Positions 1 through 64,000 of a DNA stretch of 64,000 nucleotides are shown here, one piece after another (the first letter of the stretch is position 1; every line of letters starts with the position of its first letter). A model generated the notes under the pieces. The model ran no database searches. It was not told the DNA's origin and was given only the letters and a program-made list of their open reading frames with translations. Origin of the DNA: Acetobacteraceae bacterium. GTDB lineage: Bacteria > Pseudomonadota > Alphaproteobacteria > Acetobacterales > Acetobacteraceae. The position numbers and the translations under genes were made by a program. The DNA lies in NCBI GenBank assembly GCA_947475245.1, contig CANJLW010000007.1:62001-126000 (forward strand), in the 5' to 3' direction.

Positions 1-1265
1 ACCTGGGAGAGGCCCATCATGTGTTGGGTCATGCCCTGAGCGACCTGGGCGAACCGGATGGCGCGGTGACGGCCTATCGGGAAGCGGCGCGACTCAACCC
101 GCGCATTCCGGACCTGCACAACGCCCTGGGTCTGGCGCTGCGAGAGGCCAACGCGTTCGAGGAAGCGATCGCGGCGGTGCGGCAGGCGCTGCTGATCGCG
201 CCGAACGACCCGGTGGCGACGTCCAATCTGGCGGGACTGCTGAAGGATACCGGCCAGATCGCGCCCGCCGAATCGCTGTATCGGGGCGAAATCCGGCGCA
301 ATCCCGCCGACGCGGGGTCGCATTTCAACCTCGCGGTGCTGTTGCTGCTGGCCGGTCGGCTGGCGGAGGCCTGGCCCGAATGGGAATGGCGGTTTCGCGC
401 CGATCCCTCCCTGGCGCCGATCTACGATACGCCGATTTGGTCCGGCGACGCCTTGGCGGGACGAACCTTGCTGGTGCACGCCGAACAGGGTCTGGGCGAT
501 GTCATCCAGTTTTGCCGTTACCTGTCCGCGTTGCCCGCACATGAAAAGGTCGTCGTCGCGGTGCAGCCGCCATTGGTCGCGTTGCTGCGCCGCTGCTTCC
601 CCACAAGGACGGTGGTCGGGCTGGATGCGCCGACGCCGGACCACGCAATCCGCTGCCCGATCATGAGCTTGCCGCTGGCGCTGGGCCTGACCGGCATAGC
701 GGACATCCCGCCCAGCCCGTATTTGACGGTCGACCCGCATCGCGTCGCGCTTTGGCGAGAGCGATTGGCGGCGACGCCCTTCCCCAAGGTCGGGTTGGTT
801 TGGGCGGGGAACCCGGATCGCATGAGGATGGATCGGCGCCGGTCGATCGCCCCGGATCGCCTTGTGCCACTGTCCGAAATTCCCGGAATCACACTTGTCT
901 CGCTGCAAAAGCCGGCCGGCGGCAGGCTGCTCGATCTCGGGAAACTGGCGGGCCGCGTGATCGATTGGTCCGATGGCTTGACCGACTTCGAGGACACCGC
1001 CGCGTTGGTCGCCTCGCTCGATCTCGTGATCGGGGTCGACACCGCCGTCGTGCATCTGGCCGGCGCCCTGGGCAAACCGGTGTGGTTGCTGAATCGCGCC
1101 GATACATGCTGGCGCTGGATGCTGGGATGCGATGACAGCATCTGGTATCCAGGTCTGCGCCAGTTTCGCCAGACTCAGCCCGGTCAATGGGACGACGTAA
1201 TTGCCCGAGTCGCGGCGGCATTGGCCGCACAGAATTTTCAGCGGGAGGATCGAACGGCACCATGA
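1..1265 (+). CDS. TPR protein with C-terminal GT9-like glycosyltransferase domain (5' partial)
   Basis: The frame is open to the left edge (first whole codon at base 3). The first in-frame GTG (21) falls inside a TPR helix, so the true start lies upstream. The N-terminal ~130 visible residues are TPR repeats (A..Y..A..L.P pattern). The remaining ~280 residues resemble the GT9/heptosyltransferase-like domain often fused to TPRs: an EQGLGDVIQFCRY motif and a late GVDTAVVHLAGALGKPVW motif typical of the nucleotide-sugar-binding half of GT-B enzymes. No signal peptide is visible, so it is probably cytoplasmic. It is a clear relative of the gene at 30134-31621. The acceptor is unknown; protein or surface-glycan modification is inferred. 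The stop overlaps the yggS start by four bases. Confidence 0.8.
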   Translation, partial: LGEAHHVLGHALSDLGEPDGAVTAYREAARLNPRIPDLHNALGLALREANAFEEAIAAVRQALLIAPNDPVATSNLAGLLKDTGQIAPAESLYRGEIRRNPADAGSHFNLAVLLLLAGRLAEAWPEWEWRFRADPSLAPIYDTPIWSGDALAGRTLLVHAEQGLGDVIQFCRYLSALPAHEKVVVAVQPPLVALLRRCFPTRTVVGLDAPTPDHAIRCPIMSLPLALGLTGIADIPPSPYLTVDPHRVALWRERLAATPFPKVGLVWAGNPDRMRMDRRRSIAPDRLVPLSEIPGITLVSLQKPAGGRLLDLGKLAGRVIDWSDGLTDFEDTAALVASLDLVIGVDTAVVHLAGALGKPVWLLNRADTCWRWMLGCDDSIWYPGLRQFRQTQPGQWDDVIARVAAALAAQNFQREDRTAP

Positions 1266-1927
1266 CATCGGACACGATTATCGAAAACCTCCGGCGTGTT
1301 CGCGATCGGATCGCACAAGCGGCGGTCGCCGCCGGACGCAACCCGGAAGACGTCAGCCTTGTCGCGGTTTCGAAGACCCATCCTGTCGAGGCCGTGCTCG
1401 CGGCGCTGGCCGCCGGGCAGACGATTTTTGGCGAAAACCGGGTTCAGGAAGCGGACGGCAAGTTTCCCGCCCTGCGCGCCCAACACAGCTTCAGCCTGCA
1501 TATCATCGGCGGGCTTCAGACCAACAAGGCCCGCGACGCCGTGCGCATCGCGGATGTGATTGAAACATTGGACCGGCCTCGTCTGGCGGACGCGATTGCC
1601 TCCGCGATCGATAAGGAGGGCCGGACACCCCGCTTGCTGATCGAGGTGAACACCGGGGAGGAACCGCAGAAATCCGGCATCCCTCGTGCCGACGCCGATG
1701 GGTTCATCGACGACTGCAAGGGCCGGTTCGGCGCGGCCCTGGTCGGGCTGATGTGCATTCCGCCGCACGATGTCGATCCGCGCCCGCATTTCACCTGGCT
1801 CGCGGATCGCGCGGCCCGCCATGGTCTGCCGACCGTGTCGATGGGGATGTCCGCGGATTTCGAGATCGCGATTGCCTGCGGGGCGACCTGTGTCCGGGTC
1901 GGAAGCGCTATTTTCGGCGCTCGCTAA
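1262..1927 (+). CDS. yggS: YggS/PROSC-family PLP homeostasis protein
   Basis: A 221-residue alanine-racemase-N-like TIM barrel protein that binds pyridoxal phosphate and buffers PLP in the cytoplasm; the family has no established catalytic role. Visible features are the PLP-lysine motif VAVSKTHP (Lys38), the FGENRVQE motif, an IGGLQTNKAR segment where the family has IGxLQxNK, and the C-terminal SMGMSADFEIAI and VRVGSAIFG phosphate-binding segments. The ATG at 1262 overlaps the upstream stop in an ATGA arrangement, so the two genes are translationally coupled. Length fits the family. It converges with the yaiI-type gene, overlapping it by four bases. Confidence 0.93.
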   Translation: MTSDTIIENLRRVRDRIAQAAVAAGRNPEDVSLVAVSKTHPVEAVLAALAAGQTIFGENRVQEADGKFPALRAQHSFSLHIIGGLQTNKARDAVRIADVIETLDRPRLADAIASAIDKEGRTPRLLIEVNTGEEPQKSGIPRADADGFIDDCKGRFGAALVGLMCIPPHDVDPRPHFTWLADRAARHGLPTVSMGMSADFEIAIACGATCVRVGSAIFGAR

Positions 1928-2400
1928 GGGGTTTTGGGCACCGCCTGCACCCGCAACGCGGCTTGCACGGCGGCATCGAGCGCGCTGAGGAAGCGGGAGC
2001 GATCCTGTTTCGTCAGCGGCGGCGGCCCCCCCGTATTCTGCCCCAACTCTCGTAAATACTGACCCACCGCTCGGCCTGCCAGCGCATTGCCGATATTGTC
2101 GCCGGTCCAATGTTTGCCGGACGGTGAAATCGCCCGCGCCTTTTGTGCCAGGCAACGCGACGCCAAGGGGATGTCGCCGGTGACGCAGACGTCCGCCGCC
2201 GTGATCCGTTCCGCGATCCAGTCGTCCGCCGAATCGGGGGTGGCGGGAACGGTGATCAGCACGACATTCGGCAGATTCGGTGGGCGAATCGGGCGAGAGC
2301 CGTTGGAGACCACGCTGACTCGCAGGTTGAGCCGGGTCGCGACGCGATAGACTTCCTCGCGCACCGGGCAGGCGTCGCCATCGATGAAAATTTCGGTCAC
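1924..2400 (-). CDS. YaiI/YqxD family protein (DUF188)
   Basis: A 158-residue protein starting at a GTG. The N-terminal FIDGDACPVREEVYRVA motif, the VVSNGS segment, the DDWIAERITAADVCVTGDI core and the GDNIGNALAGRAVGQYLRELG segment are hallmarks of the DUF188 family, which has a PIN-like fold with conserved acidic residues and is a putative nuclease. No reaction is established. It is the last gene of a minus-strand run with the NIPSNAP and methionine-sulfoxide reductase genes (39-bp gap upstream) and converges on yggS. Confidence 0.9.
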   Translation of the reverse strand: MTEIFIDGDACPVREEVYRVATRLNLRVSVVSNGSRPIRPPNLPNVVLITVPATPDSADDWIAERITAADVCVTGDIPLASRCLAQKARAISPSGKHWTGDNIGNALAGRAVGQYLRELGQNTGGPPPLTKQDRSRFLSALDAAVQAALRVQAVPKTP

Positions 2401-2439
2401 GGGATTGGGGGTTCCGGCCTTGCGGCCGGAACCTGATCC

Positions 2440-2763
2440 TTATCGATTGATCGGCGCGAAGGGGGCCGGGGTCATCAGATTATTGCGCTGCGCGATCAGG
2501 TATCCCGCTTCGGCGCCCTTTTGCAGGAACACCTGCCATTCCGGATCGGCCTGCATCGCGGCGCGCTTGGCGGCGCGATCGGCGGCGTCCTTGTAGACCC
2601 AGATATGGATGTAGGTGTTCACTTCGCCGGATTCGGTGATCATGTAGGCGAGCGGCTCGCCCAGATGGCGCTTTTGCGCCTTCAGGCCGTATTCCTCGTA
2701 AATGGCCATCTGCTTGCCCATCGTGCCGGGCTTAACGGTGTAGGTACGGTGATCGATCAGCAT
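2440..2763 (-). CDS. NIPSNAP family protein
   Basis: A 107-residue protein. The opening MLIDHRTYTVKPGTM, the central YEEYG and the HIWVYKDAADRAAKRAAM segment match the dimeric alpha/beta-barrel NIPSNAP family (ferredoxin-like fold). The biochemical role in bacteria is unknown. An in-frame GTG at 2775 would add four residues, but the GGAAG ribosome-binding site suits the ATG at 2763. It lies between the methionine-sulfoxide reductase (59-bp gap) and DUF188 genes on the same strand, probably co-transcribed. Confidence 0.85.
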   Translation of the reverse strand: MLIDHRTYTVKPGTMGKQMAIYEEYGLKAQKRHLGEPLAYMITESGEVNTYIHIWVYKDAADRAAKRAAMQADPEWQVFLQKGAEAGYLIAQRNNLMTPAPFAPINR

Positions 2764-2822
2764 GACGTTGTTCACTTCCGTTGGTAGGTCTGGTGAATCG
2801 AGAACCGCGCGAACGCGGCGGC

Positions 2823-3344
2823 TTAATCAAGCATGGATGGCGCCAAATGCCGAACCACGATGGCGGCCAGCGCCTCACACCCCGCCTGATCGGCCGCGTC
2901 GAAGCGGGCCAGCGACGGGCTGTCAAGGTCGAGCACGCCGAGCAGGCGGCCGTCGGCGATCAGGGGGATGACGAGTTCGGAGCGTGAGGCGGAGTCACAG
3001 GCGATGTGGCCCGGAAACGCTTCCACATCCGGCACCAGAACTGATCGGCGTTCCGTCGCGGCGGTGCCACAGACGCCCTTTCCCAGGGCGATGCGCACGC
3101 AGGCGGGTTGTCCCTGAAACGGTCCCAGCACCAGTTCGCCGCCGCGCAGAAAATAAAATCCGGCCCAGTTGAGGTCGGGCAGGCTGTTGTAAATCGCGGC
3201 GGCGGCGTTGGCGGCATTGGCGACCGCGTCGGGTTCCCCGGTCAGCAGAGCATCCAATTCGGCCGCCAAACCGCGATAGAGTTCCGGTTTATCCGTCGCC
3301 TGCCAGCTTGGCATCCATGGGGCGGCTTTGGTCGGATCATGCAT
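2823..3344 (-). CDS. msrC: Free methionine-R-sulfoxide reductase (GAF domain)
   Basis: A 173-residue GAF-domain enzyme that reduces free methionine-R-sulfoxide in the cytoplasm, normally with thioredoxin. Three cysteines, C82, C92 and C116, have the spacing (10 and 24 residues) of the three redox cysteines described for E. coli fRMsr. LNWAGFYFL, ALGKGVCGTAA and SELVIPL are family segments. The open frame extends to 3386, but the ATG at 3344 has an excellent AAAGGAGGG ribosome site six bases upstream and gives the usual length. A perfect FNR/FixK-type palindrome (3373-3386) lies just upstream, between this gene and the divergent small membrane protein. Confidence 0.92.
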   Translation of the reverse strand: MHDPTKAAPWMPSWQATDKPELYRGLAAELDALLTGEPDAVANAANAAAAIYNSLPDLNWAGFYFLRGGELVLGPFQGQPACVRIALGKGVCGTAATERRSVLVPDVEAFPGHIACDSASRSELVIPLIADGRLLGVLDLDSPSLARFDAADQAGCEALAAIVVRHLAPSMLD

Positions 3345-3372
3345 GCGATGCCCTCCTTTGATCTGGGCTGAG

Positions 3373-3386
3373 TTGATCTGGATCAA
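3373..3386. promoter_or_regulatory. Perfect FNR/FixK-type operator TTGAT-N4-ATCAA
   Basis: The 14-bp sequence TTGATCTGGATCAA is a perfect match to the binding consensus of FNR/FixK/ANR proteins of the CRP family. It is centred about 65 bp before the ATG at 3445 and 35 bp before the divergent ATG at 3344. For the + strand gene, an operator at -41.5 would put the transcription start near 3421, leaving a ~24-base leader containing the ribosome site. Activation of the small gene, and possible repression of the reductase gene, are inferred. Confidence 0.75.
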
Positions 3387-3444
3387 GGCGCAATCCAGAC
3401 GGCGGGATTTTCATGGGGCTCTTAGATACAGAAGGAGATGTCGC

Positions 3445-3600
3445 ATGAATACGATGCCAATCACCGCCGACTCGTTCACCGTACCGGCGCCCAAGGCTGC
3501 CAAACGCGATCCGGGTCATATCGTCCCCGCTCTGGTCGGCTTCGCCATTGTCGCGTTTACGGCCATCGTGTCGATGATGATGTCCGGTCTGCCGCACTGA
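3445..3600 (+). CDS. Small single-span membrane protein, 51 aa, unknown function
   Basis: A 51-residue protein with a polar N-terminus (residues 1-25), one hydrophobic segment (about 26-47, ending in SMMMSG) and a short GLPH tail. The start is supported by the ribosome site GAAGGAG five bases upstream. I do not recognise the family. Size and topology recall accessory subunits of membrane complexes such as CydX- or CcoQ-like peptides, but no sequence feature proves this. The FNR/FixK-type box upstream suggests induction at low oxygen. The stop lies 3 bp from the convergent kup stop. Confidence 0.7.
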   Translation: MNTMPITADSFTVPAPKAAKRDPGHIVPALVGFAIVAFTAIVSMMMSGLPH

Positions 3601-3603
3601 TCG

Positions 3604-5490
3604 TCAGATCGCGACGCGCACACCGAGTTCTACGACCCGATCGCTGGGGATACGGAAGAACTCGGTGGCCGGCACGGCGTTCCGTGCCATCACCATAAAT
3701 ACCCGCCTCCGCCACCACGACAACTTCGGTGCCATGCTCGGCACCAGAACTTCCCGCCCGAGGAAGTAGCTGGCCTGCATCGGGTCGTATCCGATGGCTG
3801 GATCCAACGTTTCCAGCACCGCCGGAATATTCGGGCTTTCCATGAAGCCGTAGTGCAGCACGACCCGGTGAATGCCGGGGGCGAGTTCGGATACCTGCAC
3901 CCGCCGATCCGCCGGAATCTCGGGCACATCCTCGTTCTGCACCGTCACGAACAGCACTTTTTCGTGCAACACCTTGTTGTGCTTCAGGTTGTGCAGCAAG
4001 GAGGTCGGGACATAATCCGGGTTGCCGGTCAGAAAGATCGCCATGCCCGGCACGCGCACGGTGCGCGACTGCGGCAGCCGAGCCAGGAACGGCGTGATCG
4101 GCATGCTGTCCTGTTTCCACTTGGCGAGCATGAGGTCGCGACCGCGTTTCCAGGACGTCATCATCCCCATCAGCGCAAGGCCGAGCACCAGGGGCACCCA
4201 GCCACCTTCGGGGACCTTGAGGAGGTTGGATGTAAAGAACAGCAGATCGACCGCAAAAAAGAATCCGAAGACGGTCATCGTCAGCGCGCGGGACCAGTGG
4301 AATTGCCGGCGGAACACGATCATCGCGAGGATGCTGGTGCACAGGAAGGTGCCGGTGACGGCGATCCCATACGCGGCGGCGAGGGCGTCGCTGGTGCGGA
4401 ACGCGAACACCAGGATCAGCACGCCGACGAGCATCGCGGAATTGACCTGCGGAAGGTAAATCTGCCCTTCTTCGCTGTTGCTGGTATGGCGCACCGTCAG
4501 TCGGGGCAGAAAGCCGAGTTGCAGGCACTGGCGCGCCATGGAAAACGCGCCGGAAATCATGGCCTGACTGGCGATGACGGTCGCCGCCGTCGCCAGTGCC
4601 ACCATCGGCAGGGTGGCCCAGGCCGGCCCCATCAAAAAGAAGGGATTGGACGCCGCGGACGGTTCCGTCAGCAGCAGCGCGCCCTGGCCGAAATAGTTGA
4701 GAACCAGGCAGGGCAGCACGCAATAGAGCCACGCGATCCGGATCGCGGGTGCGCCGAAATGGCCCATATCCGCATAAAGCGCCTCCGCCCCCGTAACGCA
4801 CAGCACCACGGAGCCGAGCAGGACGAAGGCGAGACCGCCGTGGTGGATGCACAAGGCGATTGCGTAGGTGGGTGAGAGCGCGATGAGGACGGACGGGTGA
4901 TGAAGGATTTCCACCAGCCCCAGGACCCCGAGGGCGACGAACCACAGCGCCATCACCGGCCCGAAAATCCGACCGACGCTGCCGGTTCCGCGCCACTGCA
5001 TCATGAACAGCAAAACGATGACGACGGTGGCAAGCGGCAGGACGTATTGTTTGAAGTCCGGGGAGACGATTTCCAGGCCCTCGACCGCCGAAAGCACCGA
5101 GATGGCGGGCGTGATGATGCCGTCGCCAAAGAACAAGCAGGCACCGGCGACGCCGATCAGCGACAGGGTCTTGCGCAATGCCGTGCCGACCGCGACGCGC
5201 TGCGCCAGTGCCATCAACGACAGGATGCCGCCTTCGCCGCGATTATCGGCGCGCAGGACGAGCGTGACGTATTTGACGGTGACGACAAGGATCAGCGACC
5301 AGAAGATCATGGACAGAACGCCCATGATCTCGCGTTCCGACGTGCCGTGGGCACCGAACAGTTGAAGGCTTGCCTTGAAGGCGTAGAGCGGGCTGGTGCC
5401 GATATCGCCATAAACGATGCCGAGAACGGCCAGCAGCAATCCGCTGGTTGGCCGCGGCGCGCCATGTCCGGCGCTTGATGCGGGGGTCAC
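3604..5490 (-). CDS. kup: KUP family potassium uptake transporter
   Basis: A 628-residue inner-membrane protein that imports K+, by proton symport in known members. The opening [22 protein letters not shown] (residues ~17-38) is the KUP signature; [21 protein letters not shown] and the SQAMISGAF segment follow. About twelve hydrophobic segments precede a C-terminal cytosolic domain of ~170 residues ([27 protein letters not shown]). The start is a GTG with a GAGG ribosome site. Length fits the family. It is transcribed alone, converging on the small FNR-box gene; 5491-5643 upstream holds its likely promoter, with no clear motif. Confidence 0.96.
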
Positions 5491-5643
5491 AACTGGCCTC
5501 GCGAGCGAACGCCCGGGTGCGTAACAGCCATGTTGTGCCTCTGAACCGTCAAGTCAGCCCGAAGACCGGACGGCGGACGCATACGCCGCCCGTCCGTTGG
5601 GAGCAAGTACTATCCAGAATAGCAGCCAGAACCAGAACCGCGA

Positions 5644-6234
5644 TCAGGCGGCGTCTTCGCGGCGATCCCGAACTTTTACATAAGCGAGCTTGGCATGTTC
5701 GGCGCAGTACGGCTTGCCGGGGTCCGACGGATCGTCGCAGAAGCGGAAACTGCGCGTGCCGGGCTCACCGATCGGCCAGCAGCAGGTGACGACGCGGCCG
5801 AAGGAACGCGGGGCACCGGCTTGCGCGCGCGGCGGCGGCACGATTGTCGGGCGCGACGGCTGCGGCGGCGGGGGAGGCGCTGACACCACGATCGGCGGCG
5901 GAGGTGGCGGCGGGGCTACTTCGACCTGAACGACAGGCGGCGGCACCGGAGCCTCGACGGCAAGGGCGACGACGGGGGCAACCGGCGGCATATCGGCGCT
6001 GGCGAGCGGCGGCAGGGTTGGTCCTTCGATCCGCCGAGGGGCGGAACGGCGCGGGGCGTCGGTGGACGTGCCCTCGCGCTTGATGGGTGACGGCCGCGCG
6101 GGCAAATCCAGCCGATGGGCTTTACCGACGATCGCATTCTTGGAGACGCCGAGACGACGACCGATTTCCGCGGTGGAATGCCCCTCCGCCCAAAGGTCTC
6201 GAAGGCGAACGATAACCTCTTCGTTCCACTCCAT
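5644..6234 (-). CDS. gcrA: GcrA cell cycle regulator
   Basis: A 196-residue transcription factor. In Caulobacter, GcrA binds sigma-70 RNA polymerase and favours promoters methylated at GANTC by CcrM. The N-terminus (MEWNEEVIVRLRDLW..EGHSTAEIGRRLGVSKNAIVGKAHRL) is the helix-turn-helix domain; a proline-rich linker follows (~70-150), then the Cys/His C-terminal sigma-interacting domain (CCWPIGEP, FCDDP, PYCAEHAKLAY). The open frame reaches 6318, but the ATG at 6234 starts the conserved domain and has a GGGAGGGGGA ribosome site. A GACTC (GANTC) site at 6291-6295 lies upstream. The acetamidase gene is 121 bp upstream on the same strand. Confidence 0.95.
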   Translation of the reverse strand: MEWNEEVIVRLRDLWAEGHSTAEIGRRLGVSKNAIVGKAHRLDLPARPSPIKREGTSTDAPRRSAPRRIEGPTLPPLASADMPPVAPVVALAVEAPVPPPVVQVEVAPPPPPPPIVVSAPPPPPQPSRPTIVPPPRAQAGAPRSFGRVVTCCWPIGEPGTRSFRFCDDPSDPGKPYCAEHAKLAYVKVRDRREDAA

Positions 6235-6355
6235 CTTGTGGCTCCCCCTCCCGCATCGAACACAAGATACGGTAAGGGGGGTGGTCGCCGGACTCAAGCG
6301 CGAAATCGTCGCCACCACAAAAAGTTGTGGACAAGTATTTCACACACCACAAGGG

Positions 6356-7312
6356 CTAGAAGATCAGGCCCTTTTTCAGCAGGCCGTGGATGCCTTTCTC
6401 GCCGTTGACCGTCTGCGTGACGTGGAAATCCACGGCCAGGGAGCAGAATTGGTAGGCTTGTTCCCGCGACAGGTTGGTGCGGCTGGTGATGAAGCCGATC
6501 ATCTGCCGCAGGGCCTGCTTCATCGCCTGGTCCAGGTCCTCGTGCATCCCCATCGTGATGTAGTGGGTCGGTGTTTCCGCCCGGGGATAGGACAGCAGCG
6601 GCGCGCGGGCGCCTCCGCCCTTATGCAGCGTCAGTGTGAAGGTGCCGGTCAGGCAGATTTCCAGCGCATTGATGCAGACCTCTCCATCGCCCTGCACGCC
6701 GTGGCCGTCGCCGGCCGAGAACAGAGCGCCCGGCGCCCAGACCGGCAGGAACAGGGTGGAGCCTTCGGTCAGCTCCTTGTTGTCGAGGTTGCCGCCGTGT
6801 TCACGCGGCTGGATTGTGGAAATGGTGCCGTATCCCGGCGGCGGGGCGACGCCCATGACGCCGAAAAACGGCGCCAGCTTCAGTTCGGCGCCCCATGGCA
6901 GCTTGCACGTGCCGCGGGCGCGATCGACGGGGATGTGGCTCAGGAAGCGTTCGGGGAAATCTTCCGGCAGGGTGCCGGCCAGCGGACGAAATCCGCAATA
7001 GCCCCAGTCGTTGCCCAGCTCTATCCGGTCGATTTTCACTTCCAGCATGTCGCCGGGTTCGGCGCCCGCCACGGCGACCGGGCCGGTGACGATGTGGCCG
7101 CCCGCGCGGGGAATGCCGGACGCATGGATCGCGGCAAGGGCCGGCGGAATCGTGAAGCCGGAGCCGATGGGGGGCATGACTTCCGGCGCGCCGGAAACAC
7201 ACTCCAAAACCACGGTATCGCCGGAATTGACGGTTAAGCGGGGAGGGTAAGCGGCATCGAACGTGCCCCAGCGCACATTATCCGGGGTCGGCGAAAGGCG
7301 ATGCGTTGCCAT
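6356..7312 (-). CDS. Acetamidase/formamidase family protein
   Basis: A 318-residue cytosolic hydrolase of the FmdA/AmdA family, which releases ammonia from small amides. Family segments include the N-terminal VRWGTFDAAYPPRLTVNSGDTV, GPVAVAGAEPGDMLEVKI, the DGHGVQGDGEVC segment with metal-site-like His and Glu residues, and YITMGMHEDLDQAMKQALRQMI. Length fits. The ATG follows a CGAGG ribosome site. The natural substrate cannot be told from sequence. It is the first gene before gcrA on this strand. Confidence 0.9.
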   Translation of the reverse strand: MATHRLSPTPDNVRWGTFDAAYPPRLTVNSGDTVVLECVSGAPEVMPPIGSGFTIPPALAAIHASGIPRAGGHIVTGPVAVAGAEPGDMLEVKIDRIELGNDWGYCGFRPLAGTLPEDFPERFLSHIPVDRARGTCKLPWGAELKLAPFFGVMGVAPPPGYGTISTIQPREHGGNLDNKELTEGSTLFLPVWAPGALFSAGDGHGVQGDGEVCINALEICLTGTFTLTLHKGGGARAPLLSYPRAETPTHYITMGMHEDLDQAMKQALRQMIGFITSRTNLSREQAYQFCSLAVDFHVTQTVNGEKGIHGLLKKGLIF

Positions 7313-7394
7313 AAGGGTGCCTCGTGCGGTTGGGTGACCGCGCGAGGCTAAGCGCTAATGGCTGTCGGCGTCGATAAGGCGTGCCGAATTTTGT

Positions 7395-7637
7395 TCAGCG
7401 CGCCGTATCGCGATTGGGGGTCGGGGTGGCGGCTTGCGCGCCCGTGCCGGGCAGGGTGCCGGCCGGCTTGTCGGCGGTTGCTTCCATCGAAGCGTCGTCG
7501 CCTTCAGCCATGTTTTTCTTAAAGGATTTAATGCCTTTGGCGAAGTCGCCCATAAGGCTGCTGACCTTGCCGCCGCCGAACAGCAGCAGGACAACCAGAA
7601 GCACGACGAGCCAGTGCCAGATGCTGAAACTACCCAT
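7395..7637 (-). CDS. tatA: Sec-independent translocase subunit TatA
   Basis: An 80-residue protein with the exact TatA plan: a short N-terminus ([10 protein letters not shown]), one transmembrane helix (residues ~6-20), the [24 protein letters not shown] hinge and amphipathic helix, and a polar Pro/Ala/Thr-rich tail. TatA oligomers form the conduit for folded proteins exported by twin-arginine signals. The open frame continues to 7946, but the ATG at 7637 has a GGAGG ribosome site seven bases upstream. tatB and tatC are not adjacent. The DUF1501 protein at 55557 is a likely Tat substrate. Confidence 0.95.
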
Positions 7638-8006
7638 AAATCCTCCGTGCCGAGCGCCGGCTGCCCCGAAATGTGCGGCCAAGATTACCCTGTATGCCGA
7701 ACCGAGGACGACATGGCGCGGACTCGTCGCGGATGCAAGCGATGTTTGATGAAGCCGGGGGCCGGAGGCGACCAACGCGGTATACGGTTTTGTCATATTT
7801 TCGCGCGATCGGCGTTTTGGTTCGTTGCGCGACGCGGGGTTGCTCGTTAACGTCCCGTCCTGGCGGATAAATCTGAGCCCATGAAAAGGATGCTCGGCTG
7901 ACCGCCAAAGGGAAGGGCGTCGCGGGAAAACCGCGCCCCCGTGCAACAGCGCGGTGTGCCCCGGTTACGGGACCCGATCGCGCGCAGGCAGAAAGGCGAC
8001 GCGTCG
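7638..8006. other. Intergenic region between tatA and csp
   Basis: 369 bp between the divergent tatA and cold-shock genes, holding both promoters and probably a leader for the csp mRNA. I see no convincing -35/-10 pair, repeat or RNA gene. Open frames across it are out-of-frame extensions of the two genes. Confidence 0.4.
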
Positions 8007-8210
8007 ATGCCCCAGGGCACCGTAAAATGGTTTAATCCGACCAAAGGTTATGGATTTATTGCCCCGGAATCCGGCGGCAAGGACATCTTTGTTCACATCA
8101 GCGCCGTTCAGAAAGCGGGCATGCGCACGCTGAACGAGGGCCAGACGGTGGGCTTCGAGATCGAGCAGCAGCCGAACGGTCGGCAGGCCGCGATCGACCT
8201 TAAGCAATAG
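8007..8210 (+). CDS. cspA: Cold-shock domain protein
   Basis: A 67-residue single cold-shock domain, an RNA/DNA-binding chaperone of the cytoplasm. Both RNA-binding motifs are present: KGYGFI (RNP1) and DIFVHISA (RNP2), in the usual [15 protein letters not shown] and AVQKAGM context. The ATG at 8007 is chosen because it starts the domain; a weak GAAAGG ribosome site precedes it. The family is often cold- or growth-phase-regulated through the mRNA leader, but no leader structure could be verified here. Confidence 0.95.
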
Positions 8211-8329
8211 GCCGGCCAGAAGCGGATCGGATGCCGGTCGGGGCAGCTCGACCGGGTGACCAAACCAGACGCTGCTTGCGCCGTGTAGCGCGGTCCATTA
8301 GGCATGCCTCGAAAGGATGACGGTCACCG

Positions 8330-26163: not shown

Positions 26164-26747
26164 GCTCGCCTGTCGTGGATGCCGCGCTGCTGGCCTGGGG
26201 TCGCTCTCGGCGAGGTCGGACCGTGCCGTCGCTGTGGATGTTTACCGACTCTGCCCGTCTGCCCGATCCCCTCGCCGCCGCTCGCCGGCTGCCGATCGGG
26301 CGGGCGGGCATCGTGTTTCGCCATGACGGTGCCGCCGACCGCGCCGAGATTGGCAAGGGCCTGGCGCGGATTTGCCGGCAGCGGCGCTTGATCCTGGTCA
26401 TCGCCGGCGACTCGCGCCTGTCCGCCGCGCTCGGCGCCGGGATGCATCTGCGCGGCGGGCGCTGGCCGGATGTTCGGCGGCGGCCAGGCTTCGTGACCGC
26501 TTCCGCGCATGGCGTGGCCGATCTGCAGCGCTGTCGGCGGGCCGGAGTCGACCTTGCTTTTCTGTCGCCGGTCTTTGCCACCGCCAGCCATCCCGGCGCG
26601 GCGTCGCTGGGCATCGCGCGCTGGTCGGGCTGGGCGCGCAGGGCACCGGTGCCGATTGCGGCTTTGGGCGGGATCGACGGTCGATCCGTCCGCGCTTTGC
26701 CTGGCTTCTGCTCCGCCGCCGCCGCGATCGGCGCGTTTGCGCCTTAG
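26136..26747 (+). CDS. Thiamine phosphate synthase/TenI-like protein
   Basis: A 203-residue TIM-barrel protein of the ThiE/TenI superfamily. It carries the C-terminal half of the fold: TASAHGVADLQRCRRAGVDLAFLSPVFATASHPGAASLG and PVPIAALGGIDGRSVRAL. ThiE joins the thiazole and pyrimidine halves of thiamine; TenI is the thiazole tautomerase. The pyrophosphate-binding N-terminal part is weak and Arg-rich here, so activity is uncertain. The ATG overlaps the LLM gene; a GTG at 26175 is an alternative. No other thi genes are near. Confidence 0.7.
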   Translation: MAQAAQSRLGSPVVDAALLAWGRSRRGRTVPSLWMFTDSARLPDPLAAARRLPIGRAGIVFRHDGAADRAEIGKGLARICRQRRLILVIAGDSRLSAALGAGMHLRGGRWPDVRRRPGFVTASAHGVADLQRCRRAGVDLAFLSPVFATASHPGAASLGIARWSGWARRAPVPIAALGGIDGRSVRALPGFCSAAAAIGAFAP

Positions 26748-26846
26748 GAGGCGGTGAGGTCCTGAGCGGCGTCGCGTCAGACTCTACTTGCGGCGGGTGA
26801 AGCGCATCGTGAAGCGGGGGTGGATTTCTACCACTCCAGATCGAAG

Positions 26847-27194
26847 TTAAAGCGACGTGATACCGGCAGCCGCGTCGAGATACCGGCACACATCGCCCGC
26901 GACCGCAGCGCGAAATGACGAACTCACTCGGCCGAAGCGCCGCGCGATAAGGCCGATGTGCAGGGTCACGACTTTGTCGGTCCGCACCCAACTGTCCAGC
27001 GGCAGACCGCCTTCGCTAAGATGGTGGCCAGAAACTTGACGCGCGTTAAGCCATCCCGCGCGCGAGGTCACGGGGCAGGCCAGAAAATCTCCCCGCGGGT
27101 CAGGCCCTGTGAGGATCAGCACGGGCCGGCGTTTGGTACTGGTCAGGTCGGAAAATGGAAATGGCAACAAGACCAGATCCCCAGCCTCAAACAT
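26847..27194 (-). CDS. PemK/MazF-type toxin
   Basis: A 115-residue small beta-barrel endoribonuclease of the PemK-like family. The start MFEAGDLVLLPFPFSDL, the KRRPVLIL strand, the FLACPVTSR segment and the SWVRTDKVVTLH region match type II toxins that cleave mRNA. The open frame reaches 27254, but the ATG at 27194 starts the domain and overlaps the antitoxin stop by eight bases, the usual layout for co-translation with the upstream antitoxin. Confidence 0.9.
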   Translation of the reverse strand: MFEAGDLVLLPFPFSDLTSTKRRPVLILTGPDPRGDFLACPVTSRAGWLNARQVSGHHLSEGGLPLDSWVRTDKVVTLHIGLIARRFGRVSSSFRAAVAGDVCRYLDAAAGITSL

Positions 27195-27381
27195 TGTCCC
27201 ATATCTCGTCTTCCTCGTTGTCCCAAATAGCCGCAAGCGACACTGACTGTGCATTGGAAAGATCGCGCCACTCTTCCCGTTCCTGGCGTGCGCGCAAAAA
27301 CAGCACGAAGTCGAGCGCTTCCTGAGCCAGAGGTTGAGGCAATAACTTCGCTTGCTCGAAAACCTGTTCGGCGACGGTCAT
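27187..27381 (-). CDS. Antitoxin (DUF2281-like)
   Basis: A 64-residue acidic helical protein. The N-terminus (TVAEQVFEQAKLLPQPLAQEALDFVLFLRAR) has the pattern of DUF2281-type antitoxins, and the acidic C-terminus (AAIWDNEEDEIWDNV) probably wraps the toxin. It precedes and overlaps the PemK-type toxin gene. Autoregulation is typical for such pairs; no operator could be picked out upstream. Confidence 0.85.
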   Translation of the reverse strand: MTVAEQVFEQAKLLPQPLAQEALDFVLFLRARQEREEWRDLSNAQSVSLAAIWDNEEDEIWDNV

Positions 27382-27984
27382 GTAGTCCTCCGCGGTCGCG
27401 GTGTCGTTGGCGGGAACGATACGGGAAGCCGGGTGGCAAAATCGAGAGGTGCCGGAAGCCTATCGTGCGCCCGGCGCCGAGCATTCTATCCTACATCCCG
27501 AGGCACACGACCGACAATCGAAAGCCTATCGCGCGACCTGTCAGCCACGATCCGCGTTCATCCGTGGTGAGTCTTCCTTAAACTGCCGCGGTCCCCATTG
27601 GCGGCTGGGGTGACGATGCCGGCGGTGCGGGAGGCAGGGCCTCGGCGGCCCTGTTCGCATGCTGGTCGATCGCACGCGGTCCACGCCCCGATGACACGTC
27701 CCGGCGCGGACGAAAGGGATCGGTGCCGCCGCTTCAGCCCCCCAGGTTAAGCCACGGAAAGCCGTGTAGGCCTGTGGCGCGAAGGACACAGTGTTTCGGA
27801 ATTGCCATGTAAGTAGCCCTCCCCCTGTTGCAGGACGGACGAAAATGGATTCATAGTCCCGTCAGGTCTGGCTGCCCTCGCCATGTCCGCGGTCTCTCCC
27901 CTGTCTACCGGGGGGTTGCCAAGGCGATACAGGGGCGGGGCCTGCAACAGCCGCCGGATTTCCGGCGACAACGAGGAGGTTCAC
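27382..27984. other. Non-coding region between the toxin-antitoxin pair and the porin
   Basis: 603 bp with no convincing gene on either strand. It holds the divergent promoters of the antitoxin and porin genes. Bases 27550-27568 (ATCCGCGTTCATCCGTGGT) resemble a short intergenic repeat that I recall from many genomes. From 27825 a leader-like set of inverted repeats runs up to the porin ribosome site. No certain promoter was found. Confidence 0.45.
27825..27950 (+). promoter_or_regulatory. Nested inverted repeats in the porin leader
   Basis: CTGTTGCAGG at 27825-27834 is the exact reverse complement of CCTGCAACAG at 27941-27950. Inside lies a second pair, CCCCTGT at 27898-27904 and ACAGGGG at 27929-27935. 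Both ends lie upstream of the porin start (27985), so the mRNA leader can fold into a two-level stem just before the GAGGAGG ribosome site. A role in mRNA stability or translation control is inferred. Confidence 0.5.
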
Positions 27985-29403
27985 ATGCGTAAGATTTTGC
28001 TGGCGAGCGCAGCCATGGTTGGGGCCGCCGGCCTCGCCCACGCTCAGCCGACCGCCATGCCGATGGCACCGACCCAGGGCCAGACGGCCATGAACACCAG
28101 CGGCAATCCGCCCGCCGGCGTCAATAACTCCAACAACATGGCCGCCGCCGCGACCAAGGGTGCCGTCGCGAACCCGACCCCGGGCTCCGTCGTGATCCAC
28201 TTCAACGGCCGCGTGTTCTCCGGCGTGTTCGCGAGCTGGGGCTCGGGCGACAAGGCGACCGGCGCGAAGATCAACCCGGTTGCGCTGTCCACCTACGCCC
28301 GTCTGTATACCGGCGTTGACGGCATGACGACCGGTGGCATGCGCTACGGTGGCGCGATCGAAGTCCGCGAAAACTTCGTCGCCGCCGCGAGCAGCAGCGC
28401 CGGCACGGGCGCCAGCGCCTACTCCTCCGGCCAGACGCTGTTCGTGCGTCGCGCCTTCGGTTATGTCGCTTCCGAACAGCTCGGCATCCTGCGCGTCGGC
28501 CAGGCCGATGGCCTGATCAGCATCTACGATAATGGTCAGACCACCTTCCAGTTCCTGCCGACCGGCAACCTGAACGGCGGCGACACCGAAGTTGCCCCCG
28601 CCGGCATCGCCAACGTTCCGTTCGCCAACTTCGCGGTGGCCGGCAACGAATACGACAACAGCAAGCTGGTTTACCTGTCGCCGTCCTTCTCGGGCTTCGA
28701 CTTCGGCCTGCAGTGGGCGCCGAACACCTATAACGGCTACGCGCCTTGCACTGTCGCCGCCACGGGCTGCGCCAACCTGTCCTCGTCCGCAACGGCGCTC
28801 GACGGTTCTCGCATCCTGAACCAGACCGCGGTTGGCGCTCGCTACAAGGGCAACCTCGGCGGCGTCGACGTGCTGGCTTATGGCGTCTACATGTTCTCCG
28901 GCCATGCCAAGTACACCGGCGCGGCGATCAACGCCGGCAGCGCCGCTGCTCTCGCGAGCTCGGGCGGCACGGGTCGCTTCGAAAACCTCAGCTTCGGCAA
29001 CATCGGCCTCGCCGGTACCTATGCCGGCCTGACCGTTGGCGGCAACGTCAACTTCGGCAACGTCAACAACCAGGGCGCTCTGAAGCCCACCGGTGGCGCC
29101 TCTCAGGTCGCCGTGGTTGCCGGCGTGAAGTACGTCACCGGCCCGCTGACCATGGGTGTGGTTGGCGAAATCATCGACCACCAGGGCGCCCCGCAGCTCG
29201 TTGGCCTGTCTCAGCGCCACGAAGTGGGTATCTCCGGCGGCGCGTCCTACACCCTGGCCCCGGGCCTGGTTGTGTGGGCCGAGTATGTCTATCAGCAGCG
29301 TCATCAGGGCGGCTTCAACTTCGCCACCTCGACGGCCGGCAGCGCCGCGTTCAACGACGTCAAGTCGCACGCGGTTGGCATGGGTGCGACCGTCTACTGG
29401 TAA
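27985..29403 (+). CDS. Outer-membrane porin
   Basis: A 472-residue porin. A 20-21-residue signal peptide (MRKILLASAAMVGAAGLAHA) is followed by a low-complexity Met/Ala/Asn/Pro stretch (~21-65), then alternating hydrophobic beta strands (VVIHFNGRVFSGVFASWG, LFVRRAFGYVASEQLGILRVGQADG) ending in a C-terminal aromatic residue (GMGATVYW), as beta-barrel assembly requires. FGYV.....G.LR.GQADG is a classic loop-3-region pattern of general porins. The ribosome site GAGGAGG and a strongly biased codon set (AAC, GGC, CTG, GTT) mark very high expression. It is followed by a strong terminator. Confidence 0.92.
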   Translation: MRKILLASAAMVGAAGLAHAQPTAMPMAPTQGQTAMNTSGNPPAGVNNSNNMAAAATKGAVANPTPGSVVIHFNGRVFSGVFASWGSGDKATGAKINPVALSTYARLYTGVDGMTTGGMRYGGAIEVRENFVAAASSSAGTGASAYSSGQTLFVRRAFGYVASEQLGILRVGQADGLISIYDNGQTTFQFLPTGNLNGGDTEVAPAGIANVPFANFAVAGNEYDNSKLVYLSPSFSGFDFGLQWAPNTYNGYAPCTVAATGCANLSSSATALDGSRILNQTAVGARYKGNLGGVDVLAYGVYMFSGHAKYTGAAINAGSAAALASSGGTGRFENLSFGNIGLAGTYAGLTVGGNVNFGNVNNQGALKPTGGASQVAVVAGVKYVTGPLTMGVVGEIIDHQGAPQLVGLSQRHEVGISGGASYTLAPGLVVWAEYVYQQRHQGGFNFATSTAGSAAFNDVKSHAVGMGATVYW

Positions 29404-29428
29404 GACGTTCCACTATCACGACGGAATG

Positions 29429-29458
29429 GGCGGCGAGGGAAACCTCGCCGCCTTTTTC
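29429..29458 (+). terminator. Intrinsic terminator of the porin gene
   Basis: GGCGGCGAGG, a GAAA loop of the GNRA type, and CCTCGCCGCC form a perfect 10-bp stem followed by five T. It lies 26 bp after the porin stop. Confidence 0.93.
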
Positions 29459-29592
29459 TATGCCTCTCCCCCATCGCCGAGCGCTTCCTTCCCCGCGCGG
29501 GCGTGCGCTTAGCAATGCGACAACGCTTGGCGACGCGGCGCGAACCGGTTAAGGAAGCCGGCATCGACAGTGAACGACTGGAAAAATCAGCG

Positions 29593-30114
29593 ATGATGCC
29601 GCGTCAGGCCCACTCCGCCCTGCTTCTGACCATGCTGGCGCTCGCCGGTTGCAGCAACGTCAAGCCCAATCCCACGGCCCCCGGCGCGATCATCGATCCT
29701 TCGCGACAGGCCGCCGGCGGCAGTATCCTTGGCGACGACGGCTTTGCCGGACTGTTCGGCACGCAGCGCAACAAGGATCAAGGCGGTGCCCTGGGCGTCA
29801 ACGCCTATCTGTGGCGCGGCGCGCTCGACACACTCAGCTTCATGCCGCTGGTATCCGCCGATCCGTTCGGCGGGGTGATTATTACCGACTGGTACACCCC
29901 CGCGGGCGTGTCCGGGGAACGGTTCAAGGCCACGGCCTATATCCTGGGCAAGGAACTGCGCAGCGACGGTATCCGCGTGTCGCTGTTCCGCCAGGTGTTG
30001 CAAGGCGGGCAATGGGTCGATACCCAGGTCAGCAAGGTCACCGTCGGGGAAATGGAAGACAAGGTCCTGACCCGCGCCCGCAAGCTGCGCGAACAAGGTC
30101 AAGCGGCCGGCTGA
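29593..30114 (+). CDS. DUF3576 family lipoprotein
   Basis: A 173-residue predicted lipoprotein. The signal ends in the lipobox LALAGCSN. The mature part contains the DUF3576 core: LGVNAYLWRGALDTLSFMPLVSADPFGGVIITDWYTP, then FKATAYILGKELRSDGIRVSLFRQ. The family is confined largely to alphaproteobacteria and has no known function. Two adjacent ATGs (29593 and 29596) precede the signal; the frame upstream of them is not coding. It lies 19 bp before the TPR gene on the same strand. Confidence 0.9.
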   Translation: MMPRQAHSALLLTMLALAGCSNVKPNPTAPGAIIDPSRQAAGGSILGDDGFAGLFGTQRNKDQGGALGVNAYLWRGALDTLSFMPLVSADPFGGVIITDWYTPAGVSGERFKATAYILGKELRSDGIRVSLFRQVLQGGQWVDTQVSKVTVGEMEDKVLTRARKLREQGQAAG

Positions 30115-30133
30115 TCCAGGCCGGCCACGCGCC

Positions 30134-31621
30134 GTGCCGGTCCTGCTGTCCGAAACCGACCGGCTGATCCAACAGGCGAACACACTCTTCCTGCAGGGCC
30201 ATGGCCGCGACGCCATGGCATTGCTGCACGATATCCTGCGCCAGGACCAAGGCAACCTGCTGGCGCTGGCCAAGCTCGCGGAAATCGAGGTGGAACGCAA
30301 AGACATCGCGTCCGCCATGCCGCGCCTGGAAGCCATCCTGCGCGCGCAACCCAACTTCGCGCCGGCGCTGTCGACTCTGGGGCAAGCCTGCTGGATCGCC
30401 GGCAATCCCTGGGAAGGCTTGCGCCACGCCCGCCGAGCGGTGGAGGTGCAACCACCCAATCCGCATTATCGTCTGATACTGGGGCAACTCTGCGTCTGGC
30501 TCGGCCGCTTCGACGAAGCGCGCGCGCTGGGCGAAGCGTTGCTGGACCCGGCGCTGTACGACCCGAACATTCGCACCCGTGCCTATGGGTTGTTGGGGGA
30601 GTTGGACGTGGCGCGCGGTGCCTTTCGCGAAGCCCGCGCCGCGTTTCAGGCCGCGCTGGACCTGTCGCCGGATCACCCGCAGAGCCGCATGAACCACGGC
30701 ATGAACCTGCTGCGGTTGGGGGAGTTCGAGGCGGGTTGGGAGTCTTATGCCTGGCGCGACAAGGTGACCTTTTTCCACCCCGACGGCATGCCCAATCTGC
30801 CCGGCAGGCGCTGGATGGGAGAGGCTCTGTTCGGTCGAAGCATCCTGTTGCAGGACGATCAGGGGTTTGGCGACGCGATCCAGTTCTGCCGCTATCACCG
30901 GCTGCTGAAGCAGGCGGGGGCCGAACGGATCGTCCACGTGACGTATCCGCCGCTTGCGTCATTGCTGTCGACGAGCGGGCCGGCGGAGGTCGTGACCGCC
31001 ATGCCGACCGCCGCGCTGTGCGACGTCCATTGCCTGACATCGGATTTGCCGTTTCTGCTGCGCACCCGGATGGACACGATCCCGTCGGAAACACCGTATC
31101 TGCGCGCGAAGCCGGCTCTGCCGCCCGCGACCGACGGGCGGTTGCGCATTGGGCTGGTCTGGTCCGGCGATCGTCGCCATCTGCGCGATCATCAGCGGTC
31201 CATCCCAGCGGGCCGGTTTTTGGCGATGACCGACGATGTGGACGCGACGTTCTACAGCCTGCAATTCGCGGTGCGCGACACCGACCGGTCGGCGTTGCTG
31301 GAACGCCCGGGCATCGCGCGGGTCGATATGGACGCCGGCGACTTCGCCGACACCGCGGCGTTGGTGGCGAGTCTGGATCTGGTGATCACCGTCGATACCT
31401 CGATGGCCCATCTGGCCGGGGCGTTGGGCAAGCCGGTTTGGATCATGCTGCCGCTGGCGCCGGACTGGCGCTGGCTGACCGACCGAGACGACAGCCCGTG
31501 GTATCCGACCGCTCGCTTGTTCCGCGCGGACCTCCGCGGTTGGGGGCGGCCGTTGAAGCAGGCGGAGCGGGCGTTGAAAGCGTTGGTGACGAAGCAACGG
31601 CAGAGAGGGAAACGGGCATGA
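30134..31621 (+). CDS. TPR protein with C-terminal GT9-like glycosyltransferase domain
   Basis: A 495-residue protein starting at a GTG. The N-terminal ~200 residues are TPRs (about five; AMALLHDILRQDQGNLLALAKLAEIE...). The C-terminal part resembles a GT-B fold: SILLQDDQGFGDAIQFCRYH, RIGLVWSGDRRHLRDHQRSI, and VITVDTSMAHLAGALGKPVWIMLP, the last being the GT9-like sugar-nucleotide site. It is a full-length relative of the gene at the left edge of the window. It is probably cytoplasmic, with the TPRs as the acceptor-recognition part. It is followed by a lipoprotein gene through an ATGA overlap. Confidence 0.86.
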   Translation: MPVLLSETDRLIQQANTLFLQGHGRDAMALLHDILRQDQGNLLALAKLAEIEVERKDIASAMPRLEAILRAQPNFAPALSTLGQACWIAGNPWEGLRHARRAVEVQPPNPHYRLILGQLCVWLGRFDEARALGEALLDPALYDPNIRTRAYGLLGELDVARGAFREARAAFQAALDLSPDHPQSRMNHGMNLLRLGEFEAGWESYAWRDKVTFFHPDGMPNLPGRRWMGEALFGRSILLQDDQGFGDAIQFCRYHRLLKQAGAERIVHVTYPPLASLLSTSGPAEVVTAMPTAALCDVHCLTSDLPFLLRTRMDTIPSETPYLRAKPALPPATDGRLRIGLVWSGDRRHLRDHQRSIPAGRFLAMTDDVDATFYSLQFAVRDTDRSALLERPGIARVDMDAGDFADTAALVASLDLVITVDTSMAHLAGALGKPVWIMLPLAPDWRWLTDRDDSPWYPTARLFRADLRGWGRPLKQAERALKALVTKQRQRGKRA

Positions 31622-32061
31622 GACAGGGATGGTGGCTGTTCGCGATCGCCGTGGCCGGTTGTCAGCCGCCGTCGGTGCCGGATCAGAACGCCGCGACGTT
31701 GCAGGCGCTGACCCCCGCGAAACGCTGCGAGGCCGGCCTGCCGTATTTCGGCCATTACCAGTACGGGCGCGACGACACCGGCCTGCAATACGCCGCCGCC
31801 GACGGGCGGATCGCGATGGCAAACGACGGCGGTTGGTGCGCGATCCGGCACGTGTTCTTCCGGCGAGAGAGGCAGGAGACGCCGGAATTGTTCGTTATTC
31901 GGCCCCCCGCCCACGGCGCCGTGACGGTTGGGTCCGTCGCGGGGGAGCTTCGCATTGCCTACCGGCCCGCGCCGGGATTTACCGGGCAGGATGCGTTTGA
32001 ACTGCGCACCGGCGGCAACGACCGGTTGCCCATCCCGGTGCGGGTGACGGTCCTGCCGTGA
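31618..32061 (+). CDS. Small lipoprotein with Ig-like/cadherin-type repeat
   Basis: A 147-residue predicted lipoprotein: signal MRQGWWLFAIAVAGC with lipobox VAGC at residue 15. The C-terminal half (HGAVTVGSVAGELRIAY, then PAPGFTGQDAFELRT) follows the bacterial Ig/cadherin-like repeat pattern (HGxV...Y.P..GFTGxDxF). The function is unknown; a surface or periplasmic role is inferred. The ATG overlaps the TPR gene stop (ATGA), and the stop overlaps the mnmE start (GTGA), so all three genes are translationally coupled. Confidence 0.8.
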   Translation: MRQGWWLFAIAVAGCQPPSVPDQNAATLQALTPAKRCEAGLPYFGHYQYGRDDTGLQYAAADGRIAMANDGGWCAIRHVFFRRERQETPELFVIRPPAHGAVTVGSVAGELRIAYRPAPGFTGQDAFELRTGGNDRLPIPVRVTVLP

Positions 32062-33338
32062 CGGACGACACGATCTTCGCCATGGCCTCGGGCGCGGGCC
32101 GAGCGGCGATCGCGGTGATGCGGGTTTCGGGGGCGGGGAGCGCGGCGGCGGTGCGGGCCTTGACCGGCGGCTTGCCGCCGGCGCGGGAAGTGCGGTTGCG
32201 CCGACTGCGGGATGGCGCGGGGGTGGAACTCGATCGCGCGCTGGTGATCTGGCTGCCCGGGCCGAACACATACTCCGGCGAAGACTCGGCGGAGTTGCAC
32301 CTGCATGGCGGGCGCGCGGTGATCGACGGGGTGGCGGAGGCTCTGACGGCGCTGGGCCTACGCCCGGCCGAACCCGGGGAATTCACGCGGCGGGCGTTTC
32401 TGAACGGGCGGATGGACCTGACGGAGGCGGAGGCTGTGCACGATCTGGTCGCCGCCGAAACCGCCGCGCAACGGCGGCAGGCGCTGCGGCAGATGGATGG
32501 CGCGCTGGGCGCTTTGTATCGCGGCTGGGCGGATCGGCTGCGGCGCGTGGTGGCGTTTCAGGAAGCCCTGATCGATTTTCCCGACGAAGACTTACCGCCG
32601 GACGTGGAAGCCGACCTGCTGGCCACCCTGCGCGGCGTCCGTATCGAGATGGAAGCACATTTGAACGACGCTCGGCGCGGGGAACGCCTGCGGGAGGGGC
32701 TGTTCTTCGCGATCACCGGCGCGCCGAACGTTGGCAAGTCGTCGTTGATCAACGCCTTGGCGGGGCGCGACGTGGCGATCGTGTCGGATCGACCGGGCAC
32801 CACGCGCGATGCGTTGGAAACGCGGGTGGTGCTGGGCGGCGTGCCCGTCACGCTGGTCGATACCGCCGGCTTGCGAGAGACGGCCGATCCGATTGAGGCA
32901 GAGGGCGTGCGTCGCGCGCTGGCGCGGGCGGAAGACGCGGATTTGGTGATATCCGTCGTCGTCGCCGGCGAACCCGGCGTGGCCGGAGACGGTTTGCTGG
33001 TCGCCAACAAGGCCGATCTGGGGCTGCCCGGCCCGGACGGCGCGGTGCGGGTCAGCGCGCTGACCGGGGCGGGGCTCGATACGCTGCTCGATTGCCTGGC
33101 CGACCGGGCGCGGACACTGACGGAATCGGAAGGCCCGCCGCCGCTGACCCGGTCACGCCATCGCGCGGCGTTGCAGGAGGCAGTTGTTCGGCTGGCGGCG
33201 GCGGAAATCGCCGATCTGCCGGAATTGCGCGGAGAGGATTTGCGGCTGGCGTTGCGCGCCATCGGTCGCGTCACCGGCCATGTCGGCGTGGAAGATATTC
33301 TGGATACGCTGTTCCGTCAGTTCTGCATTGGCAAATGA
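32058..33338 (+). CDS. mnmE: tRNA uridine-5-carboxymethylaminomethyl modification GTPase MnmE
   Basis: A 426-residue GTPase that, with MnmG, modifies wobble U34 of several tRNAs using tetrahydrofolate. The N-terminal folate-binding domain has GAGRAAIAVMRVSG and PGEFTRRAFLNGRMDLTEAEAV. The inserted G domain has GAPNVGKSSLINAL (P-loop), DRPGTTRD, DTAGLRE and NKAD, and the C-terminus is the family hallmark FCIGK. The start is a GTG overlapping the lipoprotein stop. mnmG, rsmG and parAB, which often adjoin, are not present in the window. Confidence 0.97.
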   Translation: MTDDTIFAMASGAGRAAIAVMRVSGAGSAAAVRALTGGLPPAREVRLRRLRDGAGVELDRALVIWLPGPNTYSGEDSAELHLHGGRAVIDGVAEALTALGLRPAEPGEFTRRAFLNGRMDLTEAEAVHDLVAAETAAQRRQALRQMDGALGALYRGWADRLRRVVAFQEALIDFPDEDLPPDVEADLLATLRGVRIEMEAHLNDARRGERLREGLFFAITGAPNVGKSSLINALAGRDVAIVSDRPGTTRDALETRVVLGGVPVTLVDTAGLRETADPIEAEGVRRALARAEDADLVISVVVAGEPGVAGDGLLVANKADLGLPGPDGAVRVSALTGAGLDTLLDCLADRARTLTESEGPPPLTRSRHRAALQEAVVRLAAAEIADLPELRGEDLRLALRAIGRVTGHVGVEDILDTLFRQFCIGK

Positions 33339-33410
33339 GCGCGTCGGCGGGTTGGACGAGGCTTCGGCGGGGCGCTAACATCGCGGCAAGTATTTTGGGA
33401 GAACGGACCC

Positions 33411-34328
33411 ATGCTGACCATTGAACCCACCGGCGCCATCCTGGGCGCAACCGTGCGCGGCATCGACCTGGCGCAGCCGATCCCGGAGCCTGACTTCGGT
33501 CGCATCCTGAACGCGTTGGGGCAGCACGGCGTGCTGCGCTTTCCCGACCAGCAGTTGAGCGTCGGCGACGTGAAGCGGTTTTCCGAGTTGTTCGGCGAAA
33601 TTCAGGGCAACCCGATCCGCGCCGCCGATACGACGCGCGAATTCCCGGAAGTCGGCATCCTGTCGAACATCAAGGAACGCGGCGAGTATATCGGCAGCCC
33701 CGACGCCGGTCAGGATTGGCACACCGACATGTCGTATCGCGACGTGATGGGCTTCGTGAACGTGCTGTACGGCATCCGCATCCCTCGCCGCGACGGCAAG
33801 CCGTTGGGCGGCACCGAATTCTCCAACATGCACGCCGCGTACGACGCCTTGCCGCAGGAGATCAAAACCCGGCTGGACGGCATGACCGCGACCCATAACT
33901 TCGAGAAGTTCTGGGAGAACATGCGGCAGAACAAGAACAGCGGCCGGCCGGCGATGACCGATGAGCAGCGCAAGCGCCGCCCGCCGGTTGTGCATCCCGT
34001 GTTCATGACCCACCCGATCACCGGGAAAAAGGTGCTTTATTGCAACGAGGGCTATGCGCTGCGGATCAACGAGCTGTCGCAGGCCGAAAGCGACGAGATG
34101 CTGGATTTCCTGTTCAGGCATCAACTGGAAATGCGCTTCCGCTATACGCATGACTGGAACGAGAACGACCTGCTGATCTGGGATCACCTGGGCACGATCC
34201 ATCGCGCCATCGCCGATTACGCGCCGGACGAAATCCGCCTGATGCGGCGCTGCCAGGTCATGGCCACGAAAGTCTTCGACCCGGCGTTCCTGCGTCCGGC
34301 GCGCGAAGCCGCGTTACAAGCGGCATAA
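33411..34328 (+). CDS. TauD/TfdA-type Fe(II)/2-oxoglutarate dioxygenase
   Basis: A 305-residue non-heme iron dioxygenase. The metal triad is visible as HxD in QDWHTDMSY and the distal His in LGTIHRAI, with the 2-oxoglutarate-binding Arg in DEIRLMRR. GVLRFPDQQLS and IWDHLGTIHRA are TauD/TfdA signatures. It probably hydroxylates a small molecule such as a sulfonate, carnitine-like or phenoxy compound; the substrate is unknown. It has a GGGAGAACGGACC ribosome site. It may form a catabolic unit with the next two genes. Confidence 0.9.
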   Translation: MLTIEPTGAILGATVRGIDLAQPIPEPDFGRILNALGQHGVLRFPDQQLSVGDVKRFSELFGEIQGNPIRAADTTREFPEVGILSNIKERGEYIGSPDAGQDWHTDMSYRDVMGFVNVLYGIRIPRRDGKPLGGTEFSNMHAAYDALPQEIKTRLDGMTATHNFEKFWENMRQNKNSGRPAMTDEQRKRRPPVVHPVFMTHPITGKKVLYCNEGYALRINELSQAESDEMLDFLFRHQLEMRFRYTHDWNENDLLIWDHLGTIHRAIADYAPDEIRLMRRCQVMATKVFDPAFLRPAREAALQAA

Positions 34329-34340
34329 GGGGGAATGGGA

Positions 34341-35126
34341 ATGCGTTGGATCAGATTCACCGCCGGCGGCAAGACGGCGTACGGCTCGGTCGCGGGCGAT
34401 ACGGTCACTGAAATCGCCGGAGAGCCCTGGGGCGACGCGACGCCGACCGGCGCGACCCACGCCCTGGGCGCGGTTAAGATCGAAGTGCCGGTGATCCCGA
34501 AGACGTTCTATTGCGCCGGCATCAACTATGCCGCGCATATCCGGGAAATGGCGCACAAGCGAGGGGTGGAACCGGTTTTCCCCACCAAGGCCGATATTGG
34601 CTACCGCGCCAACAACGCCCTGGTCGCCGATGGCGAACCGGTGGTGATCCCGGCGCATGCCCCGCCGAAAATGAACTACGAAGGCGAACTGGTCGTCGTC
34701 ATCGGCAAGCAGGCCAAGCACCTGACGGAGGAAAACGCGTTCTCCTGCGTGTTCGGCTACACGATCGGTAACGACGTGAGCGAGCGCACCTGGCAGCGCG
34801 GCGACCGCACGTTCTGGCGCGGCAAGAATACCGATACGTTCAAGCCGATGGGCCCGTATATCGAAACCGACGTCGATCTCGACGCGATGGAAACCGTGAT
34901 TCGGTTGAACGGCAAGGAAGACCTGCGGTTCAAGACCAACGACATGATCTTCGGCATCGCCCACTACATCGCCGCCATCACCAAATACATCACCCTGCAT
35001 CCCGGCGATGTCATCTGGATGGGCACCGACGGCACGTCCCCCGATCTGGTCGACGGCGATGTCGTCGAAGTCGAACTCACCGGTCTCGGCGTGCTGCGCA
35101 ATCCGTTCGTCAAAGCGGCCGCTTAA
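34341..35126 (+). CDS. Fumarylacetoacetate hydrolase family protein
   Basis: A 261-residue metal-dependent hydrolase. The FAH core is present: FYCAGINYAAHIREM, MNYEGELVVVIGK with the metal-binding Glu pair, FGYTIGNDVSERTWQ, GKNTDTFKPMGPYIET, and the DVIWMGTDGTSPDLVDGDVVEVELTGLG end. The family cleaves or decarboxylates acylpyruvates in aromatic degradation. The ATG at 34341 fits the AAGGGGG ribosome site; an ATG at 34335 is too close to it. It follows the dioxygenase by 12 bp. Confidence 0.9.
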   Translation: MRWIRFTAGGKTAYGSVAGDTVTEIAGEPWGDATPTGATHALGAVKIEVPVIPKTFYCAGINYAAHIREMAHKRGVEPVFPTKADIGYRANNALVADGEPVVIPAHAPPKMNYEGELVVVIGKQAKHLTEENAFSCVFGYTIGNDVSERTWQRGDRTFWRGKNTDTFKPMGPYIETDVDLDAMETVIRLNGKEDLRFKTNDMIFGIAHYIAAITKYITLHPGDVIWMGTDGTSPDLVDGDVVEVELTGLGVLRNPFVKAAA

Positions 35127-35137
35127 GGATCATCGTC

Positions 35138-35989
35138 ATGGGTAAACTTAGCGGCAAGGTCGCCATCGTCACCGGCGCAAGCCGCGGCATCGGCCAGTTG
35201 ATCTCGGAACTCTTTGCCTCCGAGGGCGCGAAGGTCGTCTGCGCGGCGCGCACTTTGAACGAGGGCGATCACCGCATGCTCGAAGGTTCGCTCGCGCGGA
35301 CGGTGGAAAACATTAAGGCGGCCGGCGGCGAAGCGATTGCCGTAACCGCCGACGTGTCCGTCGAATCCGAGTGCATCGCCCTCGTCGAAGCCGCTCGGCG
35401 TGCCTACGGGACCGTCGATATCCTGGTGAATAACGCGGCGCTGAACTACTACCTGCCGACGGAATCCTACCCGACCAGCCGCTGGGTGCGCTGCTTCGCC
35501 GTGAACGTGCACGCGCCGTTCATCCTGGCCAAGGAAGTGCTGAAAGACATGGCCCCGCGCGGCACCGGCGCGATCGTGAACATCAGTTCCGGTTCGGCGA
35601 TCGGGCCGGGGCGGGGGCCGTACGACGATCAGACCGTGCACGGCGGCGTGATGTACGGCATGACCAAGGCGGCGTTGGAACGGTTTACCCAGGGGCTGGC
35701 GCAGGAAGTCGCGCATTACGGCGGTATCAGTGTCACCGCCGTATCGCCATCGCAGGTTGTGCCGACACCCGGAACCGTTCACTTCAAACTGGTAACGGGG
35801 ATGGACGACCCGAAGGGCGAACACCCGATTCTGATGGCGCGGTCGGCCCTGTTGCTGGCCAGCGAACCGGCGAAAACGGTGAACGGACGCGTGACCTACA
35901 GCCAGCAAATCCTCAAGGAATTCGGCTGGATCGAGCAAGGCCAGGGTCGCGGCGTGACCACGCGCGGGTCAGGCTACTCCGAACACTAG
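35138..35989 (+). CDS. SDR family oxidoreductase
   Basis: A 283-residue short-chain dehydrogenase. The Rossmann glycine motif TGASRGIGQ, the NNAALNYY motif, the catalytic Ser in IVNISSGSAIG and the Tyr-x3-Lys in MYGMTKAALERF are all present. NADP(H) use is likely from the Arg after the glycine motif. The substrate is unknown. It lies 11 bp after the FAH gene and overlaps uvrD convergently by four bases. Confidence 0.92.
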   Translation: MGKLSGKVAIVTGASRGIGQLISELFASEGAKVVCAARTLNEGDHRMLEGSLARTVENIKAAGGEAIAVTADVSVESECIALVEAARRAYGTVDILVNNAALNYYLPTESYPTSRWVRCFAVNVHAPFILAKEVLKDMAPRGTGAIVNISSGSAIGPGRGPYDDQTVHGGVMYGMTKAALERFTQGLAQEVAHYGGISVTAVSPSQVVPTPGTVHFKLVTGMDDPKGEHPILMARSALLLASEPAKTVNGRVTYSQQILKEFGWIEQGQGRGVTTRGSGYSEH

Positions 35990-38217
35990 GCCCGTTCGAC
36001 GAAGCGATCGAGCACGCGCTTGTCGCCCGACTTGTCAAAGGCGATGTCCAGCTTGTCGTCGTCCGCGGCGGTGACGGTGCCGTAGCCGAATTTCTGGTGG
36101 AACACCCGCGCGCCCACCGGCACGGCGTCGGCGCGCGCGGGACGAGCGGGCTTCTCCCACGCCTCGATCACCTTCGGCGCGCGCGCGATCATGGGAAACT
36201 GCACACCGCCGAAGCTTGGCGGCGCGGCAATCCGCGAATCGCGCGCAATCGCGGCGGAGCCGCTGACTTCGGTGTGTTCCTCGGGGATTTCCTCGATAAA
36301 GCGGCTTGGGATGCTGCTCTGCCAGTTGGCATAGATCCGCCGGTTCGCGGCATGGCTGACGATGGCGCGCTTGCGGGCGCGGGTCAGGCCGACATAGGCG
36401 AGCCGTCGTTCTTCCTCCAACCCCTTGGCGCCGGATTCGTCCATGGAGCGTTGGTTGGGAAACACGCCTTCTTCCCAGCCGGGCAGGAAGACGGTGTCGA
36501 ATTCCAGGCCCTTGGCGCCGTGCAGCGTCATCAGGCTGACTTTGGCGTCGCCGGCGTTTTCCTCATTCTCCATGACCAGCGACACGTGTTCCAGGAAACC
36601 GCCCAAAGTCTCAAAATCCGCGAGGGCGCGTACCAGTTCCTTCAGGTTTTCCAGTCGCCCCGGTGCTTCCGGCGTTTTGTCCGCCTTCCACATATCGGTG
36701 TAGCCGCTTTCGTCGAGCATCGCGGAGACGGTCTGCACGTGGCCGTCCTGTTCCAACCGCCCGCGCCAATGCGTGAACTGACCCAACAATCCGCCGATGG
36801 AGTCCCGCAGCTTGCCTTTCAGCCCGCCGGTTTCGACGAGACGCGCGGCGGCGGCGGATAATGGAATGCCCCAGGCGCGCGCGGCCTCGTGCATCGTGCG
36901 CAGCGCGGTGTCGCCGACGCCGCGTCGGGGGACATTGACGATCCGTTCGAACGCCAGGTCGTCGGCGGGTTGCACGGTCGCGCGCATATAGGCGACGGCG
37001 TCGCGAATTTCCTGTCGCTCGTAGAAGCGCAACCCTCCGACAACGCGGTAGGGCACGCCGAGGACGATCAGTCGTTCTTCGAAGGATCGCGTTTGGAAGC
37101 CGGCGCGGACCAGAACGGCGATTTCCGCCAGATCATGCCCGTCTCGACGCAGCGCGGCGATCTTGTCGCCGACCATGCGGCCTTCTTCGTCGGAGTCCCA
37201 TACGCCGACGATGGAGACCTTTTCGCCGTTCTGCGCGTCGGCCCGCCCCGGCCGAAGAGTCTTGCCCAGGCGGCCTTCGTTATGCGCGATCAGCCCGGAT
37301 GCGGCGGCCAGGATCGGGGCGGTGGATCGATAGTTGGATTCCAGGCGTACCGTGCGCGCGCCCTCAAAATCCTTTTCGAAGCGGAGGATGTTTTCCACCT
37401 CCGCCCCGCGCCAGGAGTAGATCGACTGATCGTCGTCACCCACGCAGCAGATGTTCTTGTGGCTTTGCGCCAACAGGCGCAGCCACAAATACTGGACGAC
37501 GTTCGTATCCTGATACTCGTCCACCAGGATGTACCGAAACATCCGATGGTACTGGGCCAATACGTCCGGGTGCCCGCGGAGGATTTCGGTCATGTGCAGC
37601 AGAAGGTCGCCGAAATCGGCTGTGTTCAGCGCCCGCAGGCGCATCTGATACGTGGCGTACACCGATTTTGCCTTGCCGTCGGCATAGTCCGTATCGTCCG
37701 CCGCGCCGATCCGCGCCGGGGTCAGGCCGCGATCTTTCCAGCGCTGAATGACGCCCATCAGGGCTTGTGGGGGGAAGCGCTTGGGGTCGATCTTCTCGAC
37801 CTCCATCACCTGCTTCAGCAAGCGAAGCTGATCGTCGGTATCGAGAATGGTAAAGCTGGATGTCAGCCCGACGAGATCGGCGTTACGCCGCAGCATCCGC
37901 GCGCACAGGGCATGGAATGTGCCGAGCCAGAGGCCTTCGGCGGGTTGGCCGAGGATGGCGGAGACGCGTTCACGCATTTCGCGCGCGGCTTTGTTGGTGA
38001 AGGTGACGGCCAGCACCTGGTTGGGGAAGGCGCGTCGGGTCAGCAGGATATGGGCGAAGCGCGTGGTGAGCACGCGGGTTTTGCCGGTGCCCGCGCCGGC
38101 GAGAACCAGCAGCGGCCCGTCGACGGTTTCCACCGCGGCGCGCTGTTCGGGGTTAAGGCGGGCGAGATAGTCGCCGGAGGGGGACGGAGCGTTTGACACC
38201 GGCGAGTTATAGAACAT
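35986..38217 (-). CDS. uvrD: ATP-dependent DNA helicase UvrD/PcrA
   Basis: A 743-residue superfamily 1A helicase that unwinds DNA 3' to 5' in nucleotide excision and mismatch repair. Motifs: Q motif LNPEQRAAV, Walker A GAGTGKT, Ia TFTNKAAREMRERV, Walker B VDEYQDTN, III GDDDQSIYSWRGAE, V LMTLHGAKGLEFDTVFLPGWEEGVFP and VI EERRLAYVGLTRAR. The C-terminal RVFHQKFGYGTV segment is the Tudor-like polymerase-contact region of PcrA/UvrD. The ATG at 38217 is chosen; the TTG at 38247 is unlikely. A terminator for the upstream PEP-CTERM gene lies at 38249-38278. Confidence 0.97.
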   Translation of the reverse strand: MFYNSPVSNAPSPSGDYLARLNPEQRAAVETVDGPLLVLAGAGTGKTRVLTTRFAHILLTRRAFPNQVLAVTFTNKAAREMRERVSAILGQPAEGLWLGTFHALCARMLRRNADLVGLTSSFTILDTDDQLRLLKQVMEVEKIDPKRFPPQALMGVIQRWKDRGLTPARIGAADDTDYADGKAKSVYATYQMRLRALNTADFGDLLLHMTEILRGHPDVLAQYHRMFRYILVDEYQDTNVVQYLWLRLLAQSHKNICCVGDDDQSIYSWRGAEVENILRFEKDFEGARTVRLESNYRSTAPILAAASGLIAHNEGRLGKTLRPGRADAQNGEKVSIVGVWDSDEEGRMVGDKIAALRRDGHDLAEIAVLVRAGFQTRSFEERLIVLGVPYRVVGGLRFYERQEIRDAVAYMRATVQPADDLAFERIVNVPRRGVGDTALRTMHEAARAWGIPLSAAAARLVETGGLKGKLRDSIGGLLGQFTHWRGRLEQDGHVQTVSAMLDESGYTDMWKADKTPEAPGRLENLKELVRALADFETLGGFLEHVSLVMENEENAGDAKVSLMTLHGAKGLEFDTVFLPGWEEGVFPNQRSMDESGAKGLEEERRLAYVGLTRARKRAIVSHAANRRIYANWQSSIPSRFIEEIPEEHTEVSGSAAIARDSRIAAPPSFGGVQFPMIARAPKVIEAWEKPARPARADAVPVGARVFHQKFGYGTVTAADDDKLDIAFDKSGDKRVLDRFVERA

Positions 38218-38248
38218 CCCGTGAACTGTGCCAAATGGCCCGGACAAG

Positions 38249-38278
38249 AAAAAACCCGGACCGCTTACGCGATCCGGG
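38249..38278 (-). terminator. Intrinsic terminator of the PEP-CTERM gene
   Basis: Read on the minus strand, CCCGGATCGC, a GTAA loop and GCGGTCCGGG form a 10-bp stem (one G-T pair) followed by six T. It lies 53 bp after the stop at 38332 and separates that gene from uvrD. Confidence 0.92.
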
Positions 38279-38331
38279 CGTCTTTATCACTCACAGGACC
38301 CAGCCTGGGACCCGGGCCTGAGTATAAGAGT

Positions 38332-39051
38332 TCAGACCTTCGCTTTGCGGCGGCGGGCCCAACCGATACCGGCGAGACCGGCACCCAGCAGCGCCAGAGA
38401 AGCGGGTTCGGGGACGCCAACTTCCGGAACCGTGTAGTTGTAGGTGATGTTGAAGCTGAGGTCGCCGGTCGTCGAGATGCTGGCCAGAATGTTGCCGCCA
38501 CCGCCGGAAATCGACGTGCCGGAGATCGTGCTGATGTGGATCGTGTCGTCGCCACCGCCGGCGGTCTGGAAGGCGGCCAGCGGGGACGTCAGTGTCGCCG
38601 AGGAGGTCGGCGAGAACGGTCCGAACGCCGCGGTGCCGCCGGCCCCGATGGTGAACGACTTAAAGCCGGTGGTCGGCCCAAGCGCGAGCGCTCCGAGCGC
38701 CGTGTTCAAGGCACCCGAGGTGGGGCCGGCCGTCGCGGAAATGGTGAAGTCAGCGGATTGCTTGACCAAGAAGGTTTGCGACGTCCCAGCATTGTTCTGG
38801 ACGAAGCTTGATCCCAACGCGTTGAGAGTGGCGGTCACCTGGACGCTGACGCTGGTCAGTGTTCCGATCGTCGAGTCGAACAGCGGGAATAGCATGTTCG
38901 CATTGATCTCGGTGGCCGTCGCGCCCAGTGAGACGGTTTCGGTGCAAGCGCCAGAGACGCAGGTCAAGGCGGCATTCGCGGCGGGCGCGGCGGAAATCGT
39001 GATAGCGCTGGCGGCGATCGCGGCACGGGCGAGGTTGCTAAGATGGCTCAT
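38332..39051 (-). CDS. PEP-CTERM sorting domain protein
   Basis: A 239-residue exported protein. The N-terminal signal peptide ends near AAPAANA-ALT. The mature part is Thr/Ser/Gly/Ala-rich with predicted beta structure and one possible disulfide (CVSGAC near the N-terminus). The C-terminal VPEPASLALLGAGLAG followed by IGWARRRKAK is a complete PEP-CTERM signal (Pro-Glu-Pro, hydrophobic helix, Arg cluster) recognised by an exosortase. The middle resembles choice-of-anchor-type secreted proteins; this is weak. Regulation is visible: sigma-54 promoter, FNR-type box and inverted repeats upstream. Exosortase genes are not in this window. Confidence 0.92.
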   Translation of the reverse strand: MSHLSNLARAAIAASAITISAAPAANAALTCVSGACTETVSLGATATEINANMLFPLFDSTIGTLTSVSVQVTATLNALGSSFVQNNAGTSQTFLVKQSADFTISATAGPTSGALNTALGALALGPTTGFKSFTIGAGGTAAFGPFSPTSSATLTSPLAAFQTAGGGDDTIHISTISGTSISGGGGNILASISTTGDLSFNITYNYTVPEVGVPEPASLALLGAGLAGIGWARRRKAKV

Positions 39052-39104
39052 CGGTCAGGTTCCCAGGGTAGGAAGTGGATCAGACTTAGTCGTGCCAGGG
39101 TATA

Positions 39105-39121
39105 AGCAACCACCGTGCCAA
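39105..39121 (-). promoter_or_regulatory. Sigma-54 (RpoN) promoter of the PEP-CTERM gene
   Basis: On the minus strand the sequence TTGGCACG-GTGG-TTGCT matches the -24/-12 consensus YTGGCACG-N4-TTGCW at every defined base. The predicted start of transcription is near 39094, giving a ~43-base leader before the ATG at 39051. Sigma-54 promoters need an NtrC-type activator, in line with the upstream inverted repeats. Confidence 0.85.
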
Positions 39122-39148
39122 CTTTCAAAATCCAATGATTCCAATGTC

Positions 39149-39162
39149 TTGATTATCATCAA
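39149..39162. promoter_or_regulatory. FNR/FixK-type operator upstream of the PEP-CTERM gene
   Basis: TTGATTATCATCAA is a perfect TTGAT-N4-ATCAA palindrome. It is centred at about -61.5 relative to the predicted sigma-54 start, the classical class I position of CRP/FNR activators, although at a sigma-54 promoter it could instead modulate the activator or serve a second promoter. Confidence 0.7.
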
Positions 39163-39181
39163 ACGACGGACAGAAAATCGA

Positions 39182-39201
39182 GTGTAAACTCCGCCTTACA
39201 C
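39182..39201. promoter_or_regulatory. Inverted repeat GTGTAA-N8-TTACAC, copy 1 (putative activator site)
   Basis: Perfect 6-bp arms with an 8-bp spacer, centred about 97 bp upstream of the predicted sigma-54 start. This is the distance at which NtrC-type activators bind. An identical-arm copy lies at 39428-39447. Confidence 0.72.
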
Positions 39202-39309
39202 ACCCGGCCCTCCGCCCTAAGATTCTGTCAGGATTCGGAAAAGTCCGACACACCCCCATCCCAGGGCCGCGTCAAAAGGCCGTGAAACAGGCCCCACGCA
39301 CCTACGACA

Positions 39310-39325
39310 TTCGTTGGAAAACGAA
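39310..39325. repeat. Short perfect hairpin sequence
   Basis: TTCGTT-GGAA-AACGAA, a 6-bp perfect inverted repeat in the middle of the region between metF and the PEP-CTERM gene. It could be an operator or a bend site; no T-run follows, so it is not a terminator. Confidence 0.4.
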
Positions 39326-39342
39326 CGAAAATTGAGACGACC

Positions 39343-39413
39343 CTCGGTGACCCGCCCATTTCAGGCCGAGCAGCCAACTTTATGCCGTCAGGGCAACCAA
39401 AATCGTCACCGAG
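39343..39413. repeat. 9-bp inverted repeat with 53-bp spacing
   Basis: CTCGGTGAC at 39343-39351 is the exact reverse complement of GTCACCGAG at 39405-39413. It lies just upstream (on the minus strand) of the hairpin at 39310-39325. It may be a paired protein-binding site or an RNA stem at the end of the metF transcript. Confidence 0.4.
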
Positions 39414-39427
39414 CCGCCCAAACCGGT

Positions 39428-39447
39428 GTGTAAAGAATCCCTTACAC
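39428..39447. promoter_or_regulatory. Inverted repeat GTGTAA-N8-TTACAC, copy 2
   Basis: Same arms and same 8-bp spacing as copy 1 with a different spacer sequence, 246 bp further from the PEP-CTERM promoter. It overlaps the stop codon of metF. The conservation of both arms but not the spacer argues for protein binding. Confidence 0.68.
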
Positions 39448-40389
39448 TCCGCCCGCGGCCGCCGGACGCACGCCCAGCAGGTGTGCGATCGCATAGGTCA
39501 GGTCCGGGCGGTTCAACGTGTAGAAATGGAACTCATCCACCCCGTTCGCCTGAAGCAGGCGCACCTGCTCCGCCGCCACCACAAGCGCCAGCATCCGGCG
39601 CATTTCCGGATCGGCTTCGGCACCGTCGAACAGATGCTCCAACCAACTCGGCACGGCGGTGCCGCACATCGCGGACATCCGTTTCAGGCCCGCCAGGTTG
39701 GTCACCGGCATGATTCCCGGCACGATCGGCGCGGTTATTCCGGCCGCCAGACAGCGATCCAGAAAGCGCAAATAGGTCGCCGTGTCGAAAAAGAACTGGG
39801 TGATCGCCCGCGTCGCCCCGGCATCCAGCTTGCGCTTCAGATTATCCAGATCGCCCTCGGCGCTCAGCGCGCTCGGGTGTGTTTCGGGATAGGCCGCGAC
39901 GGAAATCTCAAACGGTGCGACCCGCTTCAGCCCCGCCACCAGATCGGCGGCGAAGGCATAGCCGCCGGGGTGCGGCGCATACACGGAACCCGGCGGCGGA
40001 TCGCCGCGCAGCGCGACGATATGGCGCACGCCCGCGTCCCAATATTGCCGAGCGACGTCGTCGACTTCACCTGTCGTGGCGCCGACGCAGGTCAGGTGCG
40101 CCGCGGGAGCCAGCCGTGTTTCGCGCGCGATCCGCGCGACGGTTGCATGGGTGCGGGCCTGAGTCGTGCCGCCCGCGCCGTAGGTGACTGAGACAAACCG
40201 GGGCGCCAAAGGCGCCAAACGCTCGATGCACGCCCAGAGTTGCAGGTCCAACGCATCTGTTTTCGGTGGGAAGAACTCAAACGACAGGGCCGGCGGCGGC
40301 TGTTCGGCGCCGCGCATCGGCAAGCCGGCGAAACGCGGCCCGGTCAGCCAGCGTTGCAGGGCGGGTGAATCGGGATCGGTCGCGTTCAT
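39442..40389 (-). CDS. metF: 5,10-methylenetetrahydrofolate reductase
   Basis: A 315-residue FAD enzyme that makes 5-methyl-THF for methionine synthesis. The core is present: LSFEFFPPKTD, FVSVTYGAGG, HLTCVG, HIVALRGDPPPG, ISVAAYPETHPSA, AGATRAITQFFFD and PGIMPVTNLAGLKRMSAMCG. The ATG at 40389 has a GGAG ribosome site; a GTG at 40395 is an alternative. No SAM riboswitch or S-box-like structure is evident in the short upstream region. Divergent from mlaA. Confidence 0.96.
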   Translation of the reverse strand: MNATDPDSPALQRWLTGPRFAGLPMRGAEQPPPALSFEFFPPKTDALDLQLWACIERLAPLAPRFVSVTYGAGGTTQARTHATVARIARETRLAPAAHLTCVGATTGEVDDVARQYWDAGVRHIVALRGDPPPGSVYAPHPGGYAFAADLVAGLKRVAPFEISVAAYPETHPSALSAEGDLDNLKRKLDAGATRAITQFFFDTATYLRFLDRCLAAGITAPIVPGIMPVTNLAGLKRMSAMCGTAVPSWLEHLFDGAEADPEMRRMLALVVAAEQVRLLQANGVDEFHFYTLNRPDLTYAIAHLLGVRPAAAGGV

Positions 40390-40518
40390 AACCACTCCAA
40401 TCCCTCGGAAACACTCTGGAATGCAAGCGCCGAGGCATTAAGTATCAGGTTTCGTTGCATCGGGCGGTCTCCGTGCTAAAAGCCCTGTACGACGTCAGAC
40501 CCGGACCGAGGACCCTCC

Positions 40519-41328
40519 ATGCGCATCTGTTCCAGCCTGGCCAAGGCGCTAACCCGGCCCGCGCGAGGCATGGCCGCGATCGGCGCGCTCGCCCTGTTCC
40601 TGACCGGCTGCGCGGCGAAGCCTGCGGCCGACGATCCGGAAGCCGTGGCGGAATACGAACAGACCAACGATCCGCTGGAACCGACCAATCGCGTCTTTTA
40701 CGCCGTCAACGACGGCCTCGATACCGTGATCCTGCGCCCGGCCGCGCAGGCCTATCGCTTCGTGGTGCCCGCGCCGGTGCGCACCGGCATTCACAACGCG
40801 CTGTCGAACCTCGGCACGCCCGTGCAACTGTCGAACGACATCCTGTCCGGGAAGCCGCGCCGCGCCGGCGATACCACGATGCGCTTCCTGATCAACACAA
40901 CAGTCGGTGTGCTCGGCGTGTTCGATGTGGCCAAGGATTGGGGCTATCCGGACCACGACGCCGATTTCGGCCTGACAATGGCCGGATGGGGTGTTCCCGA
41001 AGGCCCGTTCCTGTTCCTGCCCGTGCTCGGCCCCACCGGCCCGCGCGACGCCGCCGGCTTTGGCGTCGATATCGCCATGGACCCGTTCACCTGGGTCGGC
41101 CAGGGCACCGCGGTCAAGGTCGCCGGCTGGACCCGCACCGGGCTGAACGCGCTGGACGCGCGCGAACGCTTTCTCGACGCGACGGACTCGATCAAGAAAA
41201 CCGCGCTCGACCCGTACGCGACGTTCCGCAGCCTCTATCGACAGAACCGACAGGCGAAGATCGAAGCGCTGCGCAACGACAAGCGCGCGACCGTTCCGGT
41301 CTGGTTCGACCAGACCAGCGCCCGCTAG
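40519..41328 (+). CDS. mlaA: MlaA/VacJ outer-membrane lipoprotein
   Basis: A 269-residue lipoprotein of the Mla lipid-trafficking system, which removes phospholipids from the outer leaflet of the outer membrane. The lipobox is LFLTGCAA. The VacJ core follows: NDPLEPTNRVFYAVNDGLD, GIHNALSNLGTPVQLSNDILSG, NTTVGVLGVFDVA and DFGLTMAGWGVPEGPFLFLPVLGPT. It lies 45 bp before mlaC, its periplasmic partner, in a probable operon. Confidence 0.95.
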   Translation: MRICSSLAKALTRPARGMAAIGALALFLTGCAAKPAADDPEAVAEYEQTNDPLEPTNRVFYAVNDGLDTVILRPAAQAYRFVVPAPVRTGIHNALSNLGTPVQLSNDILSGKPRRAGDTTMRFLINTTVGVLGVFDVAKDWGYPDHDADFGLTMAGWGVPEGPFLFLPVLGPTGPRDAAGFGVDIAMDPFTWVGQGTAVKVAGWTRTGLNALDARERFLDATDSIKKTALDPYATFRSLYRQNRQAKIEALRNDKRATVPVWFDQTSAR

Positions 41329-41373
41329 ACCGACACCATCAGACCGACCGCGTGGAATTGTTGAAGGACCGAC

Positions 41374-41970
41374 ATGCTGCACCGCCGTCACATCCTGGTT
41401 GCGAGCCTACTGGCCTTGTCCGGCGGACATGCCAATGCCCAAGGAACCGATAGGGCCTCCGCGTTCATCAAATCCACCGGGGAACAGTTGATCGGCGTGA
41501 TCAACGGCGCGGGCACGCCCGCCGCGAAACGCGGCAGCCTGACGCGCATTCTGGACGCCGCGGTCGATGTCGACGGCATCGCGCGGTTCTGTCTCGGGCG
41601 CTTTTGGCGCCAGGCTACGCCGGAGCAACAAAAGGCATACGTCGCGCTGTTTCATCAGGTCCTCGTCACCAACATCAGCACGAAACTGGGCGAGTATCAG
41701 GGCGTGAAATTCAACGTCGTGAAGACCCGTCAGCAGGAAGAAGACGCGGTGGTGTCCACCACCGTGGACCGACCGAACAACCCGCCGACGGTGGTGGATT
41801 GGATCATCGGCCAACCGGCCACGGCACCCAAGATCATCGATGTGGTGGCCGAAGGCACGTCGCTGCGCCTGACCCAACGCAGCGATTATGCCGCGTTCCT
41901 GTCACGCAACAACGGCAGTATCGACGCGCTGATCGCGGCGATGAAGCAGCAGACCGCCCAGGACGGCTAA
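41374..41970 (+). CDS. mlaC: MlaC/Ttg2D phospholipid-binding ABC transporter component
   Basis: A 198-residue periplasmic protein with a signal peptide ending in GGHANA-QG. MlaC carries phospholipid between MlaA and the inner-membrane MlaFEDB complex. ILDAAVDVDGIARFCLGRFWRQATPEQQKAYVALFHQVL and VVDWIIGQPATAPKIIDVVAEGTSL match the Tol_Tol_Ttg2 family. The mlaFEDB genes are not in the window, so this organism splits the system. Confidence 0.93.
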   Translation: MLHRRHILVASLLALSGGHANAQGTDRASAFIKSTGEQLIGVINGAGTPAAKRGSLTRILDAAVDVDGIARFCLGRFWRQATPEQQKAYVALFHQVLVTNISTKLGEYQGVKFNVVKTRQQEEDAVVSTTVDRPNNPPTVVDWIIGQPATAPKIIDVVAEGTSLRLTQRSDYAAFLSRNNGSIDALIAAMKQQTAQDG

Positions 41971-42479
41971 TTCGCCCGCAGGCTCTCGTACATCACCATC
42001 TCGTGGCCGTTCTGCTCGAAACGGGCGCATTCGGTCATGCCGATGCCGCCCAACACCATGCGAGAGCCGAAATTGCTGTCGCGCGCGACCGCCACGATCC
42101 GCGTCAGCCGCACCTGTTCGTGACCGTATCGTAAAGCCGCGCCCGCGGCCTCGCGCGCCATGCCGCGTCCTTGCGCCTCGGGGTCCAGGGCAAACCGCAG
42201 CGCGACGCCGCGCCCGTCGGGACGTGCTTCCAGCCCGGTTATCCCGACGAAACGACGGGTCTCGGTCTCTCGGATCGACCAGATACCGTAACCGTTACGC
42301 CCCCAGGCGATGACATCCTCGGCCAGTTCCTCGGCCGTTTGCGCGGCGTTGCGCACACCGCCGAGCATGATGGCGAAGACGCGTGGATCGGACTTCAGGG
42401 CGCGCAAATCGGGCAGATCGCGTCCCCCGACAGGGGACAGCGTCAGCCGCGCGGTATGAACGATCCAAAACGGACTCAT
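41967..42479 (-). CDS. GNAT family N-acetyltransferase (RimJ/RimL type)
   Basis: A 170-residue acyl-CoA-dependent acetyltransferase. TARLTLSPVGGRDLPDL at the start and the acetyl-CoA loop in FALDPEAQGRGMAREAAGAALRYG (Q-x-R-G-M-A) are typical of the RimL-like subgroup. The substrate is unknown. It follows the hydroxylase gene by 27 bp on the same strand and overlaps mlaC convergently by four bases. Confidence 0.9.
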   Translation of the reverse strand: MSPFWIVHTARLTLSPVGGRDLPDLRALKSDPRVFAIMLGGVRNAAQTAEELAEDVIAWGRNGYGIWSIRETETRRFVGITGLEARPDGRGVALRFALDPEAQGRGMAREAAGAALRYGHEQVRLTRIVAVARDSNFGSRMVLGGIGMTECARFEQNGHEMVMYESLRAN

Positions 42480-42506
42480 GGGCGGGTCGAAGAGGGTCGG
42501 TCTGGA

Positions 42507-43526
42507 TCACGCGGACGCCAGCGCGCTTTGCGGCACGCGGCCCGACCGTTCTTTGTAGACCCGCTCGTAGATGACGGCGCGCTGCATGATGGCATCGTCG
42601 ATTGGGCGGTCGTTTTCGATATTCAGCCACAGCCGCAGCAAGTGCCGGGTATGGGCGGGCGAATCCTGATACGCGTCGCGCGCGTGCAGCATCTGGAAAT
42701 TGTGCCACAGCAGGATTTCGCCGGGTTCGAGCATGTAATGAATGCTCAGATCGTCGCGTTCCGCCAGGACATCGAAATAGTCGAGCGCTTCACGCAGTTT
42801 CGCGGGCAGAGGCTCGTTGCGCAAATCCGCCGCGCGATCGATGAACTGGCGCGAATAGCCGCAGCTGACGATGTCGTCGATGCAGCAAAAGACGGGGATC
42901 TTGAAGTCGGTTACGGGCTGGCCGGAAAACCGCGCTTCGATGATCGCGTAATAATAGCCTTCGTACAGGGCTTCCAGCAGGTCGGGCCGGGTGGCGAGGA
43001 TTTCGTTGTGGATGGCCATGCTGCTGACGATCCGGCTGAGTCCGCCGGTCTCGGCGCGTTGCAGGCACAGCAGGCCGACCATGCGGTACGAATCGGTATG
43101 CGGTGTCAGTTCCTCGTTGCTGCGATAGCCGCGCACGACGGGATCGTCCTTGACGTGGCGTACATGGCCCAGCCGATCGCCCAGCATGCTTTGCGTCGCG
43201 GCTTCCCCCAGATGGGTGCCGATGCCCCAATAGATACGTTCCATATCTTCTTCGGAGTGGGTATCCCGCGTCAGCCCCGACAGGAGTACGGCACCGCGAC
43301 CGTGGCGGATCGTTTCGTCGAGCCAACGCGCCAGCGCCGCGACTTCCGGGTGATCGAAATCGTCGCGCGTCACGTCTTGCGGCTTCAGGTGTCGGGTCTT
43401 GGCCAGAAGCGTATCGAATGCGCCGAGTTGGGCCGCGGTCAGGCGATGTGTCAAACCGGCCTTGCCGCCGATCGAGCGGTTGGTCCACGCGTTCGGTGTC
43501 GCGATCACGCCGCGAAAAACGTTCAT
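42507..43526 (-). CDS. TauD/TfdA-type hydroxylase
   Basis: A 339-residue Fe(II)/2-oxoglutarate oxygenase. The metal site is HTD in ELTPHTDSY and the distal His in NFQMLHARDAY, with the co-substrate Arg in HLLRLWLN. The longer form with an N-terminal ~100-residue extension resembles the gamma-butyrobetaine-hydroxylase or clavaminate-synthase-like branch. The substrate is unknown. The ribosome site GGAGG precedes the ATG. It is not closely related to the dioxygenase at 33411. Confidence 0.85.
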   Translation of the reverse strand: MNVFRGVIATPNAWTNRSIGGKAGLTHRLTAAQLGAFDTLLAKTRHLKPQDVTRDDFDHPEVAALARWLDETIRHGRGAVLLSGLTRDTHSEEDMERIYWGIGTHLGEAATQSMLGDRLGHVRHVKDDPVVRGYRSNEELTPHTDSYRMVGLLCLQRAETGGLSRIVSSMAIHNEILATRPDLLEALYEGYYYAIIEARFSGQPVTDFKIPVFCCIDDIVSCGYSRQFIDRAADLRNEPLPAKLREALDYFDVLAERDDLSIHYMLEPGEILLWHNFQMLHARDAYQDSPAHTRHLLRLWLNIENDRPIDDAIMQRAVIYERVYKERSGRVPQSALASA

Positions 43527-43718
43527 GCCCGTTCCTCCGTCCCATCAGATTCCACGCCGCCATTGGGGGCGTTTTCAGGACTCAACACGCCTGGATCGCG
43601 GCTGGCAACCGGCGATCGCATCCGCCCGGATGACGCTGGGATGCGATATGCGCTAACCTTGTCGGGACGCATAGTCGCGGGCGACACCCGTATCGCAAAC
43701 TTTACATAGGGCAACACG

Positions 43719-44513
43719 ATGAACCTGACATCCGGATTGATCCGCGCGGAAACGCAAGGCGCCATTGGCTGGCTGATCTGGGACAATCCCACCAAGCTGA
43801 ACGCGCTTTCCCCCGGCATGTCGGAAGACGCGCTGACGGTGATCGAAGCGTATGAGGCCGATCCCGCCATCAAGGTCGTGATCATGCGCGGCTCGGGCCG
43901 CAAGGCGTTCATTTCCGGCGGCGACATCAAGAGCTTCGACAAGACCCGCGCGAACGCCGAGGTCGCGCGTCAGGCGCGGGAAGCGCCGGAAAAGCTGCGC
44001 CTGAAGATGCTGAACCTGGAAAAGCCGTTGATCGCGATGATCTACGGCTATTGCCTGGGCGGCGGTCTCGGGATGGCGCTGAATGCCGATCTGCGGTTTG
44101 CGTCGTCCGATTCCCAGTTCAGCGTGCCCGCGGCGCTGCGCGGCATCGCCTATGCGCCGGCCGGCCTGAAATCGCTGGTCGATCTGGTCGGTCCGAGCGT
44201 CGCAAAGGACATCATGTTCTCTGCTCGTCGGATCAAGGCGGATGAGGCGCTGCGGATCGGACTGATCAACCGTGTGGTGGACGCCGAGGAGTTGGAGGCC
44301 GTGACGGTCGCCTATGCGGAAACGCTGGCCGTGAACGCGCCGCTGTCGATCAAGGCGTCGAAGTACTTCATCAACCAGTTGGGTCTGGAACGCGCCCAGC
44401 GCGATGAGGACCGGATGGAAGCGATGCAAAGGGAAGCCGAGAACAGCGAGGACTTCAAGGAAGCGACGGCGTCCTTCGTCGAAAAGCGCAAGCCGGTCTT
44501 CACGGGTCGCTGA
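43719..44513 (+). CDS. Enoyl-CoA hydratase/isomerase family protein
   Basis: A 264-residue crotonase-fold enzyme. The oxyanion-hole and CoA motifs are GSGRKAFISGGDIKSF and PLIAMIYGYCLGGGLGMALNADLRFAS, followed by FSVPAALRGIAYAPAGLKSLVDLVG. Ser and Ala residues occupy places where hydratases have the two catalytic Glu, so it may be a different crotonase reaction such as decarboxylation or hydrolysis; this needs an alignment. It is transcribed alone, with an intrinsic terminator right after the stop. Confidence 0.9.
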   Translation: MNLTSGLIRAETQGAIGWLIWDNPTKLNALSPGMSEDALTVIEAYEADPAIKVVIMRGSGRKAFISGGDIKSFDKTRANAEVARQAREAPEKLRLKMLNLEKPLIAMIYGYCLGGGLGMALNADLRFASSDSQFSVPAALRGIAYAPAGLKSLVDLVGPSVAKDIMFSARRIKADEALRIGLINRVVDAEELEAVTVAYAETLAVNAPLSIKASKYFINQLGLERAQRDEDRMEAMQREAENSEDFKEATASFVEKRKPVFTGR

Positions 44514-44520
44514 TCCGGGT

Positions 44521-44563
44521 GACTGCCCCTCTGTCCCGCACGCGGGACAGAGGGAGTCGTTTT
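44521..44563 (+). terminator. Intrinsic terminator of the enoyl-CoA hydratase gene
   Basis: CCCTCTGTCCCG pairs perfectly with CGGGACAGAGGG around a CACG loop; outer GACT and AGTC extend the stem, and TTTT follows. It ends at the stop of the convergent TPR gene. Confidence 0.9.
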
Positions 44564-45459
44564 CAGGGGGTGATGCGCGCCGCGCAGGCGGCATGGTCGC
44601 GTGCGATTTCGGTGTTGGCGGCAAATGCCTTCCGCAACGCGCCCAGGCGAATATGCGCCTGCTGCCATTGCTCGTAACGCATCGGGTCGCGCGCGAAGTT
44701 CAGCACGGTCGGCAGACCGTCGGCGCGGGTGGCAAAGTCGGATAGTTGTTTCACCGCCTGTGTCAGCAAGGCCGTGACATCGTCGGGTCGTCCCGCGTCG
44801 AACAGGGTCATCGCGCCGAAGCTGTAGCCCAAAGCCTCATGCGGGAGGTGAACGCGCATCGCTTCCCACCGCTTCAGAGCCAGATCGAGATCGCCGCGCG
44901 CCTGGGCCTGACGGGCATAGGCGACCTGTATATCCCGGTTATCGGGATGCAGTTCCGCTCCGGCTTCCAGCACCGCATCGGCCTTTTCCGCCATGCCGGC
45001 CGCGCTGTAGGTCGCCGCCGCCCCAAGGTGGTACGTCAGGTGGCCGGGAAAGCGCTTGTTGAGCGTCGTCCAACGTTCGATCGCGGCCGGCCAGTCGCGG
45101 CGATGATGGGCCAGCCAGGCGTGTTCCACGCTGAAGCGCGGTTCGGTCGAGAACGTCTCGGCTGCCTGCCCGAACAGCGCCTCTCGCTCCGCCAACAGGC
45201 CGGCATGACCGAGACAGACCAGCCCTTCGTCGTAGGCGACCAACGAGTCTGGGGTTTTCGCGCGCGCCTGCGCCCACAGTCGCGCCGCCAACGGCCAGTC
45301 TTCCCGCTGCTGCGCGGCGCGCGCTGCCTCCGCCGGCGTTGCCGCCGCGTCGACGCCGGGCAAAGCGGCCTGGGTGGGCGTGGGTGTCACGGTCGGCGCG
45401 GGGGCTGGTTGGGCGACGGCCTTCGCCGCCGGTTTGATCTTCTTTTTTACTTTGGCCAT
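44563..45459 (-). CDS. Short TPR protein, last gene of the giant TPR operon
   Basis: A 298-residue protein with a Lys-rich N-terminus (AKVKKKIKP), a Pro/Ala/Thr-rich linker, then three to four TPR-like units with the same REDW..A...W and RRDWPAAIERW signature as the three giant neighbours (RFPGHLTYHLGAAATYSAAGMAEKADAVLEAG). It lacks their C-terminal domain. Function is unknown; it may be an adaptor. The ATG overlaps the previous stop by one base (TGATG); the frame upstream to 45489 is part of the neighbour. Confidence 0.82.
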   Translation of the reverse strand: MAKVKKKIKPAAKAVAQPAPAPTVTPTPTQAALPGVDAAATPAEAARAAQQREDWPLAARLWAQARAKTPDSLVAYDEGLVCLGHAGLLAEREALFGQAAETFSTEPRFSVEHAWLAHHRRDWPAAIERWTTLNKRFPGHLTYHLGAAATYSAAGMAEKADAVLEAGAELHPDNRDIQVAYARQAQARGDLDLALKRWEAMRVHLPHEALGYSFGAMTLFDAGRPDDVTALLTQAVKQLSDFATRADGLPTVLNFARDPMRYEQWQQAHIRLGALRKAFAANTEIARDHAACAARITP

Positions 45460-48400
45460 CACACTTTCTCCGCTTCCGCCGTCGAGCACGCTTCAATAAA
45501 CATTCGATCCAATGCGTCGATCTCCCGATTGCTTAAATCCGTTTTTAGCATTGCATGAATTTCCGAAACGGTCGGCATCGAAGGATCGAAGAACGACGAG
45601 TTCCGGAGCACGGGAAGCTGTTCCGCGAGGATGCCGCGATACAGCGTCAGCAGACCCAGCGCTTCATGATTGCGCAGGGTACGCGGCAGGCCATAGGGAA
45701 TCTTGCCGGCTGTTTGCCATGCGGTCAGGTCGTTCAACACGGCGGCATAGATATCCATGACGTCCGGCGCGCCGACGGCGAACTGATCGCCCAGTTCCAG
45801 TTTGTCGTGCACGTAGCGCAACGGTAGGTCGGTAAACAGAAGACGTTCCGCGTGGGCGCGGGCGTGCACCGCCGACCAATCGACCGGCGCTTCGCGGGTG
45901 ATGGCGATGTCCGGGCGAATGCGCAGGATCAGATCGAATGCGATACCGCTTTCGCGCGCCATGCGATGCGCGCGTTCGATCTTGTAGTGCATCTTCCAGA
46001 CATTGGCGCGTCCGACGAAGCGACCGTCCTTGTCGTCCTCCACGGCGACATGCGGGGTGCCGTAGAACGCCTGAAGCCGAGCGACATCGACATCGGCCGC
46101 CAGCACGGCCTCGGCCAAGGTCGGGTAGCGCTGTCGCAGGAACGCCACCGCGTCGGGCCCGCCCAGATTATCGGTCAATTCCGGAAAGCGCGTGGCGAAG
46201 GCCCAGATGCGCCGCCAGTTGCGTCCGATATCGCGCCAGGTATCGACGAAATACGTCACATCGTGGTGGTCCAGGCCAAGTCTGGACCAGGACTGAAACG
46301 CCTTTTGGTATCCGCGGAGTTGCCCGGACACGCAGACGGCGATTTTCAGGCGTTCGCGACCGGGAACACCGGCGGCGGCGCGCGCGTGATGGGCGATGCT
46401 GCTCACCACCGCTTCGGGGGTCGTCAGGTCGGCGGGCGGCGCGCCGATCGCGGGCGGAACGAGTTGTCGAAACACCGCGTGATTGAACACCGCGCCAAAG
46501 GTCAGCAGCGACAGGCGTTCCACCGGGTCGACGCGCGTTGCGTCGTTCGCGTCGACCGACCGCGCGAAAGCGGCACCAATGACCCCGGCCCGCGCCGGAT
46601 CGTGCGCCCATTGGGTGGCGGAAAACAGAAATGCCGTCAGCGCGATCCGACCGGTGCGCACAAACCGGGGCAGGATGTCGGCCAGCGCGCTGTCGGAGGG
46701 CGTTTCCCCCAGCGCGCGCCGCATGACCGCCAGGGTTGCCGCGGTAAAGGCATTCTTCGGTTCATCGCGCAGGAAGGCGCGCGCAAGGTCGATCTGCGCC
46801 GACTGGGAGGGGCGCATTTGCGCCAGACGCGCGATGACGGGCAGCCAGTCCGGGGTGCCGGGATCGGCTTCGGCGACAAGCACCCTCAGTGTCGCGGTTG
46901 TCTGTTCGGTGGACCGCCCCGCCTGAAACAGCCGCCAGGCGAGATCGAGCACCAGGCCCGCATCCGCCTCGGGGTCGGCGGCCAGGGTTTGCCACAGCGC
47001 GAATACGTCGTCGGATCGGCCGGCGCCTTCCGCCAGATCCACGGCCTGTTCGATCAACGCGCGATCCTTCGGCCACCGCCGACGCGCTTCCGTCAGTGCC
47101 GCCCAAGCGTCGTCGATCCGGGCCAGAGCGGTCAGCGCGCGGATATAGCGGACCGTCACGTCGCGATCCTCGGGGTGGCGGCGCACGGCATCGCCGAAGC
47201 GTTCGGCCGCGGCGGCGATATCACCGCGTCGGCTGGCCAGATCGCCCCATACACGTCGGATTTCCAGGCTGCCGGGCAAGAGGCGGACGCCCTCGCTCGC
47301 CAACGCCTCCGCCGCCTCCGTCCGGCCTTGTTCCATCATCATCCAGGCCGCGAACACGTATCCGGCATGATGTCCGGGGAACAATTCGCGGAACCGCGCC
47401 CAGCGGCTCAGCACTTCCTCGAACGGTTTCGATCGCGGCGCGAGGTGCGCCCAGGTAAACCAGACATCCAGCGCGCCGGGAAAGCGTGCCAGGGCATCGT
47501 CCAGCACGGCGTCGGTTTCCGCCACGCGGCCGCATTCGGCGAGGCAGCGCGCGGTTTCAAGCTGGACTCGCATTTCGTGGGGGAAGGCCTGCCGCACGGC
47601 GCACCAGCGATCAGCTGCCGTCGGCCATTCCTGCCGCCGAGCGGCCAGTTCCGCCCAGCTTGTGGCGAGGCCGAGATTGCCGGGATTGTTCAACCGGCCT
47701 TCATCCAGCAGCCGTTCGGCGTCCGCGTCCCGCCCCACCCGCGCCAGCGCCTGGCTGCCGAAGACGTAACCTTCCGGCGCATGCGGCAACAGGCCGCGCA
47801 CCGTTTCCCAGCGTCGTACCGCTTCCGCCCAGTCGTTTCGCCGCACCGCCAAATCCGCCCAGGCGCCGGCGATGGCGGCGTTGTCCGGCCAGGTGCCCAT
47901 CGCGGTCGTCAGCAGCGTATCCGCGTCCTCGGTCCGGTCGAGGCGCAGCAATGCGCGCGCGCCCTCGATGTAGCCAAGATCGCGATCGGCGAACCGGCCG
48001 CGGAATGCCGCCCAGCGTTCGGCGGCGGCCGCGTGGTCGTCGCGCCGTTCCGCGAGCCGAGGAAATTCCATCGCCAGATTGATATCGTTTGGAAACTGTT
48101 CGATCGCCCGCGCGATGACGGCTTCGGCGCCGGGTAAGTCTCCGGCATCGCGCAGACACGCGGCACCCTCGATATAGCCGCGCGGGTTCGCGGGAAAACG
48201 CTCCCGCACCGCAGCCCATCGCGGCAGCGCGGCGGCGAGATCGCCTCGGTGATGCGCCTGACGCGCGTGCACGACGAAGAACTCGGGATTATCCGGGCTC
48301 GCCGCCATCGCCCGTTCCAGCAGCGCATCGGCGCCGGCCGCATCGCCGGCGGCGGACAGGGTGAAGGCGCCGCCGAGATACCCCGACAAATGGCCGGGAA

Positions 48401-48704
48401 ACAGGCGATGCAGGCGCTGCCACCGTTCCGTCGCCGCCGTCCAGTCGCGGCGGTGGTGCGCCATCCAGGCGAACTCGATCGCCGGGCGCTCCAGATGCGG
48501 AAACCGCTCACTGGCTTCCCCATACAGGGCTTCCATATCCAATGGCCGCCCCGCCTTGCCCAGGCAATGCACCGCTTCCAGCCACCCATCCGGGCGATCC
48601 GGGTGTTGCGCGCGTACATCCGCCCAAAGCGTCAGCGCCGTGTCCCAATCCTCTCGCGCCTGCGCCGCCTGGGCTTCGGCGATCGCGGTATCCGCGGTGC
48701 TCAT
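45459..48704 (-). CDS. Giant TPR protein with glycosyltransferase-like C-terminal domain (paralogue 1)
   Basis: A 1081-residue protein. Residues 1 to ~600 hold about nine tandem 68-residue TPR-pair units with the recurrent core RRxDWxxAxxRWxxxRxxFPxxxxGYxxGAxxL. A helical linker spans ~600-784. The C-terminal domain (785-1081) starts RLKIAVCVSGQLRGY and has W..IGRNWRRIW, VWKMHYKI, FDLILRIRPD (RIRPD 928-932), LGDQFAVGAPDVMD (GDQ 972-974) and RNHEALGLL. These recall GT-A-type transferases of polysaccharide loci, by pattern only. There is no signal peptide or membrane span. The start overlaps the preceding gene (ATGA). Confidence 0.85.
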   Translation of the reverse strand: MSTADTAIAEAQAAQAREDWDTALTLWADVRAQHPDRPDGWLEAVHCLGKAGRPLDMEALYGEASERFPHLERPAIEFAWMAHHRRDWTAATERWQRLHRLFPGHLSGYLGGAFTLSAAGDAAGADALLERAMAASPDNPEFFVVHARQAHHRGDLAAALPRWAAVRERFPANPRGYIEGAACLRDAGDLPGAEAVIARAIEQFPNDINLAMEFPRLAERRDDHAAAAERWAAFRGRFADRDLGYIEGARALLRLDRTEDADTLLTTAMGTWPDNAAIAGAWADLAVRRNDWAEAVRRWETVRGLLPHAPEGYVFGSQALARVGRDADAERLLDEGRLNNPGNLGLATSWAELAARRQEWPTAADRWCAVRQAFPHEMRVQLETARCLAECGRVAETDAVLDDALARFPGALDVWFTWAHLAPRSKPFEEVLSRWARFRELFPGHHAGYVFAAWMMMEQGRTEAAEALASEGVRLLPGSLEIRRVWGDLASRRGDIAAAAERFGDAVRRHPEDRDVTVRYIRALTALARIDDAWAALTEARRRWPKDRALIEQAVDLAEGAGRSDDVFALWQTLAADPEADAGLVLDLAWRLFQAGRSTEQTTATLRVLVAEADPGTPDWLPVIARLAQMRPSQSAQIDLARAFLRDEPKNAFTAATLAVMRRALGETPSDSALADILPRFVRTGRIALTAFLFSATQWAHDPARAGVIGAAFARSVDANDATRVDPVERLSLLTFGAVFNHAVFRQLVPPAIGAPPADLTTPEAVVSSIAHHARAAAGVPGRERLKIAVCVSGQLRGYQKAFQSWSRLGLDHHDVTYFVDTWRDIGRNWRRIWAFATRFPELTDNLGGPDAVAFLRQRYPTLAEAVLAADVDVARLQAFYGTPHVAVEDDKDGRFVGRANVWKMHYKIERAHRMARESGIAFDLILRIRPDIAITREAPVDWSAVHARAHAERLLFTDLPLRYVHDKLELGDQFAVGAPDVMDIYAAVLNDLTAWQTAGKIPYGLPRTLRNHEALGLLTLYRGILAEQLPVLRNSSFFDPSMPTVSEIHAMLKTDLSNREIDALDRMFIEACSTAEAEKV

Positions 48705-51700
48705 ACCCGTTGCTCCACTTGCAGCGCGCAGGCCTCCAGCAACTGACGGCAGAAGTCCGGGGCGGCTTCGGGATGGGCGTCCTGTCGCGCCAGTTCGGCC
48801 ACCCGCGCAGGGGTCAGGACGGCGGGGTTGAGCAGGTTTTTGCCGCGCAGTCCGGGAATCGCGCCGGTCGTCACACCGCGGGCGAACAGCGACGTGCCCA
48901 ATGTTTCATGCGCTTTGTGCGTCGGCGGGGCGCCGATGACCGCCGCCAGGGTCGGATCGAAGTCGACGGTGTCGGCGTAGACCTGCATCGGGCCGGGTGC
49001 GCCGATGGCCAATTGATCGCCGGCCTTAAGCTTCCCGTCGGGGAAGGTGAACAGGACCGGCGAGTCGAGGAACAGGCGATGATCCCGTCGCGATTCATGG
49101 GCGATCGCGTGGAAGTCGACCTCCGCGCCAAACCCCAGTTGAACGTCCGGCCGAATGCGCAGGATCAGGTCGAAGGGATCGCCCGACGCCGTTGCCAGAT
49201 TATGCGCCTGTTGGATTTTGTACAGCATCTTCCAATCGTTGGGTCTTCCCGCGAACGGCGGCAGGGCATCGTCTTCCAACACCACCGCGTCGGTTTGGTA
49301 AAATGCGCTCACGCCGGCCTCGGTCGCCGTGGCCTCGGCGCGCAGGCCGTCATTCGCCGCGGCCGCCAGCGTTGGGAAGCAGGACGCGAGCAGAGCCGGC
49401 CCATCGGCGCGCGACAGCACGGCATGCGCGCCGGGATGCGTCGTCCGGAAAAAATCCCAGTTCCGCATCCAGTTCAGGCCGACATTTTTCCAGCTATGAA
49501 CGAAGATGCGCGTTTCGTGCCGCCACAGGCCGGAGGTCGCCCAACTGGCGAAGGCCTGCTTGTAGCCGCGCAACTGCCCGGACACGCATACGGCGATGCG
49601 CAGCGGTCGATCCGAGGTTTGGACGATTGCCGGCGCGCCCGATATTCGATCCGCCCGCGATGCCGCCCGGACCAGCCGAACCAGCACGCCCGCCGCATCG
49701 CCTTCCCCGTCCAACGGCTGATCCCGCAGTTCGGCGATCGCGGTCCAGAAATCATCGGGCAGATGCATCGACCCCGCCGCAAGCGCCAGTACCGTCCCCT
49801 GTTCGGCTTCATTCCGCGCGCGCAGCCGCCGCGACAAGAGGTCCAGCACCGCTTCCCGCCACGCCTTGCGATTGTTCAGGACATAGGTGGAATAGATATA
49901 CGATGCCAAACCGAAGCGGCCCGGGCGCAGGACGCGATCCTCGATCTCCGTCACGTCCGCGGCGGTGGGCGGGATATCCAAGGCCGCGATCCACAGCAGG
50001 CGGTGCGGGGAATTTTCGAACAGCGCGTGGTTCGCATCGAAAAATGCCCGCAGCGCCGGCCAGGGCGCTTCCGGCATCAGCACCAGCGCATGCAGCACGG
50101 CAGCCGCGCGCGGTGCCCAATCCACCGCCAGAGTGTCCTGTTCCGTCGCCAGATAGCCCAGCAGGTCGGGCGTATTGTCCGTGTTGGGATCGATGCGCAA
50201 AATTTCGCGCGCGAGATTAAGCTTGCGTTCCACCTGTTCCGGCGTGGCGTCGGGCATCGAGTCCCAGGCGGCGAAGGCGATCTTCGGGTCCCGATTTTTC
50301 ATCGCCAGGTCGGCGCGCGCGGCGAGCAATTCCGGCCGGTCCGGATGGCGCGCCAAAGCCGCGTCGATCACCGCCATCGAGTCCGACCATCGACCGGTCG
50401 CGCCATGCATATCGACCAACCCTAGCACGGGTCCCAACTCGTTGGGAAACCGCGCGATCGCCTCCTGAAACAATGCTTCGGCTTCCGCCGTACGCGACAG
50501 ATGGCGCAGGGCCTGCGCGCCGCCGGCGAAGCTGATCCAAATCGGCGGGAAACTGCGTCGGTATTCCGCCCAATGGGCTTCCGCCGCCGCCCAATCGCGG
50601 GTTTCCTCGGCAAGACGAGCAAGTTCGTGGCGCGGCATGGCTGCGTGGGGCAAGCGGGCAAGGGCAGCTTCGAGCAGCGCCCGCGCCGGATCGAACAGGC
50701 CGCGTTGGCGCAGACTGTAGGCCTCTCCGGTATAGCCGTCCCAATCGTCCGGTCGCAGCGCGCGGTACTCGGCCCAGAGGCCGGCCGCCGCACTCCAGTC
50801 GCCCCGTTGTTCGGCGAAACGGGCGAGTTCGCGCGTCGCCCCGGGTTCGTTCGGTAAAGCCTGACGGGCGCGTGTCAGTACCGACTCCGCCTCCTCCGCC
50901 CGGCCTTGCCGGCGCAGCGCGTTCGCCAGTCCGGCATAACCGAACCAAACCGGCGGGAAGCGTTCCAGGTAGCGCGTCCAGGCGGATTCGACCTCCGCCC
51001 AGTCGCCGGCTTCCTCCGCCAGTCGCGCCAGATCGTGCAGCGGGCGCTCCTGATCGGGGAAGCGCTCGGCGGTTTCCCCGAGGACCAGGCGCGCGGCGGC
51101 GCCGTCGCCGGATTTGTGCAGTGCTCGGGCGCATTCGGCCGGTGCCAGCGCGAAGTCGGGCCAGCGCGCCTGCATCAGGGTCCATCGGCGCACCGCCTCG
51201 GCCCACGAACTCCGGCGCATCGCGAGTTCCGCCCAGACGAAGGCGACGCCTTGATGCGTGGGAAAGACGGACTGCGCCGATTGCATCAGCCGTTCCGCCG
51301 CGTCCGCCTGATCGGCGGCCTGCAAGGCCCGCGCGCCTTCGCAGTAAGGGGTGGCATCGTTGGGGAAACGTTCTTGCAGCAAGGCCCAGCGGCGGCTTGC
51401 CTCCGCGTGGTCGCCCCGCCGCGTCGCGAGGTCGGCCCAGACGATGCCGCCGCCCAGAAATCCCGGAAACCGTTCGACCAACCGCGAGGCGGCCTGTTCG
51501 GCTCCGTCGCGATCGCCCAGTTCGCGTCGGGCGACCGCGGCCTGACTGTGGCAGTGCGGGTCTTCCGGTCGTTGGACGCACAGACGATCCCACGCATCGG
51601 CGGCACGCGCCCAATCGCCGGCCGCGTGGGCTTGCGCCGCCTGTTCCGCCAGGGCACCGGCATCGATCTCGGTCACGTCGGATGTCTCTCCTGCGATCGG

Positions 51701-51706
51701 CGTCAC
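48701..51706 (-). CDS. Giant TPR protein with glycosyltransferase-like C-terminal domain (paralogue 2)
   Basis: A 1001-residue protein with about eight 68-residue TPR-pair units (residues 1 to ~510), a helical linker and a C-terminal domain (700-1001) that starts RPLRIAVCVSGQLRGY and repeats the family motifs: SWKNVGLNWMRNWDFF, DWKMLYKIQQAHNLA, FDLILRIRPD (850-854) and AGDQLAIGAP (GDQ 896-898). The GTG at 51706 overlaps the upstream stop (GTGA). A GTG ten codons later (51676) has a GGAG site 11 bases upstream and aligns better with the starts of the two paralogues, so it is a good alternative. Confidence 0.85.
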   Translation of the reverse strand: MTPIAGETSDVTEIDAGALAEQAAQAHAAGDWARAADAWDRLCVQRPEDPHCHSQAAVARRELGDRDGAEQAASRLVERFPGFLGGGIVWADLATRRGDHAEASRRWALLQERFPNDATPYCEGARALQAADQADAAERLMQSAQSVFPTHQGVAFVWAELAMRRSSWAEAVRRWTLMQARWPDFALAPAECARALHKSGDGAAARLVLGETAERFPDQERPLHDLARLAEEAGDWAEVESAWTRYLERFPPVWFGYAGLANALRRQGRAEEAESVLTRARQALPNEPGATRELARFAEQRGDWSAAAGLWAEYRALRPDDWDGYTGEAYSLRQRGLFDPARALLEAALARLPHAAMPRHELARLAEETRDWAAAEAHWAEYRRSFPPIWISFAGGAQALRHLSRTAEAEALFQEAIARFPNELGPVLGLVDMHGATGRWSDSMAVIDAALARHPDRPELLAARADLAMKNRDPKIAFAAWDSMPDATPEQVERKLNLAREILRIDPNTDNTPDLLGYLATEQDTLAVDWAPRAAAVLHALVLMPEAPWPALRAFFDANHALFENSPHRLLWIAALDIPPTAADVTEIEDRVLRPGRFGLASYIYSTYVLNNRKAWREAVLDLLSRRLRARNEAEQGTVLALAAGSMHLPDDFWTAIAELRDQPLDGEGDAAGVLVRLVRAASRADRISGAPAIVQTSDRPLRIAVCVSGQLRGYKQAFASWATSGLWRHETRIFVHSWKNVGLNWMRNWDFFRTTHPGAHAVLSRADGPALLASCFPTLAAAANDGLRAEATATEAGVSAFYQTDAVVLEDDALPPFAGRPNDWKMLYKIQQAHNLATASGDPFDLILRIRPDVQLGFGAEVDFHAIAHESRRDHRLFLDSPVLFTFPDGKLKAGDQLAIGAPGPMQVYADTVDFDPTLAAVIGAPPTHKAHETLGTSLFARGVTTGAIPGLRGKNLLNPAVLTPARVAELARQDAHPEAAPDFCRQLLEACALQVEQRV

Positions 51707-54700
51707 GCGGCCAGGGCGGCTTCCGCCGCGGCGATAAACTGACGATCGAAATCGTCTTCCTCGCGACGAGCAATATCCTGCCGCGCGAGAGCGAGCACTT
51801 CGGCGATCGAGAGCATGGCCGGGTCAAGCAGCGCGCCGAAGGTGACATTCGGCATCATTCGACCGATCAGACCCCGGTAGAAGCACAGATAGAACAGATT
51901 GGTATGCGGCCGGATATGATCGGGGACGTCGGGCGGGAAGGCACCGGCGCGGGTGAATTCTTCCATATCGGAATAAACCCCGGTGTAGACGTCCATCACA
52001 TCCTGCGTTCCGACGGCGAACTGATCGCCCAGCCAGGTCTGGCGTTCGGTGAACAGATAGGGCGAGTCGGTGTAGACGATCCGGCGTGCCTGGGACTCTG
52101 CATGGATCGCGTTCCAGTCCGGTGCCGATCCGGGCAGGAATTCCCGATCCGGGCGCAGGCGGATGATCAGATCGAAGGCGCGTCCGTCTTCCAGCGCCAG
52201 CTTGTGCGATTGGTCGACCTTGTAGTGCATCTTCCACAAATTGTGCCGATTGCGGAATTGGTCGCGGGTATCGTCCTCGATCCGCACGAAATCGGTATTA
52301 TAGACGGCTTTCAACTCGTCCTCGCGCGCGTCGTTGCCTTCCGACGCCGCCGCTTCGGCTGCCGCTGCCAGGGTGGGATAGCGATCGCGCAGAAACGCCA
52401 GGCCGCTGGGGCCGACGAGCGTGTCGTACATCATCTTGTTGGATCGGGTGAAGAACCAGATGCGCTGCCAGTTGCGGCCGATGGCCTTCCAGACATGCAC
52501 GAAGACCGACACATCGTGATCCTGCAAGCCCAGATGCGTCCAGGTGCGCACCGCCTGCTGATAGCCGCGCAATTGGCCGGAGACGCAGATGGCGACGCGC
52601 AGACGGCGCTTGACCGGCACCGCGGGCGGCGGATCGATCCGAGCCTCCAGCCCGATATTGCCGACGACACCGGCGATCGTGTGCAACCCTTGCGCCCGCA
52701 TCGCTTGCAAATCCAGGCATTGCCGCATGGCGCGGATCAATGACGCATAGGTGTCGGCGGAATGGACCGCGGCAAAGTTCAGATAGGCCAGAATCTCCGC
52801 CGCGTTACCCGCGGTGAGCCAGGACACATCCTGCCAACGATCCGCCATGTATTCCTCGAACGCCGCGGTAAAGCGTTCGAACATGTTCTTCTTGGTCTTC
52901 CAGTAGTTCTGACAGAACAGATGCGCGGTCAGCGCGACCCGGCCCTTGGCGACGTATTCCCGCAGGAAGTGCTGCAAGCCCCGATCCGAGTATTCATACA
53001 GCAGCGCGCACCGCACCACATCCATCGTCGCGGGGTCGCAGGGCGCATTTGGTTCGGCGTCCAGGATTTCCCGCGCCAGATAGGACAGTTGCGGCTTCAG
53101 GCCGCGCAATTGCAGAAATCCGGCCAGCACGGGCAGCCAGTCGCGCGCGCCGGTGTCTTTTTCCTGGATGAGGTACAGCAGCGCTTCCCGCGCCAGCGGT
53201 CGCGGCAGTCCTTCGCCATACATCGTCCAGGCCAACTCGTAGCCCAGGCCCGCCGGCAAATCCGGTTGCGCGATGGCGCGCTGCCAAAGGGCGAAAGCGC
53301 CTTCGACCTGACCGACCCGTACATCCAGCATGATGCGGCTGCGCAGGAAGCCGGGATCGTTCGGCCAGGTCCGCAGCACGTCGTCCAACGCCGCCCGCGC
53401 GTCGTCCTGACGTTGCAGCGCGATCAGGCCTTCGACCCATCGCCGAGCAAGCGCCAGATCGTTGGGAAAACGGCGCGCCGCGGCCGAAAACCGGTCGGAC
53501 GCCAGCGCCAGATCGCCGCGCCGGGTCGCGATTTCTCCGGCGGCGCGCAGCACATCGATCTGGTCGGGGAACCGCGCAACGGCGGCATCGATCAGCGCTT
53601 CCGCTTCGTCCGCGCGCCGAGCATCCTGCAAGGCATGGGCGCCGAACACATAGCCGGGCGTGTGTTGAGGAAAAATCTCCCGCACGCGGCGCCAGCGCGT
53701 CAGCATTGTCTCGTTGTCGCGATGACGAACGGCCAGCAAGGCCCAGTGAAACATCGGATCGAGATTGGCGGGGAAGCGCGCCATTGCTTGTTCGAGCAGC
53801 GTTTCGGCGTCATCGACCCGGGCGAGATTCAGCAGCGCCGTGGCGCATTCCACCCAGGGGCGGGTTTCGTCCGGCAGCCCATCGCGGCAGATGTCCCAGC
53901 GTCGGACCGATTCCGCCCAGTCGCCGGAGCGCGCCGGCGCTTCGGCCCAACTGAAGCGCAAATGCGCGTTGCGCGGAAACAGTTCTCCGCCTTCGAACAG
54001 CAGCGCGTCGGCCTCGGCGTCGCGTCCCGCCGATCGCAGCGCGCGGGCACCTTGCACATAGGCAATCGGTTCGTCGCGGAATGTTTGCCGGATCGTTTCC
54101 CAGCGTCGAACCGCCTCTCCCCAAAGTTCCCGTCGCATGGCGGCTTCGGCCCAGGCGATGGCGACCGGCGCGTGCGTCGGCGCGTCGCCCGTGTCGCCGG
54201 ACAGCGCCGCGTCGGCTTCGTCGTTTCGGCCGAGCGCCTGGAGTGCGTGGGCGAGTTCGACGACGCCGGCGGGTTGATTGGGAAAGCGCCGCCGGACTTT
54301 GCGCCAGCGTTCGGCGGCCAGCGCCCAGTCCTGTCGCCGCGTCGCCAGATCGGCCCACCCGGTCGCGATCGCCAGATCGCCGGGAACGGCTTGCGCGGCC
54401 TGTTCCAGCAGCGCCTCGGCGTCTTCATGCAACCCCAGCCTTTGCTTCAGGCGGGCGGCTTCGACATACCCGATGGGATGGGCGGGGAAGCGGGCGCGAA
54501 CGATCGCCCAGCGGCGATCCGCCTCTGCCCTGTTCGCGGGATCGTCGGATGCCGCGACCAGCGCGTTGCCGGCCCAGGCGAAGTCGACGCAGATCGTTTG
54601 ATTGTCCGGGAACCGTTCAACCGCCGAACCCAGGACGGCGTCGGCCTTCGCCGGCGTGCCGGCCGCGCGCAGGGCGGACGCGCCGTGGGAGTATCCGATC

Positions 54701-55437
54701 AGATTATCGGGAAAGCGGGCGCGCATTGCCGCCCAGCGATGGGCGGCTTCGGGCCAGTCCCCGGCTTCCTGCGCGGTCAGGGCAAATTCCAGCAAGGGTC
54801 CGGGATCGGACGGGAACCGCGCGAGCGCGCCGGCCAGCATCGCTTCCGCTTCGGTATGGCGTCCCTTGCCGCGCAGCGTCTGCGCGGCGCCGGTATAGCC
54901 GACGGGATGGTCGGGCACGCGTCGCCTGACCTCTGCCCAACGACGCAGTGCTTCGTCGGTATCGAGGTGGTGTTGGGCGAAATAGCCCCAGGCGGACAGC
55001 ATCCATGCCGCCTGCTGGACGGTTTGGCTGCCTTCGTCCAACACGTGGTCAGCCTGATCCAGCAGCCCCATCTGTTCCAGCGCCTGCGCGCCCTGGACGT
55101 AGCCGTGCGCGTCGCGCGGGAAGGCGGCGCGGATAGCGGCCCAGCGTGTATTCGCTTCTGCCCAATCGCGGCTTCGGGTCGCGAGGTCGGCCCAGACGAT
55201 GCCGGCGCCCAGAAACTCCGGGAATCGTGACCGCGCCACGAGGATCGCCTGCTCCGCCCCCGCGATATCGCCCTGTTCCCGCAGCGCGACGGCGTACTCG
55301 CTGTGGCAAAGCGGCTCCTCCGGCCGGTGGGCGATCAGCGCTTGCCAAAGCGGCGCGGCTTTTGCCCAATCCCGTCTGTCATGCGCCGCGCGGGCGGCCA
55401 GAGCGAGTTCGGCGGTGTCGGTTTGCACGATATCCAC
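51703..55437 (-). CDS. Giant TPR protein with glycosyltransferase-like C-terminal domain (paralogue 3)
   Basis: The first gene of the tandem and the longest, 1244 residues. About ten or eleven 68-residue TPR-pair units (residues ~1-700), a helical linker, and the C-terminal domain (944-1244): LRVAICVSGQLRGY, VWKAIGRNWQRIWFF, LWKMHYKVDQSHKLA, FDLIIRLRPD (1093-1097), LGDQFAVGTQDVMDVY (GDQ 1137-1139). The start is a GTG with an AGGGGT ribosome site. Repeat number differs between the paralogues while the C-terminal domain stays constant in length, which points to duplication followed by repeat gain or loss. The 119 bp upstream hold no clear promoter; DUF1501 precedes it on the same strand. Confidence 0.85.
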   Translation of the reverse strand: MDIVQTDTAELALAARAAHDRRDWAKAAPLWQALIAHRPEEPLCHSEYAVALREQGDIAGAEQAILVARSRFPEFLGAGIVWADLATRSRDWAEANTRWAAIRAAFPRDAHGYVQGAQALEQMGLLDQADHVLDEGSQTVQQAAWMLSAWGYFAQHHLDTDEALRRWAEVRRRVPDHPVGYTGAAQTLRGKGRHTEAEAMLAGALARFPSDPGPLLEFALTAQEAGDWPEAAHRWAAMRARFPDNLIGYSHGASALRAAGTPAKADAVLGSAVERFPDNQTICVDFAWAGNALVAASDDPANRAEADRRWAIVRARFPAHPIGYVEAARLKQRLGLHEDAEALLEQAAQAVPGDLAIATGWADLATRRQDWALAAERWRKVRRRFPNQPAGVVELAHALQALGRNDEADAALSGDTGDAPTHAPVAIAWAEAAMRRELWGEAVRRWETIRQTFRDEPIAYVQGARALRSAGRDAEADALLFEGGELFPRNAHLRFSWAEAPARSGDWAESVRRWDICRDGLPDETRPWVECATALLNLARVDDAETLLEQAMARFPANLDPMFHWALLAVRHRDNETMLTRWRRVREIFPQHTPGYVFGAHALQDARRADEAEALIDAAVARFPDQIDVLRAAGEIATRRGDLALASDRFSAAARRFPNDLALARRWVEGLIALQRQDDARAALDDVLRTWPNDPGFLRSRIMLDVRVGQVEGAFALWQRAIAQPDLPAGLGYELAWTMYGEGLPRPLAREALLYLIQEKDTGARDWLPVLAGFLQLRGLKPQLSYLAREILDAEPNAPCDPATMDVVRCALLYEYSDRGLQHFLREYVAKGRVALTAHLFCQNYWKTKKNMFERFTAAFEEYMADRWQDVSWLTAGNAAEILAYLNFAAVHSADTYASLIRAMRQCLDLQAMRAQGLHTIAGVVGNIGLEARIDPPPAVPVKRRLRVAICVSGQLRGYQQAVRTWTHLGLQDHDVSVFVHVWKAIGRNWQRIWFFTRSNKMMYDTLVGPSGLAFLRDRYPTLAAAAEAAASEGNDAREDELKAVYNTDFVRIEDDTRDQFRNRHNLWKMHYKVDQSHKLALEDGRAFDLIIRLRPDREFLPGSAPDWNAIHAESQARRIVYTDSPYLFTERQTWLGDQFAVGTQDVMDVYTGVYSDMEEFTRAGAFPPDVPDHIRPHTNLFYLCFYRGLIGRMMPNVTFGALLDPAMLSIAEVLALARQDIARREEDDFDRQFIAAAEAALAA

Positions 55438-55556
55438 AATTACCCCTGGCCTGTTGGCCTTGCCTGTCGATCAGACGCATCGAAACCAAAAAAGATTGAC
55501 GAAGCACGAATACCGGCCCCGCTTTTAGCCTGTCCCCATCGGCGATTAAACAACGA

Positions 55557-56738
55557 TCACGCGCGCAGGATACCCGTGAGTGGACCGGCCGACCCGCTGT
55601 CGGGGAAAATCAGCGCGCGATCGGCCTGATCCAGGTTGTAATGGGCGGCGGCGATACCCTTTGCAACAGAACGCAAATCCGTCACGCCGCGCAGGTCCCG
55701 ATCCTCGAACAACTGTCCGGGCGCGAGTCCGGGCCAATCGCCGATGATCCGGCCGCCCGCCACCGCGCCGCCCAACAGCAGCGCGATGCCGCCGGTGCCG
55801 TGATCGGTGCCGCCCGCGCCGTTCACCCGCGCGGTGCGTCCGAATTCGGACATCACCAGTACCACGGTTTTCGCCCAGATCGGGCCCAGCGCGGTCTTCA
55901 GCGCCGCCAACCCGTCGTCGAGCGTGCGCAGCCCGAACGACAGGCGCGCGACCTGGCCGCCATGTGTATCCCACCCCTCGGAATCCAGTGTCGCCAATCG
56001 CGGCCCGTCGTGTGCCGCCAACAACCGGCCGGCCCTGTCGGCCAGGCGGACGAAGGCCCCGGCATTCGGCGGCGGTTCCACCCCGTTCAGGACTGCGGCG
56101 GTAAACCCGCGATCGCGCAGACCGGCGGCAAAGGCGGGGCCGGTGACCGGATCGCCCCGATGCATGGCCACCAGTCGGGTGACGAAATCCAGGCTGGGTT
56201 CCGGCCATACCGGCGGCGCCCAGTTATTCACCGGTGTCGGGCCGCGCAGCAGCAGCGGCACCGACGCCCCCACCGCGACCGCCGCGTCGCTTTCCCCGCG
56301 TTTCGGCAACAGCCCCGCCAAACGATTGAGCCAGCCGCTGCCAAGCCGACGATCCGCGCCGGATTCGAGGAAGTCCTGGGCGTCGAAGTGACTGCGGTTG
56401 CGATACGGGCCGGCGACCGCGTGCACGATCGCGGCCTCTCGGGCGCGGTACAATGCATGCAACCCGATCATCGCGGGATGCAGCGCGAAGAACCCGTCGA
56501 GGTCCAACATCCCGTTGGGTGCCCCCGGCGGCGGCGGCACCAGCGTCGCGCGCAGGTCGGACAGGTTACGGTCGCCATAGGGCACGACCAGGGCCATGCC
56601 ATCGAGCCCGCCGCGTAGGGTGATCGCGACGAAGCGCCGATCGGTGGCCGCGGTCGCAAACGCCAGCGACGACCGCCCGAGCGTGAACGCCCCGGTCAGG
56701 CCGGCTAAGAGTCCCCGACGGGAAACAGATCGGATCAT
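55557..56738 (-). CDS. DUF1501 family Tat-exported protein
   Basis: A 393-residue protein with a twin-arginine signal (SVSRRGLLAGLTGAFTLG), so it is probably exported folded through Tat. Family parts are FVAITLRGGLDGMALVVPYGD, YRNRSHFDAQDFLESG, LDSEGWDTHGGQ, VLVMSEFGRTARVNGAGGTDHGTG and ALLLGGAVAGGRIIGDWPGL; these recall alkaline-phosphatase/sulfatase-fold metal sites. Function is unknown. The ATG overlaps the DUF1800 stop (ATGA). Pairs of DUF1501 and DUF1800 genes are common and probably act together outside the cytoplasm. Confidence 0.92.
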   Translation of the reverse strand: MIRSVSRRGLLAGLTGAFTLGRSSLAFATAATDRRFVAITLRGGLDGMALVVPYGDRNLSDLRATLVPPPPGAPNGMLDLDGFFALHPAMIGLHALYRAREAAIVHAVAGPYRNRSHFDAQDFLESGADRRLGSGWLNRLAGLLPKRGESDAAVAVGASVPLLLRGPTPVNNWAPPVWPEPSLDFVTRLVAMHRGDPVTGPAFAAGLRDRGFTAAVLNGVEPPPNAGAFVRLADRAGRLLAAHDGPRLATLDSEGWDTHGGQVARLSFGLRTLDDGLAALKTALGPIWAKTVVLVMSEFGRTARVNGAGGTDHGTGGIALLLGGAVAGGRIIGDWPGLAPGQLFEDRDLRGVTDLRSVAKGIAAAHYNLDQADRALIFPDSGSAGPLTGILRA

Positions 56739-58036
56739 CGCCTCTGGAACTCCGGAGAGGTCAGCAACAGGGTCAGCCCGTCGCGCTGCGATCCCGCGGC
56801 GCGAACCTGGGCGAGCGTGGCGGTGCCGAGAAGGTCGCCGAGGAGATCGCGGGCCAGGGTTTCCGGCTGCATGCGGCCGAAGTGCAGGGCCAGCCGATAG
56901 ACCCAATCGACGCGGCGCATCAGCGCTTCGCCGCTGGTCCAGCTCGCGGCCGTATCGTCGAAGCCGTTCGGCAGCGGCGCGCCCAGCATCGGCTGGCCCA
57001 AGGTCGGCAGAACGGTGTGCAACTCCGTCATCGGTGCCTCCGTCATATCCAGCCCGCGCAACACCGCGAACACATAGTCCATCGGGGCGCGGATTTTCGT
57101 CAGCGGCTTCCAGGCCTCCGGCGTCGCCAATAATGCCAGGGTCGCCGCCTTCAGATCGCCGCCGGTGGCGATCAAGGCGGCTTCGATCGGACGGATGGTG
57201 GCTTCCGGCGGCGTGTCGGACACAAAGTGACGCGCGAGCTTGGTCGCGAGGTTGCGGAACGTAAGCGGATGAGTCGCGAGCCAGGCGATCAGCGCCTGCC
57301 CGCCCTGCTGACCGGTCGGGTAGGCGCGCCCCAGCACGGTCTTTGGTCCCGGTTCGTGAAAATCCTCTCGGAACAGCGCGCCCGATCGCCCGCCGCCAAT
57401 CTCGAACGTCCAGCCGGTCAGGATTTTCGCGTACTCGATGACATCGGCCTGCGTGTAGCCGCCGGCCTGGGTCACACTGTGCAGTTCCAACGATTCCCGC
57501 GCCAGATTCTCATTCAGGCCGCGACGGAAGCGCTTGCCGAGTTGGCTGTTCGGCCCGGCGGACCCCATATTATCGAGGTACATAAGCATCGCGGGATGCC
57601 GCGTCACCGCCAGCATCATGTCCGCGAAGCGCCCGGTCACGTGCGGACGGATCGCCTCTCGGATATAGGCGCCCATGACGGCCTGGATTTCGCCGCCGTA
57701 TTTCAGGCTGACGGTAAAGTGGTTCGCCCAGAACCAGACCAGACGCTCCCGAAACGGCATCCGCGTTTTCAGGAGGTTGTTGATCAGAGCCGATTGTTCG
57801 GCGGTAAACAGCGCGCCGACCCGACGGATCGGATCGAACCCGCGTTCGCTCGAATCCAACCGATCCAGCCGCAAAAACTCCAACCCCTCCGCCGCGCTCG
57901 GCCCGGGAATGGCCACCATCGGGTCCGGCGCGTCGAGTTGCCCGGTGAGCCAGGCCATGGGATCGGCGGGCGGCGGTTCACTCGGTCTGCGACCCAGGCC
58001 GAAACGGATCAAGGCATGGGCGGTACGCGCATCCAT
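56735..58036 (-). CDS. DUF1800 family protein
   Basis: A 433-residue protein of the DUF1800 family, partner of DUF1501. Core segments are RTAHALIRFGLGRRP, RERLVWFWANHFTVS, YIREAIRPHVTGRFADMMLAVTRHPAMLMYLDN, LNENLARESLELHSVTQAGGYTQADVIEYAKILTGW and NLATKLARHFVSD. No clear signal peptide is seen at the ATG 58036 start; a GTG at 58063 would add nine residues without one. Function is unknown. It probably heads the minus-strand transcript that continues into DUF1501 and perhaps the TPR genes. Confidence 0.9.
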   Translation of the reverse strand: MDARTAHALIRFGLGRRPSEPPPADPMAWLTGQLDAPDPMVAIPGPSAAEGLEFLRLDRLDSSERGFDPIRRVGALFTAEQSALINNLLKTRMPFRERLVWFWANHFTVSLKYGGEIQAVMGAYIREAIRPHVTGRFADMMLAVTRHPAMLMYLDNMGSAGPNSQLGKRFRRGLNENLARESLELHSVTQAGGYTQADVIEYAKILTGWTFEIGGGRSGALFREDFHEPGPKTVLGRAYPTGQQGGQALIAWLATHPLTFRNLATKLARHFVSDTPPEATIRPIEAALIATGGDLKAATLALLATPEAWKPLTKIRAPMDYVFAVLRGLDMTEAPMTELHTVLPTLGQPMLGAPLPNGFDDTAASWTSGEALMRRVDWVYRLALHFGRMQPETLARDLLGDLLGTATLAQVRAAGSQRDGLTLLLTSPEFQRR

Positions 58037-58695
58037 CGGTTGGTCCAATGCCCCTGGTGCCACATGACGATCCCGCAGATGGGTAGCCGATAGGGGGCAT
58101 TCCAGACCAGAAATTTCCGCTGGGCCGTTGCCGCTACGTCGCCATTGGCGCGGGATCGGCGATTGAGTACGGAGGTTGCGTGATCAGGTCTCCGCTGTTT
58201 GTTGCGCTTTCTGCCTTTGATGGGGGGATCGCCGTTGGCGTGCCCGTTGTGGTTCCGGTGGGGGAGACCCCTTGCGCCGTGACGATGCTTCCGGGGGCCG
58301 GTGCCACGCGTCGGTGCTGGAGGATGTAGGGGTTGGCGCCGACCGGCAATCCGAGGAACAAAACCCCTTGCAACGTGAGAACGCCGCCCTTGGCCAGCGC
58401 CGAGCGCCGGTTCGGCGGCGGTCTGGAAGTGACAGGACCACGGAACCAAACGATCCGCGAAACGCCCGATCATCCGAGCATCCGCCACGCCCGACGTCGC
58501 GCGCGGTGACTCCAAACAACAATGACCTCATGCAACGTGAAGAGCCGTATCGCCGAACTCAGGGGCAATGCACCGACCGCCCTTGCGCGGTGGATAACAC
58601 CCCTTGCACCGTGAGGGCGATCAATCGCCCCTGCCTTGTCACGCCGTCGGCGCGCCGCCATCTACGGTCTGTCCCACTGACAGGAACACGACCGC
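58037..58695. other. Non-coding region with a repeated 16-bp motif
   Basis: 659 bp between the divergent DUF1800 and PPOX-family genes. It holds four copies of a 16-bp motif and a degenerate fifth copy. Open frames exist on both strands but start with poor codons, lack ribosome sites and show no recognisable family, so I call none of them a gene. Confidence 0.5.
58267..58614. repeat. Dispersed 16-bp repeat, consensus ACCCCTTGCAMCGTGA
   Basis: Copies are at 58267-58282 (ACCCCTTGCGCCGTGA), 58363-58378 (ACCCCTTGCAACGTGA), 58525-58540 (ACCTCATGCAACGTGA) and 58599-58614 (ACCCCTTGCACCGTGA). A degenerate copy at 58578-58593 lies 21 bp before the last. All have the same orientation; sequences between copies are unrelated. 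The role is unknown; a multi-site operator or a small genomic repeat family are possible. Confidence 0.7.
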
Positions 58696-59094
58696 ATGAC
58701 CGACATTCCCGCCGCCTTCCTCGACCTGCTGACCACCAAGGTGACGCTGGCGCACCTCGCCACGACGATGGCCGACGGCTCCCCCCAGGTGACGCCGGTC
58801 TGGTTCGACTACACCAACGGCCGCATTCGGGTGAACACCGCCAAGGGCCGCGTCAAGGCACGCAACATGGCCGAGGGTGCCCGGGTCGCCCTGTCGATCG
58901 TCGATCCCGCCAACGCCTATCGCTACATTCAGATACGCGGCACGGTCGTGCATGTGACGGAAACGGGAGGCGCGGCCCATATCGACAGCCTGGCCAAGAA
59001 GTACCTCGGGAAGGACGTCTATCCCTGGCACAACGCCAAGGATATCCGCACCATCTTCGAGATCGAGCCGAATGCCACGCAGACGATGGGCTGA
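58696..59094 (+). CDS. PPOX class flavin/F420-dependent protein
   Basis: A 132-residue split-barrel protein of the pyridoxamine-5'-phosphate-oxidase-like family. HLATTMADGSPQVTPVWFDYTNGRIRVNTAKGRVKARNM and ALSIVDPANAYRYIQIRGTVV match the PPOX class that uses FMN or F420. Such proteins reduce small molecules; the substrate is unknown. It is convergent with the TctC gene (14 bp apart). Confidence 0.9.
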   Translation: MTDIPAAFLDLLTTKVTLAHLATTMADGSPQVTPVWFDYTNGRIRVNTAKGRVKARNMAEGARVALSIVDPANAYRYIQIRGTVVHVTETGGAAHIDSLAKKYLGKDVYPWHNAKDIRTIFEIEPNATQTMG

Positions 59095-59108
59095 GTCCGG
59101 CCCGCGTA

Positions 59109-60086
59109 TCAGTCCAACTGCGCGCCCGACGCCTTCACGATCGGTGCCCATTTCGTCAGTTCCGCCTTGACGAAGGGCCCGAACGTCTCGGGGGTCGTGT
59201 ACGGCATCATCTCGACATTCATATCGGACAGGCGGCTGGCCAGGGTCTTGTCGGCCAGCGCCGCGTTCAGCGCCTGGTTCAGCTTGCCGACAATCGGGGC
59301 GGGGGTCTTCGCCGGCGCGAACAGGCCGAACCAGACATAGCACTCGTACCCCTTCAGGCCCTGCTCATCGAGTGTCGGAATATCCTTCAATGCCCGCGCG
59401 CGCGTCATCGAGGCATTGGCGATCGGCTTGATCGTGCCCGCCTCAATCTGCGGGATGGAGGTCGGCACGGCGTCGATCGCCAGGGTGATCTGCCCGGCGG
59501 CCAGATCGTTCATCATCGGCCCGGCCCCGCGGTAGGGCACATGCACGATGTCCAACCCGCCCGCCATGGTCTTCATCTGTTCGGTGCACAGGTGCGGCAT
59601 CGCGCCGATGCCCGGCGAGCCATAGGTGAACTTGCCGGGGGACGCCTTCACGATATCCGTCAGCCCCTTGAAGTCATTCACGGGAACGGATTTGTGCACG
59701 ACCAGCGCATAGTTCGTGATCCCGGCCTGCCCGATCGCGACGAAGTCCTTGATCGGATCGTACGGCATCGTGCGATACAAAGCAGGGTTGATCGAGAAGG
59801 CCGAAATCGACCCCAGCACGACCGTATGCCCATCGGCCGGGGCCTTGGCCGCGAGGTCGGTGCCGATATTGCCCCCGGCCCCCGGCCGGTTGTCGACCAG
59901 CACCTGCTGTCCCAGCGATTCCGTCATCTTGGCGGACAAAAGCCGAGCAATGATATCGGTCGATCCGCCGACGGCGAACGCGACGATCATGCGGATCGGC
60001 TTGGTCGGCCACGCGTCCTGCGCCGCGGCCGGACGGATCACGGCCAGTCCGGCGATCAGGATACCGATCGTCATGCGTAGTGCCAT
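59109..60086 (-). CDS. TctC/Bug family periplasmic substrate-binding protein
   Basis: A 325-residue periplasmic binding protein with a signal peptide ending in VIRPAAA-QDA. WPTKPIRMIVAFAVGGSTDIIARLLSAKM, GQQVLVDNRPGAGGNIGTDLAAKAPADGHT and DIVHVPYRGAGPMMNDL are the standard Bug receptor motifs. These capture carboxylates or related small molecules, often without a cognate transporter nearby. The start at 60086 begins the signal peptide and has a GGGGAGCG ribosome site; the ATG at 60074 is an alternative. Divergent from the alcohol dehydrogenase. Confidence 0.93.
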   Translation of the reverse strand: MALRMTIGILIAGLAVIRPAAAQDAWPTKPIRMIVAFAVGGSTDIIARLLSAKMTESLGQQVLVDNRPGAGGNIGTDLAAKAPADGHTVVLGSISAFSINPALYRTMPYDPIKDFVAIGQAGITNYALVVHKSVPVNDFKGLTDIVKASPGKFTYGSPGIGAMPHLCTEQMKTMAGGLDIVHVPYRGAGPMMNDLAAGQITLAIDAVPTSIPQIEAGTIKPIANASMTRARALKDIPTLDEQGLKGYECYVWFGLFAPAKTPAPIVGKLNQALNAALADKTLASRLSDMNVEMMPYTTPETFGPFVKAELTKWAPIVKASGAQLD

Positions 60087-60162
60087 CGTCGACGCGCTCC
60101 CCAGTTTCTCTTTGCGTGATCCCTGCCTAAGCTCCCACCAAATCGCAAGTGGGGAATGTGTC

Positions 60163-61335
60163 ATGACCGTCCAGGGCGTCTACGAAGCCTTCAAAATCGA
60201 TCGCGTCATTTACGGCAAGCCGGCCGCCGCCGCTCTGGCGGGCGAAGCCGAACGCCTTGGCGCCAACCGCGTCTTCCTGATCGTCAGCCGCACGCTCGAC
60301 CGTGAAACACCCTGGGTGAACGACATGCGTTCGGCCCTGGGCGCGCGCTATGCCGGTTCGTACGACGGCATGCCGTCGCACACGCCGCGCGACGCGGTGC
60401 TGACGGCGACGGAAGCCGCGCGCGCCGTCAACGCCGATCTGGTCGTGACCTTCGGCGGCGGGTCCAACACCGATGCCGGGAAGATGGTTCGCCTCGCGCT
60501 GCGTCACGACATCCGCGGCACGCAGGATTTCGACCGCTTCGTGCTGCGCGTACAGGCGGACGGAACCCGCAAGGTGGTGATCTACGACGGCCCCGATGTG
60601 CCGCAGGTCGCTATTCCCACCACGCTGTCCGGCGGCGATTTCAACCAATCCGCCGGCGCGACCGATACCCGCACGATGCTGAAGGAAATCTACCGCAACC
60701 CGTTGCTGGCACCGACAACCGTGATCCTGGACCCGGCCATGACGGTGCGCACGCCGGAATGGTTGTGGCTGTCGTCCGGCATCCGCGCGCTCGATCACGC
60801 GGTCGAGACAGTCTGCGCCCCCAAGGCCGACGTACGCTCGTACATGGAGGCGATTCCGGCGATCCGCCTGCTGGCGTCCGCGTTGCCGCGCACCAAGGCC
60901 GATCCCACCGATCTGGCGGCGCGGATGGACGCGCAACTGGCGGTCTGGCTGTCGATGGAACACAACCGTTTCGGCGTTTCCATGGGCGCCAGCCACGGCA
61001 TCGGCCATGTGTTGGGCGGCACCTGCAACGTGCCGCACGGCTATACCTCGTGCGTCATGCTGCCGACGGTGCTGCGCTGGAACGAAAGTGCCAACGCCGA
61101 ACGTCAGGCGATGGTGGCGGACGCGTTCGGCCAGGCCGGTCGTCCCGCCTGGCAGGTCGTGCACGAATTCATTGCCGGCCTGGGCATGCCGCGTAGCCTG
61201 GCCGCGGTCGGCGTGCTACCGGACCGTTTCGAGATCGTCGCAAAAGCGGCATTGCTGGATCACTATCTGCACACCAATCCACGCCCGGTACACGGGATCG
61301 ACGACATCATGGAGATCCTGCGCATGGCCGCCTGA
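60163..61335 (+). CDS. Iron-containing alcohol dehydrogenase / maleylacetate reductase-like
   Basis: A 390-residue group III metal-dependent dehydrogenase. FGGGSNTDAGKMV is the NAD(P)-binding loop, PTTLSGGDFNQSAGATD is the family signature after it, and metal ligands lie in ASHGIGHVLGG and VPHGYTSC. Maleylacetate reductases of aromatic degradation have a similar TTLSGSE-type element, so reduction of a keto acid is possible. The ATG 60163 has a GGGGAATG ribosome site. It faces the aldo/keto reductase, 4 bp between stops. Confidence 0.9.
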   Translation: MTVQGVYEAFKIDRVIYGKPAAAALAGEAERLGANRVFLIVSRTLDRETPWVNDMRSALGARYAGSYDGMPSHTPRDAVLTATEAARAVNADLVVTFGGGSNTDAGKMVRLALRHDIRGTQDFDRFVLRVQADGTRKVVIYDGPDVPQVAIPTTLSGGDFNQSAGATDTRTMLKEIYRNPLLAPTTVILDPAMTVRTPEWLWLSSGIRALDHAVETVCAPKADVRSYMEAIPAIRLLASALPRTKADPTDLAARMDAQLAVWLSMEHNRFGVSMGASHGIGHVLGGTCNVPHGYTSCVMLPTVLRWNESANAERQAMVADAFGQAGRPAWQVVHEFIAGLGMPRSLAAVGVLPDRFEIVAKAALLDHYLHTNPRPVHGIDDIMEILRMAA

Positions 61336-61339
61336 TCGG

Positions 61340-62302
61340 CTATTGCACCGAAGCGTCGATCCGCGCGATCAGGTCGGCCGGCAACGGTCCGGCCTGGGCT
61401 GCGGCGACGCATTCGGCCAGTTCGCGGCGGTTCTTCACGCCCAGCACCAGCGTATCGATCGGCAACGACAAAGCGTAACGATGCGCGACAATCGCAGGGT
61501 TTTCCCCCAACTCGGCGCACAGCGCGCGGAAGCCGGCGGCGCGGGCATAGTCCAACACCTCGGGATGGTCGGCCGGCAGATCGCGGTCGATCGCCGCCGT
61601 CAGCGCGCCGGCCTGCACGGCCCGGATGCCCATGACGCCGACGCCATTGGCGTGGGCGGTGGCCATCAGCGAACGCGGGCGCGCGGCTTCGTCGTAGAAC
61701 TTCAACCCGCCGGGGGAATCCAGCAGATTGGCGATCAACTGCACGACGGCGGGCTTCGGCCCCTGCGCCAACACCTGTTCGACCGCGTCGGGATGGCCGA
61801 TCCCGGTGATGCCCCAATCGGCGATCAGCCCGTCGCGCTTCAGCTTCTCGAACTCCGGCCGGACGATGTCGGTGAACACCGACAGCGGGGTAAAGCGGCT
61901 GGTGTCGGGCTTCGCCCACATCGGGTGATCGTCAGGCACAATATTGGAATGGAGGAAGAACAAATCCAGCCGATCCACCTGCAACAGGCGCAGGCTGGCC
62001 TCGATCGACTGGCGCAGCACGGACGGGATGCGCCCCGCGGGCGGATTGCCCAGATTGCACTTGCTGGTGACCCGCACCCCCGCCGGCAGGCGACCGCCGA
62101 ATGCCTCTCCCACCACGCGCTCCGCCTTGCCGTCGCCATAGCGCGGCGCGAGGTCGAGCAGCGTGATTCCGGCATCGACGGCGGCGCGGACGGTGGCGAC
62201 GCACTCCTCCACCGTCGTCTCTCCCCAGAGTTGCCCGAGACCGCCGCCGCCGAGGGTCAGCGTGGAAACCGGGGCAAGCGAGCCAAAGGCGTGGGTCTGC
62301 AT
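61340..62302 (-). CDS. Aldo/keto reductase
   Basis: A 320-residue NADP-dependent TIM-barrel oxidoreductase. LTLGGGGLGQLWG, GITLLDLAPRYGDGKAERVVGEA (Asp and Tyr of the catalytic tetrad), RVTSKCNLG (Lys) and DLFFLHSN (His) are in order, and LVLGVKNRREL forms the phosphate pocket. It resembles the D-threo-aldose/L-fucose dehydrogenase-like subgroup. The ATG at 62302 has a GGAG site seven bases upstream; the ATG at 62314 lacks one. Confidence 0.9.
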   Translation of the reverse strand: MQTHAFGSLAPVSTLTLGGGGLGQLWGETTVEECVATVRAAVDAGITLLDLAPRYGDGKAERVVGEAFGGRLPAGVRVTSKCNLGNPPAGRIPSVLRQSIEASLRLLQVDRLDLFFLHSNIVPDDHPMWAKPDTSRFTPLSVFTDIVRPEFEKLKRDGLIADWGITGIGHPDAVEQVLAQGPKPAVVQLIANLLDSPGGLKFYDEAARPRSLMATAHANGVGVMGIRAVQAGALTAAIDRDLPADHPEVLDYARAAGFRALCAELGENPAIVAHRYALSLPIDTLVLGVKNRRELAECVAAAQAGPLPADLIARIDASVQ

Positions 62303-62354
62303 CGTATGCTCCATAAGCGGCGCGGGCCGCGATCAATGGCCAGAGGGGATAGGG

Positions 62355-63509
62355 TCAGGTACCTTCGGGTCGTTCATAGCATACCCGTCCGTCCTTCATC
62401 GTCAGGTGGGCCAGCAGACGGCGCTTGGCGACGATGGTATCGCCGTCGCTGTCGCGCAGTTCAAAGGCGCCCTCGCGCAGTTCAAACACCGCGATATCGG
62501 CGTTCGCCCCCGGCCGCAGGCTGCCGACGGTGCCTTCCAGGCCCATGATCCGGGCCGGGGCCGCGGTGGAACGCCGAACGATCTCCTCCAGCGGCAGGCC
62601 GAAATGCAAAAGCTTCGACATCGTCGTCGGCAGGTCCCAGACCGGACCCTGCGTGGCCGTGGTGACGGTAAGATCGGTGGAAATCGTGTCGGGCAGGAAA
62701 CCCTGATCGAGCGCCCGCTCGATCATCCGAAAGTTGAAATGGTTCCGCCCGTGGGCACAGTCGAAGATGATGCCGGCGCGCTGCGCTTCGACAACTTCCT
62801 TGAGCAGGAACTGCTTCTCCTGCCCCATGATCCCGTGCGCCCTGCCGTGATAGCAATGCGTCACGATGTCGCCGGGCTTCATGTGCTCGATCAGCGCCGG
62901 CAGCGGGATCGGCGAGTCCGTGATGTGCATCATCATCGGCACGCCGCCGGCCATGTCCGCGGTGCGACGCGCCAACTTCACCGGTTCGGCGGAATACTCC
63001 CACACCAGACCCGGACCAAAGCGGAGCTTCACGCCGATCGCGAGGTCGGGGTTCTCCACGATCGTGCGGGCGCAGCCTTCGGGATCGGCATATGGGAAAT
63101 GCGACAACTCCCCGCCGCGAGAAGTGCCGGTGATGCCGATCGCCGACAGATTGACGAAGGCGCGCACGCGCGTGCGGACCTCGGTATCCAGCACATGGCG
63201 CAGACCCGCGAAGTTGGAAGACCCGGCGCTGCCGGCGTCGCACAACGTGGTCACGCCGCTGCACCCGCAGATTTGATCCGTCCGTCCGCCCATGTCGTGC
63301 GCGTTGACGAAGACATGGGCGTGGATGTCGACCAGCCCCGGCATGACCAGCCGGCCCTTGGCATCGATGGTCTTGCGCGCCGGGTTGCCGGCCAAAGACG
63401 GCGCGACGGCGACGATCTTGCCGCCGGCGATGCCGATATCCATCATGCCGCGCAACCCGGCGGCGGGGTCGATGACGTCGCCTCCGGTCAATACCAAATC
63501 GAACTGCAT
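62355..63509 (-). CDS. Amidohydrolase/deacetylase family metallohydrolase
   Basis: A 384-residue TIM-barrel metal hydrolase. Motifs are PGLVDIHAHVFVN (HxH metal pair), GVKLRFG with a candidate carboxylated Lys, MMMHITDSP, THCYHGRAHG and FDCAHGRNHFNF His residues, and the ISTDLTV Asp. It is closest in plan to the dihydroorotase-like deacetylase/amidohydrolase group; the substrate is unknown. The start at 63509 is preceded by GAAAGGGCGG; the longer upstream frame is an SDR shadow. It is 52 bp upstream of the aldo/keto reductase on the same strand. Confidence 0.9.
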   Translation of the reverse strand: MQFDLVLTGGDVIDPAAGLRGMMDIGIAGGKIVAVAPSLAGNPARKTIDAKGRLVMPGLVDIHAHVFVNAHDMGGRTDQICGCSGVTTLCDAGSAGSSNFAGLRHVLDTEVRTRVRAFVNLSAIGITGTSRGGELSHFPYADPEGCARTIVENPDLAIGVKLRFGPGLVWEYSAEPVKLARRTADMAGGVPMMMHITDSPIPLPALIEHMKPGDIVTHCYHGRAHGIMGQEKQFLLKEVVEAQRAGIIFDCAHGRNHFNFRMIERALDQGFLPDTISTDLTVTTATQGPVWDLPTTMSKLLHFGLPLEEIVRRSTAAPARIMGLEGTVGSLRPGANADIAVFELREGAFELRDSDGDTIVAKRRLLAHLTMKDGRVCYERPEGT

Positions 63510-63525
63510 TGTTCCGCCCTTTCGT

Positions 63526-64000
63526 TCAGGAGGCTCTGCTCGGCCCCACCAAGGTCGCTCCGCCGTCCACGCCCAGGACCTGACCGGTGATGTAGCGCGC
63601 CTGCTCCGACAGCAGGAAGCGCACGGCGGCGCCGATGTCCCAGCCATTGCCCTCCCGACCGAGGACGGAGGCCTTGCGACGAGTGTCGCGCGCCTGATCG
63701 GTCATGCCCTTGGCGTAGACCATCGGCGTGTAGACCGGTCCCGGGAAGACGCAATTCACACGGATGCCGTCCGGGCCGTGATCGACCGCCATGGCCTGCG
63801 ACAACGCGATCACGGCACCCTTGGACACGCTGTAGGCCGTGAGCCCGCGCGGGCGCAGGGCGGAAATGGAGGAGATATTGACGATCGAGCCGCCGCCCGC
63901 CGTGCGGATCATCGCGGGAATGGCGTGTTTGCAGGTCAGGAACATCGTATCGACATTGACGTGCATGACGCGCGCCCAGGTCTCCTCCGTTTCGTCGACG
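63526..64000 (-). CDS. SDR family oxidoreductase (5' partial at the window edge)
   Basis: The C-terminal ~157 residues of a short-chain dehydrogenase. The frame is open through the right edge (ETEETWARVMHVNVDTMFL), so the Rossmann glycine motif lies outside. Visible are the catalytic Ser in IVNISSISAL, Tyr-x3-Lys in AYSVSKGAVIALSQAMA, RVNCVFPGPVYTPM and the ending YITGQVLGVDGGATLV. It precedes the amidohydrolase by 16 bp on the same strand, so they form one catabolic unit with the aldo/keto reductase. Confidence 0.93.
   Translation of the reverse strand, partial: VDETEETWARVMHVNVDTMFLTCKHAIPAMIRTAGGGSIVNISSISALRPRGLTAYSVSKGAVIALSQAMAVDHGPDGIRVNCVFPGPVYTPMVYAKGMTDQARDTRRKASVLGREGNGWDIGAAVRFLLSEQARYITGQVLGVDGGATLVGPSRAS

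Follow-up and report, generated by a model that had tools for sequence, protein, structure and literature searches.

What would a bacterium do with three very long TPR proteins that are encoded side by side and end in the same kind of domain? In the window analysed here, a stretch of 64,000 nucleotides from a member of the Acetobacteraceae, a first-pass annotation had described four minus-strand genes that touch or overlap, and all four open reading frames (ORFs) were found again with the coordinates and lengths in Table 1. We call their products P1 to P4. The P1/P2 and P2/P3 ORFs overlap by 4 bp each and P3/P4 by 31 bp, or by only 1 bp if P4 begins at the ATG at 45459. The operon probably begins further upstream with a DUF1800 gene and then a DUF1501 gene on the same strand as P1-P4; the DUF1501 ORF, taken from its ATG, overlaps the DUF1800 stop by 4 bp, with 119 bp between its own end and P1. 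With moderate confidence, we read DUF1800-DUF1501-P1-P2-P3-P4 as a mobile surface-glycosylation module in which P1-P3 are GT-A-fold glycosyltransferases of predicted activity. The genes, the repeats, the family of the C-terminal domain (CTD) and the linkage are taken from the sequence and the fold from prediction, and from these we infer the position of the active-site motif, activity, metal independence, action in series, acceptor, mobility and the role of DUF1501 and DUF1800.

Table 1. Features of the probable operon, in window coordinates
Feature	Position	Strand	Description
DUF1800 protein (PF08811)	56735..58063	minus	Pfam E 2.2e-106; first gene of probable operon
DUF1501 protein (PF07394)	55557..56738	minus	Pfam E 2.1e-31; ATG at 56738
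P1, 1244 aa	51703..55437	minus	TPR-pair units of 68 residues, about ten, spanning residues 17-698; then a linker and, from around residue 945, the GT-A-like CTD
P1 CTD	51706..52590	minus	
P2, 1001 aa	48701..51706	minus	About seven units spanning 25-463; then a linker and, from around residue 702, the CTD
P2 CTD	48704..49600	minus	
P3, 1081 aa	45459..48704	minus	Eight units (13-550), linker, CTD = residues 785-1081 (modelled domain)
P3 CTD, GT-A-like domain	45462..46352	minus	
P4, 308 aa	44563..45489	minus	TPR only, about three units, without CTD

TPR arrays and the setting of the operon

A lag of 68 residues gave the strongest self-similarity in all four proteins (4.8-6.6 SD over the mean of lags 20-149), and a repeat HMM built from P1-P3 found units in each of them, about 10 in P1, 7 in P2, 8 in P3 and 3 in P4, which bears out the 68-residue TPR-pair repeat first proposed. 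N-terminal TPR arrays were also evident from PF14559 matches in P1, P2 and P3 (E 5.2e-27, 1.7e-22 and 1.3e-25, respectively), and TPR-type matches were the only ones of weight when P1-P4 were searched against Pfam and NCBIfam. P4 is indeed a TPR-only protein; over 190 residues it aligns with the first units of P3 at 48% identity.

TPRs of this 68-residue type recur elsewhere in this genome, where genes were called, as in the relatives' loci, with a simple GC-periodicity caller whose output includes some wrong-frame calls. On contig C6 (136000-153000, L130) a 1138-residue protein fuses them to a WcbI domain; next come another WcbI gene and one whose product weakly matches FkbH_N. On contig C45 (1-10000, L131) the gene at 1860-3494 fuses them to an alpha/beta hydrolase domain. 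These two fusions suggest that this genome habitually joins a TPR array to interchangeable enzyme domains. A third protein of the same type lies on C36, where the caller gave the wrong frame, and window positions 3-1262 encode another TPR-enzyme fusion with a GT9-like (heptosyltransferase) C-terminal match.

The neighbours scanned beside the operon (TauD, TctC, aldo/keto reductase, amidohydrolase, DUF1501 and DUF1800) included no sugar or polysaccharide gene. No foreign GC signature was found (GC 0.63-0.69 across window positions 30000-64000), and an Rfam scan of 43000-58500 gave no match. Seven same-genus stretches around an enoyl-CoA hydratase gene had no match to P1-P4, which is not proof of an empty site since no other window neighbour was found there either.

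The C-terminal domain and its putative active site

The motifs described as shared by the three CTDs were found in P1, P2 and P3 using slightly relaxed patterns, with P1 having VAICVSGQLRGY and WKMHYKV. Compared with the CTD of P3, that of P2 shows 39% identity and that of P1 45%, and the three are the only credible copies in this 5.23 Mb genome (the next row had E 0.175). A Pfam search with the P1-P3 CTDs alone gave no credible match, none of 23 CTD relatives had one either (best E 0.007, to a short stretch of an unrelated family), and sequence searches of the PDB, with a single CTD and with a CTD profile, returned nothing credible. Among the library families, only the phage family phrog_13607 of PHROGs clearly matched the CTD (E 4.4e-8 for P3, 5.0e-6 for P1 and a weak 4.7e-4 for P2); it is a 239-position profile without annotated function, to which the proteins described here add TPR arrays.

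The first-pass annotation had called the system undescribed. TPR-glycosyltransferase fusions as such are already known, so the description does not hold for the architecture, but it stands for the family to which the CTD belongs and for the link to DUF1800-DUF1501: within the libraries and literature searched, the new elements are a GT-A-like family without DXD, unnamed there, in tandem triplicate, and its tie to one particular lineage of DUF1800 together with the adjoining DUF1501. There is no name for the CTD by which to search that literature, and subscription literature was mostly outside its coverage. A recent triplication within this genome was rejected, as in the CTD tree, several branches of which are long and weak, P1 groups with its counterparts from the same-genus genome G850 and locus L005, and P2 with its own from the same two sources. 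P3 has no close counterpart in that tree, and the G850 contig stops inside P2.

The structure model of the P3 CTD has a GT-A glycosyltransferase fold with good confidence. Together with the several relatives that sit among sugar-nucleotide and glycosyltransferase genes, this agrees with the early guess of a GT-A-type transferase. P3 contains R928-x-R930-P-D932, G972-D973-Q974 and H1013. Judged by strand order in the model, R928-x-R930-P-D932 appears to occupy the position of the metal-binding DXD motif, which is absent; R-x-R-P-D is found at this likely place in 17 of 23 alignment rows and R-x-R-x-D in 21. H1013 probably opens an xED-like helix. D189 and H229 are also conserved in the CTD alignment (H229 in 16 of the 17 rows with a residue), and H229 starts the helix 228-238, whose match to xED (the F helix) was drawn from order and spacing only. 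The xED motif is variable in retaining families, according to the accessible part of PMC7185993.

Metal-independent GT-A families without DXD exist. With DXD replaced by R-x-R-P-D in the CTD, the nucleotide diphosphate would probably be held by the arginines of this motif and not by a metal ion, and the site, if catalytic, would add one more way for the GT-A fold to catalyse transfer without a metal. Bacterial GT6 enzymes achieve metal independence differently. BoGT6a of Bacteroides ovatus, a metal-independent GT-A enzyme of this family, is matched by the CTD at 10% identity; GT6 has NXN in place of R-x-R-P-D, and the CTD is fused to TPRs and, going by the numbering, has about 50 more residues before that motif. 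Pfam contains a GT6 profile, and GT6 membership was rejected on finding no match to it among the 23 CTDs at E<=1. GT41/OGT membership was likewise rejected, with no PF13844 match in P1-P4 at E<=1 or in the 23 CTDs and a GT-A fold; as a positive control, PF13844 matches a protein in the flagellin locus of this genome. DXD loss could also mean that catalysis is lost, and the CTDs of L011 (genome G109) and L019 (G018) are without R-x-R-P-D too. These two are possible pseudo-glycosyltransferases.

Relatives of the domain and the DUF1800-DUF1501 pair

A profile of the three CTDs was positive in 8 of 200 genomes from the family and 2 of 289 from the class, this genome included in both, and a 23-row profile in 4 of 398 genomes from the phylum, among them this genome and one already found in the class sample. 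Within the genus, three other sampled genomes had no match and G850 carries the cluster. Further CTD loci are two Acetobacteraceae MAG loci, three plasmid records and 10 viral loci; tblastn in phages gave no match. The viral loci include short proteins of about 240-280 residues that are related to the CTD by profile comparison (98.5% probability) over its first half only (columns 2-157). On viral contig L022 (121-6909) tape-measure and tail genes precede the CTD gene and a primase lies beyond it; third-position GC is 0.46 in the CTD gene compared with 0.77-0.87 in the four genes called upstream. The position and low third-position GC of the CTD gene make it look like phage cargo, which may alter host surface sugars. 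When 10 full-length relatives were scanned, 5 had TPRs at E<=1e-3 whereas none were detected in L048, L051, L022, L034 or L032, so the CTD is a module also found without detectable TPRs. As this glycosyltransferase-like family spans bacteria, plasmids and phages and is missing from the Pfam and NCBIfam versions searched, a group of "hypothetical proteins" acquires an activity that can be tested. In L050 (genome G020) two CTD genes face each other, one with TPRs then CTD and the other with CTD first and TPRs last.

A comparison of gene neighbourhoods, as proposed at the outset, placed several CTD relatives among sugar-nucleotide and glycosyltransferase genes. In L005, an Anp1-type glycosyltransferase and a TPR-WcbI protein are encoded upstream of a 1918-residue protein that fuses P1-like and P2-like CTDs, orthologous to those of P1 and P2. 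In L045 a GT61 gene adjoins the CTD gene and another glycosyltransferase lies further away, and plasmids of Tropicibacter and Phaeobacter carry glycosyltransferase, sulfotransferase and UDP-galactopyranose mutase genes near the CTD, with rfbA on that of Tropicibacter. L006, L033, L034 and L053 carry a gene trio (HAD, APH-like and NTP-transferase-like) close to the CTD gene; these are 4 of 24 CTD loci tested, a set that omits short or repeated copies of the same places, viral loci L025, L027 and L030, and also L059 and L060. The trio was found in 0 of 20 other loci and is absent from the window; some Pfam matches behind the names of trio members and neighbours fall short of the curated cut-off. 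In L032 the only match was a weak one to the NTP-transferase-like member (26%), and L053 encodes the NTP-transferase-like part and the CTD as one fusion, in which the former shares 44% and 40% identity with its free relatives. The trio looks like a route to an activated sugar. Its APH-like member had no match in this genome (in a search without a positive control), and with the trio absent from the window as well, the donor of the window enzymes would be another one.

G850 has DUF1800-DUF1501-P1-P2 in the same order as the window (identities of 65, 60-63, 59 and 47%), and in L006 the pair is convergent with a TPR-glycosyltransferase gene; DUF1501 adjoins DUF1800 in all three linked cases. The linkage is found in these 3 genomes only, the other CTD loci tested, L005 included, being without the pair. 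In a tree of 36 DUF1800 proteins (30 of 49 matches less a duplicate of the window, plus the window itself and six further loci, with 19 matches unused), the linked copies from the window, G850 and L006 form one clade against 33 others with a support of 100/100. A DUF1501 tree likewise parts linked from ordinary copies, although with seven rows, two of which (L063 and L072) held upstream codons with a stop sign, it says little alone. This genome and G850 each also carry an ordinary DUF pair. No CTD was found at 37 other DUF1800 loci (33 distinct places) in the stretches covered, mostly about 4.3 kb for the ordinary loci, so that a more distant CTD would be missed. The single clade and the lack of a CTD at these other loci suggest that this DUF1800 lineage goes with the TPR-glycosyltransferases. 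An EF-G-like gene lies beside DUF1800 in 16 of the 33 distinct ordinary places, all from this bacterial family (L064, L072, L073, L074, L076-L078, L080-L085, L090, L093 and L095), and not in L006 or L063; it is a conserved neighbour of ordinary DUF1800.

The accessible part of PMC5122149 reports that bacterial chitin synthases and a sugar epimerase were co-transferred with a DUF1501-DUF1800 pair and that DUF1501 bears a twin-arginine motif. The DUF1501 N terminus here is also twin-arginine-like (SRRGLLAG, judged by eye). In both systems the pair travels with a glycosyltransferase gene, but chitin synthase is a GT2 enzyme unlike the CTDs, and TPR-glycosyltransferase genes go unmentioned in that part of the paper; two different glycosyltransferase types thus share the pair. 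PDB sequence searches with DUF1501 and DUF1800 gave no match. The two links provide a concrete handle on these families of unknown function, which may serve exported glycans.

Proposed mechanism and rival explanations

In the reading that we favour, P1, P2 and P3 would be cytoplasmic Leloir-type (sugar-nucleotide-using) glycosyltransferases with GT-A-fold CTDs. Their TPR superhelices, which differ in length from protein to protein, would bring the enzymes to an acceptor or to each other, with P4 as a non-catalytic adaptor. The three CTDs seem different enough for different donors or successive acceptors, and this divergence suggests that P1-P3 may add sugars in series. The product would be a surface glycan or glycoprotein that is exported, and the Tat-type DUF1501 protein with DUF1800 would act on it or carry it outside. 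A more specific version, which we regard as doubtful, is a new GT-A family with an arginine pair for the DXD metal, in which three enzymes, each aimed by its own TPR superhelix, build a short glycan stepwise on one cytoplasmic acceptor that is later exported. This would add an acceptor exported with Tat-type DUF1501 and DUF1800 and a self-contained, mobile protein or surface glycosylation module, and if true the widespread DUF1501-DUF1800 pair would gain a function.

It is possible, with a probability that we put at somewhat below even, that the CTDs are instead capsule or exopolysaccharide glycosyltransferases whose TPRs only oligomerise or dock to an assembly complex, with no protein being glycosylated. 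CTD relatives do occur in surface-polysaccharide clusters on the Tropicibacter and Phaeobacter plasmids, no TPR was matched in the Tropicibacter protein at E<=1e-3, and the capsule polymerase Cps1B also holds GT-A and TPR domains in one polypeptide. According to the accessible part of PMC5974469, the TPR domain of Cps1B mediates oligomerisation and is dispensable for activity, so protein-acceptor selection by TPRs cannot be assumed and those of P1-P3 could, by analogy, serve oligomerisation instead. Cps1B differs in having a TagF-like domain and a DXD in its GT-A domain (same source), the scanned neighbours of the operon are not polysaccharide genes, and arrays that are very long and differ among P1-P3 suit partner selection. 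We consider it quite unlikely that the CTD is a GT-A-fold pseudo-enzyme that binds glycans or nucleotide sugars as a scaffold for other enzymes: the missing DXD and the two CTDs entirely without R-x-R-P-D would fit, but R-x-R-x-D is kept in most rows and in the stand-alone phage copies in the alignment, and this and the conserved D189 and H229 suit catalysis. That the three enzymes glycosylate the adjoining DUF1501 or DUF1800 protein is unlikely as well; the pair is adjacent, its DUF1800 lineage co-travels and the DUF1501 N terminus looks Tat-like by eye, but the pair is a companion of chitin synthases too, enzymes whose product is a polysaccharide (accessible part of PMC5122149), and ordinary copies have no such enzyme in the stretches covered.

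Flagellin had been named as a possible acceptor for the three enzymes. Eukaryotic O-GlcNAc transferase joins a TPR superhelix to a transferase, and its GT41 domain is GT-B. The comparison drawn with it therefore fits the architecture but not the fold, and no GT41 profile matched P1-P4 or the CTDs. FlmG of Caulobacter, another alphaproteobacterium, likewise has an N-terminal TPR domain, which binds flagellin, and a C-terminal GT-B glycosyltransferase domain, which modifies it by O-glycosylation (accessible part of PMC7591256). As the OGT and FlmG domains are GT-B-type and the CTD is GT-A, the resemblance is architectural only. It is highly improbable that P1-P3 are this bacterium's flagellin glycosyltransferases with an FlmG-like function, even though they share this architecture and the genome encodes a flagellin and gives a further match, below the cut-off, on another contig. 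The flagellin locus (C2:309000-322000, L133), on a different contig from the operon, encodes flagellin, FlaF, a TPR-methyltransferase, a separate FlmG-like TPR-GT41 protein (PF13844, E 1.3e-33) and then a Glycos_transf_1 protein. As this locus has its own TPR-GT41, the window operon is probably not needed for flagellin modification, and the circumstantial evidence speaks against flagellin as the acceptor. The flagellin locus itself resembles an FlmG-like flagellin modification locus with an added methyltransferase.
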